Source: Zoroaster sp. YZ-2022
Lineage: Eukaryota; Echinodermata; Asteroidea; Forcipulatida; Zoroasteridae
Direction of reading: 5' to 3'
DNA: 64,000 bases
Assembly (NCBI GenBank): GCA_029582265.1
Contig: CM055831.1
Location: 186,001 to 250,000 of the forward strand
Shown here: positions 1 to 64,000 of the stretch, in pieces
Position numbering within the stretch: position 1 is the first letter of the stretch
How the letters are laid out: every line of letters begins with the position of its first letter
Notes under the pieces: generated by a model
Told to the model about the DNA's origin: nothing
What the model saw: the letters and a program-made list of their open reading frames with translations, nothing else
Database searches by the model: none
Program-made: the position numbers and the translations under genes

Positions 1-25
1 TCGCCTATAAAACACAATAAACATT

Positions 26-618
26 ATAGTCCAGAGGATTAGCAAAAAATCGTGCACTTTGTGATACAAGTATGAAATTTGGCACACAGTTACTATGGCC
101 CATAACAGTTTATTCCAAAACTGGACCCCAACCGGATTTGACCTGTGGCGGCCATTTTTCAAAATGGCCGACATGCGAATTTTCAATGTCTCATATCTCG
201 GCTAATAATACAGATATGAACTTGATTTTTGTGTCTTTACCTATGTTTTCAGGGCCAAGGAATCCAAATATGACATTATTTTGAAAATATCTTGTGTCAG
301 CCATTTTGTTTTCCAATATGGCCGCCATTTTGAGTTAAACGTTATAGTTTTCTTAATATCTTTGCTCAAAATAATGATATACATGTACACTTGATTTTTG
401 TGTCTATACTTATGTTATGGGGGCCAAGGAATCCAAATATGAAATTAATTTCAAAATATCTTGTGTCAGCCATTTTGTTTTCAAATATGGCCGCCATTTT
501 GAGTTCAAATTGATAGTTTTCTTAATATCTCGGCTCAAAATGATGATATACCTTTGCTTGTGTCTATACCTATGTTTTCAGGGCCAAGGAATCCAACTAA
601 TTATGACAATATTTTGCA
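26..618 (+). repeat. Left long terminal inverted repeat with internal tandem units
   Basis: The arm contains about three degenerate units, each holding 'ggccaaggaatccaa', 'cttgtgtcagccattttg' and 'atggccgccatttt'. The units recur in inverted order in the right arm. Tandem subunits inside a TIR probably represent repeated transposase-binding sites; that role is inference. Confidence 0.85.
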
Positions 619-660
619 TGTTGGCACTCAAGATATGTTTGTAGAAACATTGTAAAATGT

Positions 661-1947
661 TCATTCACATCCACGGCACCCGCATAGTGTTGTGCATGGC
701 AAGTCTGCCTTCTTGCATTTACACTGTCCTCTGCATACATATCGCGTGGTACATCCACACTTGATGACTGCACGACATGCTTCACCAGCAGGTGGAAGAG
801 TCATCCATTTCATCTTCCACTGTGCATTGGACGTCTCCCAAGTCCACCCAAAGTCTGCTGGACTTGGTAACTGTGGTGCTTTGATCATTGCTTGACCCCA
901 TACATGACCTGCCTCGTATCCTACTCGCAACAGATGCTGGGCTAGTGCGTCTTTGGTTGGTGGAATGTTTTCAATGGCTCTGCCTTTCTGAGTGAATAAC
1001 CTCTGTCTTTCACTATTAACGCTACTTTCAGGGCTCCCACGGTCATACATGATCACCACTAATCTCTCAACATTCAGGACATTATATGTGGTTGGCGTAT
1101 CGGCCAGTGTGCACAGAGCTGTTGTGGCATCGTCGAAGACATTCCACGCAGACCAGGCGGTACGTTTTCCTTTCCCAGCAAATGCAGATGTTACGTCACA
1201 TCCAGTCAAGGCGTGGAATGCAGGAAGTGCCATGCATTTATCGTTACCAAGTGCTTGAGCCATGGTTGTTGCATCGAGATACCGGAATGTGGTGCCTGTA
1301 CCAAAAGCCAACCATAGACACTCACAACCAATCTTCTGGGCCAGACTTATGCTTATGACTACGACATCCGTGTCCACAGTTCTGAGAAGAATCTTCTTCA
1401 TACCATGTTGAGCTCCGTCTGAGGCATGCACGAACATCCGTGTGTCTGCCTCCTCATGTGTACAGGCCATCAACCCTGAAAGATCACAGGGGGCAGACGA
1501 CAACACCTTCTCACCATGGGTAATTATCACCATTCCTGGGAATGCTTCATTCACAACACGTTCACTGATGAGGTGAAAGAGCTCAGACTTGTTATCATCT
1601 ACGCGCAGGAACTCCTGCCAGTTACTTGGTACTTTATTCTTCCCTTCAACACGCCTTCGGGTACCTTTACCCCTCTTCTGTCTTGTGCCAGCTTTCAAGC
1701 TGTTCTTTCTGTAGATATCAAACACCATATCAACTCGCAGCACTTTGCCACTAAACTGCTTATGGATATATTCCATGACCTTCGTGGCATAATCATTGAA
1801 TGACTCCGATGTTCCTGGTTTGATCATGTTGATAATGGCAGCACCATCTAGGATGATCATCTGGGCATCATGTGGTTTGACTGTGTCATGATCTGGTACT
1901 AGATTTTGAACACATTCCAAGAGATTTGCCTTTGTCCCACTCCTCAT
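661..1947 (-). CDS. XPG/FEN1-PIN-like nuclease ORF of a transposon
   Basis: This 428-residue ORF belongs to a family that is abundant in marine invertebrate genomes. Visible motifs are an N-terminal hydrophobic strand with Asp (IILDGAAI, about residue 31), THEEADTRMF (about 165), TVDTDVVV (about 190) and HALTGCDVTSAFAGKGK (about 245). These resemble the acidic EAEA, DxD and GxDYxxGxxGxG (helix-two-turn-helix) blocks of XPG/FEN1 nucleases. The C-terminus is Cys-rich (CGCTTRYVC, CKCKK, CGCRGC). It lies immediately downstream of, and out of frame with, the zinc-finger ORF at 1958-2548. In relatives the two parts are usually one longer protein, so a deletion or frameshift probably separates them here. 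The nuclease assignment is from motifs only. Confidence 0.7.
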   Translation of the reverse strand: MRSGTKANLLECVQNLVPDHDTVKPHDAQMIILDGAAIINMIKPGTSESFNDYATKVMEYIHKQFSGKVLRVDMVFDIYRKNSLKAGTRQKRGKGTRRRVEGKNKVPSNWQEFLRVDDNKSELFHLISERVVNEAFPGMVIITHGEKVLSSAPCDLSGLMACTHEEADTRMFVHASDGAQHGMKKILLRTVDTDVVVISISLAQKIGCECLWLAFGTGTTFRYLDATTMAQALGNDKCMALPAFHALTGCDVTSAFAGKGKRTAWSAWNVFDDATTALCTLADTPTTYNVLNVERLVVIMYDRGSPESSVNSERQRLFTQKGRAIENIPPTKDALAQHLLRVGYEAGHVWGQAMIKAPQLPSPADFGWTWETSNAQWKMKWMTLPPAGEACRAVIKCGCTTRYVCRGQCKCKKADLPCTTLCGCRGCE

Positions 1948-1957
1948 GTCTCCATAA

Positions 1958-2548
1958 TCAGAGAGCTACCAAACATTTAGGATGATATTTCATCTCTATA
2001 GCTACAACATCACCTCTACTCAGCTTGGATAATAGAAGCTGATCTTGAAGGTTAATGGCACATTGTTTTACTTTTGTATCTAGATCTCCAGTGGCTGCAT
2101 TGCGGAGAGGCTTAGCTGATGTTCCGGGTTTGTTGCAGAAGAGACAGTTATTTGTATCTGCATGATCAGACTTTGGTATCTTCTGTCGTGTAAACTTCTC
2201 AGGCATCTCAGGACTACGTTTGTGTTTTGTTGCTCGTTGTATATTTTTGTCATTGTATTTTAGACTACAGCTCTTATGATACTTGGCATGTCTCTGTCTG
2301 AATGTGGATTCAAGACCATCACCATCATCTAGACGATCCAGTTTTATGGAGGATGGCAACTTGCCAATCTCATACAAGGCAGGAAGATTTTTAGCTAGTG
2401 TTTTGTATCCAGCACCACCAAATGCATGATCGAAAGGACAAGTCAACTTTTCATCTGTTACTTGTTCACAGAGAAAACAGTTACTCCAATCTATGGATGG
2501 TAGAGTTGGAGGAGTGTCACTTTTCACCAATTTCAATGCCATTGCCAT
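1958..2548 (-). CDS. Zinc-finger N-terminal segment of the same transposon protein
   Basis: This 196-residue ORF has two Cys/His clusters: CFLCEQ followed by KYHKSCSLKYN, and CLFCNKPG followed by MKYHPKCLVAL. The spacing recalls treble-clef or Cys8-type fingers found at the front of large transposon-encoded proteins in corals, echinoderms and fish. The start is the ATG within MAMALKL. It ends about 10 bp before the nuclease ORF and in another frame, so I read it as the amino-terminal half of one ancestral polypeptide whose middle is lost. No enzymatic function can be assigned. Confidence 0.55.
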   Translation of the reverse strand: MAMALKLVKSDTPPTLPSIDWSNCFLCEQVTDEKLTCPFDHAFGGAGYKTLAKNLPALYEIGKLPSSIKLDRLDDGDGLESTFRQRHAKYHKSCSLKYNDKNIQRATKHKRSPEMPEKFTRQKIPKSDHADTNNCLFCNKPGTSAKPLRNAATGDLDTKVKQCAINLQDQLLLSKLSRGDVVAIEMKYHPKCLVAL

Positions 2549-2754
2549 TTTCTGCTATCTTAAGGGAATCTGAAAAGAGAAAAAATACGGTATGCCTACA
2601 TAATAGTGAAAAGGTGCGATATTACAATATTTTATTCCTTGCCCATAGCGTGTTTATCTCTATGTACTGTACTATGGCAACCAATCACAAAATGATGATG
2701 CTAAATGATAACAATTGTGGAAGAAGCAAGAAACTACATAGAATACATCAATAA

Positions 2755-3353
2755 TATTGTTATCATCGGATTCCTTGGCCCTGAAAACATAGGTATAGAC
2801 AAAACCATCAAGTCTATATCATTATTTTGAGCAAAGATATTAAGAAAACTATAAAGTTTAACTCAAAATGGCGGCCATATTGGAAAACAAAATGGCTGAC
2901 ACAAGATATTTTGATAATAATGTAATATTTGGATTCCTTAGCCCCCATAACATAAGTATAGACACAAAAATCAAGTGTATATCAAAATTTTGAGCCGAGA
3001 TATTAAGAACACTGTCAATTTTAACTCAAAATGGCGGCCATATTGGAAAACAAAATGGCTGACACAAGATATTTTGAAAATGATGTCGAATTTGGATTCC
3101 TTGGCCCTGAAAACATAGGTATAGACACAAAAATCAAGTTCATATCTGTATTATTAGCCGAGATATGCGACATTCAACATTTGCGTGTCGGCCATTTTGA
3201 AAAATGGCCGCCATGGCCGTCACAGGTCAAATCCGGTTGGGGTCCAGTTTTGAAATAAACTGTTACGGGCCATAGTAACTGTGTGCCAAATTTCATACTT
3301 GTATCACAAATTGCACGATTTGGCTGCAGATGGGACTTAATCCTCTGGACTAT
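2755..3353 (-). repeat. Right long terminal inverted repeat
   Basis: Inverted counterpart of 26-618, with the same tandem units (for example 'caaaatggcggccat') and the terminal 'aatcctctggactat'. The arms differ by scattered substitutions and small indels, so the element is not brand new. Confidence 0.85.
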
Positions 3354-3587
3354 TACAAGTACCATGTAAAGAAAAATTTGAAACATACTGACATGAAGAT
3401 TTGACAATGCATGTATTATTGCATTGGATTTGGAAAGATGGGAGAAAAATATCTCGGGACGACAGCAAACCCTAGGGGAGACACATGTGTAGCCCTACAA
3501 ATGTGTACAGTACACCAGTCACCGTGTACTGCAGTGCGGGGGGGGGGGCAGTATCCCTGTTAAACAGGCGCTATAAATATTATACAA

Positions 3588-4200
3588 ATATTAAATGCAT
3601 GCGAGTGCATTTTCGCAGAATATCATCACGAGGTGAAATCTGGACTATTCCATTTCACAAGGCGAAGCAGAGTGAAATGGAAAAGCCAGATTTCACTGAG
3701 TGATTATATTCTGCGACAATGCACGAACGAAATGCATTCATTATTTGTTTTATATAACTCACACACAGATCCTTGTCATTTGAAATTTTTTCACAATAAA
3801 CACAAAATAGACACAGTTCCTCGTCCACCCCACACTCTAAAAATTCTCAAAACCCCTTCTAAACAACGTGGACGACCCATGTAGACAGTCACGTACACCA
3901 ACCTTGTCCGCCGTGACACGACCTTGCCTCGTTTGGACGAACGAGCGGGAACCATTGTTTTGGGAACAAAAAAACATAATATCGGTTGTTATTTATTCAC
4001 ATTTTCTTTCCGACGGTCGCGGTCGGTCCAACGTTGCGGCAGTATTATGGCAAAATAAAAGATGACACGTGACGCGTGTTCTACCAATCAAATGACAAGG
4101 ATCTGTGTGTGTGTTATATAAATATTATTATTGGTCTTGACTACAACATTGAACCACTCGCAAGAGTGCATTTTTTACTTTTAAAATGCATGCATGTTAA
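3588..4200. repeat. Fold-back repeat cluster (nested palindromes)
   Basis: A long palindrome lies at 3606-3724, with arms built on 'cgcagaatat', 'gtgaaatctgg' and 'ccatttcac' and their inversions. A second inverted pair is 3751-3782 versus 4087-4120 ('agatccttgtcattt' and 'aaatgacaaggatct'). It is probably a MITE or a fold-back element. A G-run sits at 3540-3548. No coding signal is visible. Confidence 0.6.
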
Positions 4201-4397
4201 TAACTCATTATCGTGCAATTATTTTTTTTACTATACTTGATTTTATTTGGACATTTTATCCGGGGGAAATATGAGATTACCATACAACACATTGTCTAGC
4301 CTGCAAGTAAACGTGGAAGGTCGCTCTTTTGTGATTATTTACGCAATGTCATTACTCAAGTCACATTATAAATAATGTATTATTTCTTTTATTTAAG

Positions 4398-4859
4398 GGT
4401 CAGAGATGGGAAGAAAAATTTATCCAACTAAGAGAAGCAGAAGGAAAGAAACGTGCAGGAAGAGTCATTTTCTGTAAGGGAATTGACATAGCACGAGGAA
4501 GTAATGGATCAAAAATATTCCTTGGAATGTTTGGAGACAACCCAGTTGCTGTTAAAAGGGTGGAGAGTGATTTCGTAGGCAAGGAAATACAAATATTCAA
4601 GTCTCTTAACAACATGCAACTTAACAATGTGTTAAATACACTCTTTGTGGAGCAATACGAAGATTTCACTCACTTCGTGACAGAGCTGAGCGAGTTTAAC
4701 CTACAAGAAGTGATTGAACGTCATGCTGATTTACCCATCCACATCAGACTTACGATCAAACGAAACAGGATCTCTGTCTTGGTTTCTTAAAAGGATTACA
4801 AGTGTTGCACCATCTGGATATCCTTCATAGAGATAACAAGCCAGAAAATGTGCTGCATG
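4398..4859 (+). pseudogene. IRE1/RNase L-like protein kinase exon, frameshifted
   Basis: The exon is bounded by a polypyrimidine-AG acceptor (AG at 4396-4397) and a GTAAGT donor at 4860. It shows kinase landmarks in order: a Gly-rich loop (ARGSNGSKIFLG), the ATP-binding lysine (PVAVKRV), an alpha-C glutamate (GKEIQIF), a hinge (VTELSEFNLQEVI) and a catalytic loop (ILHRDNKPENVL). The phrase 'GSxGSKIFxGxF...VAVKRV' is typical of IRE1 and RNase L kinases. The reading frame shifts between about 4715 and 4745, so HRDxKPEN lies in a different frame from the N-lobe. The rest of the kinase is absent, and gypsy sequence begins about 30 bp past the donor. It is either a broken gene or a duplicated exon interrupted by a retrotransposon. 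Confidence 0.75.
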
Positions 4860-4891
4860 GTAAGTCTGTATTCAATTATCTTTTACGCTCA

Positions 4892-5800
4892 GGTAGTTGT
4901 AGCGCTGGACATAATGGGTCCCTTACCTGAGACAGAAGATGGTAACCGCTGGATACTTGTCATAGGCGACTACTTTACCAAATGGATTGAAGCCTATCCA
5001 ATGGTTGACACTAAAGCAGAAACAGATGCTAAATCTCTTGTCGAAAACTTTGTATGTCGACTAGAATTACACTCTGACCAGGGGAGAAATGTTGAATCAG
5101 ATGTGTTTTCAGAAATGTGCTGTCTCCTGGGCATTCGTAAAACCCGAACCACCCCATACAATCCAAAATCAGATGGAATGATAGAGCGGTTCAATAGAAC
5201 CCTCATCACTATGGTTTCTACCATGATAGAACCTCATAAGCGACAAAAGGATTGGGATCAACAGCTACCTTATGCAACATTTGCATACAGTTCTACCCAT
5301 CAACAGAGTACGGGGAAAACACCCAACATGATGATGTTTGGGAGAGAAACGAATTTGCCCTTAGATTTGACAACAGTTACTGTAAACGTTACACAGCCTA
5401 TTCCTGAGGGAACAGATTATGCTGAAGAATTGCGATACAGACTGCAAGCTGCCCATGAACGGGCCCGTGCTCAGCTTAGGGTCAGTGCCAGGCGGCAAAG
5501 AAAGGCTATGACCGAAATGTACAACCCTGCTAAAAAGAAGCTAGGGTGTGTGCCCAAAACTAGAAAGCCGCTGGGAGGGTCCATACCTTATCGTAAATAA
5601 ATGAAGGTCGTACATTACGACCGATTAAAATTGTACGAGGGAGAGCCCCTTGAATTGTGGAAACCTCCAACAGTTGATGCGGCCCCAATAGTTGAATCAG
5701 TAGACTTAAGTGAAGTTGTCGGTGAGCGGGAACAGATCCCTTCCGAGCTGATTATTGTAGAGAACCATTATGTTAATGAAGGTAACAGTGCATGGGACAC
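4892..5800 (+). pseudogene. Gypsy-type retrotransposon integrase fragment
   Basis: The translation gives the retroviral-type integrase core with its DDE residues: ALDIMGPLPE (first Asp), ELHSDQGRN (second Asp) and GMIERFNRT (Glu). ATFAYSSTHQQSTGKTPNMM follows, as in gypsy/Ty3 integrases. The stretch between FVCR and LELHSDQG is shorter than usual, suggesting a small in-frame deletion. A TAA at 5598-5600 interrupts the frame just before KVVHYDRLKLYEGE, the typical integrase C-terminal motif. No gag, protease or reverse transcriptase precedes it, so this is a 5'-truncated fragment. Coding resumes at 7085 after an insertion. Confidence 0.88.
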
Positions 5801-5803
5801 TGC

Positions 5804-7087
5804 TAGCTGCACGCCACCGCTGCACGCAGAGCGACAAGCGGTTTGCGCGCATGCGCCTTTTTTCTGCTCTGTATAGCGCCCTCTATTGGTGTTGTTTCAC
5901 CAACTTTAAACAAGGTCGCGTCTTTTGAAATTTGGCAAGTCGACTGGAGGTGTACGATCAAAGTGAGTGCAAATGCCAAATGACCTCAATGAACAAAGAT
6001 CACACATCAATCTACAGTCATGGCTTTACAAGATGACACGTTTCTGGGTGAATTCATCGAAACCCGAAGTGTAAAAAGCGTCTTCAATGTGCATCAAATA
6101 TTGAGCATATTCCGTAAAATTTTACAGATCGAGAGAAGCTAATTATTGGTCCATTTTTTACGTTATTGTACGTCTTTCATGAATTTTTTTCTTGAAAAAT
6201 CAAGCATAGGAGGGTAGTTAAACTCACGAAGAACAGTTTCATGGTGATTATACCTGAGCAAACCCAAGTAACGGCCTCTGGGCAGCAATTCAAAAAAGGT
6301 GAAATATTGCTATTGATTACATCTTTGCTGTTTAAATAATGGATTTGGAGTGCATAGAAAGGAAAGAAATCCTTAAATTAATTTAAAATGGAAGAGTGAA
6401 CAGAATATATGTATTAAATACTGGTTCATATTGCCTTATAAACTCAAATCATTCCCCGTTTTTTTATATTCTGACGTTATTAAAAAATTATTTAACCCCA
6501 CTTACAATCAAAACGCCCACAATCTAATCCGTGTGTGTATATGCACACGAATACACAATAATGTCATCCCAAAAACCGTAACGGGTTCCACAAAAATCTT
6601 TTTACCAACGCAAAAGCAGCAGGGGAATCCCACCGTTTAAAAGTTAGCTACTGGGTTTGCTCAAATAAAGTAATAATTAGTTAAAATCCGAGTTCTTTCA
6701 CCTATCATACTTTTTACGTCTCAAGGAAAATTCATCTTCAGGAAGAAAATCCACTTTGAAATATTACCTTTTTCAGCGCGCGCGCTCTTGTCAAGGGCCA
6801 GAGTTGTGCACAAAAAAACTTCAAGGAAATTCGCGCGTTTGCCCATATTGCTGTAATGTTAGTTCAATATTTGCAGACGACATATTATTTCTAATCCTAT
6901 TGGTTAAAAATTCTCTATGAAATTAATTTTCAGTATGTAACGCGTTTTTATCAATGAACTCCGCGACGGAAAAAAAGTAAAGGACACGTGTCATGAATAA
7001 TTATGCATTTTTGTATGACCCTTCAAAATTCTCGCGCATGCGCCCAAACCGCATGTCGCCTGCAGAGCATTTTGAACAGCGGTGGGG
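5804..7087. mobile_element. Non-autonomous TIR insertion splitting the gypsy ORF
   Basis: The termini are inverted repeats: the left end (about 5811-5857, 'gccaccgctg' then 'gcgcgcatgcgc') is mirrored at 7033-7087 ('gcgcatgcgc' then 'cagcggtgg'). Gypsy coding sequence stops at the left end and continues at the right end. A possible degenerate 8-bp duplication flanks it (gacactgc / gacacccc), which would fit hAT, but this is weak. The roughly 1.28 kb interior has no convincing ORF. Confidence 0.6.
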
Positions 7088-7221
7088 AAGACACCCCTGC
7101 TGAAGTGAATATAGGTGAGAAAGAATGTGTCACTGAGGTGTTTAATCATGAAGAAGAGATATCTCATAAGGCGTTGACGCCAGCACCTCGGTGCAGGAGG
7201 TTACCAGTGAGGTATAGATAG
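7085..7221 (+). pseudogene. Gypsy pol C-terminal tail beyond the insertion
   Basis: An acidic tail ends in LTPAPRCRRLPVRYR followed by TAG. Gypsy integrases often finish with such an Arg/Pro-rich tail. Its position directly after the right end of the TIR insertion indicates that it is the displaced end of the ORF broken near 5800. Confidence 0.55.
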
Positions 7222-7266
7222 GTCTATACAACTTTATATTCAAACGTAGTGTTTGTTTATTTCAGG

Positions 7267-7956
7267 ATGGCCTTCCGAACACCTGAAGATCTAGACCCTA
7301 GCCGGCTGATCAAATGCCGCAGATGCACTAAGGTGTTTATGCAGAAGCGAAGCCTTTACCGGCACATCCAGGTAGCGCAAGCGCCACCTCTTGTGGCAAC
7401 GTGCCTACGGTGTCCTTTCCAGAGCAAACGGAGGGACAATTTAAGAAGGCACTATAAGCAGGTTCATCCGTCTTTTATGGATGATCTAGGAGACATCATG
7501 ATGGGACTGAATGGAGGTGCCCCTGTTGGTTCCTGTGAAGGTCTCCGCATCGAGGTTGAGGGAAGACGTTGGGGCGCTGGGGCTTATCAGCCCAGCAACA
7601 TGCCCCAAAGCCGACATACTACACCAGCTACGCTGAGCAGATGCCTGGAAAGCCGAGGACCTCCAGAGACGACCCCTCAAGTGCAGGCCCCTTGCCCACA
7701 TGGACCAGCGTTTACAGAACCTCCGCCACTGGCTGTTAACCAACCACTAGACATCATCCCACCGGCTGAATGGGTAGCAGTCAAACACACCACAGAGGAA
7801 CCGATGTTGCCCCTCTTTCTTCATGACGACGAAGTTCCAGCATTGGGTGAAGCGGTCGTTCTCTCACGAGCAGCATCACTTGATATTCCAGACTTCAGGG
7901 AACTACCTTTCACGCCTTCGTTGTCTCCGTCTTCGTCATCTTCATCTTCACTGTAG
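7267..7956 (+). CDS. C2H2 zinc-finger ORF downstream of gypsy pol
   Basis: The protein starts MAFRTPEDLDPSRL and carries two C2H2-like fingers near the N-terminus (CRRCTKVFMQKRSLYRHIQ; CLRCPFQSKRRDNLRRHYKQVH). A Pro-rich region and a Ser-rich end follow. The ATG lies 2 bp after a good acceptor (tttatttcag ending at 7265), and a potential donor (GAG|GTATAG) overlaps the gypsy stop. It may therefore be a spliced third ORF of the retroelement, or an unrelated gene. The last 135 bp are antisense to the exon at 7821-8145, so the true 3' end is uncertain. Confidence 0.45.
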   Translation: MAFRTPEDLDPSRLIKCRRCTKVFMQKRSLYRHIQVAQAPPLVATCLRCPFQSKRRDNLRRHYKQVHPSFMDDLGDIMMGLNGGAPVGSCEGLRIEVEGRRWGAGAYQPSNMPQSRHTTPATLSRCLESRGPPETTPQVQAPCPHGPAFTEPPPLAVNQPLDIIPPAEWVAVKHTTEEPMLPLFLHDDEVPALGEAVVLSRAASLDIPDFRELPFTPSLSPSSSSSSSL

Positions 7957-8145
7957 TTATCACCTTCAAATGCAATGACTTTGGCTTTCCACCATTTGTT
8001 TTGTGGCTTCCACCACATTTTTACGTTGCATCCCTTTTTGAGGATATTTGTGGCTTCAGATCGCACTTCCTCTACCTTGACGACATTGGTTGAACCATCC
8101 TCCCATTCTACCAACACGTCTGATCCTGGGCCAGGGTAGGTTATT
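7821..8145 (-). CDS. Exon with tandem Tudor/SH3-like strands and acidic tail
   Basis: A clean acceptor (cattttagtgtcattt-type tract ending tttag at 8146-8147) precedes ITYPGPGSDVLVEWEDGS and KGCNVKMWWKPQNKWWKAKV. These are two short beta-rich repeats like those preceding BEN or transposon-linked domains. An acidic stretch (SEDEDDEDGDNEG) and a Ser/Thr-rich end follow. It is antisense to the end of the C2H2 ORF. The tryptophan-rich repeats make this strand the better coding candidate in the overlap. Function is unknown. Confidence 0.5.
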
Positions 8146-9588
8146 CTAAATGACAAAATGAAGATTTTAAAATTTGAAGATAAGTCAATATGCATTTAAG
8201 GATTATCTCAATAATTTTTGCACACAGTGATGTAATTATTTTACCTGATATTGAAATGATATGAAAGTGATGTTGAAATGAACATTTAGCTTGATTAAGT
8301 GCCAATATTAAAAAACTTAAAAACATTATATGATGCTTAAATTAAAATTTGCATGACCAATATTTATGAATATGCACAATAATAACTTTCCAATTTCAAC
8401 ATAATGGAATTAATCTGTGTTGCTAGAAGGTCTCACTCTCGATCTTAGGTAACACCCCCCAACAAAAAATAAAGAAATAAATAAAATATGTTTTTTTAAA
8501 GAAAGAAAATACTAATATGAAGATAAAAGCCAATGTAAGAGTCTTTAATTGTTCATATTTGCAATATACATTCAGTTTGGTGGGAGAACAAAATATAGGC
8601 CTACTTCAACGACACATCGACTTGAATTTGAGAGCCAGATTTAATTTTTCTACTAAAAAGTAGTAACTTACTTGCACTTAGGCTTGTTTCTTCGAGGAAA
8701 GTACAAATTTGATCTCATTTAAAGGATATGCGCTATAGGTTTGTCTGTTTGTGTAATTCTAGTAGGGCCTATAGAATAAAACAGTTACATGTGTTTTGGT
8801 AACGTTAGACTTGTACATTATATGTAAGCTCTACGTTAAGCCTTATATTACATTGTATTATGCATAACCTACTGCAGTAAAACCATACCACCAGACAGCG
8901 GAGTCTGTTTTGATCGATAATCACATTAGGTCTCCATACATTGTTCTATATAGGTCAGAAATGATACATAGTCATAGGTTTACGAGGAGAACGAATGTTA
9001 ACTTTTACGTGTACAATATGCATAACGTCATGAACGTTAAGCCTAAAGTTGTGTTATAATTGGCCTAAGCTAGCGTTTATAGGTCTGGTGTGTACTGCCT
9101 AAAACACGAGAAAATCAAGCTCAAATCAAACATCAGGTAATTTTAAAGGATTGTGAAATTCATTTTTAAATAACCTAACAGTTTTGTGCATTTATATTAA
9201 CTTTTCTGCTGCATAATGAAGTGTAATCTGGAGCCATGTCCGACTGTGCTATTGGCTATGGTTGGTACCTGGCATCTCATTGGTTATAATGGTTACCAGC
9301 GCAATTTCCGATTCGTCGCTTTGTGAAAAAACATAAACAGTGCATTTCTGTTTTTACGCAGTGGCGAATAAGTTCAAAAAACATAAATAAGCCTTCGAAT
9401 TTATTCGCCAACTGGGGGGGTCTTCATATCTTTAAAAGGAGGCATTATTATGCTCTCAAACATTCAACAATTTAGACCACAAAATAACCCTAAAACTGCA
9501 AAAACCTAAATTTGCACAAAAATGCCGATTCGTCACTATAAGAAAAACGCGACGAATTAAGCTTAGGTTCAGCACGACGTTAATCAAC
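8146..9588. other. AT-rich intergenic stretch
   Basis: No ORF with recognisable similarity is seen. The content is AT-rich sequence and a short inverted pair around 9360-9415 ('ggcgaataag' / 'tttattcgcc'). Confidence 0.6.
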
Positions 9589-9888
9589 TTTATTTGGTTC
9601 TCAAACACTTCGATGCTCACTCGCTGAACTCAGTCTGTCGTCTGTCCCCTGGCTAGACAACGTCTTACAAAAGAGTCAGCAACTTTTACACAATGTATTA
9701 CAATTTATCCGCCCTGGCATCTGGCGAAATCCTTCACGCGTACATGTGTAGCTGAACAAAAGAAACCCAGTCTATTTATAGAACCTATTTCCGGAGCTCG
9801 TTTCCGGAGCTAAAACAGTTCACAGTCAACAAGGGGCTCCGGCGGTGATCCAGCGGTTCTCCGGCGGAGTCTACTAGAGTCCGTTACA
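9589..9888 (-). mobile_element. Solo LTR-like segment (promoter and polyA signal)
   Basis: Read on the minus strand, the segment begins TGTAACGGACTC, as many gypsy LTRs do. It has a TATA box (TATAAATAG at 9772-9780), and about 185 bp later an AATAAA (9589-9594). This is the order of U3 promoter and R polyadenylation signal. The 3' end of the LTR and a target duplication are not clear. It could be a solo LTR related to the gypsy fragment at 4892; no sequence link was established. Confidence 0.5.
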
Positions 9889-9964
9889 GTACGATGTTAT
9901 CCTCGAATTGGTTGTGAGAGTTGAGTGTATTTTAATCGTAAAAACAGGTTACAGTCCTCGCTAA

Positions 9965-10145
9965 GGCCAGCGCTAAACGTCGCACTTTTGCCGTGTCGAA
10001 CTCAAATAATTGGAAAATGTTGAATTAAATTCGGCAAAAGTGCGACGTTTAGCGCAAACATTTGATTTAATAAGTTCGGCACTGCCGTGCTACACGGCAG
10101 TTGCACGACGTGGTGACAAACGTCGCGCTCTTGCTGTGTCGAATC
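9965..10145. repeat. Left Harbinger TIR and subterminal inverted copies
   Basis: The core CTAAACGTCGCACTTTTGCC occurs at the terminus. It recurs inverted at about 10031-10058 and in a diverged form at about 10119-10145 (CAAACGTCGCGCTCTTGC). One further copy forms the right TIR. These repeats are candidate binding sites for the Myb-like protein or the transposase. Confidence 0.8.
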
Positions 10146-10238
10146 AAAACAGAATTCTCATTCGGGATAGCTAATTTGGAATACGCATGCGCACAATAGT
10201 TCGAGGAAACAATTTAGAACAAATGAATCACAATCAAA

Positions 10239-12647
10239 ATGGCGACCCGCACCAAAAATGTGTCTGACAGCGCGAGCACTAGCGATGAGCCTTCATACGA
10301 ACATGATGATGATGATTTTGAGATTAATAATGATAGCCTACCGACTTCCAACGCTGGTCGTGAAGAGAATTCACTGTCAGAAACAGAAGCGAACATAGTA
10401 ACAGTTTAAAGGCAGCGAAAACAGGGCAGGAAGTCTCAATGGCAGAACCGACACGTGAATGATCTAGTCAACATATTGTGTAGTGACAATTATTACAGGA
10501 AACGGCTTATTTTCTCGAATGTTAAAAATGCAAAAACTGGAGAGATTTACAACAAAATACTGGAACAACTGCAGGTGGGTAAAATTTCCTTTACCAAGAC
10601 TGTAAATAAACAGTCTGTGCAGACTGTAGTGTAAACAAGATCAAGTTGATACATTGTCATTCAAAAAAGGCATATCAAATTTAGTAATAGTTGGTTAAAA
10701 TTATTTCATTAGGCCAATTAAAAAACACCATTTGATCGTCCTGGGTTTTTTTTCAAAAAGAATGAGAACCTTTAAACATTTTTCCAAGGTGGCCACCAAG
10801 CATTTAATTTCAAAATGGCTGTGACAACGAGGTTACAATTTTGTGCATTAATGTATTGATATAAACTGGAACGAAATAATTGCAGTCCACCGCATCCTTT
10901 TTTGAAGCCGCATCTTTTTGTTTTAAATTATTTTTTATATTTTTCTTTTTTCGTCCACCAAAAGACTAGATTTTTAATGTATTTTTGCTTCATCTTTGCG
11001 GTATTCTGTCGATGATTGACTTCAGTTCCCGATAAAGCCAGCAAATATTTAGTCTGGCTCTTTCCTCCTTGTTCTATGCAACATTATTAAAGTGAGTAGG
11101 GAAACACAGGACTCGCATATCATTTGGTGCTTGTTTTTTACTTGGCCTCATTTCCCATGACGAGAATGTCGAAAAGATGTATTAAAAAATAAATACTTAC
11201 CTGAATCTGGTCAGCTGGCAAAGAATAATGGAGATGCCAAAGAGGTTAATTTTTTGAAAGCAAGTGCGACTGTTTTGATTATGAAAATCTGAGTAAACTT
11301 TTTTCCCTTGCAAACTCATACCAGACCAACTTGTGCTTTTGCGAGCTCTCATACTTCTGACAATGTTGCAGGCGAACAAGGTTTTTTGTTCTATTAAAAC
11401 CCTTTGAACCCTTGTTGAACATTAAGTTTTATTCACAGAAGCATCACAAATTGTCAAATATTGATTAATTTTCTATGAGTACAACTTGAAAAATCGATAT
11501 GGCGAAAATGGGTATGAGTCACTCAGTAGTAATAATAAAGGTCATTGCATAAAGTACATATCATTTGCAGTAACTTTGTATGTGGTGATCAATATTGCCG
11601 CGGAAATCTTATTTTGTATGCATGATTGTTTGTTCTTTGTTTTTTCTTCAGGGACAGTATGCAAAGGATGGTGGTGATGTATTTCCGTATACTGTTTCGC
11701 AGATACGGAATAAGTTCAAGAGATGCATTGCTGATTGCAAGAAGATTGCTATGACGATAAAAACAGCTACAGGGATCAAGCGAATACAACAGGAGAAGCG
11801 AATACAACAGGAGAAGCAATATGGAGCTTGGTTCAATGAACTTTTTCGTTTGGTTAAAACAAGAGATTCTTGTAACCCAGAGAAAGCAATGGAACCATCA
11901 ACAGGAAAGAGAAAAGGAAGCCCTTGTGACGATCCTCTTCAATCATTGTCAAGTGAGCTATCTGCAAGTACATCTCAGGGGCAACAACAACAAGATAATG
12001 ATAAAAGCCTGTTTGTTCCAGTAAAGAGATCTGTGAAGAAGACCAAACACAAAGATGACTCTGTAGCCACAGCGTTAGAAATAATGAAGAGTAGTCGACA
12101 TCAACCCAACCCAAGATTTGCTGACATTCTTCAAGCAAGAGAATGAGAGGGCAAGAGATCATGAGCTAAAACTTGCCCAAATGTTCATGTCAGCAGCACC
12201 GACGAGTGACCGACATTATTCAGCAATGCCCAACCACATTACGCCGCAGCACCCAAACCCTCAGATGAGATATTATGAGCCATTTCACTACAACAGTGAA
12301 GCAAACTATAGACCAAATAATAGGTAACTATAACCATGCAGTACACCCTCAACATAATAGAGGAGGGCTCCATACCAATATTCCTGTTTCAAGCAAAGGC
12401 TCACAGGAGACAGAGGAAACACAACCACTGGTGTCACCAGAAACTCCTACATTCCATTACTATAATGATGCAAGTGGTAGCTCAGGAATAGGTTACGAGT
12501 CACCAGCACAACCCTGAACATGAAAGTAGAGGGCCACACACACAGTCACGTGTCCCATACCAAGACTCCCATCTGAAGCACCAGGAGACACAAAACCCAC
12601 CAAGTCAGATGTCACCAGATGGAACCCCTACATACCACCAAATGTAA
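10239..12647 (+). pseudogene. Harbinger Myb/SANT-like DNA-binding protein gene
   Basis: There are two exons. Exon 1 (10239-10574) starts MATRTKNVSDS, is acidic, and ends with a Myb-like block (RKSQWQNRHVNDLVNILC) before a GTGGGT donor. Exon 2 starts at 11652 after ttttttcttcag and continues in phase with GQYAKDGGDVFPYTVSQIRNK. Established knowledge: PIF/Harbinger elements encode a separate Myb-like protein that helps the transposase bind DNA. Lesions are a TAA at 10407-10409 in exon 1 and frame changes near 12140 and again before 12520, with recognisable coding to a TAA at 12645-12647. An 18-bp tandem duplication (aagcgaatacaacaggag) lies at about 11777-11815. Confidence 0.8.
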
Positions 12648-13025
12648 CCCTTTGCTTTAATTTGAGACAACTTCCTGAAGAAAATACAACTTATTATAAA
12701 CACAAAGTTTAATGAAAATTAAAAGTGGTTTAAACTTTGTTGATTTCTAACTTCCTGGTACCTCTAATAATTATTAATATTGTGTGCAAATACAATGCAC
12801 GTGTAAATACAATGCATGTTCAAGGTCATATTAAGAGTGGTTAGAACAATGCAAATTTAAAATTGTGTTTTACCTATAGCTGTAATATTAAAATCCTATT
12901 GGGGAAAGCATAAAAAAATTACAATGCAGAAAGTTTGAACCACTTTTAAGCTATTAACTGCCATGGGGCAGTAATCATCGTACTTGAGACGATTTTAAAT
13001 ATGTTGTCTTTGAGGGTTTTTTATA

Positions 13026-13375
13026 CAGGGTGGTCCAGAAAAAACTTACACTTTAAAAAAAAAAATTGTATTTTCCAGAGAAATTAATATTTTCTTTTCA
13101 TTTTCAGGTGAATCATAGAGTGTAGCTACAAGTTTCATCTGACACCAAGATGGACGCTGAGAAACAGTTTTCTGTTCAGGAGCGAATCAAAGTATTGAAC
13201 TTTACTTTGCAACATAATTAGTCGCTCTCATCCAAAGGCAATTTCGTCACGAATTCCCAGGGAGGATAATCTCACATCGCAACACCATCAAAAGCCTGAT
13301 ACAGAAATTTAGAGACACTGGCAGTGTGGCAAACAACAAGACCCACAGTGGTGCACATTTGACTGCCAGTCTCTG
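13026..13375 (+). mobile_element. Mariner/IS630-type transposon 5' fragment
   Basis: It begins CAGGGTGGTCCAGAAAAAA, a terminus typical of mariner-like elements. An ATG at 13150 opens MDAEKQFSVQERIKVLNF, and a later part reads RNTIKSLIQKFRDTGSVANN, the paired helix-turn-helix region of mariner transposases. There are two stops and no catalytic domain. It lies at the 3' side of the Harbinger transposase remnant and probably replaced or displaced its catalytic part. Confidence 0.65.
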
Positions 13376-13384
13376 AATTTCTGA

Positions 13385-13997
13385 ACTGCTGACCAGCAAC
13401 ATGGAAACTGCCACAGTTCCTCCATGTCAAGGATCTTCTCCTTGAACTGTGCTTCATCCTTTGGGAAATGTATGGAGACGGAGTTGTCCCACATGTTATT
13501 GATGATTGACTCTGACACTTCTGTGACAATAGCTGAGACAGTTGAGACCCCAACTCCAGCCATTTCCGCTACCGTATAGTCGTAATCTCCTCTCCCAAGA
13601 CGATACAGACATATTCCTAATCTCATCTGTGGGGAAATACGGGTTTCGGTGACCGTCTGGCGCTGTAAGTCATGCTTGATGTTGTTTAGGATGTACATGA
13701 AAGTTGCCTTCGACACCCGAAATGTTTTTTGAATCGTTTGTCGGAATAGGAATCAAAGGCGAGATCAAACCACCCCTTGTTTCTTGTCAGTCTTCGACAT
13801 GATCGCGGACGTTCTGGAATTGTTGCATTTTGTCTTGCAGAAAGTAACACAAGAATAACAAAACAAAGCGCGATTGTTTTTTTCTTCATCAGCACATTAT
13901 GACAGAGGTACGACTGTGCCATCAACCGCCTTCTTCTTGCAGATCTAATTGCAGAATAAAACATGAATCTACGATGGTTTTCATTGGGGTCCTCCAT
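13385..13997 (-). pseudogene. Harbinger transposase N-terminal remnant (DDE_4 family)
   Basis: The upstream part contains RNKGWFDLAFDSYSDKRFKK. The downstream part, in another frame, starts SKATFMYILNNIKHDLQRQ and contains ISPQMRLGICLYRLGRGDY and GVGVSTVSAIVTEV, the helix-turn-helix region of PIF/Harbinger transposases. The frame change is near 13700. The catalytic DDE half beyond MEELWQFPCCWSAV is missing where mariner-like sequence starts. It is oriented toward the Myb-like gene, as usual in the family. Confidence 0.8.
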
Positions 13998-14082
13998 CTT
14001 GAATCAATTAAGTGCGGCAGTTTTAAATTCGACGTCTGTCACCAATTTGTATTTTTGCCGCGCTTTTGCCGCACGAAAATCA

Positions 14083-14125
14083 TTTGAGTTCGACACGGCA
14101 AAAGTGCGACGTTTAGCGCAGGCCT
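14083..14125 (-). repeat. Right Harbinger TIR
   Basis: Inverted counterpart of 9965-10007 with a single mismatch near the tip (A versus T after GGCC). It is directly followed by the TAA target duplication. Confidence 0.9.
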
Positions 14126-15978
14126 AAGATATCAGAACTTTCTGTAACACACTGAGTGAAACACGTATGAATCCTCGCATATATTGTAAGATCTGTCTAT
14201 AACTTATAAAGTTCTGTGTACTGTCATGTCGCTAGTCCAGATGATGTCTGTCCTGCCTGGCCTGCTAGATACATCATTTTATATTTTCAAATTGTTTTGA
14301 ATCACAGTTAAGTCTCTAGTTTCTGGTCATCGGTCGGCTTCAAAATCGGTGCGGTGATGCTTTTTTTTTCGTTTCATTGCAAAAAAAAAATAAAAAATAA
14401 AAATGCCGACGTGTGGGTCTGAGGCGACGCACGCAGAGACCAGAAACCGGAGATTGTTTAGAAAAGTACATTTGTCCGTTAATAGGTTAGGGAACAAAAG
14501 CCTTGCTTCACCCTAAACTAAATGTTGTCTCGCTTGACCTTAAACATATCTTTATTCACCATAATTTCTTAATATAATTTACAGTTATGTAACGTTAACG
14601 GATGTTTTTGTATTTTAATGACAGCATTAAAATAAACGTATCAAAAAACAAAACAAAATAGGCATTCAATAAAAAATAAAATTGACACACCAATTAAGAT
14701 GTAATCGTTTGTTTTTGTGATTTTAATAATAAAAGAAAATCATTAGGTACTCGATATTCATTTTCTTTTCCTGAAATAAAATAAACAGTATGAAGGCTCA
14801 AATATATTTGCATAAATTGTCGAAATTATTAAACAGACTCCAGGGGTGGTGACATGACGAATCTAATCTGAAAAAAAAAAAAAACTATCAATAATTAGAT
14901 TGTTTTCAATGACAAACTGAACGGTTATACTTATCAGTACATGTACATTGTACAAAATGTACGTGTATATTTTTTAGAGTGGTCATGTCCGTTTTCACAC
15001 TTGTATCAAAGCCACAACCCTCCCCAAAATCCAAACACAAAGGCCCTAGTCAACCTTTTGTCAACTTACGGCAGATTAGTAGGGGATTACAGCACAATAA
15101 ATTAGTCCTTTGTCCTACCAGCAATATCTGCCAGCTCCAGCTCGGGCCATGAATATACGCTCATGACGAAACTCCTCAATGTGCAGTGACCCGTAGATAA
15201 TGAGCTCCTTACTTTCCAGTAGGCACAAAACTTGAGTTACCGTGAGTACCCTCAAGGTTTAACCGCAGGTTAGAATTAGATGTCTTCCCTAAGCACAATT
15301 CATAAAATTATATTAGATACATGTGTGTACAATCTTGGCCCATAATTCAATACATCATTACAGTAACTGTGTTACATGTACAGGAAAACATTCAATTTTA
15401 AATGTTGCCATGGCCTGAAACCTACATGTTTTATGTCAATAAATCCTACTCATTTTACACGGCTGTTTCACGCGTATGTGACGCGGGTAAAGAAGTTTTC
15501 CCAGACCGTAGCCACTCATGCATAATTCATGTCAAAAGGATGACGTCACGCCAATAATGGCTGCGCCCACAGATCACAGAGCTGACGAAAACAGGGTCGA
15601 AATATCAGCTAAATTAAACCTTCACACGAAGGAAATAGACGTTCTATTAAACTTTTCTGATGAATCATAATTAAATTATACTCTTGTGGTTAGTGGGTGC
15701 TTACAAAAATTTAAAAGCCGGAAAAAAAACAAGTTTTACGTCATATTCGTACATCGTCTTTTGTTGTTCGAAAGATTCAAACGACGTTCCAAAAACCACC
15801 CTTTTTACTTAACAGGGGCTAGTTTTAACTTTTCAAAAAGGATTATTAAAACGAACTACTATGTTCACTTTTTAAACGTTTAATCTCATGTAGGACATTT
15901 CGTTTAAGTATTCAATACCGTTATTGAAAACTTGTAAAAACCGAGGCCTAACAAAACTTCCATTAAAATCGTTTACTA
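14126..15978. other. Intergenic stretch, one imperfect hairpin
   Basis: No supported gene is seen. An imperfect inverted pair around 14315-14450 ('agtttctggtc' / 'gaccagaaac') frames A/T homopolymers. The remainder is AT-rich. Confidence 0.5.
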
Positions 15979-16768
15979 CACTGCAAAAACTTGAGTGTTA
16001 AAAGTAACACCAACTGTGTTAATTTTTATTCTTTCCCGGTATCTATATGTGACAACACCCTTGGTGTTAATTAACACCATTGCTTAGAATTAATTTTTAT
16101 CAACACCAAACTTGGTGTATTTTTGACACTATGTATCGGTGTTAATGTATTACAATTGGTGTAAAATGGATTCTCTACCAGTATCGATATGTGACAACAG
16201 CTATGGTGTTAATTAACACCAATGGTTATAATTAAAATTGTTAACACCATTTCCAGTGTATTTTAAATAATGCTGTACATTTAACAATTTTGAGCGTTTT
16301 GTGAAACCAAATTAAAATCAGTTGATTGGGGGGGGGGGGGGGGGTATAATGCAAGCCTACATGAACTAAATGCTATGATACTAAAAGTGCATCACAGTTA
16401 TTAAAATCTTGAGATACAATTAGATTAATTAATTGTAATCTTTTATTGAACAAGAACATTAGGCCTAAACATGAGTGCATCAAATGCAGTACAAAACATT
16501 GTAACTGGTAAAACTTCAACACGTACAATACAGCCTGTGTACATGTACACGTAATGTATATTGTCACTTTTAATTGACCAATCATTATTGTCGATCTATC
16601 CGCGCAAGCGCATTTCATGTTTTTAAAACTGCTATAAATCAACACCACAGTAATACTTTTTCTACCAGCCCAATTGAATTTAAAGGGTGTTATTTTAACA
16701 CTGATAGAATCACCACAACGGTTACACCAGTGTAGTGTTAACCATTTAACACCCGAGTTTTTGCAGTG
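15979..16768. mobile_element. CACTG-ended MITE with GTGTTAA repeats
   Basis: The ends are CACTGCAAAAACTTGAGTGTTAA and its inverse (CGAGTTTTTGCAGTG at the right), flanked by TA on both sides. The first 280 bp and the right end contain many copies of GTGTTAA/TTAACACC. There is no ORF. A G-run of about 15 sits at 16329-16343. The terminal design matches the larger element at 37178-41165 (CACTGTAAAAAA, TA duplication), suggesting one superfamily. Confidence 0.75.
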
Positions 16769-17008
16769 TAACGTTCCGTGCAGACGGCCCAGCCGCAGTA
16801 ACTTCTTCGCTGGCAATCCCATTAACTCTATAATTTTGTACGGTGTTGAGTGGGCACCGGTGATATACGTCAGAACGGCGCGCTATGTAAATACTATTTA
16901 CATGTCTATGTAAATTACTACTCAATTGAGATTCCACATGGTGTCACCGCAATTAGTCTTACTATTATCATCCTCACCATGCAAAGCTACAAGTTTTACC
17001 TATATAAA

Positions 17009-17441
17009 TACGACATAAAACACAATAAAGGGGGCCACTTTGCATCTGTCACGTTAGCAGTTTTTTTTAAGTACCTGAAACCGACCAAAAAGTGTTTCAA
17101 CATGTGAATGGACATGCAGGCTTATACTATAACTAATTTGAGTTGATTTATTTTATTTTTTTATTGTTTTATTTATGTTTTTACCCTCAAATTTCCATAA
17201 AAATTGGATGGAAAAAGTTACCGCACTTTTCCGTCCATTTGTTGATGGAAATTTTAGGGTAATTAAAAAAAAAAATAGTAATAATCAACTCAAATTATCT
17301 TTAGGATAAGCATGCATGTCTATTCAAATGTTGAAATTCTTTTTGGGTGGTTTCAGATATTTAAAAAAAAATTACAACATTAGAAAAACTGCTAAGGTGA
17401 CGGTAGGAAAGTGGCAGGCCCCCTTTATTGTGTTTTATGTC
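17009..17441. repeat. Large near-perfect palindrome (430 bp)
   Basis: The outer ends are 'gacataaaacacaataaagg' and its inverse at 17416-17441. The arms remain complementary through 'tgaaaccgacc', 'gacatgcaggctta' and 'tttgagttgatt' to a centre near 17225. It is a typical fold-back MITE with no coding content and could extrude a long hairpin. Confidence 0.8.
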
Positions 17442-17566
17442 ATACACTAGTTTACACAAAACTTTCATCAATATTCTACACAGTAGATTATACGGGAGTA
17501 CAGTGATAAAAAAACGCACAGGAACAAAGATGAGTTTCAGTGATATTTACACATATTTTATTCATT

Positions 17567-18490
17567 ATGAGTTTCAAATTCCATCAACAAGCTCTAGGAA
17601 AAATATGTACAGTATGTACAAACAGAATCACAATTCACGGTTCTCGTAACCTTCCAAAGGAAACCAGTGAGTATAGGAAAGAATTATTGAATAATTTCGG
17701 TATAAGTGTATGGGAAGATTCAGCGGACCAGCATCCATGAAAAATATGTGAAAAATGTTCAAGAAAACTAAGACACTGTAAATCTGGAGAACGATTTTAT
17801 ACTGTTCAGAGCCTCAAAGATAAACAGCGAATCCAACAAAATTGACCAAAGCGTACACGAACTGGAACTTGGTTCGTGTGTGAACTTTTTACGCAACAGT
17901 CTAGAGGAGGACCGCAGTCTAAACCAAAGGCTGGTAGGCCTAAATCAACAATAGCTTGTACACAAACTTTGCCCTTTTCACTGAGCGATGACAATATATT
18001 TCATCAATTAAGTGATGCGCAACATCTGGAATATCCCATTAGTTTTGAAATCAGTGGTCATCAGTGGGAACAGTCACTCTTCATTTGTAGTATTTGTCTT
18101 TGTATACTGGGAAAGCCATCAGTTCAGACACCGTGCCAACATAACTTCTGTGCGCAATGTTTAACACAGTGCTTTAAGCATTCGTTAAGTCCAAACATCA
18201 ACTGCCCAATATGTAATCAACATGTACAGTATAGCAGCATCACTTCAAGTCCCAGAGTGGTGTTCAACTGGACAATCTAAATGTTGTGTGTACAGCATGT
18301 GATGGCATTGGACAAATAACCCGATTATTGGTTTACTCAATGAGCAGGGTGGTGAGCTGATTCACACTGAGTTTAACCGCACAGGGAGAATCGTCAATGG
18401 TATGCGGGATGACCTGGAGCGACTGATGTCCATAATGAGGCTGCATCACATCAGTACCGCACCAGAAGTGCGGTCAAAAGTCATCAAGCC
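17567..18490 (+). pseudogene. RAG1-like gene, internally deleted copy
   Basis: It starts MSFKFHQQALGKICTVC, parallel to the start of the larger copy at 26361. It continues with the RAG1-type N-terminal zinc region (HP..KICEKC after an in-frame stop) and a RING finger (CSICLCILGKPSVQTPCQHNFC through CPICN). A C2H2 start in a shifted frame (VVCTACDGIG) jumps near 18320 directly to the C-terminal motif GLLNEQGGELIHTEFNRTGR. The catalytic Asp exons are absent, so the copy has a clean internal deletion plus stops. An A-run of 15-16 follows at about 18495. Confidence 0.85.
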
Positions 18491-20697
18491 TGCAAAAAAA
18501 AAAAAAAAATAGAAAATAAATAAAGGATAAGCAAAATGAAAATATCATCTTCCTGCAAATTCCACAATATTCATTTTTACATGCGTTCCACAGAGTTTGC
18601 AATATTTGCACAGGAACAGTACATAAGTTTCCACAAAATTCCCCCGTGAAGAAATAAAGTTCCCCATACAGGACTCGCACTGGGATTTCCACAGCTATGC
18701 ACAAGCTGTATACCGAGTGTTTTTGCCCACAATGTTTACTTACCTATTCTATGATGCTCGCCAGTACAAAAAAAAGGCATTCCACCTGATTGATTTGGTA
18801 AAATTTGTGGAGAATTGCTACTACTTTACCAACACGTTTAAACCTCATCAGCCGCCATGCGCATGTGCGCTGATACGTCAGTTTGCCCAGTGTAGTTAGT
18901 TATCTGTGTGTGTATATACGTTTGTAGTATGTGCACGGTCTAGTCTCACGGCCGTGCAAGCGAAATTAAATTGCGCCCTCTGTCGTTGAAATAAAGCCAA
19001 TGCATTAACTACGTCACCGACGTGCTGTGCGTTGACCTGTGTTGATCTCATCTAGTGAATATTTAAATAATGACTTTCTTCTCCGTTTCCGATTGGTTAA
19101 ATTTTATTTACTTGTTAGCAAACATTAGTCATGTGACTGTAAATTATATAGAGACTATAAAGATATGCAAAAATTGAAAAATGAATTATTCATTCCAAAT
19201 GTTCCCTCTTGTTGACAAGAAGCGGTAAAATTCATGTCATGTGGCCACGTGACAAAATTATCGCCATTCGTCGTCGTTTTTCTACGGAACTGAAGTTTTC
19301 TCCGATGTATGGTGTGCTTTATCAATGAACTGATGTATTTCTCCATCGACTGAAGCAGTATGAAGGTAAAGCCAGCGGGAGTTTTCTGAAAATTATGGCT
19401 TATTTAAGGGAGTAATTTCGCCGTGTGGGGTTTTTGGTACAGCATGCCCGTGCATAGTGCATGATGTACCGTAGTGTAGCATGCAATGCCATACACGTGT
19501 ACACATGTACATGGAGGAAGGAAAGCCTCCATGGTTTTAATGTACGAACATGGAGGAACGAAATTTCCTTCCTCCACGGTACGAATAGCCATGGAGCATG
19601 GAGGAAAGAGCTAGCCCCATGCCATGGGATCACACTTGCACTTGACTATGTTGACTTTGTCTTAGTTATAATAAGTGATTTTTTTTTACAAACCACTCTG
19701 TTTAGTGTTAGTACAATAAGTAAGTCAGTATACACAATATCCAATCATTTTGTTTTGATCTGATTCTGACCATTTTATTTGTTATGTACAAAAATGTAGT
19801 TGTGGACATGGACATCAATCATAAAATGGTGGTGGTGGTACTGGTAGACCGTAGGGCTATTTATAAATATGATAAAAATGTATTCAGGAGAAGAATGTTG
19901 TATCAAACCGCCACTTTTTCACTCATCATACTAGAAGTAGAAAGCCAATATCTTCCCCGAGCAGGTAAGATAATTAATGGTTATAATTAGTGAAAAAGCG
20001 GCAGTTGGATACAACATTTTATCAAAAATTAGTCCTACCTACGGATGTAGCTACGTCATGTACATCTAAATTCGTGCCACAATATAGTACTTAGTAGTAG
20101 GGATACGTTATGCATACTAGGCCTATTTTTATTTATTTTTTTAATTTGAATAATTAAAATATTATTTGATTAGGCCTACAGTGCCCGAGGGTTTTTCTGT
20201 GTATTTTCTTTAACTACCGTATGCCTCAGAGTCATGAGCCAACATATTGTAGCCACTGGTCATGTATTCTGGTTGTACTTTGCATATTGTATCTTGTGCA
20301 TGGAAAAATGTACTACCCTTTTCAACTACTTACTGTACTTTTTGTGGAGTACTTCCCACTGATGTATTTGTACACACATGCGAACAAGAACACGCGTTGG
20401 TACGTAGATCAAATAAATGTGTATGCATGAGGTATAGTAAATCAAATACGGCAACCAATGATTCTTGCATCGGGGATATTGAACAATTGATAAATCTACC
20501 CTCCATAGACGTTGTGATAAGTACTGTATACTTGGTGCTTTTTTGTTCTATCCACAGAATTTGTAAAGTACCGTGCTAACAATGTACTTTATCAATTTGC
20601 AATACCTTTGTAAAGTAAAATAGCCTACATACAGTACATGCCTACTGACATGATCATTAATTTCAATTGTAATTCTTTCTCTTCAGGTGTATCTCAG
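18491..20697. other. Repeat-bearing intergenic region
   Basis: No supported gene is seen. Two structures stand out. At 19500-19630 'catggaggaa' and its inverse recur about five times. At 19895-20016 a hairpin has arms 'gttgtatcaaaccgccac' and 'gcggcagttggatacaac', probably a small MITE. Confidence 0.55.
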
Positions 20698-20999
20698 TTA
20701 GTCTTCCGATAGCTGGGGGACCATGCTTTTCTGGACTTCAGGGGTAGTGCTGAGGTGATGCCTTTTCACAGTAGTCATGAGACGCTGAAGGGGGTCTTTC
20801 ATCCCATGGACCACTCTGCCAGTTCGATTGAATTCGGTGTGGATGAGCTCACCCCCCTGTTCGTTCAACAAACCGAATCCTGTCCGAAATCGCTGAAGCT
20901 GTTCCAGTGTGTGGTCCTCAAGAAGGTGGAGCTTGGGGGTTATTGAGGCCTTGGGGAAGCTGGATCTGTAGCAGGCCATGAAGGTCTTGATACAGGTGC
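20698..20999 (-). CDS. RAG1-like terminal exon with His pair and catalytic Glu
   Basis: ITPKLHLLEDHTLEQLQRF contains an HxxxxH pair, as in the RAG1 zinc site (H937/H942). About 15-20 residues later is GLLNEQGGELIHTEFNR, aligned with the RAG1 block holding the catalytic Glu (SEGNESGNKLFRRF). The exon ends LSED-TAA. The same block occurs in the copies at about 18330 (+) and about 59530 (+). Confidence 0.8.
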
Positions 21000-21445
21000 C
21001 TTAAAATTAAAGTGAGTAAAATGTAATAATTTGTGTTTATTCTAATTATAAGGAGGGGTTATAAAGTCTGATGGATGCAAATTCGTTATCACATTCATTC
21101 ACTTCTGCCTTGTTGCGTATGCAATGCAGATGTTATGTATTTTTCCGTAATCCACTCGCATTTGTGTGATTGAAAAAGATATTACATACCAATATTGGTT
21201 AGGTCTTGCTGTGTGATTGGCCTGCTATGATTAATTCCGTGATGTACGTCTGAAAATTTCAGGAAAACCTCACTGAAGATGTTGCCTATTTTAGCGGCGT
21301 CACGAACAAGCTTCTGATGTTGCCTGATGGGGATTTGGTCGCATTCCTGCTCTTCAAGGACTTTACGGGGAGCTGTTGTCAATGCTCGGATGACATCAAC
21401 CTGCCGAGTAGAATCAACAATACATGTAAATTGTAAGTAGTTCAC

Positions 21446-21675
21446 AGGTGGATTGGGGGGGGGGGGGGGGGCAAGACCCCACCTTTAAACAAGGGGTTAA
21501 ACAATGAAATAATTATAAGAAAACACACAAAAAGAGGGGGTCAGAGTGAAATTTCCAGAAAAAAGCCCCCCCCCCAAAAAAAAATTAAATAAAAAAGGAA
21601 TAACAATTTTCACAACAGTGGTTCAGTCAAAATCTCCATGGGGTACCCCCCATGGAGATTTTGAATGATCCATTT
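21446..21675. repeat. Homopolymer-rich stretch with short palindrome
   Basis: It holds G- and C-runs (about 21456 and 21568) and a perfect inverted pair 'caaaatctccatgggg' / 'ccccatggagattttg'. It lies in the intron between exons 8 and 9 of the RAG1-like gene. Confidence 0.5.
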
Positions 21676-23155
21676 ATGGTAATTTTATCAATGATTATAA
21701 TTGAAATGTTGTAAAGATATTGTATATTCCAAGAACACTAAAATTCCGACATTGTGGTAACCGAGCATCTTAGACAAACAGTGCTTTTTTGCAATTTTAT
21801 TAATCGACCATGTAATGTAGTTGAAGGCCAACGAGCAATGAGCATGTGAGTGCGGTAATATGCCAATTTGTCGGAAATACTATTCACAAAATTTTATTTA
21901 TTTTATTGTTATCAAATTATACAGGTGAAACAAACCAGCACGTACTTGGCAACACTTGTGAACGTGATTTCCAACAAATGCTCTGCCATGATATGCCTGT
22001 CTGTGGATTTTGTGCGCCTGCAGTGCATCGTCCAAACTTCCAACAACTGGACCACACCCAACAGGAAGGTTGATCTGAGTCTCTTCCTATAAAAGAAATG
22101 GTAAAAGAACATGAAATATTATGTTCAGTATACTTTTTCATATAGTAAATGTTCAGGTTAATATGGATCCTAAAACAGCGTCCATCTAATGAAAGTTCAC
22201 TTACAAGCTCCTGAAGTTGGCGCCGAAGTTCGAATGCCCTTTTGGCCAACTCTGTGAATACATGATCAGCATTCTGATGGTTTCTTTGAAGGAGGTGAAG
22301 TGGAAGTTCTTCTTCTATTTGCTCCAGTTCAGCAGCTTTTGTGGCTTTTTCGTCCTCCATTTTTACTTGATGTTGGCATTCTTCCATTGCACGTTGCTTG
22401 AAATTGTTGTCCGATAAATCACTGGAGTCGGAGTGCAATACACAAAGCTTAAATAGTCGCACGTCCAACTCGTGACAACTCTCCTCCAGCATGTCATAAA
22501 GCTTTTTGAAGATGCCAAGCGACATGTGGAGAGTTGGGAGGACAACCTGAGAAAAAAAAAAAAAAAAGTTAAAATGCTCAATCTTGTCTACAAACAGGCA
22601 TGCAGAAAACAAATGCATTTCTGTCTTGCCTTTATTTTCTATATGCACAGATTTTATGAAGACATTAAAACCCAGCGTGTGGTAATTTTCTTTATTATTC
22701 AGATTTTTAGATGGTGTTTGAAAAAAATGATTGCCATATTTTTATTTTGTAGGTGTATCACTTATGACAGAGACTTACATGATCTACTGGGATCATCAAA
22801 ACAGGCATGGCTATGACACTGTTGGAGATGTCTTTTGCCCTTGATTTTCTGGAGCCGTCTGCAAGGTATGTTTCAAAGTCAGCTTGGATGGACTCGAGCG
22901 TTCTTGATGGGAAGTTTGTTCTCTCTGTTAGTGGCACTTTCATTTGCTCCTTTGATGCAGTGCAGTACAGGCAACAGTGACGGGCTGAATACAGGGGAAA
23001 GATTTTAAGTGAGTTTGCATTTTTTTTTGGGGGGGGGCATTTAAAAAAAAATGATTGGGGATTAGGCAGTGCAATTACACTCTGTAGAATAAAAAGTGCT
23101 ACCGATTCATTGTGATTAGAAATTGTTATTAGAAATAATGTTAGAAATTGCTCAC

Positions 23156-23232
23156 CATTGCAGCTGCAGATTCCATAAAGCTTGGTGAGCAGCTCATAAT
23201 CGCCAAAGGTGAAGAGCTTTATTGACTTTCCC
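23156..23232 (-). CDS. RAG1-like exon with second catalytic Asp
   Basis: A 77-bp exon encodes GKSIKLFTFGDYELLTKLYG, with both splice sites consensus. The Asp in FGDYEL occupies the place of the second catalytic Asp (D708 region). The next exon begins RHCCLYC, corresponding in position and spacing to the RAG1 zinc-binding pair (YICTLC, C727/C730). Spacing between the two Asp codons is shorter than in vertebrate RAG1. Confidence 0.7.
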
Positions 23233-23463
23233 CTAGTGTGCAAAAATAGAATAAACAAATGTGTTGGCTCAAGATTAAATTGTGCTAATCATTAGTATAT
23301 TTTATTCAACAGGGATATTTGCAGTGTGCATGTTCAACTCCAATGTCCGGCATTCACATAAATTAGTGAGTCGAACCACATCAACACCAGGCCCCTTTTC
23401 ATTGCAGAACTACAGACATACACAGGTAAATCTAAAATGCTTTCCTGGTAGGTCTTTTAATTA

Positions 23464-23609
23464 GGGAATAACAGTGTGGGGACCCGGTCTTCACTGCGTG
23501 GTAATGACCGGGTTGGTGGCTTGCCGCTGTTAATGGACCGAGCCGAAGGTGAGGTCCATTAACAGCGGCCAGCCACCAACCAAAGTCATTACCACGCACT
23601 GTTATTCCC
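23464..23609. mobile_element. 146-bp hairpin MITE with ATTA duplication
   Basis: A nearly perfect palindrome (GGGAATAACAGTG to CACTGTTATTCCC) is centred near 23537 and flanked by identical ATTA at 23460-23463 and 23610-23613. It lies in an intron of the RAG1-like gene, so it inserted without breaking an exon. Confidence 0.85.
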
Positions 23610-23880
23610 ATTAATAAATACCTTTTTCATGAAAGAAATTATTAAAACGGTCAAAATGTGTATGCTGGTTCAGGGGCCATTTATTCGCTAGTTCCCAAAG
23701 CTGGTCTTTATATCACATGTTAATACACCCCCACGTGATTGGGTTTTGTCCAAGGTATTTATTAATACCATGTATTGAGAATATGTTTGGGTGTCACCAA
23801 ACAGTATTTGTATGCATGACTGGAAAATAAACAAACAAACATGTTGTGATCATTGGTAATAAAACTGTTGAGCTTTTTAC

Positions 23881-24120
23881 CTCCACTTCATTTTGGCTAG
23901 TTGAGCCACTTGCTCCATGATGGGGGCAGAACTCGCTGTAGATTTGCTGTCGAGTCATGTGCCTCAAAACAGGCAAACACAATAGTGTTCCTTGTCGAGT
24001 TGGGATGGTGTGTTGACAATTTGGTAGCACATCTTAAATGATGTACCACCAAAGTCCCCCCCAATCTTGATCCATATTTCATCCAGAGGAATGAACTCGT
24101 GCCATGTCAAGGATCCATTT
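23881..24120 (-). CDS. RAG1-like exon with first catalytic Asp
   Basis: The exon reads EIWIKIGGDFGGTSFKMCYQ, then in shifted frames FACFEAHDSTANL. GGDxGG followed by a beta-strand is the conserved block aligned here with the first catalytic Asp of the RAG1 core (D600 region); the alignment is by eye. Frame changes follow 'caccatcccaactcg' and precede the donor. A G7 run at the motif is a likely indel hotspot. Confidence 0.7.
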
Positions 24121-24926
24121 CTGAAAATACATTTTCACTTTCATAATCAATGCTTTGACAATTAAAAAAAGCCTATTTTTATCAAGTGTTTCTTTAAAAT
24201 GTTGAAACTTTCCCCAACAAATATTCTATAGCTGCACCTAAATACTAAAAAAATAAGTTCCTTAATCATGTGTAATGTTCTAACATTTCTTCTTTTGTGT
24301 TTCCTTATTCATTCAGGAAAAGAGATCATAAGAGAACACAAATTCACCTGTCATGCCTGTCAAGATAGTCAAGGACCATGGTGGAAACATCCTTCACGGT
24401 AACACAGGGAACCTCCTTTGTCTCAAAACCGTGGGAGCCATTAGCATTGCTGGATTTGAACAGAAGGGGAACCATTTTGCCGATGATGTTATCCTTCAGG
24501 AGTATGCTTTGCTGGGTTCTCATGGCGCGCTCTGATGGAAGAGATACTCCCATAGTCCCTAGGTACCTGTATAACAGCATGAACAGCAAAACATTTCCAG
24601 TTAATAATGTATTATTACTATTTTTTGTTTTTAATTTCAAGTTAAAAATGTGTTATTTTGCTAAAAATGAAAAGGGGTTGTTCCTTTCTGATTAAATTGT
24701 TGTATACCGTACCTGCGAAGTTTTCGTAGTTGCTCCCATGCGAATTGGCACTCTCGCATCATGGCTAGTGATCGGTTGACACTCATAGCCTCCTCACTTT
24801 GTTGGGTTACACTGCTTGATTCATCCTCCATAGATTCGGAGTGCTTGACCAGCTGCATATATGCAGGCTGAATAAAGATGCAAATTTGTTTTATTTTGTG
24901 ATGCTAAAACTGCACAAAGATGTCAG

Positions 24927-25195
24927 GCACGGATGCAGAGGGGGAGGGGGTGGTCGAAACACCCCCCCCCCGCTCAGACACCCCCCAATGTTTTTTATAA
25001 CAATTAGTATAGTAACAATAACAAAGATGACATTCTGCAGGGGTTTATTACATGTATAGGCCTATGGTGAGCGTTATCAATGCGAGACTGGCTAGAAAGC
25101 ATATTCCGCATTATGATTTTTTTGTGAAAAAAACATCTGACGGGCCTGACCGCCCCACCCTGTAAAAATTCCTGGATCCGCCCCTGGATGTATGT
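24927..25195. mobile_element. GGATCC-type MITE in RAG1-like intron 1
   Basis: The imperfect inverted ends are 'gcacggatgcagaggggg' on the left and the inverse of 'ccaggggcggatccagg' on the right. C- and G-runs lie beside the left end. A comparable element sits in the piggyBac gene at 35472-35633. Confidence 0.45.
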
Positions 25196-25352
25196 AGTTG
25201 GTAAATATTCTGCATTTTGTGTTTATATTTTTTTTATTGTAATTTAAATTTTCTGTTTCTAAATGTCTGTTTTTATGGCTTTAAGAAATTCATAAGTATG
25301 TTGGTAATTTGCGAATATGAAATGTTTAAAACATGAAGGTAGAAATATTTAC

Positions 25353-26361
25353 CCTTCCAGGTGTTTTCAGACGTGCATTTGGATTCTTCCTTAACTTATG
25401 CAGAGTCCATCTGTCAGCTGCTGCTTCTATCTCCATGGGGATGGGGGTTCCCTTGATGTGCCTTGATGCCATCAATTTCAGTAACCTGGCTGCTGCTGTT
25501 ACATCATTATTATTGGGTTCTGTACAGGGTAGGGGATCTGTAGTAGGGTAGCACACAAATGATGTGGCTTTTGGGCGTGCTTGTGAGCATACATGAGTTT
25601 TCATTTGTTCAAGATTGCCGATTGTGCCACAAGTAATACAAACTGTAGGAAGTGTTGTTAGCTGTACTCTTAGAATCCGTGGACATCTGTTGACATCATC
25701 GATACTTACTGATGTATTACAAATGGGGCATGGAACAGTATTAGTTGCACGGTGCTTAAACCACGCCAGCAAACATTCAGCACAGAAGTGATGCTCACAA
25801 GGAGTTTGGACTGTTGGAGTTCCCAGAATGCACTGACATATCGTGCAAATAAATAGGGTTGCCTCAGATGAACTGTTGCTGAGAATGTCAAGATTATGGG
25901 GGACGAGTTCACTTGAGCTTGCAGGTGTTAAACAATTGAAGCGTGGTATTGTACCTGTAGGGATTGTGTCATGCTGTTTGTTCACATTACTGAGACCTTT
26001 GCCACTTCTCTTTCTTTTTTGGGGACGTCCCCCACGTTGTTGTTTTGAGAATGTCTCACACACAGGGCAGTGACCAGTTCTAGTGTGCTTATCCCACTTA
26101 CCAAACACAGACGTTTCTCTTGGTCCACTGCGAGAACCCGCTCTTTGGTGCATAAGGGATCTCACAACTCCGACACAGTTTATTTGGGTGAACAAGGGCA
26201 TCATCTTTCCAAATATTTTGATGAAATACTATTTCAAGTTCTTTAGCATAGTTGATACACTCATTTTTGATGCTGCTACTTGAGCTGTAAGCTTTAGTAT
26301 TTATTCGCCCACATACTCTACACAGTTTATTTAGAGCTTGCTGATGTAGTAAGAAGCTCAT
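25353..26361 (-). CDS. RAG1-like exon 1: N-terminal zinc region, RING, C2H2
   Basis: It starts MSFLLHQQALNKLCRVCGRI. The pattern CxxC, then HPNKLCRSC, then KWDKHTRTGHCPVC, then a basic RPQKRKR tract is the arrangement of the vertebrate RAG1 N-terminal zinc region. A C3HC4 RING follows (CTICQCILGTPTVQTPCEHH, then CAEC, then CPICNTSV), and then a C2H2-like finger (CITCGTIGNLEQMKTHVC), again as in RAG1. A frame change near 26140 separates the first two zinc pairs from the rest. The donor is CTGGAAGG|GTAAAT. Confidence 0.85.
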
Positions 26362-26635
26362 GATGATTATGCTTTTATGTAGCCATATTTCAGTTCAGTT
26401 CACTTCAGTTGTTCTTTAATATTTCAAATAAATAACTATTTACATGTATTCATCTGCACTGTATATAACTTGCCTGGTTTGTCATTATTTTGTGTTGATA
26501 TACCCCATTAGGCAGATAAAATAACCTTTTCATTCATCAAGACATATTGGTGACACACGGCGAAGTGATGACACTGCTGTGGTGTATGCATTGCGCAATG
26601 CATATAAATAATTTATTTGCTCATAATTTACATTC

Positions 26636-27061
26636 AATTCGGGCGATTCACAATGCGGTGCGCCCTCAAGCGGGCAGCAGGGAGAGGCCAATTTACGCGA
26701 TGCATGATGGGTAAAAGTCGACATCTGGCATGTCTGGCGCGGCGCTTGATGGCCGGATTACACAGTTAGTTGCGAATTCTTGATTTTTATCATGCGATTA
26801 CTTTATTTATAACTATGGTTTATTTCTGTGAGTCTGCAAAGTGCCTTGCACACACGTCCAAACTCAAAAGTATCGAGAAATACCCATGGATGATGGACAT
26901 AAGGTGGGTTAAATGGCCACGAAATGACGCTGCCGTCTCAAGTACTAGTAGTAGCATGACTAGCCGCCATTTTGGAATTAATGTTGTCGACCGAAAAGTG
27001 AGAAATTAGCCTCTCCCTGCTGACCGCTTGAGGGCGCACCGCATTGTGAATCGCCCGAATT
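26636..27061. repeat. Inverted-repeat element near RAG1-like 5' end
   Basis: The arms of about 60 bp start 'attcgggcgattcacaatgc' and are inverted at 27003-27061. They share 'ggtgcgccctcaagcgg' and 'cagcagggagaggc'. The interior of about 300 bp has no convincing gene. It is probably a MITE; no target duplication could be separated from the palindromic ends. Confidence 0.7.
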
Positions 27062-27908
27062 CTCGCGCCACACAGATTGCGCGCAGCACGTACATGTACG
27101 TGTAAACAATGAGCGTGTGTACTGTATGCACAACGTATACGTACGTATACACACGACTGCATGCATACGACTATTGCTAGTAATTCCGTGAAATGCCATC
27201 ACTTCACCGCCCCTTTACAAAAACTCGCTGGCTTTTAATTCATGACTCAGTTTTATGTGGGAATAGCAATTATTTTAAAAAATTGAAAGACACATTTTTG
27301 GGAAAACTTTTGTATTTCTATAAATGGTAGTTTTAGGATAGCTATATTTCGAAAGTGTAAGTAAACTACGACGAATTTTGTCACACACACAATGTAGAAA
27401 ACAAGGTAATTTTCAAGAATTCCTCAAGCTATTTTTTCTAGTTAATACGCATAAAAGTTGAGATCAACAATAATATACACTCGGTTTTTATTCAAAACGT
27501 TTTCTATACATCAATCTTTTAATAAAACAAAAATTTGTTGGGTTTTTTGACGATTTTTCCAACGACAAATGTTGGACGCCATCTTGGATTTTACTGGGAT
27601 ACGTAACGTCATGATAGAGGGCGCACTGGAGTAGGGAAATGCTGCGCCAACGAATTCAGAAAAGTTTTTAACGTAGTGGCTATGGGGGTGGAACAGCCGT
27701 GGTCTGGTGGCGACGTGATGATGATCGTCGAACTCTGATGATCGCCAGCGTCTTCGGCTACTAATCAAAGATGCCTCAGCGTTAACTATAAACTTTGTTT
27801 TTTATGATCACGGGTCAAGTTTTCAGTTGCGCGACCATCAATAACGAAAAATGCAGGTCGCATGAAGTCATAGTGTGGTATCGGTGCGCATGAGCATCAG
27901 TACTTATC

Positions 27909-27964
27909 ATGGCAGCTGATGTCGGTAAAGCAGTAGCTATTCTCTATAAATTTCAACAAAAAAA
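27909..27964 (+). CDS. Possible short first exon
   Basis: An ATG opens MAADVGKAVAILYKFQQK and runs into a GTGAGT donor at 27965. It is surrounded by GC-richer, promoter-like sequence. No downstream exon was identified. A first exon of a transposon-linked or host gene is possible. Confidence 0.3.
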
Positions 27965-28187
27965 GTGAGTGGAATACCGATTTTCTTTTTTACTGGCGAG
28001 CATCATAACATATGTAAGTAAACATTGTGGGCAAAATTTAAGCAAAAATTGTACCGTTTTTTATCGGCATAGGGCCAAGAGTCAGACAGAGTCTAGAATA
28101 TTGGCAGAATGGCACTAATTATGGGGCTAATAATAACCCAAAGTTGAGCTGTTCAATTAAAATACAATAACTTCAACCAAAACTTAC

Positions 28188-28270
28188 CGCTCTACGAAAC
28201 CAACACAGACTGTGTCATCTGAAGGATGAATAGCACTCAAGTAGTTGAACATCCTGTAATTCGTTGAAAC
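28188..28270 (-). CDS. Orphan internal exon
   Basis: Between ttattttgtag and a GTAAGT donor lies an open frame of 83 bp (STNYRMFNYLSAIHPSDDTV and CVGFVER). Both splice sites are near-consensus. No neighbouring exon or family was recognised. Confidence 0.35.
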
Positions 28271-30829
28271 CTACAAAATAAACCAATGCAAATTCAAATT
28301 ATAGTTATAAAACAAGTATTTCTAAATTCGTGGTGTAATGTTTTGACATTCTGGAATACATCGAACACAACTTGCGACTAACAATTAGGTAAAGTTAACA
28401 CGCTTATTGTATACGTTTTAATAATACTGTATTTTATACATATGTACAAAAATAAAAGTTATAAAAAACTAAAAAATTGTTATATTTGAAATATCTGTGG
28501 CAGTGTGGGCTGTGTACTGTCAGACTGTTTGTTTGTTTCGCTCTCTTTTATTTGTCAGTTACTAACTTCTTAGTGCCTACCAAAACCAAATGATGTGGTA
28601 GGGGATTGAAGCCAAATGTTGTGGTACGTTAGGGAATGGAAGCAAACAAGAGCTATAAAAATCATGACTTTCAACGTCAATAAACATGTGCTAAAATCTC
28701 CAGTTTTTAACATGTGTACAGTTCGCCCCCACAAATCTCGCCCCGTAGCATCTTATTCTTCATTGGAATTAAGGGGCGAAGTTGTACTGGGGCGAAAGCA
28801 CGTGAAACGTATTTACAAAAAATGCCAAACTTTTCATAGCTTTAAATCATCCAAAATAAAATGTCCTACACTTGTTAATTTTTCCTGAAGTACATCATCT
28901 TGTGAGATGATGACATGTTTTTAGGGTCCGTTGTGACTTGTTTATGAGAAATGAGACAAAATGTCTGGTGATCGTCCGTCGACATGTACAGCAGTCCAGA
29001 CACAATGCGGGCTGTATGCATCACGTGTATCTTTCTCGCGCATTAACTCCGTGACCCCAACGTACTTCTGCTTGGTGGTGGCGGAAGGTCACATATTTTT
29101 AAATAATTTTACCTATTTACATATGTAAAACTTTCTATCAACCAATCAGGTTATCGCTTTTTACAAGGCCACTTTATATAACGGTTGACGCGAAAAGGAA
29201 TGTTTATAAATAAAATGCATGGATGACGTCATAGACATCATTATGCGCGCTGACTAATATCAACCGAAAGAGGGCGCCTTTTAAAACGGTGAAACAGCCG
29301 TGTTTACACTACTATTATATATGATCTACTCACCAGCCGATGACAATTTAACTTCAAAAGTTTGATGACAAAACTCCCAAAAGTTTACACTTAACGATGT
29401 CTACCGGAAAACGTGACGTCTGACGCGAGAAAACTCCTGGCCGCTTCACTCCAAAACAAGTAAACAAAACCCATGCGCGGCACTAAATTAAGGTTAAATC
29501 TAATTCGAATATAAAATCTACCCTGGTTTTGGCTTTAAATAATAATAAATAAATAAACAATAATTAGTGTGATGTAATAAACATCCTTCAATCGAAGTAA
29601 TTAAAGAATATCATACCCGTTCAGAAAATTGCTTGGACGACTTGTATCCTTGGACTATCGGCATCCGAGGACCGTAAATCATGAAATGCGCCCTCAATCG
29701 TCCCAATTAAATGAAAGTAACGCGATAATATTAAATACCCCTAAAAACCTAAATCACCATAGTAACAGCACAATGACTTTGCCAGCAGTTTAGTCCATGT
29801 AAACAAATTGCCTTGTCTAGTTTCAATACTTTCCCTGCAAACGTATCTGCAATATATTTGGACTGCTTGGGGATACTTTGCAGGCTGAAAAATCAACTGC
29901 GGGGAAATCTCCACGCAAGTTATCCCGGAATAGTTTTGAGAAGGTGCCTTCCCACCTAAAAGCTAAGAATTCCATATCTTAATGTCGGTATTTGTCATTT
30001 GCTTGACCAAAAAACTTGATTTTAACAGAAACATGTACGCATACGTGTCGTGCATGTATGTAATTGGCCGCAATCGTCAAATGACGCACAAATGGCTTAT
30101 CATTTCTGAGAAAATTTCCAAAGCTATGGCGTACAACTGGATGCATAAACTTATGTAGGTCATGCTTGTTGCAAAAATAAATATCACAGTGAAAGTGTAT
30201 CTAGGTTAAGTTAATTATGTGCTTGTGAAAGTGTATCTATGTCATAGTAAAATGGAATGACAACACATAAATGTTGAAACGTTTTCTTAACGTTTGCCCT
30301 TGTAAGCGTAAGTTAGTGCTTGTGAAAGTGGAAATATCAGTTTAATCCTTCCCAACAATTGGAGAAGCTGAATGCAACTACTACAATGCACCTATGGTTG
30401 ACCCTGCACACACTCAAACTGTCACCCAATATCAGCGCTTCTCTGTTAATGGAAGTCACTAATGGGCACAATGACAACCTTCACAATTTATGCTTCTTTA
30501 CATTTGTAACAAACACCACATCATAATTTCACATAATAACCATACAGGACAACATCTTATCACTGCAGCCACAACAACTTTGGATGTTGCACGATCTTCG
30601 GGTTCGGAAAACGCTTTAAAGTGGACTGTTGTAATGATGGCAAGCTAGGTTTTTGCGAAGTGAGGTGATGAAGCGCAGTGTAACGTTAGTCATGCAAAAG
30701 GACAGGAGCGAGTGCGGTACGTCATAGGTAGTTAGCTAGTTAATGTTCGTATAATGTGCGCACATGCGAACGGTACATATGCTTGTGTTGGCGAACATGA
30801 ACAGAAACTTGTTTTTGACGTCATTTTCT
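28271..30829. other. Gene-poor intergenic region
   Basis: I see no recognisable coding. The content is AT-rich sequence with scattered GCGCCCTC-type motifs and no clear repeat structure. Confidence 0.5.
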
Positions 30830-31480
30830 TCACCAGAAACAAAACAGTATAGTTATGACAGAATCATCATCATCATCTTCAGGAAAGTAGGTTAGATCCT
30901 CATCTTCAGAATCTGTTTCTGAATTGCTTACACAATCAAAATCACTTCCGTGAATGATTTGTAATTTTGCTGTCCTTGGCTCTGGCTCATTGAAACCTGC
31001 AATAACATCTACCTGGTACATCTTGTACTGTTTTGCCAATGTACGCTGACGGGTCTGGCCAACGTACTTCCGGATCATGTGCTGTCTCATCACGTTGAGC
31101 TGGAATGACTGACAGGTTTTGTGGACATACCTCCGGATCATGTGCTGTTTCGTCATCTAGAGCTGGACTGACTGACAGGTTTTGTGGACATACCGCTGGA
31201 TCATGTGCTGTTTCATCATCTAGAGCTGGACTGACTGACAGGTTTTGTGGACATACCTCCGGATCATGTTGCTGTTTCATCACCTTGATCTGGAATGACT
31301 GACGGGTTTTGTGGACATAACCTCCTGATCATGTGCTGTCTCATCACCTTGAGCTGGAATGACTGATGTAAAGGTCAAGTTTGTAATATATATGAAACTG
31401 GGGGGTGGTAGAATGGGTAGATTTTCTCTAAACTTCCAGTCTTTAAGAAGTATATACTTAAACCATAACTTGAAAAACAT
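30830..31480 (-). CDS. Minisatellite-coding gene fragment with acidic C-terminus
   Basis: Read on the minus strand, about five units of roughly 78 bp (31060-31370) encode a 26-residue repeat of the type CPQNLSVSPALDDETAHDPE. After the repeats the frame passes into DVIAGFNEPEPRTAKLQ and an acidic tail (SETDSEDEDLTYFPEDDDDD). Because the unit is a multiple of three, the array can expand without frameshift, though single-base differences put some units in other frames. No homologue is recognised. It may be an exon of a repetitive, intrinsically disordered protein. Confidence 0.45.
31060..31370. repeat. 78-bp minisatellite, about five units
   Basis: The units contain 'gatcatgtgctgt', 'ctgactgacaggttttgtgg' and 'acatacctccg' with scattered substitutions. 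The outermost units are the most diverged. Confidence 0.85.
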
Positions 31481-31972
31481 ATGGGTCGTTTTTGCAAACT
31501 AGATCGTCATAACAACGTGTCCCACACGCACGACAGCTACGTGTACATGTGTGCAGATATCAGCTAGAGAGCTAAATGATTGTGTCGCTGTTGGAAAAAC
31601 CTAGATTCGACATTAAATTTATTGCTGTTGCTGGGATGCGCACGTGTCGTATCGTAACGCATGCTTTTAATTTCGATTCGCTTGGATGTAAATACACTGT
31701 TACCGCTGACGGGTGCCGTTAGGCTGGTCCTTGCTCTCTGGCCAGTCCTGCATTTATTATCAATCATACAATTGTCAAAGGTAAATATAATTTTCTTCAT
31801 TCTAAAGTTAATCAATAATTCCGAAAGGCCCAGCATTGGTTAAGTCATATCCTCCTGAGTCCTGAGCAAAATATACTTGGCCAAAACCTATTTCATTTGA
31901 CATACCTGATGCTTGGAGGACAAAATAAGGGGAAAATACTCAACTTTGATTTCCTGCTTTATGATTGGTCAG

Positions 31973-32061
31973 TTCTCAAATGTCCCTAAATGGGGACACT
32001 GGGACTCCGTTACTTCTCAAATGTCCCTAAATGGAGACACTTGGATTCTGTTACTTCTCAG
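31973..32061. repeat. 41-bp direct repeat with TGTCCC/GGGACA palindrome
   Basis: Two tandem units begin 'ttctcaaatgtccctaaatg' and contain 'gggacactgggactcc'. A related motif (tgtccc...ggggac...tggga) recurs near 45755 and 46100. Confidence 0.65.
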
Positions 32062-32790
32062 CTGCAATGACGTACTCATTAATGGAGGAGTTAGAGTACA
32101 AACATCCACTGCAAAAACATTTTTTAACAGATAATGAATCAAATAACTCATTTGTTACTCAAGTATCTCAAATTTTATTACATTTCATTTGGCATCACAG
32201 GCAAGTGACCTTCAAATTCAAGCAAATTACAAGATAATCAAAATTACATTAATAAATTGATAAGGTAAACATTCCTAAAGCATAATTATGGATCCACGGT
32301 GCAGGGGGCCATTTTTGAAACTTACACTGTTCAAATAATAAAATCACAAAGTACAATGTACATGAACAGTAAATTTCAGTTTGGGGCTTTGCGTTTTCGG
32401 TTATTTCTGGAATCAGATACCCGAAAGTGGAAATCTTCGAATACCCGGAAACAATTTTGTAAAAACACATAGGCCCAAATACTCCCAAATGTATAAAATA
32501 ACCAATACGAACACAAGTTTCAAACAAAAGACAGCAAGTCTGTGAAACGCAGTCGGTAAATGTTTCTTCGAAAGTCTTCATCTAAGTTTTCTTCATTTTG
32601 TTAGCAAACAATCAGGGACTTCCATAACATTGTGTGGCGTAAAGTGTTCAGTCGGAATTTTAAAAAGTTGTTTACGGGTAATTTGAACCGAAAAATGGAA
32701 CCAGGTAATTACATTTTCGGTCAGGTATCCTGTTTCATCTGTAATTTACATGTAATGGTATTGCAAATTAAACATTAGGACACCCTGCTT

Positions 32791-34020
32791 TTCAATTCAA
32801 TTCAATTCAATTCAATTCATTTTATTCATCATGTGACACACATGAAATTTGTTATCCTTTGTACAGCAGTAACAATTTCTTTAAAATATCAATAAAATAC
32901 ACACATTACAGAATAATAATAAAAACAGAGAAAACAGAAATGTTTTCTAAATTTACAAAACGTAATAAAAAGATTTTATCACCCCGACTAAACTAAATGG
33001 AATAGGCAAATGATACAAATTTCAGAAGCCAGATAGACAAAGTATACAAAAATACAGAAACAATGATAAATGGTAAATGGCGAAGGAAAAACAAAAGTAC
33101 AATAAAAAACAACCCATGCGCTACATGCCCTCCCGAAGGAAAACAAAAGTACAATAAAAACAACACATTAGCTACATGCCCCCCCCCCCCCCCCATAAAA
33201 CAGACCTAGGTGCACTAGGCAACCAAAAGCCAAGTGGCAACAGGGCACACAAACCATTATCTACTAAATTTACAGTTAAAATTGTATATGGCATTAGGTA
33301 AAAAAGAATTGTTAAACCTGTTTGTTTTAAGGTTTAATTGACGAATTCTACCCAATTTATTTATAGCAATCAGCGGGTTAAGAGGATGTGTATTGTCAGA
33401 CAAAATACAATTGAACTTATTCATGAGACTAGTTTGAACCTACTTATGAAGACCTTCGGTATTGTCACCTAATCCTGCCAGCATGTTTCACAATGCGTTC
33501 TAGTTTATTACGATTGATAACAGTGAGAGAATTAAACCAACTGATAGCGCAGAAAGTAAGCAACGATTGAATTGTACTCTGGTAAAACAAAGTGTAACCG
33601 TTGATTGGCTTTTTTGTAAACTTTTGTGGTGTTAGAATTCCAGTTTAGTTGACTATCAACCACAGTACCAAGGTACTTGTATTCATTTACTACTTCAACG
33701 GACACATCGTTAAGTTTAACAGGTTGCATAGTTTGTTTGTTCTTTTGAAAATTAAAAACAATTTCTTTAGTTTTTGTTCATTAATTATTAAATGATTTTC
33801 AACACACCAATTAACAAACAGATCAATGTTGTTTCTATAATCCAGTTCATTATTGTTAGCTATCAATCCTGTCAGGACGGTATCGTCAGCGTATTTAATC
33901 AGAATACATGAGTCATTTTGCACTTTAAAGTCACTTGTAAACAAGGAGAACAAAAGGGGCGATAAAACACAACCTTGGGGAACTCCGGTACTCAAATGTG
34001 TAACGTCGGAGCTAACACCA
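32791..34020 (-). pseudogene. Non-LTR retrotransposon (LINE) 3' fragment
   Basis: Reverse transcriptase motifs appear on the minus strand: STGVPQGCVLSPLLFSLFTS and IKYADDTVLTGL (catalytic YADD). Then comes the thumb-type VEVVNEYKYLGTVVDSQLNW, separated by frameshifts. The 3' end of the element, at low coordinates, carries a (TTCAA)n microsatellite at 32791-32819, as several LINE clades do. The 5' part including the endonuclease is absent, as expected for 5' truncation. It resembles Jockey/CR1-type elements. Confidence 0.85.
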
Positions 34021-34139
34021 CTTACTCAGTGCAAGCCAGCCAAATTTGGACACCCTGTTTCCAAATCCTGGCTAAAACCTTGTCTGGCTCCAAACTTGAA
34101 GTAGGCAGGATCCTGAAGCTGGAGCTTACTAATTACCAA

Positions 34140-36848
34140 TAGTGTATAGGGCGTTAAGTAGTGTGAAATTCTTGAAAGCAATTCCTTTGCCCATTCACGC
34201 AAAGGAACACCTTGCATGCTAAGCATTTTATGCGGGTTTTACCTGGACATCCTTGGTTCCTGCATCTTGCCGAGTTTTTCAAGTCAACACCTACAGGTGC
34301 TTTGCTGATTGTCGTCTGAAGGCAATGATTGGAACAGGTGTAATTCCCCTTTTGTTCCCAACTTCTTCTTCATCACTACTGGAGTTTGACTCCGACTCAG
34401 AAGAATGGACATCAGTGTTTATTAGATTTAATCCCACGGCAACCCGAACATCATACAGTTGCAGTTTGGTTTGTGGATGGTCAGTGCGGAATTCCAACCA
34501 AGAATTGGACAGAGCAAGATCTAGGAAATGCATCATTACTCTTACAGGCCATTTTCTGGTCCGTGATTTAACTCCATGATAGGAAAGCATTCTATCGCAT
34601 AAATCCACACCACCCATGGACTCGTTGTACTGTGTGACAATAGCTGGCCTACTGATGTCCACATGTTGTTTGTCTTTTTGGACCATCGTTTACAGGTACC
34701 CAAGGGTTCCACACCAGACACTGCTGATGCCATCAAGATAGATTTGTTATCAAACCACTTTACTACAGTGATATCATTTGATGATACAAACTGTTCAGAT
34801 GATCCTCTCATCATCTTTTTCATTATTTTGTCATCAGTGAATTTTACTGGAATTTTGTTCTTCATTAGGGTACCTGTAAGTAAAATTCCCCTTTCCTTCA
34901 AATGAGAAATCATGGGCAGAGTGGTAAAAACGATCACAAATACCCTATGGCCAGCAGTAAGTGTCTCTACAAGGTGTAGTACAGCCCCAACTCCTTCACC
35001 TGCTTTTTTACCATTCATCTCATAGTTCTCAAATGTGCTTTGCACCCTGATATATTTCAAAATCCAATACCAGGCCTGATGCTCCTGCAAGTACAAAGTT
35101 TTTTAAACCTGTAGGATGGGGCTTTCTGGGGACATACTGTCTTGCTGGACACCTTCCTGTAAATGCTATCATTTGCTCATCGATACTGACATGAACTTCT
35201 TGTGGCAGAGACAGGCAGGAGCTCCGTACCTTTTCAACAAATGGTCGAACTTTCCATAAACGATCAGCAGTTATGACATCGTCATCTACGGTGTTGTTGT
35301 CCACCACTTCATGTAGTTCCTGATCTTGAAGAACCGATCTCGGGTCATGGTGTTCGCAATTACTGATATGCGAGTTGACCGCTGCCAATACATGCGGATG
35401 CGCTTCATCTTTGATGGACCCCACAAAAAGAGAAGTTTATAGTGCTTAAAATGTCCATGCACACACTGCAGCATTGGTGGATCCAGGGGATGGGCAGGGG
35501 TGGGGGGACAGGAGGGTGGCACATCAACTTTGAGCAAGAATTCCAAAATTGCCCAAGTTGATAGCCGTGCCACCCCCACCCCCCCTCTTCTCTTGCCCTG
35601 TGCCCCTATTTCTGGGACCCTGGATCCACTTACATGAAGCAACAACAACACTGTTAGGGGAGAGAGCTTAATAGTAAGTTTGTGATTGCTATGAAGTGCT
35701 GCACAATTGTGTGGGTTTAGCTCCAATCATGCTAACCTTCATCACTTTGCTATGTTTTATGGAAATGTTGTACATTACAGATGTATTAACTTGTTCAACC
35801 CAGTCCGTATACGTACATCAGTACCGAATCAATGCATGGGTACAGCTCCTTTAACAATGCTTAGTTTCAGTGACTGGCAACTACCAAACAAAATTTTACT
35901 TACACTTATGCAGCCCATCAAGATGTTCACTCCAAGAATTTTTTTAAATCTCTGTTGGCGTGGTGTTCAGCAGAACCCCTTTGGTCTGATGGTACTTGCG
36001 GTTTGTCATGTCTGATATCAACCTGTACTGTCCATCGTCGATGTACTGCTCAAAGTAATCAGATGGTGACAAATGAAACAGACAATGACAATGACAAAAC
36101 TGAGATTTGGAACATCCGCATTCAAAAATGTCGAAATGTATCTCCAAATCTGGTTGAAAATGTATAAGTGTTTACACAAACATGCATGTTTACCCATAGC
36201 ATTAGTTTCAACTAAATAAATTCTGAAATTAGGTTCATAGGCCTCGTTAGTTTACCTTGAAAAGGTAATTGCACTTGAATACAGACACTATTGCCTTCAA
36301 CTCATTAACAGTTCTTAAATAAGAACATTAAATAGTTACTTGTACAACAAATGTAAATGATGTTAAACAATGGAAGAAAACAATGACCTCTTTCAAAAAC
36401 TGCAAACTCAAAACTTCAGTTTAGTATCTGTAAACCTGTCTTCTTTTGCAAATGAGACTCAAATCGAAATTGAATGTGAACACAAACATTGATTTGAAAC
36501 ATGTAAGTAAAACAAAGAAATAGCAAATGTAACGCTCAATACGTTTTAATGAAATTTTTGTTCGCACAAAGCAAACTGAACATTTGAACAGTTTCAAGAC
36601 TTTGAAACAGTCTATTACTCATTTGTTTTCTTCCATATTTCTTTGCGTCCACGTTTAGTAGATGGTGTATCATCATCACTACTATCTGGTTCATCACTAC
36701 CACTAGAGCTACCCTGAGATTCCCCACTAGTGCTAGTATGAGCCAATGAATCATCATTGTCGAATTCGTCGTCAGATAAATCCAAATCCGATTCATCCAG
36801 CAAGTCTTGAAGTTCCTCACTAGTCAAATGCTGTCTCGGTACTCGCAC
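34140..36848 (-). pseudogene. piggyBac-family transposase gene, degraded
   Basis: Pieces in order on the minus strand: an acidic N-terminal exon after a cctag acceptor (36848-36615, SSGSDEPDSSDDDTPS); an exon with SPSDYFEQYIDDGQYRLI (about 36147-35870); the core with [20 protein letters not shown] (first catalytic Asp), WFDNKSILMAS and MGGVDLCDRMLSYHG; and a Cys-rich C-terminal finger (CRNQGC, CLACKVFLC, CFQEFH) near 34150-34260, in a shifted frame. The place of the second catalytic Asp (normally DNFFTS) reads VIVFTT. A MITE sits at 35472-35633. Frameshifts lie near 35945 and 34290. It is clearly non-functional. Confidence 0.85.
35472..35633. mobile_element. GTGGATCCAGGG-ended MITE in piggyBac gene
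   Basis: The perfect inverted ends GTGGATCCAGGG and CCCTGGATCCAC bracket about 160 bp of G/C-rich sequence, inserted between piggyBac coding pieces. Confidence 0.65.
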
Positions 36849-37514
36849 TAGGAGTCATTGAAAAACATGTAAATCGATACAGATTATGAGTTTGGCTCCA
36901 TAACATGATAAATTACTAGTTTATCATTTCAATAAACATCAGCTATGTCAGTGTCCGCATTTATTTCATGACGTTTTCAACTCTGGAGAAAAAACTAATG
37001 ACTAGTAGCTACATGACCAAAACCTGTCCAGACCCCCCTAACCCTACCCCCAGTGACCTCACTGTGATAACTCTGAGGTGGGGTTAAGGTACAAAATCTG
37101 TAGGGGCTGTTTAAAAGTGCTTCCTCCCTGAAAAATTACAATAGTCATGATAATAATCCCTCCAAAACTCCTTACTACACTGTAAAAAATATGGGTAATC
37201 GAGTACTGGGTAAACCTATTCACACATTAGTTGGTCTATTTTCTCCACATTTATGGGTAAAATTCGCTGTTGGGTAAATATATGGCTTAACCAATGTTGG
37301 TTCCAACTTGAGCCATATAAGTTAGGTAGTCTTTGCCCAATTTAAGGGGTTTTAGTGCTCGCTTTGATCATTCTACGAGATGTTGGGTAAACAATCAGCC
37401 AATAGACCTGCAGTTGGTTACAAAAACATGAACGAGGGCGCTAATTAACCAACAAACAACATAAAACTTAGCGCGCGAGAGATTCGTCGCGAGAATCAGA
37501 CGAAGGCGAAAAAG

Positions 37515-37581
37515 ATGGCAGACACGCTTGAAGCGCTGCTCCATGAATGGGGGGTTGAAGAGCTGTACAATACTTTCACAG
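37515..37581 (+). CDS. First exon, SAM-like start
   Basis: An ATG opens MADTLEALLHEWGVEELYNT, with the amphipathic 'LxxWGVEELxxxF' pattern of sterile alpha motif domains, followed by a GTAAGA donor. The middle exons completing the SAM fold were not found. Confidence 0.45.
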
Positions 37582-37879
37582 GTAAGAATTTTTTACATTT
37601 TGGAATACATCACAAAATGAATATAACGTAGTCGCCTGGATAGTCACTCAGACTTGATGATTTCACGTAACGTTAAATTTTGATGCTCCCTGCATTAGCT
37701 ATGCTCCCTTCATGTACAAGATGATCGATCTTTTTTGTATATTTATTAAAGGTCGGGTTGGTCGATTGACCGGTCGCATAACTACTTAAGGCATCGTATT
37801 TTTCTATGTGAACAAGTTTGCCATGTAAAACACGTGGCGTGAATTTTTTTGTTGTTGGCCAATTAACCATGCAGTAGAC

Positions 37880-38110
37880 TACTTGCCCAAATTTCGAGGA
37901 GGGCAAGTCTTACAAAAGTTGGGCAATTTCAACATGCATAAAAATGCCCAATTTGTGTGTAGGGATATTAATATTCCACAAAGGTTGTGTAATTTCAGCA
38001 TGATAAGGCCCAATTTGTGAGTAGGATGATTAACTTCCTACATAAGCTGGGCAATTTCAGTATGCAGTGCCCAATTTTTTAGTAGGGTATTATTAATTTC
38101 TTGCATAAAT
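37880..38110. repeat. Left subterminal tandem units (GGGCAATTTCA)
   Basis: About three units of roughly 75 bp share 'tgggcaatttca', 'gcccaattt' and 'gtaggg'. They are probably regulatory or binding repeats of the enclosing element. Confidence 0.6.
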
Positions 38111-38516
38111 AGTTGGTAGGCAATAGCACTGCATTATGGTTCAATTCAATTCAATTAAACATTTTATTTATTTAATTTTTTTTATTTATTTATTTTTTTT
38201 TTGGGGGGGGCAACCTGTATAGACCTATAATTTATTATTAGTAGTCACACAGTCCATAGGCCTACACTTTTCATTCTGTAATTGACTTACACTAAATAAA
38301 GAAATATAAATACAATCTTCAAGACAATTTATTTTAGGCCATTAAAACGTTTTTACAACCTGGAGGAGTTTTATGAGTGGTTCTGGGTTGATGCAGCTTG
38401 TGTTTTGTTTTGTTTTTCCGCAGGACTCGGGAAGCGCTGAGTATACAGTGCTCATCACACATCAGTGTCAGGGTTAAACCAAATTAATATATATTTTCTT
38501 GTTCATTTATATGCAG

Positions 38517-38852
38517 GAGATTGTACACATGCCAACCTACTTAACCAGAATTGATGCAACAAAACGCCCTCAGCCATTCCTGCTCGCTTTGTACAGCAAA
38601 TCAGTGCTACAACCGTCCAGCGTCTTCATGATTATTGACAAGAAGGCCATTCCGCAACCATCCCTAATGAAGGCAATCGATGTCTGCTACAAGGGTCACC
38701 TCGTCCTCGATTGTCAATACCAGCAACGTTGCAGAAGTGTCTGCAAATTCTTTGAGAGGTGTGTTTTCAACCAACCTGGAACTCCAACACACAAGGATAG
38801 TCCAACTCTTAGAGGACTGAGAGCCTTTTTGGCTTTCCGAAATCTTCCATGA
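38517..38852 (+). CDS. Terminal exon of SAM-containing expanded family
   Basis: After tatatgcag the exon reads RIDATKRPQPFLLALYSKSV, VFMIIDKKAIPQPSLMKAID and YKGHLVLDCQYQQRCRSVCK, ending with TGA. This is the typical last exon of an expanded, uncharacterised 'SAM domain-containing 3-like' family of fish and invertebrates. It lies inside the TIR element, which ties that gene family to a transposon. Function is unknown. Confidence 0.55.
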   Translation, partial: EIVHMPTYLTRIDATKRPQPFLLALYSKSVLQPSSVFMIIDKKAIPQPSLMKAIDVCYKGHLVLDCQYQQRCRSVCKFFERCVFNQPGTPTHKDSPTLRGLRAFLAFRNLP

Positions 38853-39770
38853 GATAAGTTTGATCATTGGCTTTATTTTCTTTTATTTGCTGTGTTTTAC
38901 AGCGCAGACCTGAAAGTCCATAACACTTGCCTTGAGTATATTTTTAAGACTATCAAGAAATTTTGAAAAAACAAAACAAACCATGTGTCTTCTTTATCAG
39001 GTTACTTAAACCTAAACCTCCTTAGGTGACACTTTTACCTTCTAACTGGTTTCAAGCTTCATTAAAAGTAATTACTTTGGTTCTTCTAACTAAACTTAGA
39101 ATTACTAAGTATATGTATTATTTCTGGCAAAAAAAATTTCACATAAAGATTAAACTTGGTAAATGTAGTAACATGTAAATCAAAGATTTATTAATTTATT
39201 ATTGATTTTCTTTCCCTTTGAAGCATACTGGGAAATTGTTTAAAGTGTGAAATGTATAAATCTGGTGTTTTTTTTAGTGATGATTCTCCAAACTGTTACT
39301 GTTTTTAATTTGGAAACAAATACTTCTAGATTTTATGAAGCAGTCCAAAAAAATGTTTTTCACCCCAACAAATTTTGATTATTGGGTAAAATAGAAAAAT
39401 GTGTGTTTACTTTTGAGGAACAAACAAAAAGAAAGTAAAAAAGTGTTTATTTTCCAAAGAGTTACTTTTTGTTAAATATAATTTGACAAAGTAGTATATT
39501 GCTTAATGTCATGCAAATTTATTACTTTTGAGGAAAAAATGTATAAACAAACAAGTGTCTATTTCCAAAAATTTAATTTCAGTGATTATAAGATATAACT
39601 TGCGAAAGAAGTCTTTTGCTAAGATGACATAAAGAATTGCAGTAACATCATGTTTTGGTTCTAAACCCCTCGAAAAAGGTTCAGCAATTTTTTGTAATCA
39701 CCTATATTTCGGTTATTGTGACCTGTTCATGTCATGTTGCTTATCAATTATTTGCAGCTATGTTGTGAAT

Positions 39771-40145
39771 GGGGGGGGGGGGGGGGCTCCAAAAGGATTT
39801 GCCAAATGTTCTGTTATCTGTGCTAAACGGAACAACCAACTGTGTCAGTGACAACCAACTCTCTATCAGTAACAAGGGATAAACGAGACATATTCACACA
39901 TTTCGCTTCATTGAACAAACAACAACAAAGTTAAATAAATAAGTAAGAACAATTACTGTATAAAAAAGCTTAATTTTTATTTTTTATTTTTGGAATCAAT
40001 GAAGCTCAAAATTGGTAATATGTCTTATTTATTTATTGTTACTGATAGAGAGTTGGTTGTTACTGACAGAGGTGGTTGATCCATTGAGCCAAATAATGGT
40101 AAATTTTGCACATTCTGCTCGAGGACCCCACCCCCCCCCCCCCCG
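39771..40145. repeat. Hairpin element bounded by G- and C-runs
   Basis: A G16 run at one end and a C14 run at the other are mirror images. Inside, 'aaccaactctctatcagtaac' and its inverse pair at about 39850 and 40050. The centre is near 39960. It is probably a MITE nested in the larger element. Confidence 0.7.
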
Positions 40146-40599
40146 CATTTTAAAACCCTAAAACAAGTGATTGTTACAAATGATGTCTCATTGGTATGCG
40201 ACATGATATTACAAGTCACAAATAATTGAAATATAAGTGATTTAATTGGGGGGGTATATACAAATAGATGATTTTTTAATTTTTTTTATTATTTTTATTT
40301 ATTATTATTATTATTATTTTACAGCTCATTAATTTTTGTTCAGATTGTGTTTAATATGTGATAGCTACAATCATACTACGCAAAGCTTTAAACATCATTA
40401 AAACTCACTTAGTTTCAGATTATTTATCAAAACAAGTTTCTACCTCAGAGTCTCCTTCAACGAAATGTGTTATTTTTAAAGCTTACTTTGTTTAAGTGTT
40501 GGAAGTTTGAAAAGTTTAATAAATTAAAAAAGAAGAAAATCGTAAAAACTGTTTCTTGTGATTCCCAACGTCTGTGTAATTCAATTCCAACCATCCCAG

Positions 40600-40960
40600 T
40601 AATTGGTAAAAAATATTGACCAACAATTAGTGGAAAAATTACCAATGTATGGACACAGATTTAAACAAGCCCAATAATTGGATAAAATATTTACCAACAA
40701 TTGGTGGGAAAAGTGACCAATGTATGGACAAAGATTTAACAAGCCCAAGAATTTGATAAAATAGTTACCAACAATTGGTGGAAAAGTGACCAATGTATGG
40801 ACACAGATTTAAACAAGCCCAATAATTGGATAAACTAGTGACCAACATTTGATGGAAAAGTGACCAATGTAAGGGCAAATATTTTAAACAAGCCCAAGTA
40901 ATGGATAACAATCTCACAAACAGTTGGTTGAAAAGTGCTACATATATGGACAAATTTGTT
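40600..40960. repeat. 77-bp tandem repeat array, about five units
   Basis: The units contain 'aagtgaccaatgtatggaca', 'aagatttaaacaagccca' and 'ataattggataaa', with progressive divergence. The array lies near the right end of the element 37178-41165. Confidence 0.8.
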
Positions 40961-42189
40961 TAACCAACAAATGGTATGCTAATCATATCCAACAGTTGTG
41001 TAATTGAAAATAACCAACTATGTGTAGATAGGTTTGCCCAACAATTTAGTAAACACTTTACCCAACGACAGTTGGGCATTAATTGCCCAAAATCTGGTGG
41101 GGCTGATATTTGAACCAACGCTGGGTAAAAAGTTGGGTAAATGTTATCCATTTTTGTTGGCAGTGTATTTAAACCATACATATTAAGTTATGCTGACCAT
41201 GAAGGGGTGGGGGAGGGATGGGGGAGGGAGGGGAGGTGGGGGATAAGCCCTATCTGCCTAGTTTAGTTGTACTACTATAGTACTAGGCCTACCTAGGTGA
41301 ATAATCACTTAGTACTACTACTAGGTCTATAAAGAATCATTTAGTGCATTGCATTGATACATGTAGGTGCGCATAATCACTGGTTATGTTATCCTGTGGA
41401 TGATCAATGTGTACTTCAATTATTATGTTTCGCTCAATGTGTACATGGGCAAGTCCACGCTAAATGTTACAACTGCACAACACCAAAAGTAGCTCTAATT
41501 TAAATTATGTTGAAGTTCCAGATAAAACCTGTAATGATTCCCGCGGTAGTTGTATGATTACATAAATATAATATACACAATAATAAAGGATTTGGTTGTT
41601 AGTTGTTCAAATAATCAGTAATTTGTTAAAAATGTCCAGCTTATTTTATTTTTTATTTTTTTTTGGGGGGGGGCCTCTGTGGGACATGCGTAAAGCCGTG
41701 CGTGCTCTTATTTTTAGCCATGTATTCATGTAGGCCTATTCGAACAGAAATAAAAAATAACTTTCAAATATGACAAATAAAAGTATTTCAGATGAAAAAT
41801 CTACTTTTTAACAGTTAATTCTTGTTTAAAAACATAATTTACGACCGATAAATTCAGCGATCACGTTCGTCACAATGTCTGTCCACAAAGTGACGAACGT
41901 GAAACATGCCAGTTTTGACAAACAGTGACCATGAACGACAAGAAGATAAATACGGCTTGCCAAGAAAACTACCATGTTTTATAATACTAACAGCATTTTA
42001 CGGGGTTTTATTTCATTGCAAACAAAACCTTCCATATTTAAGGGAGTTACAAGATTCTGTCCCTTTTTGATAACGTACGTCACATTTATTAATTTCCCGC
42101 CAAATTAAAAAAGAACACATTAAGGTCTATTTTTCGCGCGCACGTACATTTGCAACTTTAGTTTACGCTTTGCGGGACTGCCATTGTGT

Positions 42190-42251
42190 GAAGAAGTTAC
42201 TGCGTTGTTGTTGAACAGCGGGGGAGAAGGTCGTCGGTCCGCAGCTACAGG
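42190..42251 (+). other. Possible non-coding first exon
   Basis: GC-richer sequence ends in CTACAG|GTAAGT, a strong donor, with no ATG in a long frame. It could be the 5' UTR exon of the gene whose coding exon is at 43617. Confidence 0.35.
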
Positions 42252-43616
42252 TAAGTAACAAACGTTATCTTAGATTTCCACGTAACGAACGGGACCAAAA
42301 AACGTGCGTTACCTGGACAGACATGCCATTTCTGTCTTTGCGACGTACTGAGGGGACGGCCGACGCATCGAAAAACGTACAAGGACAGATCTTCATTGTC
42401 GGTCACAGTGACGTACATTATAAACAATATTTATGCCCATTGAAAATCCGTTCGTCACATGGACGAAATATTTGGCAAAATACTTCGTCCGTAGTAGGGG
42501 GAAAACATTATGTACGAACAAAATAGGCATATTTAAACCAAAACTTGGGGCATTAATTCTTTCACCAGGGAAACAAACATGACAAACGGTGTTTCACGCA
42601 CGAAAACGGTGTTTCTTGTGCGTGTCCGAAAACTGGGCATAACGTTGTATCGTCAGTCTCGTCCCCAGGGCATTCGAGCACTATCGTCCAAAATGAACGA
42701 CGTGGGGTAAACAATGGGGACGAAGTTGTTGTATCTCGTTCTCCACTTTCTTGATACAGATACAGCTGGGAAAAGTGAAACAATTATCGAAATTCAAAAT
42801 TATTCACAGTAGGCCTAAGGCCAAAATAAAAAATAGTTTTGTTGCCCTTCGCAACCGATCCTAAGTCACAAAAGATGGGTTGTGTTTGTTTGTTTGTTTG
42901 TTTTTCAATTATTATTATTTGTTTTTTTTCAATTTTTATTGTAATTTTCTCGAAATCTCAACGTTTCTTCACACAAAATGATCTTGTTTTTTGAAAGCCT
43001 GTAACAGCACAATCGTGCATTTAACCATCTCAATTTTATGCAGTTTTTGCTTTCATGGATGGTAAACAATTTGTCTATAAATCAAATTTTTTAATGAAAA
43101 AGGAGATTGAAGAACTTTTTAATCAGGGAGAATAATATATTACAAAAAATAATAATAATAAATAAATAAAAAAAATAAACATAAAAAGGAAAATGAGAAA
43201 AGGCATGTTTAAAACATGAAAAACATTCAAGGCAGCCTGTGAATTTTTTTTTAAATCACAGTTGACAGAGCATTGGTGGCCTCATTCAATCTTCATTTCA
43301 TCCTGAAAGTACTACATTTTATATCAATACAGGTTTACTGGGGCCATAGTATCAGCAGTGTCGAGATGGTGCGTCAAAGTAAAAATCAATTTTGCCATGG
43401 CACACCATAATGAATAGCCATAGACCAGAAAGCTCACTTTGGTTCATGGGAAATGTGTGAAGTCAGTGCAAATGATGTATTTGAAGGCCAAAACTAAACA
43501 AAGAACAAAATAAATAACTAAATTTGACTGGTTACAAACCTTTTATTTTAAATATGTTTACTGTATTTTCCATTACTCAATACAATAAGACTTTTTTTTC
43601 CTTTTTTTTTTGCTAG

Positions 43617-43936
43617 ATTGTAACATCCCACTCAATGATGAAATGCTGGAAGCCACAGCAGCTGATGAACAGAGCAGTGTAAAACTTAAAGTTGGGGAGT
43701 GGTGTGTTGTCAGATATGACAACACATCTTATCCAGGGGTGGTTGAAGACGCAATTAATGACGAACTCAGGGTTTCTGTTATGGTCCAATGTGGTCCAGT
43801 CCGTTGGAAGTGGCCTGATCCTGCAGATTCTCTCTGGTACACAAAATCAAATGTCATGAGGGAAATACAGCCTCCCACTTTGGTATCCTCCCGGGGGCAT
43901 TTTGAGTTCCAAGAAAATTGGGATTTAGAACCATAA
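43617..43936 (+). CDS. Last exon with PWWP/Tudor-like 'VGEW...YPG...WKWP' domain
   Basis: A long T-tract and tgctag precede this exon. The frame contains LKVGEWCVVRYDNTSYPGVV, then WKWPDPADSLWY, then REIQPPTLVSSRGHFEF, ending at TAA. The small beta domain of this form is common at the C-terminus of uncharacterised, transposon-linked proteins in echinoderms, cnidarians and fish. It probably binds a protein or nucleic acid. Its location inside a TIR element again suggests a transposon-borne gene. Confidence 0.5.
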
Positions 43937-44134
43937 CAGGTATTAATTGTACAGAAATTGGTGTATAAGGCCAGCATCAAGTCGACCTGTAATTTACTTA
44001 AACTGCAACAGAACAAGCCTTGGTCATGAATTTTGACACTACCAAGTCGTGACAGAATTATCATAATGCATTTACAATTATACCTTTCCAGTATTTCAAT
44101 TCCAATCGATTTTAGTTTTATATTTTACCTCTTT

Positions 44135-44690
44135 AAAGGTAGTGCACCATTTGCTTTTGCTGTAATTTTCAGATATACATATAAATGGATTTGGGGGTTA
44201 GTATTTTATAGCGTGCTAGCAAATACTGGAACACTCGTCTTTTTAAAAGCATCAACAACTTAAGCAGGTCGGTGATACAGTATTTGCTAGCACGTTATAA
44301 TATACTAACCCCAAATCCATCAATTTAAGAAATTACAGCAAAAACAAATGTTGTATGCTACCTATATTCTGTAGTTTGAATGAATTAAATTAAACGTTGC
44401 CATGAATTTTAATTACAATCGATTTTAGCTTTAAATTTTACTTCTTTAAAGGTAGCATACACCATTGCTTTTGCTGTAATTGTCATGGATTTGAGGGTTA
44501 GTACTTTATAACATGCTAGCAAATACTGTAACACTCGTTTAAAAGCATCAACAACAGGTCGGTGATAAGTATTTGCTAGCACATTATAAAATACTAACCC
44601 CAAAATCCATTCATTTCTGAAATTATAGCAAACGCAAATGTTGTAAGCTACCTTTATTCTGTAGTTTGAATGAATTAAATGTTGCCATGT
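44135..44690. repeat. Tandem pair of palindromic units
   Basis: Each unit of about 300 bp is itself a palindrome (outer 'ggtagcatacaccat...ttgctgtaat', inner 'agcgtgctagcaaatactg'), with centres near 44250 and 44560. The two units are direct copies of each other, including the trailing 'tgtagtttgaatgaattaaat'. Confidence 0.75.
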
Positions 44691-44956
44691 ACTTAAACTG
44701 ATGTTAGCTTTATGAATTGAATGTTCCCATTGATTCAACTGATTTTAGATTTGCAACAGAAACACTGTCCATTCGAAGTATCCACATCAATTTTACATTT
44801 TAGAATGCTCAACATAAAATTACATCTCATCAAAATGTATGCAGTTTATTCTTGTGGTAGACTTCAGGTTGACAAAAGGCTAGAGAAAACACTTTTTACA
44901 GGTTATTAGCAATACTGATCAGCTTTTATTCATGTATCGGTACAGTATTGAATACA

Positions 44957-45541
44957 CATGTCTGTCCATGTAACAAACGTGATGTGTGTACATGCATTTA
45001 AACAAAATTACAGTGTGTGAATAGAAGTTGTCTTTCTGGAAATAAAATCATCCCATATGGAGTTATAGAAATATAAACTTGTTTAGCTCATCAATCATGT
45101 TTTACCTTTAAATTTAAATTTAAGACACAAACATTTCTGTCCATGTGACAAACGTGATAATCAAAGTCTGTCCATGTGACAAACGTTATGTCAGAAAAGA
45201 TAACAGTATTTCTTCAAATCAGGTTATATAGATGGTTGAACATCCTATAAAACATTGATGTGGGTTTTACAGGGTGTTAACTATTTTTGTTTGTTAAAAA
45301 AGTCATCATCTACATAAAAAAAAACATTTGAAACTGTCTTGTCTGTCCCAGTGACAAACGTGATTTTCTCGCCATCCTCCATATAATTTCTTAAGAAAAA
45401 AGAAAGGTTTTTTGAAAGTTATCTAAATATAAACATTAAGGGTATTAAATCATACTAGAACAACATTTTACTGAATCTGTGCCTCTTGCTTCGAGTTATG
45501 GTTAGGCAAAGAAAAGTGTCTGTCCATGTGACAAACGTGAC
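44957..45541. repeat. Interspersed 23-mer GTCTGTCCATGTGACAAACG, five copies
   Basis: Copies occur near 44960, 45138, 45166, 45341 and 45519, all in the same orientation and with at most a few mismatches. The spacing is irregular, so this is not a simple tandem array. Related inverted forms occur at 41859-41901 and 42450. Confidence 0.8.
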
Positions 45542-45918
45542 GTCTTCAAGATTAACCTCCCATAACTTCTTAAATACTGCTCAAGTTATCTTGATCCTTC
45601 TGGATTAACAAGTATAAAGGAGGAAGATTATGTGGAAGCCAAAAATATCCCCCAAAATTGCAGTTGAAAATTCATACTCAATGTCACACAGTTGTAACAT
45701 TTAGTGTGGAATCACTCACATACATGTACATGTAATGTAGTTACGAAGTCCCAATGTCCCTCACAGGGGACACAATGATTTGAACCTCCATAATTCTCCA
45801 AACTAAATGTATTAATTTTTTAACTTACACTCATACTTTTCTTTAACTATTAAACATGTTTTTGCTTGTAATAAGAAATTCAAATGAAAGTGGTAAAGAT
45901 GGAAAAATCGTGCCTTAC

Positions 45919-45961
45919 CTGGTCTTCCTGACGACCTTGAGCCTGAACCCATGTCAGCCAT
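45919..45961 (-). CDS. Possible short first exon
   Basis: An ATG opens MADMGSGSRSSGRP and runs into a GTAAGG donor. No downstream exon was identified. It lies beside a TGTCCC/GGGACA palindrome (about 45755). Confidence 0.3.
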
Positions 45962-46270
45962 CTTGAAACAAGCACCAACTACCTCCTAGATACTGCTGAT
46001 ACAACATTTGTCTACAGAGAGCAGCAGACAGTTGATTTATTGCAAGCACACTCATCAGGGTCTACCTGGAATGTGTGTAGTTTAAGGGCTCAAAATAGTA
46101 TGTCCCCGTAAGGGGACGTTGGGATTCCAACGATAATTTCAGTACGCATGTTCCCCCTCCATTTTTATATTTAATTAACTTTACTTTAGTCTATATGGTC
46201 CCTCTATTTCATTTTGTTATTTCCAGGTTGTTTAATGAATTATTTATTATTAATGTATATCTAGGCCCTA

Positions 46271-46941
46271 TATACCGTCACTGTTCTCACGAAGTGCAAA
46301 AAACCTCATCAGTTTGATACAAAAGTTCATTCCGAGAAGTTCATTCCGTTTGAAGTTACACCCTTTTAAAATCGCGTTTTCGACTTATTTGTAGTCGCTA
46401 ACTTGAACAAAATTTGCATTTACCAAGACCTTAATATTTATACTTGGCAACGGTATCGTTGCTTGTACAAAAACGTTGTTAATTAATTAAAGTGTTAATA
46501 ATAACGTGAATGTTTTTTGCACTTCGTGAAAACATTAAAATTAGAGGTTGTATTATTGTATGTACAATATACATGGACAAATCAAGGTTGTTTGCACTTC
46601 GTGAAAACACGAAACACTGGAGGCCTTTATTATTTTGCACTGGCACTTTGCCAAAAAACTGTGGGTCATCGTTCCCTTACTAACAGCTGCTGTTCATAAT
46701 GTACACAAAATACACCTTAATCCCTGGGAATGAGATAATTTTGGCACTTCGTGAAAACGCACATAGGAGGACCATGAGGTTTTTTCAATCTGCTTATTAT
46801 GTTACCTAAGAAAGCAAATGGTTTTACCATATATACATTTGTAAGAGTGACCAATGCAGTAACAATATGCAAAAAAAGTAGAATCTGAAAAATCGTAGAT
46901 TTTTGAGGTTTTTTGCACTTCATGAGAACAGCGACGATATA
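46271..46941. mobile_element. MITE with GCACTTCGTGAAAAC repeats
   Basis: Terminal inverted repeats of 37 bp (TATACCGTCACTGTTCTCAC on the left, inverted at the right with four mismatches) carry the motif GAAGTGCAAAAAACCTC. The core GCACTTCGTGAAAAC recurs about three times inside. TA-rich ends suggest a TA target site, as in Tc1/mariner. There is no ORF. Confidence 0.8.
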
Positions 46942-46999
46942 AGCAACAATTTTTTGGGATGTACAAACATGAAATTTATCTCTTTAAAAAAAAATGTGT

Positions 47000-47015
47000 G
47001 GCTCTGAAAAGAGCC
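47000..47015 (-). promoter_or_regulatory. Histone-type 3' stem-loop
   Basis: On the minus strand the 16-mer GGCTCTTTTCAGAGCC has a 6-bp stem and TTTC loop, flanked by AAAC and ACACA. This is the metazoan replication-dependent histone mRNA 3' end signal. A purine-rich AAAGAGA follows about 13 bp further on, as a histone downstream element would. The ORF ending at 47038 upstream is Tc1 transposase, not histone. Confidence 0.75.
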
Positions 47016-47037
47016 GTTTGGTTTTTGTAGCATGAAG

Positions 47038-48006
47038 CTAGTAGCCCGACGCCCTTCCTCCCCGCCCTACAACAACTTGCAGAACGTTGTGCAAGTGGCC
47101 GATGTACTTTCTGCACTTTTCTCGTGTGATCTTGGTAGACCAGTATTCTTGGATGCTCTGGATAAGTTCAGCCGTAGAAGATGGTTTTACATGCTTCCAC
47201 AAGTGGTTTTTCAGCCCGGCCCACAAGTTCTCGATTAAGTTCATGTCTGGCGACTCAGCAGGTGTTCGCCACCAGTTAATGCCAAGATCTTGCATAACGC
47301 GCCGCGCTTGCAGGCTTGTGTGCTTTAATAGGTTCATTGTCTTGCTGAAAACAGAAAAGGCTTCGCCCAATGGCGCAAAATATTATTTGCATAATATTTC
47401 GCATCCATAATTCCTTCGAAAACACCTATGCCAGTTGCACCTCGCCGAGATATTCCAGCCCACACGTGGACTTTATGCGGATGCTTGGGTTTCCCTTTGA
47501 GTACAGCCGGCATATTCGCTTTCCGGAAACACCGTTTGGTGTGTCGTTCGATTTGGATCGAAGACTCATCTGTCCAGAGCACATCATCGAAAGTGTCCAT
47601 GTTTGCAACACGACAACGCTGCGCAAATTCCAAACGCTTGGGTCGGTTGGCATCTCGAATGAGTTGAAACTACCTTGTTCCCGTCAAGACCCATCCAAGC
47701 TTCCTCCGTGCCCGCTGGATCACGGATTGCGAAATATTTGCAATCCTGACCGCTCAGCTCATTATTGCGCAAAAGCTCCCGATCGATGATGTTTTTAACT
47801 TGCGCCATAATTTTGCTGCTACGACCAGATCTTGGCAAATCAGCCAGACATGAACGATTCCACACTGTCTTTAGGAACTTCGAAATCCCACTCAAAGAAG
47901 CAGTCACGCCATCTTTCTGAAGAGCTGAACGTATAGCTTGTCTGGAGAAACCCCTGGCATCCAACAGAGCGATGCGTTGACGAGTGAAGTCGCTGTATCT
48001 TGTCAT
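47038..48006 (-). pseudogene. Tc1-like transposase, frameshifted
   Basis: It starts MTRYSDFTRQRIALLDARGF with paired helix-turn-helix motifs (LSGISKFLKTV, LPRSGRSSK). The catalytic residues appear as LWTDESS (first Asp), QQDNEP in another frame (second Asp) and SPDMNLIENLW (Glu), a DDE pattern of Tc1 spacing. At least three frame changes (near 47850-47650, 47640 and 47340) break it. The region is GC-richer than its surroundings. TIRs could not be placed with confidence. The unusual point is the histone stem-loop directly after its stop codon. Confidence 0.85.
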
Positions 48007-49517
48007 GATGAAGGGACGTTCGGGTCGGAATGAACGGTGAGCAGAAATTTATTGCTTTTATACACTTGCTTGCCTTGGGGATACGCCTTTTGTTTAAAGT
48101 TATCGCGATAAAATAATCATGCACGGAAGGTTATCCATAATTATTCACAGATGAACGCGTTAATATCGCGTTCATTTTACCATGTCAACCTAAACAAATG
48201 TTCAGTTAACGCGATAAACGTGTACATGTACATTGTACACAATGTGCACACACAGAACATGTATGTCCACTGCACACGTAACGATCATGCACCGATGCCA
48301 TCACGTAAGGTTTTTGCTATGTATTATCATGAACAAACACACCCGATCATGTTTCTTAGAATTGTTAGATAATGGGGATTTATTTTTTAACCAGCCTTAC
48401 AAACACAAGGGGTCATGGTTTTGTTTGTGTTAAATTGTACATTGGTAATGACAAATAATGATTCTGGGCTCACTAGCATAACAGTAGTATGAGTATGTGT
48501 TTATTTTATTTGTATTACTTTGTAATATTATATTATGACATAGCTCCCAAATTTGACCCCATTCATTTGTCTCATTTACATGTTAGTTTTTTGTACATGT
48601 CTGGACATGTGTACATGTACTGTACTGCCCATGCCCTGTACATGTCATTGTACACAGTTCCCATGCACTGTACATGCATACATTATATTTATATTATTTT
48701 TAAACCATATTTGGACTTCAATCTTCATGTATTAAGGTGACGTCCAGGATTTAACAGAAAGTTTGTTAAATACGGAAAACAAATATTTTGTGTAAAATCA
48801 TAAATTGCCGATTTTTTTTACCTGTGTGAAGCTGCTGAAACTCTCCAGTATAATCCCATGACCAAATACAATGCATCTCAACGAGGTTTAAATTTCAAAA
48901 TATAACTTTTAAATTAGCGTTTGTAATGAAATAATCCCAAGATTTAGCGTTAAAGAATTATTTTAGTTTTGATAGCTGTTTGTCACTTGAGTGTTACAAC
49001 AAAAAATACGCCATTGTCGCCACATGTGTGTCGGCGTACAAGTGAAGAGCACACATAAAAACCGCTGCCTGGAATATTATGTGCCGCACATATGCATCCG
49101 TTTTGTCAGTTCCGTACTCGCATACACTAAATCATTTTTAAAAATTAATGTTTCTGGACTAAGTTATACACCAAATTAAAGCTCTTGATGAGAGAGAGTC
49201 AGTGGTACAATTTGTTTTCAAATATCTATTTTAGTTCTTGAGATAATTTTTATAGGCTTTTAAAATTGGTAAAATTCCAATTACTTGTGCCGCCGATTTT
49301 GGGCATTTTAGAATAAATTGTACCAAGTTATACCAAAAATTAAGTATATGCGAAGTTATACCTTAAATTGAAGCTGGGAATAAGGGAAAATTCAATGATG
49401 TTATTTGTTTTCCAAATAAGTAGTTTGGTTCTTCAGATATTGGCTTTTAAATGTTGTAATACTGTGCAATTTTGACCATTTTCGTCGTCAAGATCAGGTT
49501 TCTAGTTGAAGCCCACT
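48007..49517. other. Intergenic region with CTGTACATG-rich repeats
   Basis: No supported gene is seen. 48215-48260 and 48590-48680 are rich in short palindromes built on TGTACA and ACATGT. The rest is AT-rich. Confidence 0.5.
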
Positions 49518-49640
49518 TTATTGATTCTGCCCTAGTATCTTTAAATCTCCAGCAATCCTGTCCTCTTTCAACTTGAAGGTGTACACTGCATCATCTGGTC
49601 CTTCGTATTTGATGTTAAACCACTCCTGGCTTTGAGTTAC
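49518..49640 (-). CDS. Terminal exon with chromo/Tudor-like motif
   Basis: After a tttcag acceptor the frame reads SQEWFNIKYEGPDDAVYTF and KEDRIAGDLKILGQNQ, then TAA overlapping AATAAA. 'GWFNxxYEGEDxxYxxxLxEDxxxGDLxI' is the usual end of the expanded family that includes the upstream gene. It may be the true last exon, alternative to the stop at 50136. Confidence 0.45.
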   Translation of the reverse strand, partial: VTQSQEWFNIKYEGPDDAVYTFKLKEDRIAGDLKILGQNQ

Positions 49641-50135
49641 CTGAAAGGATGGGTAAATAAATTATCCATAAGTTGACAAATCACTAAATTAAGTTAAATT
49701 CTGAAAAGTTAATATCTGCAGCCATTATGAACTCATATTTAGCATGGCATATTGTTAAATTCAACAACAAATGAAAGTAAAGTGGTAATGTGGTAATAAA
49801 TAAAATGAAATGGAAAACAGAAATGTTTTAACTGTAAAATTTCACATTTGAATTAAAGTTGAAATATAACAACAATGTACAACAAAAACTTTCTGAATAG
49901 AAACATGCATAAGGCAAGCAAGTTTTATATCAAAATTGTTAGTTACAACAAAAGTATAAAGTTTCATGACAAGGAGTAAATAGTAACACATACATGTATT
50001 TGTATAATATAAATTTACCATGGACAACAATTTTTACTGAATATAAATTTGTTTGTAAATAACTTTCAATGGTTCAAGTGAACAACCCAATAATTCAACA
50101 GGATGAGCTGTTAAAATGTTAACTGTGAAGTGAAG

Positions 50136-53100
50136 TCATTCCTGTGACACCTCTTGGATGAGGGATACAACATTGGCTTTGAGCTCTTCAACAGTAAGAG
50201 GCCGTCTTTTCTTGGAGTCGCCTACCTGTACAGTTAAGTTGAATAACTTGGGATCTGATGTATTTTGCTTGAGAACATTTTTCCGAAACTTCAACTGAGC
50301 CTTAAGTGCCTGCACCTTTTCTCCGCCTTTCAACTTTGCCAATGCAGTGTCAACATCCTCTTCTGATTGCATAAGACCCCAGAAAATGATGTCATTTGTT
50401 TCGTTTACTCTGTCTTGCACCTTCTTCTTTTTGGCCTCTTCAGTTTTCAGATACTTCTCTTTCTGCTTTTGGAACTTCTCTTTTTTCAAACGCTTTTGGC
50501 GGTTCTTGAAACTGGCCCGTACTCTAGGAACATCCTTGTATGAATCCTTCATGAGTTGTATTTCTTCCTCTTTTGTCTTTGCAGCGAACCAGTCACTTGT
50601 CTTGTTGAAGGAGAACATTATTGCAGCTTCTGCACTCAGAGTACTGATGTGAGGTTTACATGTGAGCAATCTGTCATAGTAGCCGAAGATTGTTTCACAA
50701 AATTTGTTGTGTTTCGCTACACTGGAGGTTGCTTCTTGCATGCCTTCACTAGATTCCATCCCTGCATAGATTCCTCCGGGCAAGTGGTCTTTATACAATT
50801 TCTGTGCAACTTTTGCTATGGCTGGTAGGACAACTGCCAAAATTATACAGCAATCCCTATCATACTCTGAGGTTTCTAGCAGGGCCTTGTAGGTTGAATC
50901 TTCTTTGAGTGGAATATCTGGAAATAGAATAAGATTTCCAGTGATGAAATCCTCTGTGTTCTTCGAAGAAAGTAATGAGATGGAGATATTTGCTGTTCAT
51001 GTCCATAATACTGACATCCTTGCTTTCGATCAACACCCATAGTGGTGTCGTTATCATCTTGCAAATAAGGCCTAAGGCTTTGGTACCTGCAATAAAGAAG
51101 GAAACTTTCAAATCGTGCAAAACCCACTTGTTGCTTCCATCACTCTCCAAAAACTGCGTCATCTCCTTATGTAGCCAGTAAACTACAGCTGCATTGTGGA
51201 ACACAATGTTGAATCGATTACCCCTGTAAGGAGTGAGGGGTAGGCTGTGTACACTATGCTGTTTCAAGTAATCTGCCAAATAGATAACGAAGCGCCCATG
51301 ACAGCCATTCTTCTGGTCTCCTCCATAAGCAAAGGCTTGGCAAGCAGTTCTTATAAGTCGGCAAATACCAGACTCTCTTGCCCTTCGGAAATGTGGGTTC
51401 TCTATCGGTACATCTCCATCAAAGTAGTTTCGTTCAACTTCTATCAAGGATGCGTTAGCAATCTCCGCCATGTGGACCAAACCGTGGAGGCCACAGAAGT
51501 AATGGTTGAGCCTGGTAAGTTGTGCTTTGACATCATCACTGAGATCGTTCCAAAATTCCATCATCTGTGGAAGCACTTCAGCTCTGTACAACTCCAGTAG
51601 CTCATTGAACTTCATCTCTGTAGCCGCCCTATCTGACATTGTATTCCGTAGGAGGAAAAGCATATTTTGTGATGCTTCATTGGTCTCTTTGTAGTAAATG
51701 GCGTCGATGTCCGACAATATCTCCTTGAAGGCGTGGAGGGTGTCTTCACCTGATTTTGTAAGAAGATCTCTTAAGCCAAGCACATATGGCCGCCCTTCTT
51801 TTGTCCTCGGTGCGTAGGCCCCATACTTTTCACCATATTTTGAGGTTTCGTCAGTCTCCAAGGTTGTACCTTGTTCAACAGAAACCTCTTCAGCAAGTTG
51901 TTTCTGTGAAAGTATCAGTCTCTGTATATTCATGTAATTTACTGTTGTGGTACTTGGTAAGCGGTTAGCAGACAGATCTGTCATTTCCAGCACAGCTTGG
52001 AATGACAGGGACAACCCTATTTGTAGACACATTATTTTCCTGCATCTTATGTACACATTTTTGCAGACGTGGTGTATACCTGTTGTTCTCTGTGTCATAA
52101 CACTCAATTTCACATGATGCTGCCTCTTCCTTGAGTACGTCGATTTCATGACTCAGTTCAACTATTTCCTTCCTCATTTTCTCATTTACTGTTTCAGTTT
52201 CCATCTGTTGTTGGCTACCTGTATCACTGTCTTCCCCACGGCAGAGCTGAACTTCCAATTCGGCCACTTGTTGTTTCAGCTGTTTCGTTTTCTGTCTGTA
52301 GCGATTTTCACTTACATGTAGTCGTTTCAATTATTTTGTCTTCTGCTCACATCTGTCTTGTAGAAAACGTTTGTTCTTCACCTCTTTATCCCTTCCAGAC
52401 AAGCGTGCTTCCAACCCTTGGATAGTGGTCTCAAGACTTGGTGAACTCAACCGTTTAAGTTCCATCTTCAGAGATCTCACTCTTGAATTTTTGCATTTCT
52501 CAAGAATCATTTCGTTTGTCAAATCCCCTTCATCACCATCTGCCATGATGAAATTTACTGTTACTTTAGTGATAGCAATGAAATGTTACTCGATTTTCAG
52601 ATTTTTTTTCTTTTCAATCCACCAAAGTTTAACCAACTTGTCCTTGAGCTCCCTCAGTGCCAGCAGCTCAGCATCACGGGTGTCTGGCGCTGTTTGTGTA
52701 GCCTTAATACAAAATAAACATGACATAATATGTTGTTTTAGTGTATAGCTACAGTTAAATTAATGTGCGATTCCACAAACGTCCCTCCCACATCTAAAAA
52801 TTAATATTTATTCATCTTCTTCTTTTCACAGGTATCTTGAAGCCCACAGGTTACTGAGTGATCGAAATAAAACAATAAATAACTAAACAACTATTGTTCA
52901 GTTTTTGAGTTGTAACTGTATGGGAACTGAAATGTAAAATCATGATTTGCATCAACCATAAATCAACAAAGCACTTGGTTGATAATCGTACCTTTTCCTT
53001 GGTATCTGTAGGATCACACCGAAGCTCAACTTTCTCCACGATAATGTCTTCATCAACGTCATCAGATGGGAGACGCACATATGTTATCTAGAAGAGACAA

Positions 53101-53288
53101 AGTTTCTTGATTTGTCACAAATTTTAAACTTGATAAAAAGCATATTGAAGCAAATAGTATTAAATAAACAAAATGGGGAAAACAGGTTTTTTGAATTTTA
53201 TTTGACTTACTGTTGTACGTTGAGATCTTCTTTGCCCTAGTACGCCTTCACTTTCTCTGGATTTGTCCTTGGCTTGCACCTGGCTCAT
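50136..53288 (-). pseudogene. Multi-exon gene of an expanded transposase-like family
   Basis: First exon 53211-53288 (MSQVQAKDKSRESEGVLG); second 52992-53087 (RLPSDDVDEDIIVEKVELRC); third from about 52702 (DAELLALRELKDKLVKLWW). Then follows a long block from 52546 with coiled coil (QLKQQVAELEVQL), TLETDETSKYGEKYGAYAPR, NTMSDRAATEMKFNELLELY, LNHYFCGLHGLVHMA and DHLPGGIYAG, ending VSLIQEVSQE. Relatives are common in cnidarian, echinoderm and fish genomes. The two conserved Asp (DETSK and SDRAATE) suggest an RNase H-fold transposase, but this is inference. Lesions are a TAA near 52331 and frame changes near 52000 and 50860. Confidence 0.55.
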
Positions 53289-55489
53289 TTTTTTTTAGTA
53301 AACAAATTCCACAGTTTTTGTAAAAATCCCTGAAATAATTGACAGACATCATGAAGAAATATTAATATATAAATACTGAATAAAACCATCTAATGGAACT
53401 GGGTACCTAGCTCATTTAGCATGATGATGATGATTTAACAGTAGGCCTACATCAAGAAACATTTTGTAAAAATTTGAAAATTTTACTTTCTTGGGCACGA
53501 CATCAACGGAGGAAGGATACAGCATACATGTATGTGATTTGGTATTATTTTTTTCAAAGAAATAAACAAATTAAAAAATAATTACCCAATTTTTTTTATA
53601 ACAATAAACTAAATCACTAATACATAATTCCTTACTTCTAAATAAAAAAAAATACACAAACAAATAAATACATCATTTAATAATTACTGTAGAAGAGTAA
53701 TATTATTTGAACTTGCACTTGAACTTGTGTATTCCTCCATTCATATAATTTTGTTTATGGCGCGGGCGCCCCCGACATGACCCCTAAAAAGCCCCTGTCG
53801 CTAGAGTTCGCTAATGTTTTCATGACCAGTCTGTTTATATTGTTTAAAAAAAGTGCAGAGAATGTCCAAATGTGTGAATCCACGACGGGGTTCAAGATTT
53901 AATACACATTTCAACACTTTATATATGAAAAGGTTACATATTTTTGCTAAAAAGTGCTGAAAAATCCCTCTTTTCTTACCTTAACAATCCTTCTCATCAA
54001 ATCAAAACACCTTTTCATGATTCAGTAGTTGTCCCGCGTCACATTTTGACCCCTGAAGTTTCATGCAAATCTCTAAAATCAACCCAAAATGCAATTTTTA
54101 TGAGACCGCCAAACGGGGTCAAATGCTAAAAGTCATGTCAAAATACACAAAGTGAGCAAGCCGGAACACAAAAGACGTCATCGAAAAAACGTAAATATCG
54201 CAAGCACAACCTCACGGATTATCTTATCTTAAAGAGTAAGAATTACACTACATTATCTGAAAACTTTGTTGGGAAATTCGGGACCGTTTGATTTTTATGA
54301 CTTAAATTTTACATGGTGGCACATACGGAAATGTGTTAAGTGGCGTTTGGGTGTTATCGCTATGAAATGACGCACAATCTTCAAAACTCAAGAATTTCTT
54401 TAACGTTGTACATCAGGATTTTCTCTTTCAATAAATTAACTTACATGTTGTAAAAATTATATTTTGAAATTCAAATGTTAGCGCTTGTCATTATAGTTAT
54501 AAGATTTTAGGCTTTGCGTGGTGGAATATCGAGATATCGTTTCGGTTTGTTACTGCAAACCAAAACAATATTATAGTTGTTCTTGGAATTTTACATACCA
54601 CATACCACATAGTCAATCCGCGCTGAAAAGTTGTTCAAGTTTTGGTGGTTATTTCTGCTTGTATTTTATCATTTTTTTAAAAACATTTTTACACTTATTT
54701 TTATGATTCCCCTTTTTAAAATTTAATTATTTATTTTTTTCATATAATGTTGGTCACGCTCATGAGTCGGTCGGGAAGTATGTTATTATATCAAACAACC
54801 AACCATTAAAAAGCTTAGGATCAATAGACAGTTTAACTCATGAAAAAAGTGTAAATTCATATGTTCTACTTACTAAAACAATTTGAAAGTATACATCCAG
54901 ATAAATTGTTCCAATACTGAAAGTTGCTCACAAAACAATAATATTAACAAATAATTTTGGCTGGAAACCCCCCTCGATGGTTTTAAGAAAGGATGTTGGA
55001 AATGTTGAGCTGAGCAAAAAGATATATGTAATGTTAAATAGATACAACAACAGGTATTGTATTAAAATTTGGAACAAATTTGGTGTAAAAAGACAACAAT
55101 TATGTCTATTCTTTCTAAAAATGAAGTAAGGATTTTTTGTTTTCTGGAGAGAAAACCTTTTTATTATTAAAGGAAAATTAATAACAGAAATACTGTTAAG
55201 ACATTAAGTATGTTTATTTTATTTCTAAGAATGCAGTTAGCATTTTCATTTTCTGGAGACACTATAATATGTTTTTTTTTACTCCTTTTTGGTGGGGGTG
55301 GAATTTAGTGTTTTTACTGCACAGAGAAAGCAATGCAAAGACTGTTAAAATCACTCGGCTATGATGCAAAATCATTTCCTTGTCAACATATTAAACAATT
55401 TATTAGTTTTATATTAATTTATATAATAATTACAATTTTGCCCATAATATTTGTATACAAAAGATAACAGTTGATGCATATGGGTAGCA
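53289..55489. other. AT-rich intergenic region
   Basis: I see no supported gene or clear repeat. A short GC-rich patch (about 53758-53810) and homopolymers occur. Confidence 0.5.
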
Positions 55490-55497
55490 GCTTCTAC

Positions 55498-55911
55498 TAA
55501 GCTTGGGCGATATCGATTTTTGTCATCCACGATATATCGGCAAACATGTCGCGATTTTCGATAATATCGCGATTATTTTATCATTCATGCATGATTGCTT
55601 TAGAGCCGATAACCACCACAGGTATGTAGGCCTACCCCACTACAAGCGTCACAATAAATCGTAAATTCATTTGCAGTGCATGTATGTACTTCTGAATTAG
55701 TTCGCTTTTGTTTCTCACTTACAAAAGCTGAAAAGACTGTTTTAACTTTGTTTCCATGGAATTTCTGACTTGACTCACAATGGCGATTTTATTTAATCGC
55801 GATATATTTTTTAGTCGCGATTTGCCGATATCTCGATAACTTAAAAAGGTTCTCGATATCATAATCGAATAAAAAATGTATCGCGATATTCGATGTTATC
55901 GCCTAAGCTTA
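55498..55911. mobile_element. hAT-type MITE with perfect 8-bp duplication
   Basis: The 414-bp element has ends TAAGCTTGGGCGATA and TATCGCCTAAGCTTA, and its interior is full of CGATAT motifs in both orientations. It is flanked by identical GCTTCTAC at 55490-55497 and 55912-55919, the 8-bp duplication of hAT elements. Confidence 0.9.
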
Positions 55912-55948
55912 GCTTCTACACTCCTGATGACAATATAAAGTTATAATG

Positions 55949-57289
55949 TAATTGGGCAATTCTCCGGTAACGGAATGACGTCCATTCATGACCCAGCCAA
56001 CATTTGCCCATCACCTAGAAAATATGTTTTATACTAGACAACTAATCTGTGTATGAAATGGGAGCCAAGATCCAACAGATTCATTGGACACAAATGAAAA
56101 AATGAATTCACCTACTGGGTCACTTTAGGTCAAAATTTCGGTAACGGAATTACGGCGAAGGACAAGCAGTTTTCAGGTCTTGCATAAATTAATAAATCTC
56201 TGTGAAGTTTAGTAATTTCCAAAAGGGTGTTATTTGTATAGACTTTAGTAGGGTTAATAACTACAATGCAAAATACAATTTGAAATATTAGTCCTTCATT
56301 GAAAAAATTACCTTCAATCATAGTAACGGAATTACGTCAGGACGGTAACGGATTTACGTATTATATTTGTACAGGTCTAAAAAAAGAAATAGCGCTAAAT
56401 GCAAGGCAAAAACAGTAATAAAAAACAGTATTTTGCTTGAATTTCTACATTTAGGCATATCCATTTTTTTTACGATATGCAATAATGTTCTCACAAGTAC
56501 ATATCCTGAACATACATAATCCAATTAAATTAACAATTTCCAACCAAATTAATCAGCGTTTACTACAAGTACTGGCCATACACACTGTGCAAATACATGT
56601 ACAATAGCTTACTTTTGCATTAAAATTAAACATTGTGACATATTTTTTAGGAAACGGTGTTTTCTAAAGTTTTTTTATTGAAAAATATTTATTAACATTA
56701 AATAAAAGTTGTAACAGTAATAACAACTTGAATATAAATGCAGCGCAAATCCGTAACCATGGTTACCGTATATTAAAGTACTAGGCAACTGTCCGAAAGT
56801 GATTTATTTTTAAATTAATTTTCGGGAGGTATGTTTAGAAAAAAACAATGTTGGGATTTTTATTTTTATTTTCTTTGCCCAAAAAATTACTTTTGTGCAT
56901 TATTTTGTTAACGGAATTACGTGTGATTTTCTCATGTTTTATTTTGAAAGTTTTGGAGAACACGAAAAATAATTTAATTTTTTTACATACAAAAGTAGTC
57001 TTTGGTACAATGGCTATCCAGAAACACAAATAATTAGTTTCCCACAAGGCCTCCACTAACCACAATGTCCAAGAGAATTAAATTTGAATTTTTAACAAAA
57101 ATTCCACATTTTCAGACTTACTACCCAAAAATCCATATTTCTCCCAGAAAACACGGGTTTTTGGAATGTTAACCACTTGGATTGGATTCCCTATGAATTT
57201 CTGGTCTGGGTTCAATATGAAACATTCCTCTATTACTAATGTAAAATTTAAATTAAAAAAATTCCCTCCCATGGAGAATTGCCCAATTA
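55949..57289. mobile_element. TIR element with repeated GTAACGGAATTACG motif
   Basis: The perfect 17-bp ends TAATTGGGCAATTCTCC and its inverse (57273-57289) bracket 1.34 kb. The motif GTAACGGAATTACG, with single changes, occurs about six times (for example near 55967, 56140, 56323, 56343 and 56910). It is itself nearly palindromic (CGGAATTACG). There is no convincing ORF, so it is non-autonomous. Family not assigned. Confidence 0.75.
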
Positions 57290-57494
57290 TCTATTTAATT
57301 AAAGAGTAAAATGTTTAAATTGAAATGATGCTCATGTACATGGTTTTCTTTGAACATAGCAATTGTTAAAAATGTCTTGCAATTTATATATTTAGTTTCA
57401 CTTGGATGTTTTATAAATTGATTATCATGCACAGGGATAAAATTTAGAATGCCAGTAACTACTCAATTAAAACACTTTCAAATTTAAAAAAAAA

Positions 57495-58216
57495 TCAATT
57501 TTCAATTCTAACCCGATGCTTTCGCAAAAGCACACGGCCTGCTGAATCGATGGCCTTACAGTCTTTCCACTGTCCGCTTTTCAACACATCCGTAACATTA
57601 ACTATTCTAAAATAGTTGTTGCGTATCTGTTGTAAGTGTATCAAGTTGGCCGTGTGCTTCTGCTCCAGCCCCCCCCCCCTTCTCCCTCCCACAAATGTTC
57701 GATTGTTAATTAATTATTCATTAGTGAAATTACCCCTAGCTAAATTAACGGCAAAATGATGATTGGAACTGCTATTCCTGTGCATGACAATTAATTCCTC
57801 AATGTCAACCAGCCCTTCACCTTCAACATTCTCAACTGACTGGTTGACATCGAGTCGGGCATTGCCTAATCGGTTATTTAACATGGTTTCTATCCTTGAT
57901 AACCTCCCCTCTAATCTTGCCATCCCCTCCCTCTGATCCCGCTGATTATTAATTATTGTAGTCAAAAAATTATAAATCTCCCGGTTATTTCTCCCTCCAC
58001 CCACTTCTCCACCCACTTCACTCTCATCTTCCCTCTCCAATAACTCCCTATATAAAATCTCTTCCTGCATTTCTAACAACCCCAACTCATCCCCAAATTG
58101 AACATCTCCAACATTAGCCCAGTAAACATCATTTTCATCATTACCATCATCATCATTAATACCATCACCATCATTACCATCAGCATCACTCACAATCCTC
58201 TCTGATCCCCCTCCCT
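57495..58216 (-). CDS. Candidate BEN-domain gene fragment
   Basis: After a gttttag acceptor the frame runs through a very acidic stretch (DADGNDGDGINDDDGNDEND) and a coiled coil (NNQRDQREGMARLEGRLSRI), then HHFAVNLARGNFTNE. A second frame (57692-57495) reads QQIRNNYFRIVNVTDVLKSG, then WKDCKAIDSAGRVLLRK. The 'WxxCxxAIDxxxRxLxRK' end resembles BEN domains, with the two parts separated by G-rich sequence. It may be a two-exon or broken gene. The assignment is tentative. Confidence 0.35.
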
Positions 58217-58914
58217 AAAACTGTATACATCCCCATCCTCTTCGCTTTCATTTGGTGGTGAAAAAAAAAACACCGAGAGTTGTCGCTGGCTTTTTTTTCT
58301 TGGGGGCTGGCACCATCTGGGGAGAATAAACATTGTAAAAAAATTATTTAGATTACAAAGAAACACACGAACATGCTTTAGATACTTAAAATGCTCCCGA
58401 AGCATGGACGCAAACTTCCACAACTCATTTTCTATTTTTATGCATCAAAATAAATAAAATGTTTATATATTTTGCCAACACCATCACAATGGCATTTATG
58501 AGTGTGAATAACAGTTTGAGGCTTAGCCTTTACCATAACATAATGGGTTGTAGAAGACCTCACCTTCAGCTTGGTCCTCAAACATCTGTGGACACAACTC
58601 CTCTGTCTTTATTTTGAAGAATTGGTGAGAATATTAATATTTTTACATATATGTACATTCCATGCAGATTGGGAATTCACCAAGTTACATTTTGTGCTAA
58701 ATCATTGGTGAGAATATCTTTGTGTACATGTTATACAACTTGGTGAATTATGAATCTTCATGTACATGTACAATATTGTACAATATTATTGTTTGCATCT
58801 GATACAGGTCCTACATACAGTGTACATGTTGTTTTAAGTTACATGTAGTTGATAGTTGGAAAAATATCCTGAAGATTATGCTTCAATTTTTCTTTTTTTC
58901 CTATTGATCAATAG

Positions 58915-59760
58915 GAAAATGCGAAAGCTGATCTACCCTTTGGTACAGGTCCAGTTGCTGGTAGTCCAGATGTTGTTTTAAAGCAACATATGGTAGAGCG
59001 TCAAGCGTACCATGGAAAATCATTCATTGAAAACCACGTACATAAATGTTGCCAGGTAAGAACTACTACTATAACTATAAATCCTACTTGTAACAGACTA
59101 ATGTAACAATTTGGTTATTGCACATGTACGGCTATCCTTGATCACATCTCTGCTTCTTTATAATTCAACAGGTTAAAGTCATCAATGAACTCACAAGTGC
59201 ACCCCATAGAACATTGCAAGACATGGTCTGTGAAGACATTCCAGTTGTGCGTCACAAGGAGCTTTTTTCGTAAAGCTGCACAAGTCGGATTAGTTTGGGG
59301 ATATATTCCTCAAATTTGCTAACACGCATTTCGCCATCAACCATGCAAGGGCATTGACATCTGATGATTTGAGACGCATTGGTAATTATTCCTCTCATTC
59401 CTCACTCTTTTGTGTTGTACGGTATGTATCCAATCCCAAACAATGAGTAATTGAAATATTGTTTTCATCACAGATATGTGCATCAAAATTTTCATGGCAT
59501 TATACCGAGAAAACTTCCATAACTCATCCATTACTCCCAAAATGCATTTGTTGGAGAGCCATGCAATTGACCAGTTGACCAGGTTTAGTATGGGATTTGG
59601 CTTAATAAATGAACAGGGGGGAGAGCTTGATACATACAGAGTTTAACAGGACAGGTCGTGTAGTACAGGGAATGACTTTCAGCGACTGATGACAAAGATG
59701 AAACGTCACCACCTGTCAACCACACGTGAAATTCAAGCCAAAGTGATCTCTAGGGAAAAG
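58915..59760 (+). pseudogene. RAG1-like gene, third copy (last three exons)
   Basis: Exons lie at 58915-59055, 59172-59381 and from 59474. The first (LPFGTGPVAGSPDVV, then QAYHGKSFIENHVHKCCQ) is exactly 141 bp, the same as exon 8 of the large copy. The second is 210 bp versus 211 and has frame lesions around a T-run near 59264. The third holds ITPKMHLLESHAIDQL and GLINEQGGEL, then shifts frame before the rest of the catalytic block. Exons 1-7 are missing. It is on the opposite strand from the large copy. Confidence 0.8.
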
Positions 59761-60908
59761 AATAGAAAGGAAAGAATAAATATTTATTGATGTTTTATAT
59801 GTAAACAATCATATTTGGAGGAGGGTGTGCATAAGTGCTACCCCCTCCCACAGTGAATAGGTTAGTACTAGTAGGCGTTTAAACTTGTTATCACTCTACA
59901 TAAAAACTTGGACGACTTTAATGCAAACTTCTGCAAAATGCTAATGCAAACCAATTTGACAAGATGGGTTACAATGGGTTACATTACTACTTGATTGCCT
60001 CATAAAAATCTTCAAATTTTGTTCATCAAGAGAAACTAAATCACCCTATAGCAAAGTGTACCTAGCAGCTTACCCTTGCTTTAGTCAATTAATTTATTTA
60101 ATATTTTAAAATTGTTATTGAAAATGTTTTATACCTTTTTCTGGGTGCCAGGATTCATAAAGTTTTGTACATATGTACATGTACGTATGTACACTTCTTG
60201 CGAATGCAAATTACAAACTAGTGTTACAACAATTTGTTTCTATTGCAGCAATAACATTCACTTACCATAACAAATTCTCTTCGATGCTGCATTCATATGA
60301 AATATTAATTCCAAGCCTACCCACTCACCTGTACATAAATTTATTTCAGGAACTGCTCCCAGTCAGGGTTTTGCCTCTCGATTGTAGTCTCAACTTTAGC
60401 AAGTGTTCAATAAAAAGGCTGTGAAACAAATATAATTATTTACTTTCATAGTATACTAGTACATTCTCATGTTTATAGATTAAGAATTTCAGTGGTAAAT
60501 TAAAAATGTACAGAACTAGTAATATTAATAATGTGCACATGCGTAGGCCTACGTGGAGTATATTATATGCCTACGGGTCATCATACTAGTGTAGTTATAG
60601 TGGAAAGTAATTTATACTTTATTTATTTATTTATTTTGTAAATACTTATTTAATGCCAATGCACGCGGGCCCTGAAAAAAACAGCGCCGATGTTGAAAAT
60701 GAAAAATTTGACCGAGAGCCGGAACTACTCAAGTCTAAGTTAGTTTTTACCGTTGAGGGCGTTTTATATTACTATTGTTTAATTGTTGTGCATATTAATG
60801 AGATGACATCACTTGACAACGTATACAACCACACTGAAAAACACGTATTTCTTGTTCAACACTTAAATACTGGATTTTTATTCATTTTTTACAATGTTAC
60901 AGAATAAT
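59761..60908. other. Intergenic stretch before viral element
   Basis: AT-rich, with short GTACATGTAC palindromes near 60170. No supported gene is seen. The viral boundary must lie near or below 60877, but no terminal repeat or target duplication is evident. Confidence 0.5.
60877..60882 (-). terminator. PolyA signal after the capsid frame
   Basis: AATAAA on the minus strand lies 27 bp beyond the capsid stop, in the position of a viral polyadenylation signal. It may be viral or fortuitous. Confidence 0.5.
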
Positions 60909-62072
60909 TTAATATAATTTAGCAAGTTTAGATGGTGGAAATTGTACTTCTGATGGATGACAACTGTTCAATTCACCCGATTTCTTATATACGGATTCTC
61001 CTCCTTCAATCTGTTCGGCTGCACTTGCGATAAAACCTGTGAGTGGTCTTTGTTTATCTTTCCAAGATTGTGGATTTGATCCTAATGTATCCTGCGGTCT
61101 GGAACGTTTAACACCATAATGTGGAGCTAACCATTGTCCGTATCCTCCTGTTTCTTGCGTACTTTCAATTGCACAGAAATATGTAATATTTAATTTACAA
61201 TTGATTGGCATTGGATTATTTTGACTATCCAGATACGTTGGTAACCGAATATAAACATCAGGAGATCCACGTGGAGAACCACCAGTCAACGTAAACATGT
61301 CTTGAAATTGTGAAGTACCAGGGACATATTGCTGCCGTGTACTACTCGTATTACAACGCACTGGATTATCTGCTCTCATCGGTGCGTATTTGGTGTGCAT
61401 ATTATAATCTGGTAAGTATTTATCACTTTCTTCCCATGGATCAATATGTTGAAATGTTTTTGTTGCTATATTCGGATCAGAATCATGCGTCATTTCATCT
61501 TCTAAGGTCAACCATTGTTCTGGTAAAGATGTCGGCCACCATCCTGCTGTTCCATTCCACGTATGTGTAAATGGTTTTGTTGTCGGTTGATTGAAGAATG
61601 TATTGTCTCCTCGTCTTAGTTCGACGACTGCCCATTTTTCTGCATCTCCTAGCGTGATTTAATTCATCGAATCCGTTTTATGATGATACGCATATGTTTG
61701 TACTGTTTGCGTCACATCTAATTCTGGTGTTTCCAATGCCATTTCAGATCTGTTCAGAGTTTCGTGTGCTTGAAAATTAAAGTTGGGTAATGAAGTTGGT
61801 CTGTCTCGACCGTGAGCTGCAAAATAACCATCATTATCCACCAGGATTTCATATGCTTTAAGACTTTGCATAAAAGCTGTTTTGATGGTAGTTGCTCCTC
61901 CGAGTGTACACAATTGATCCATCATCGGTACTACATTGTCGATGGTAAAACCCTGACTTTTAATTCGCCATTTTTTAGCTGTCATCTGCATCACTCCCCA
62001 TTCACGTGGTGTCATGGCCGCTTTCAGAAAATTGTACGGCACATTGGTCAGACCGTGTTGTAGTTTAAATTT
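60909..62072 (-). pseudogene. Capsid C-terminal shell segment with one stop
   Basis: The frame opens around the heptamer at 62066-62072. It contains TPREWGVMQMTAKKWRIKSQ, the conserved 'TPxxWxxLxxxxxxxRIxxxxF' region of parvoviral capsids, and later VYIRLPTYLDS and INCKLNITYFCAIE near the C-terminus. A TAA at 61659-61661 interrupts it, with the same frame continuing open on the far side. It ends at 60909. The C-terminal tail ends in a Lys-Leu-rich segment. Confidence 0.8.
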
Positions 62073-63090
62073 ATTTTTATTCCCTTATTAGGGATGGTGT
62101 CGATGTAGTGCGTAAAAGATTTTGAGAAGAATTTTGTTCCTCCTCCTGGTCCTCCGTCGACGTCATGGTGTCCGGGATCGGCTGTAGTGGGTCCCAAGTC
62201 ACCCCCGGCAGCATCGTCCGTCGAAGCGGCCATGTCTCCGGGTACTTCAGGTTCGTAAATCCCACTGTCTGGTGGAAACGTTGGTGGAGGGCTTTGAGGC
62301 GTCTCTGGCAAATGTTGCCCGTCGTCGGTGTCGGAGTAATCTGGTACGGGTGGCAATTGGTCGGGATCGATATCGGGGTGGAAGGGGTCACTGTCGTGGT
62401 CTGGTCTGGGTTGTTTTGCTGGGGGAGGTCGATCGGAGTCACCGCCAGTATCGCTCGATCCCGGGCGTTTAATTCCTTCTCCGGATGGTTGAGAATCTTG
62501 GTCCTCAGTTTGCTCAACATCTTGTGAATGTGTACAAGTTTTTTGAGTAGACCAACTTTTAAAGGCATCTTCGGGTGAATCGTATTGATTTAAAGAATTC
62601 AGCGGTGTCTGCCATTCGTGGAAAGATAAATTACACGCGTTTCTTTCTACGCTCTCAGGTGACCAATAAGGTATCGTTTGTGAATCGGAAGATTGTATAT
62701 TGGAAGGACCCGATTGTGAATTTTCAATATGAGGTGCATGTTGACTTCCATAACTATGATCAACTGCTACCAATTCTGGCGTCCAATCTTCACCCCAATC
62801 AAGAACGTGAGCATGTTCTTCATCTAAAAGTGGCGGTAATCCTTTTCTATTTGTTTGTCCAAAGTTTCTTTCGGGTGCTAATCCGAGTAGAGTTTTTAAA
62901 TCCCATAATAAATCCCATCTAGCATTATTTCTTGCTAATAATTTAACGTATGCTTTTCCTTGTCTTTTTGACGTAATTCCAAATTGTAAATACCATGGAT
63001 CCGGATTAAAATCTTCATCGTAATTTACATGTGGATTTCTACTGACGTAAGTTGCATCGACGTGCGGATGAGCTCCGAGATTTTTTCCGG
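62048..63090 (-). pseudogene. Capsid middle segment, Pro/Asp-rich to Gly-rich
   Basis: This frame overlaps the previous one for about 65 bp and continues with DPWYLQFGITSKRQGKAYVK. It passes through an extended Pro/Asp-rich, presumably disordered region (RPPPAKQPRPDHD, containing a basic patch) and a Gly-rich stretch (DGGPGGG), and enters the first capsid strands (KFFSKSFTHYIDTI). A Gly-rich stretch at this place is typical of the VP2/VP3 start in parvoviruses. It ends with a TGA at 62048, 18 bp after the heptamer AAATTTA. Confidence 0.75.
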
Positions 63091-64000
63091 TGTAGCTAAA
63101 ATTCCTGTTTGCATTAAATCGGTATAATCACGATGGGCTTTATGCAAATTTACTTGATAATCGCCCATTACCCATCCGTTAACGACATTATTTTCTCCCG
63201 TTCTCGGAAAATTTTCATTGGGTAGAACTACTGCACGATATCCGACTTCTGCAAACCATCGTCTGATAGGATTACCTTGCGGTAACGATGACGGATCAAT
63301 ATTAAATTTAGAATAACAATATTGTCCGATATGATTTTTATGAATATTCGCTACATCGATACGTTCGAAATGTTGATACGGAAACGGTAATGGTCCAAAA
63401 TGTTGTTTTCTATTAGGCCATCCTTTTGCGTGACGGTCTAACATTATTTTTTGTACGCCTTTACCGCTATTCCAATCATCTTGATGTGCGTACGGCCTTC
63501 GCAAATAATGTTCTCTGGGATCATGGGGTCGACCGTCGATACTCATTTGCCAACAATGTTCTAAATATATATTATCGGGATCTAAAGGTGGAGTATATTC
63601 GATGACGGCTACGCTATCTAAATGATCATAAGTTGTACCGATGTCATCTTTCCACATGAAATGTTTAGCAGCTCCCGCATTCGGACGAAATACTTTATCG
63701 GTTAAACGTGGAAATTGCGTATCAAACCATAGTTTAGTTTGAAACAAACTTTTCACGACAAATCCAGTTAATCCGGTCACTTTATACAAATTAAAAATAA
63801 ATGTTTTATCGGCGAGATTGGTCGAGATGGCCGGATCTGCATACATCTTATCGTGTATTTGACATATAGCATCCAATTCGTCGACTGGTTTTCTCGTAAA
63901 ATCGTGAGTTCCGGGTCCGCAATAATTATATCCCCATAAATGTACGGGAAATGGAAGAAACGGTTTATCGCATTCGGCAGGTGAATCCAAAAACGGTAAT
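63025..64000 (-). pseudogene. Parvovirus VP1 N-terminal part with phospholipase A2
   Basis: The frame is open at the window edge, so the true start is outside. About 20 residues in is a calcium-loop motif (GYNYCGPGT), followed by VDELDAICQIHDKMY with the catalytic His-Asp pair, as in parvoviral VP1 phospholipase A2, which breaches the endosome during entry. The canonical loop is YLGPGN, so the Cys and Thr are unusual. About 250 further residues (to a TAA at 63025) have no recognised domain, and most parvoviral VP1 proteins have no comparable segment. The frame likely ends artificially at the T6 run at 63081-63086. Confidence 0.85.

Follow-up and report, generated by a model that had tools for sequence, protein, structure and literature searches.

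A ten-exon transposase gene within a complete element

The window, a 64,000-nucleotide stretch of Zoroaster sp. YZ-2022 DNA, carries on its minus strand a transposase gene of ten exons (20698..26361), separated by nine GT-AG introns of compatible phase (Table 1). Reading through the frame breaks of this copy gives a model of 966 residues, in which an N-terminal Cys/His region, a RING and a zinc finger precede the GGD, FGD, CxxC, LH, HxxxxH and GGE motifs, the order seen in RAG1. A first-pass annotation had placed ten exons at these positions, with about 965 residues, RAG1 domain order, the GGD, FGD and NEQGGE acid motifs and the zinc motifs, all of which we confirm. The model is not a chance assembly, since 99% of it can be aligned with a protein of Asterias amurensis (46% identity, E 8.2e-274).

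That annotation also took the gene as near full-length, overlooking breaks in two exons that leave the window copy not open. Exon 1 changes frame near 26160 and measures 1009 nt against 1011 nt in an open copy; exon 4 changes frame near 24017 and 23926 and is in frame again at its end. An intron in place of the exon 1 break was rejected because zinc cysteines kept by relatives would be lost and because exon length differs in the open copy. The window copy is disrupted and probably inactive, and an assembly error may be the cause of the breaks. A near-identical copy with an open gene is present in the same genome.

The gene lies within an element whose termini read CACGGC...GCCGTG and whose two ends share eight of their first nine bases. 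Two paralogous empty sites (L054 and L055) back its 4-bp duplication, GTCT. Matching 4-bp duplications were found in four of the seven copies with both ends readable, and none matching in L021, L035 and L036. Among the near-identical copies of the window element, as well as in groups L030-L032, L033-L036 and L037-L038, the ends read carry CAC or GTG. Copies are many in the genome and the near-identical ones are dispersed. The gene is that of a transposon, as first proposed, and the suggested genome search for intact copies and their ends recovered both the open copy and the CAC/GTG termini.

Table 1 Features of the window
Feature	Position	Strand	Remarks
Complete Chapaev element	18947..27701	-	8755 bp including later 417-bp insertion; bounded by where similarity to L021 and L022 stops, by terminal CACGGC/GCCGTG and by the empty sites L054 and L055
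Left target-site duplication GTCT	18943..18946	.	GTCT single in paralogous empty sites L054 and L055
Right target-site duplication GTCT	27702..27705	.	GTCT single in paralogous empty sites L054 and L055
Left end CACGGCCGTGCAAGC	18947..18961	+	Imperfect terminal inverted repeat
Right end, minus-strand reading CACGGCTGTTCCACC	27687..27701	-	
417-bp foldback (MITE-like) insertion in 5' part of element	26641..27057	.	Missing in L021 and L027
Exon 1	25353..26361	-	RAG1-type N-terminal zinc region, RING, zinc finger; frame broken in window copy
Exon 2	24713..24867	-	Core begins
Exon 3	24348..24566	-	DUF1280 region
Exon 4	23881..24120	-	First catalytic Asp (GGD); two compensating frame shifts in window copy
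Exon 5a	23156..23232	-	Second catalytic Asp (FGD), aligned with RAG1 D708 region
Exon 5b	22779..22984	-	Zinc CxxC pair
Exon 6	22205..22546	-	LH motif and coiled-coil insertion
Exon 7	21946..22086	-	GNHVH region
Exon 8	21190..21400	-	
Exon 9	20698..20999	-	HxxxxH, catalytic Glu (NEQGGE), stop codon
Left part of core-less Chapaev derivative, insertion target of the element	15458..18946	+	L055-like sequence picks up again at 27702 and extends to ~28519, with no far end found
RAG1-like N-terminal region and RING of derivative	17567..18339	+	Contains stop codons
Last-exon remnant of derivative	18327..18476	+	Directly adjoins N-terminal region
Last exons of third Chapaev copy	58915..59754	+	

Family assignment and kinship with RAG1

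The window model matches DUF1280 (PF06918) at 9.3e-14 (52 bits; cut-off 25), as do 30 of 30 relatives (E<=0.01). It carries every one of the CxxC, LH, HxxxxH, two Asp and Glu motifs, which the 30 relatives keep in 28, 27, 27, 30, 30 and 29 cases, respectively. A profile of the family matches RAG1 101-385, covering the N-terminal zinc region and RING, with an E value of 5.3e-27; the N-terminus is of RAG1 type, as annotated, and not a set of generic zinc fingers. Far weaker sequence similarity to RAG1 is found in the core, where single stretches gave a best i-Evalue of 0.019 in one profile search and 1.3e2 or worse in the other. Alignments to RAG1 leave the first Asp (GGD) uncovered and place FGD in the D708 region. 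RAG1_imp_bd was matched in 8 of the 30 relatives (E<=0.01) and by a window exon piece alone (0.0085), with no match to the full window model at E<=1. PF12940, the RAG1 family core, matched neither the window model at E<=1 nor the 30 relatives at E<=0.01. In a single-sequence PDB search with the full-length model, the RAG1 matches comprised the RING/zinc-finger stretch, with no link to the core, and RNF38 followed close behind. NCBIfam gave only weak matches for six relatives, far under the curated cut-offs.

The structural comparison with the RAG1 core used a predicted model of the Asterias relative. Its predicted core fold is of the RAG1/Transib type, with ~16% identity to RAG1 in the structural alignment (VIA-align). 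Together with the weak profile matches, this fold argues for the RAG1-like catalytic core that had been proposed from the sequence. The core holds a coiled-coil insertion in exon 6, and we know of no insertion of this kind in RAG1. CACTA and Mirage structures are absent among the 50 structural matches listed, which says nothing on either.

The features of Chapaev were found together: a duplication in the 3- to 4-bp range, CAC/GTG ends, C(2)C, LH and H(4)H motifs with DDE, DUF1280, and a RAG1-like N-terminus followed by RING; the Chapa domain was judged by the match of the family profile to RAG1. By duplication length and DUF1280, this is a Chapaev-superfamily element and not a RAG1/RAGL member. 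The annotated RAG1-like gene stands as regards its RAG1-type N-terminus, RAG1-like core and transposon nature, and gives way as regards its family. We conclude, with a probability of about 0.9, that the element belongs to the Chapaev superfamily, among those members that have a RAG1-like N-terminus and RING, and represents a cut-and-paste transposon of autonomous type with recent activity, published Chapaev being compared by description.

Descent from a true RAG1-like (RAGL, ProtoRAG-type) transposon that lost RAG2L would account for the RAG1-type N-terminus with RING and for a predicted core fold near RAG1. We nevertheless regard it as very unlikely, and reject RAGL/ProtoRAG membership because the duplication is 4 bp, not the 5 bp of RAGL, at two empty sites, PF12940 is unmatched and DUF1280 is present in 30/30 relatives. 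The coiled-coil insertion also speaks against it, as does the absence of a RING dimerisation domain from echinoderm RAG1L, according to the consulted part of PMC7204232. Outside the gene (18947-20697 and 26362-27701) the element has no ORF >108 aa, and 10 of the 17 listed ORFs were scanned and showed neither kelch nor PHD; a finely split RAG2L gene is possible. The earlier remark that no RAG2-like gene is adjacent agrees with this.

It is highly improbable that a DDE core of no special kinship to RAG1 captured a RAG1-like N-terminus. The N-terminus is by sequence much closer to RAG1 than the core is, but the predicted core fold is of the RAG1/Transib type, and both parts are joined in sponge and hemichordate relatives and in several echinoderm classes. 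Introns and the coding constraint between two subfamilies of this genome (249/201/551 differences by codon position in 944 codons, L021 gene against L031) would suit domestication of a Chapaev element by the host, with the window locus as a working gene, a barely credible reading that we reject on account of the dispersed near-identical copies and that is further opposed by the element ends, duplication, empty sites and broken frame.

The Chapaev transposase, once spliced, would most likely bind the CAC...GTG ends, cut there through a RAG1-like DDE active site that the CxxC/HxxxxH zinc site keeps in place, perhaps with a hairpin step, and insert the element with a 4-bp stagger. By analogy with RAG1, dimerisation through its N-terminal zinc region and RING is probable, and these parts may also have ubiquitin-ligase activity.

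A core-less derivative and the origin of RAG1

The element inserted into a core-less Chapaev derivative. A coding role for the derivative was rejected: one stop codon is present in all 13 copies read, among them that of the window, and a second in 11 of 13. The derivative most likely arose from a full Chapaev by internal deletion, since a remnant of the last exon and an end of Chapaev type survive in it. A comparable element, N-RAG-TP of Aplysia, was reportedly described by Panchin and Moroz in 2008. As described in the part of PMC8355894 used here, N-RAG-TP likewise has RAG1 N-terminal-like sequence and no core; the remnant and Chapaev-type end set the derivative apart from that description.

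The sponge relatives and the derivative are relevant to the question whether two transposons were joined to make RAG1 or RAG1 was passed down as a unit. It is quite possible, if short of probable, that the full RAG1 layout (N-terminal zinc region, RING, zinc finger and RAG1-fold core) predates the sponge/bilaterian split in a Chapaev-type transposon, that RAG1 inherited non-core and core together, and that N-RAG-TP-like elements are internal-deletion derivatives rather than a block that fused to Transib. The window gene had been valued for its bearing on the origin of V(D)J recombination; it is no first link, because a Chapaev protein with RAG1-like N-terminus, RING and core is already published (PMC4411706, in the part seen). 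The predicted fold backs, on the structural side, the link between Chapaev and RAG1/Transib already published from sequence. Because the element is well delimited and the genome contains an open copy nearly identical to it, an enzyme with RAG1's whole layout could be assayed.

Comparison with known systems

CACTA/EnSpm, Mirage, Chapaev, Transib and RAG1 have been united in print in a single diverse clade (the CMC or CMCT grouping) and have C(2)C and H(4)H in common (PMC12730594, sections consulted); these motifs are therefore no mark of Chapaev alone. CACTA/EnSpm and Mirage resemble the window element in CA...TG ends and C(2)C and H(3-4)H motifs. They differ in that DUF1280 is assigned to Chapaev and other families to them (PMC3985635), and a RAG1-like N-terminus goes unmentioned for them in the consulted portions of both papers. 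Transib, as described in the excerpt of PMC7204232, differs in lacking the RAG1 N-terminal region and in its 5-bp duplication.

Vertebrate RAG1 and RAGL such as ProtoRAG share the domain order, catalytic and zinc residues, predicted core fold and CAC at the ends. RAGL elements, in the same excerpt, mostly have 5-bp duplications and a convergent RAG2L gene, in contrast to the 4 bp here. Among the closest are the published Chapaev with Chapa domain and RING (Kapitonov and Koonin 2015, PMC4411706), a combination that marks two Chapaev subgroups. In the parts consulted, that paper describes a RAG1-like zinc domain at the N-terminus, a RING and a core with distant kinship to Transib/RAG1, as here; PMC4079192 gives CAC/GTG ends, a 3-4-bp duplication and the C2C, LH and H4H motifs, which the present element likewise has. 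Compared with those descriptions, the present element adds a further host lineage and a fuller anatomy, with ten exons, ends, empty sites and an open copy.

The transposase gene and its element

The gene lies on the minus strand where the first-pass annotation had placed it, with the same ten exons (see table). All nine introns are GT-AG with compatible phases, and the read-through model has 966 residues. The description as a near full-length gene holds for the ten exons and the stop codon that closes the last of them, but not for the reading frame, which is broken in exon 1 (a frame change near 26160) and exon 4 (two frame changes, in frame again at its end). These breaks could stem from assembly error; the window copy is probably dead.

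Features of the RAG1-like gene and of the core-less derivative
Feature	Position	Strand	Remark
Exons 1-4	26361-25353, 24867-24713, 24566-24348, 24120-23881	minus	
Exons 5a, 5b, 6	23232-23156, 22984-22779, 22546-22205	minus	
Exons 7-9	22086-21946, 21400-21190, 20999-20698	minus	
Derivative, start	15458	plus	end resembles the element's right end
Derivative, RAG1-like N-terminus and RING	17567-18339	plus	contains stops
Derivative, last-exon remnant	18327-18476	plus	directly continues the N-terminus/RING part

Comparison with near-identical copies placed the element ends at 18947 and 27701 (CACGGC...GCCGTG), with a short, imperfect inverted repeat. GTCT flanks the element on both sides, whereas it occurs once at L054 and L055, two loci carrying the same target without the element; this is therefore a 4-bp target-site duplication. 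Matching 4 bp were found in four of the seven copies with both ends readable (window, L022, L031 and L032); L021, L035 and L036 are without them. According to the literature, Chapaev elements duplicate 3 to 4 bp of their target, have CAC/GTG termini and carry the motifs C(2)C, LH and H(4)H (PMC4079192, in excerpt); RAG1-like transposons almost always duplicate 5 bp, and their RAG1L and RAG2L are convergent (PMC7204232, likewise). Because C(2)C and H(3-4)H are common to CACTA, Mirage, Chapaev, Transib and RAG1 in the excerpted account of PMC12730594, they do not discriminate among these groups; the discriminating features are DUF1280, duplication length and the N-terminus. Outside the gene the element holds no ORF longer than 108 aa, and of the 17 ORFs listed there, the 10 that were scanned gave no kelch or PHD match.

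A 417-bp foldback element (26641-27057, ends GGGCGATTCACAATG) sits inside the transposon and is missing from copies L021 and L027. Elsewhere the window holds a retroviral-type integrase (rve, 4791-5597), a piggyBac-type transposase (DDE_Tnp_1_7, 35032-35436) and a Tc1/mariner-like reading frame judged by eye (47041-48048), of which 47587-48048 is without a Pfam match. Minus-strand open frames at 60912-63999 adjoin a parvovirus-type phospholipase A2 domain (PF08398, 2.6e-12, within 63028-63999); this is probably an endogenous parvovirus-like element, the neighbouring frames reading as capsid-like by eye.

Genomic copies and a core-less derivative

The genome search for intact copies proposed at first pass turned up L021, which shares 98.5% identity with the window along 7.7 kb and has all ten exons complete, in frame and stop-free (968 aa spliced); it is the sole such copy among nine near-identical ones examined (L021-L029). 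Genome-wide, the last exon gave 150 scored matches out of 896 candidates, pooling subfamilies at 59-100% identity, and in each of the 11 copies compared, third codon positions account for most of the between-subfamily differences. The sequences indicate that the family was recently active.

The window element is nested inside another Chapaev-derived element, from which the core is absent: the N-terminus/RING part runs straight into the last-exon remnant. Copies at L054 and L055 share its start and have different flanks; its far end was not found. The junction gave 40 scored matches out of 173 candidates, the window's own counted; each aligns along 370 or more of the 371 bases and is 93-100% identical. 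One stop codon is common to all 13 copies read and another to 11 of the 13, which suggests that the founder was probably broken already and that its copies would have been mobilised in trans.

Chapaev copies are strongly enriched locally on contig C1 (107 of 1002 Mb), which has 69 of the 150 scored last-exon matches (counted twice by eye), 60 of them in its second half, and 16 of the 40 scored junction matches. Further last exons at 58915-59754 mark a third copy in the window, hence three Chapaev copies in 64 kb.

Relatives and the RAG1-like N-terminus

Searched against 5.8 billion proteins, of which only the 8000 candidates with most words in common with the query were scored, the full model had three matches, all from Asterias amurensis; two, 45-46% identical to the query, span 99% of it, and the third covers 28%. 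When the query was the Asterias relative's core, 34 proteins matched at E<=1 among 7999 candidates scored, from echinoderms (Asterias, Amphiura, Antedon, Holothuria, Patiria, Diadema, Lytechinus, Strongylocentrotus), Ptychodera, the sponge Ephydatia muelleri, Hydra and other contigs. DUF1280 is present in all 30 of the 34 that were aligned, RAG1_imp_bd in 8 and zf-C3HC4 in 11 (E<=0.01). A FastTree phylogeny of 28 cores groups the L021 gene with the two Asterias proteins (support 0.93), then with Amphiura (0.85) and then Antedon, a placement that suggests a sea star or a close relative as the probable host. Two divergent DUF1280 proteins, P0070 and the Hydra protein P0072, retain both Asp and the Glu but have neither of the CxxC cysteines and no second His in HxxxxH; their zinc site may have been replaced.

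The window's N-terminal exon alone found RAG1 as its top PDB match (1.9e-5, through the RING and zinc-finger stretch), followed by RNF38 (1.7e-4). A piece of this exon matched RAG1_imp_bd weakly (0.0085), and the full window model had no RAG1_imp_bd match at E<=1. The family profile matched full-length RAG1 (9jpu) over residues 101-385 at 5.3e-27 and RAG1 chain 21wb at 4.3e-10, the latter with profile positions 4-101 only; the likeness to RAG1 thus exceeds the RING alone, bearing out the RAG1-type N-terminus recognised at first pass. As a single query, the sponge protein P0063 aligned to RAG1 120-372 (7.2e-5), and its six best PDB matches are all RAG1 chains. A Pfam scan of four sponge proteins placed P0060 (24.1 bits) above the RAG1_imp_bd cut-off of 23.3 and P0061 (22.6) and P0063 (16.2) under it, with no match in P0048. 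Horizontal transfer or contamination could alternatively explain the sponge members.

Comparison with known elements

Our literature search met no fold-level comparison of the Chapaev core with RAG1, no sponge members with a RAG1-type N-terminus and no amplified core-less derivative, though the derivative was not queried by name. The RAG1-like layout in Chapaev is already published: the excerpted text of PMC4411706 describes two subgroups with a Chapa domain (a truncated N-terminal part of RAG1) followed by a RING, takes the Chapaev core to be a distant relative of Transib and concludes that there was an ancestral fusion. The window element therefore adds a member to a known kind. In the excerpt of PMC8355894, N-RAG-TP of Aplysia is RAG1 N-terminal-like sequence throughout, and RAG1 arises through recombination between N-RAG-TP and Transib. 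The core-less derivative, as read from its sequence, shows that N-terminus-only elements can apparently originate in the reverse direction, by deletion from a full Chapaev, and N-RAG-TP itself may have originated in this way.
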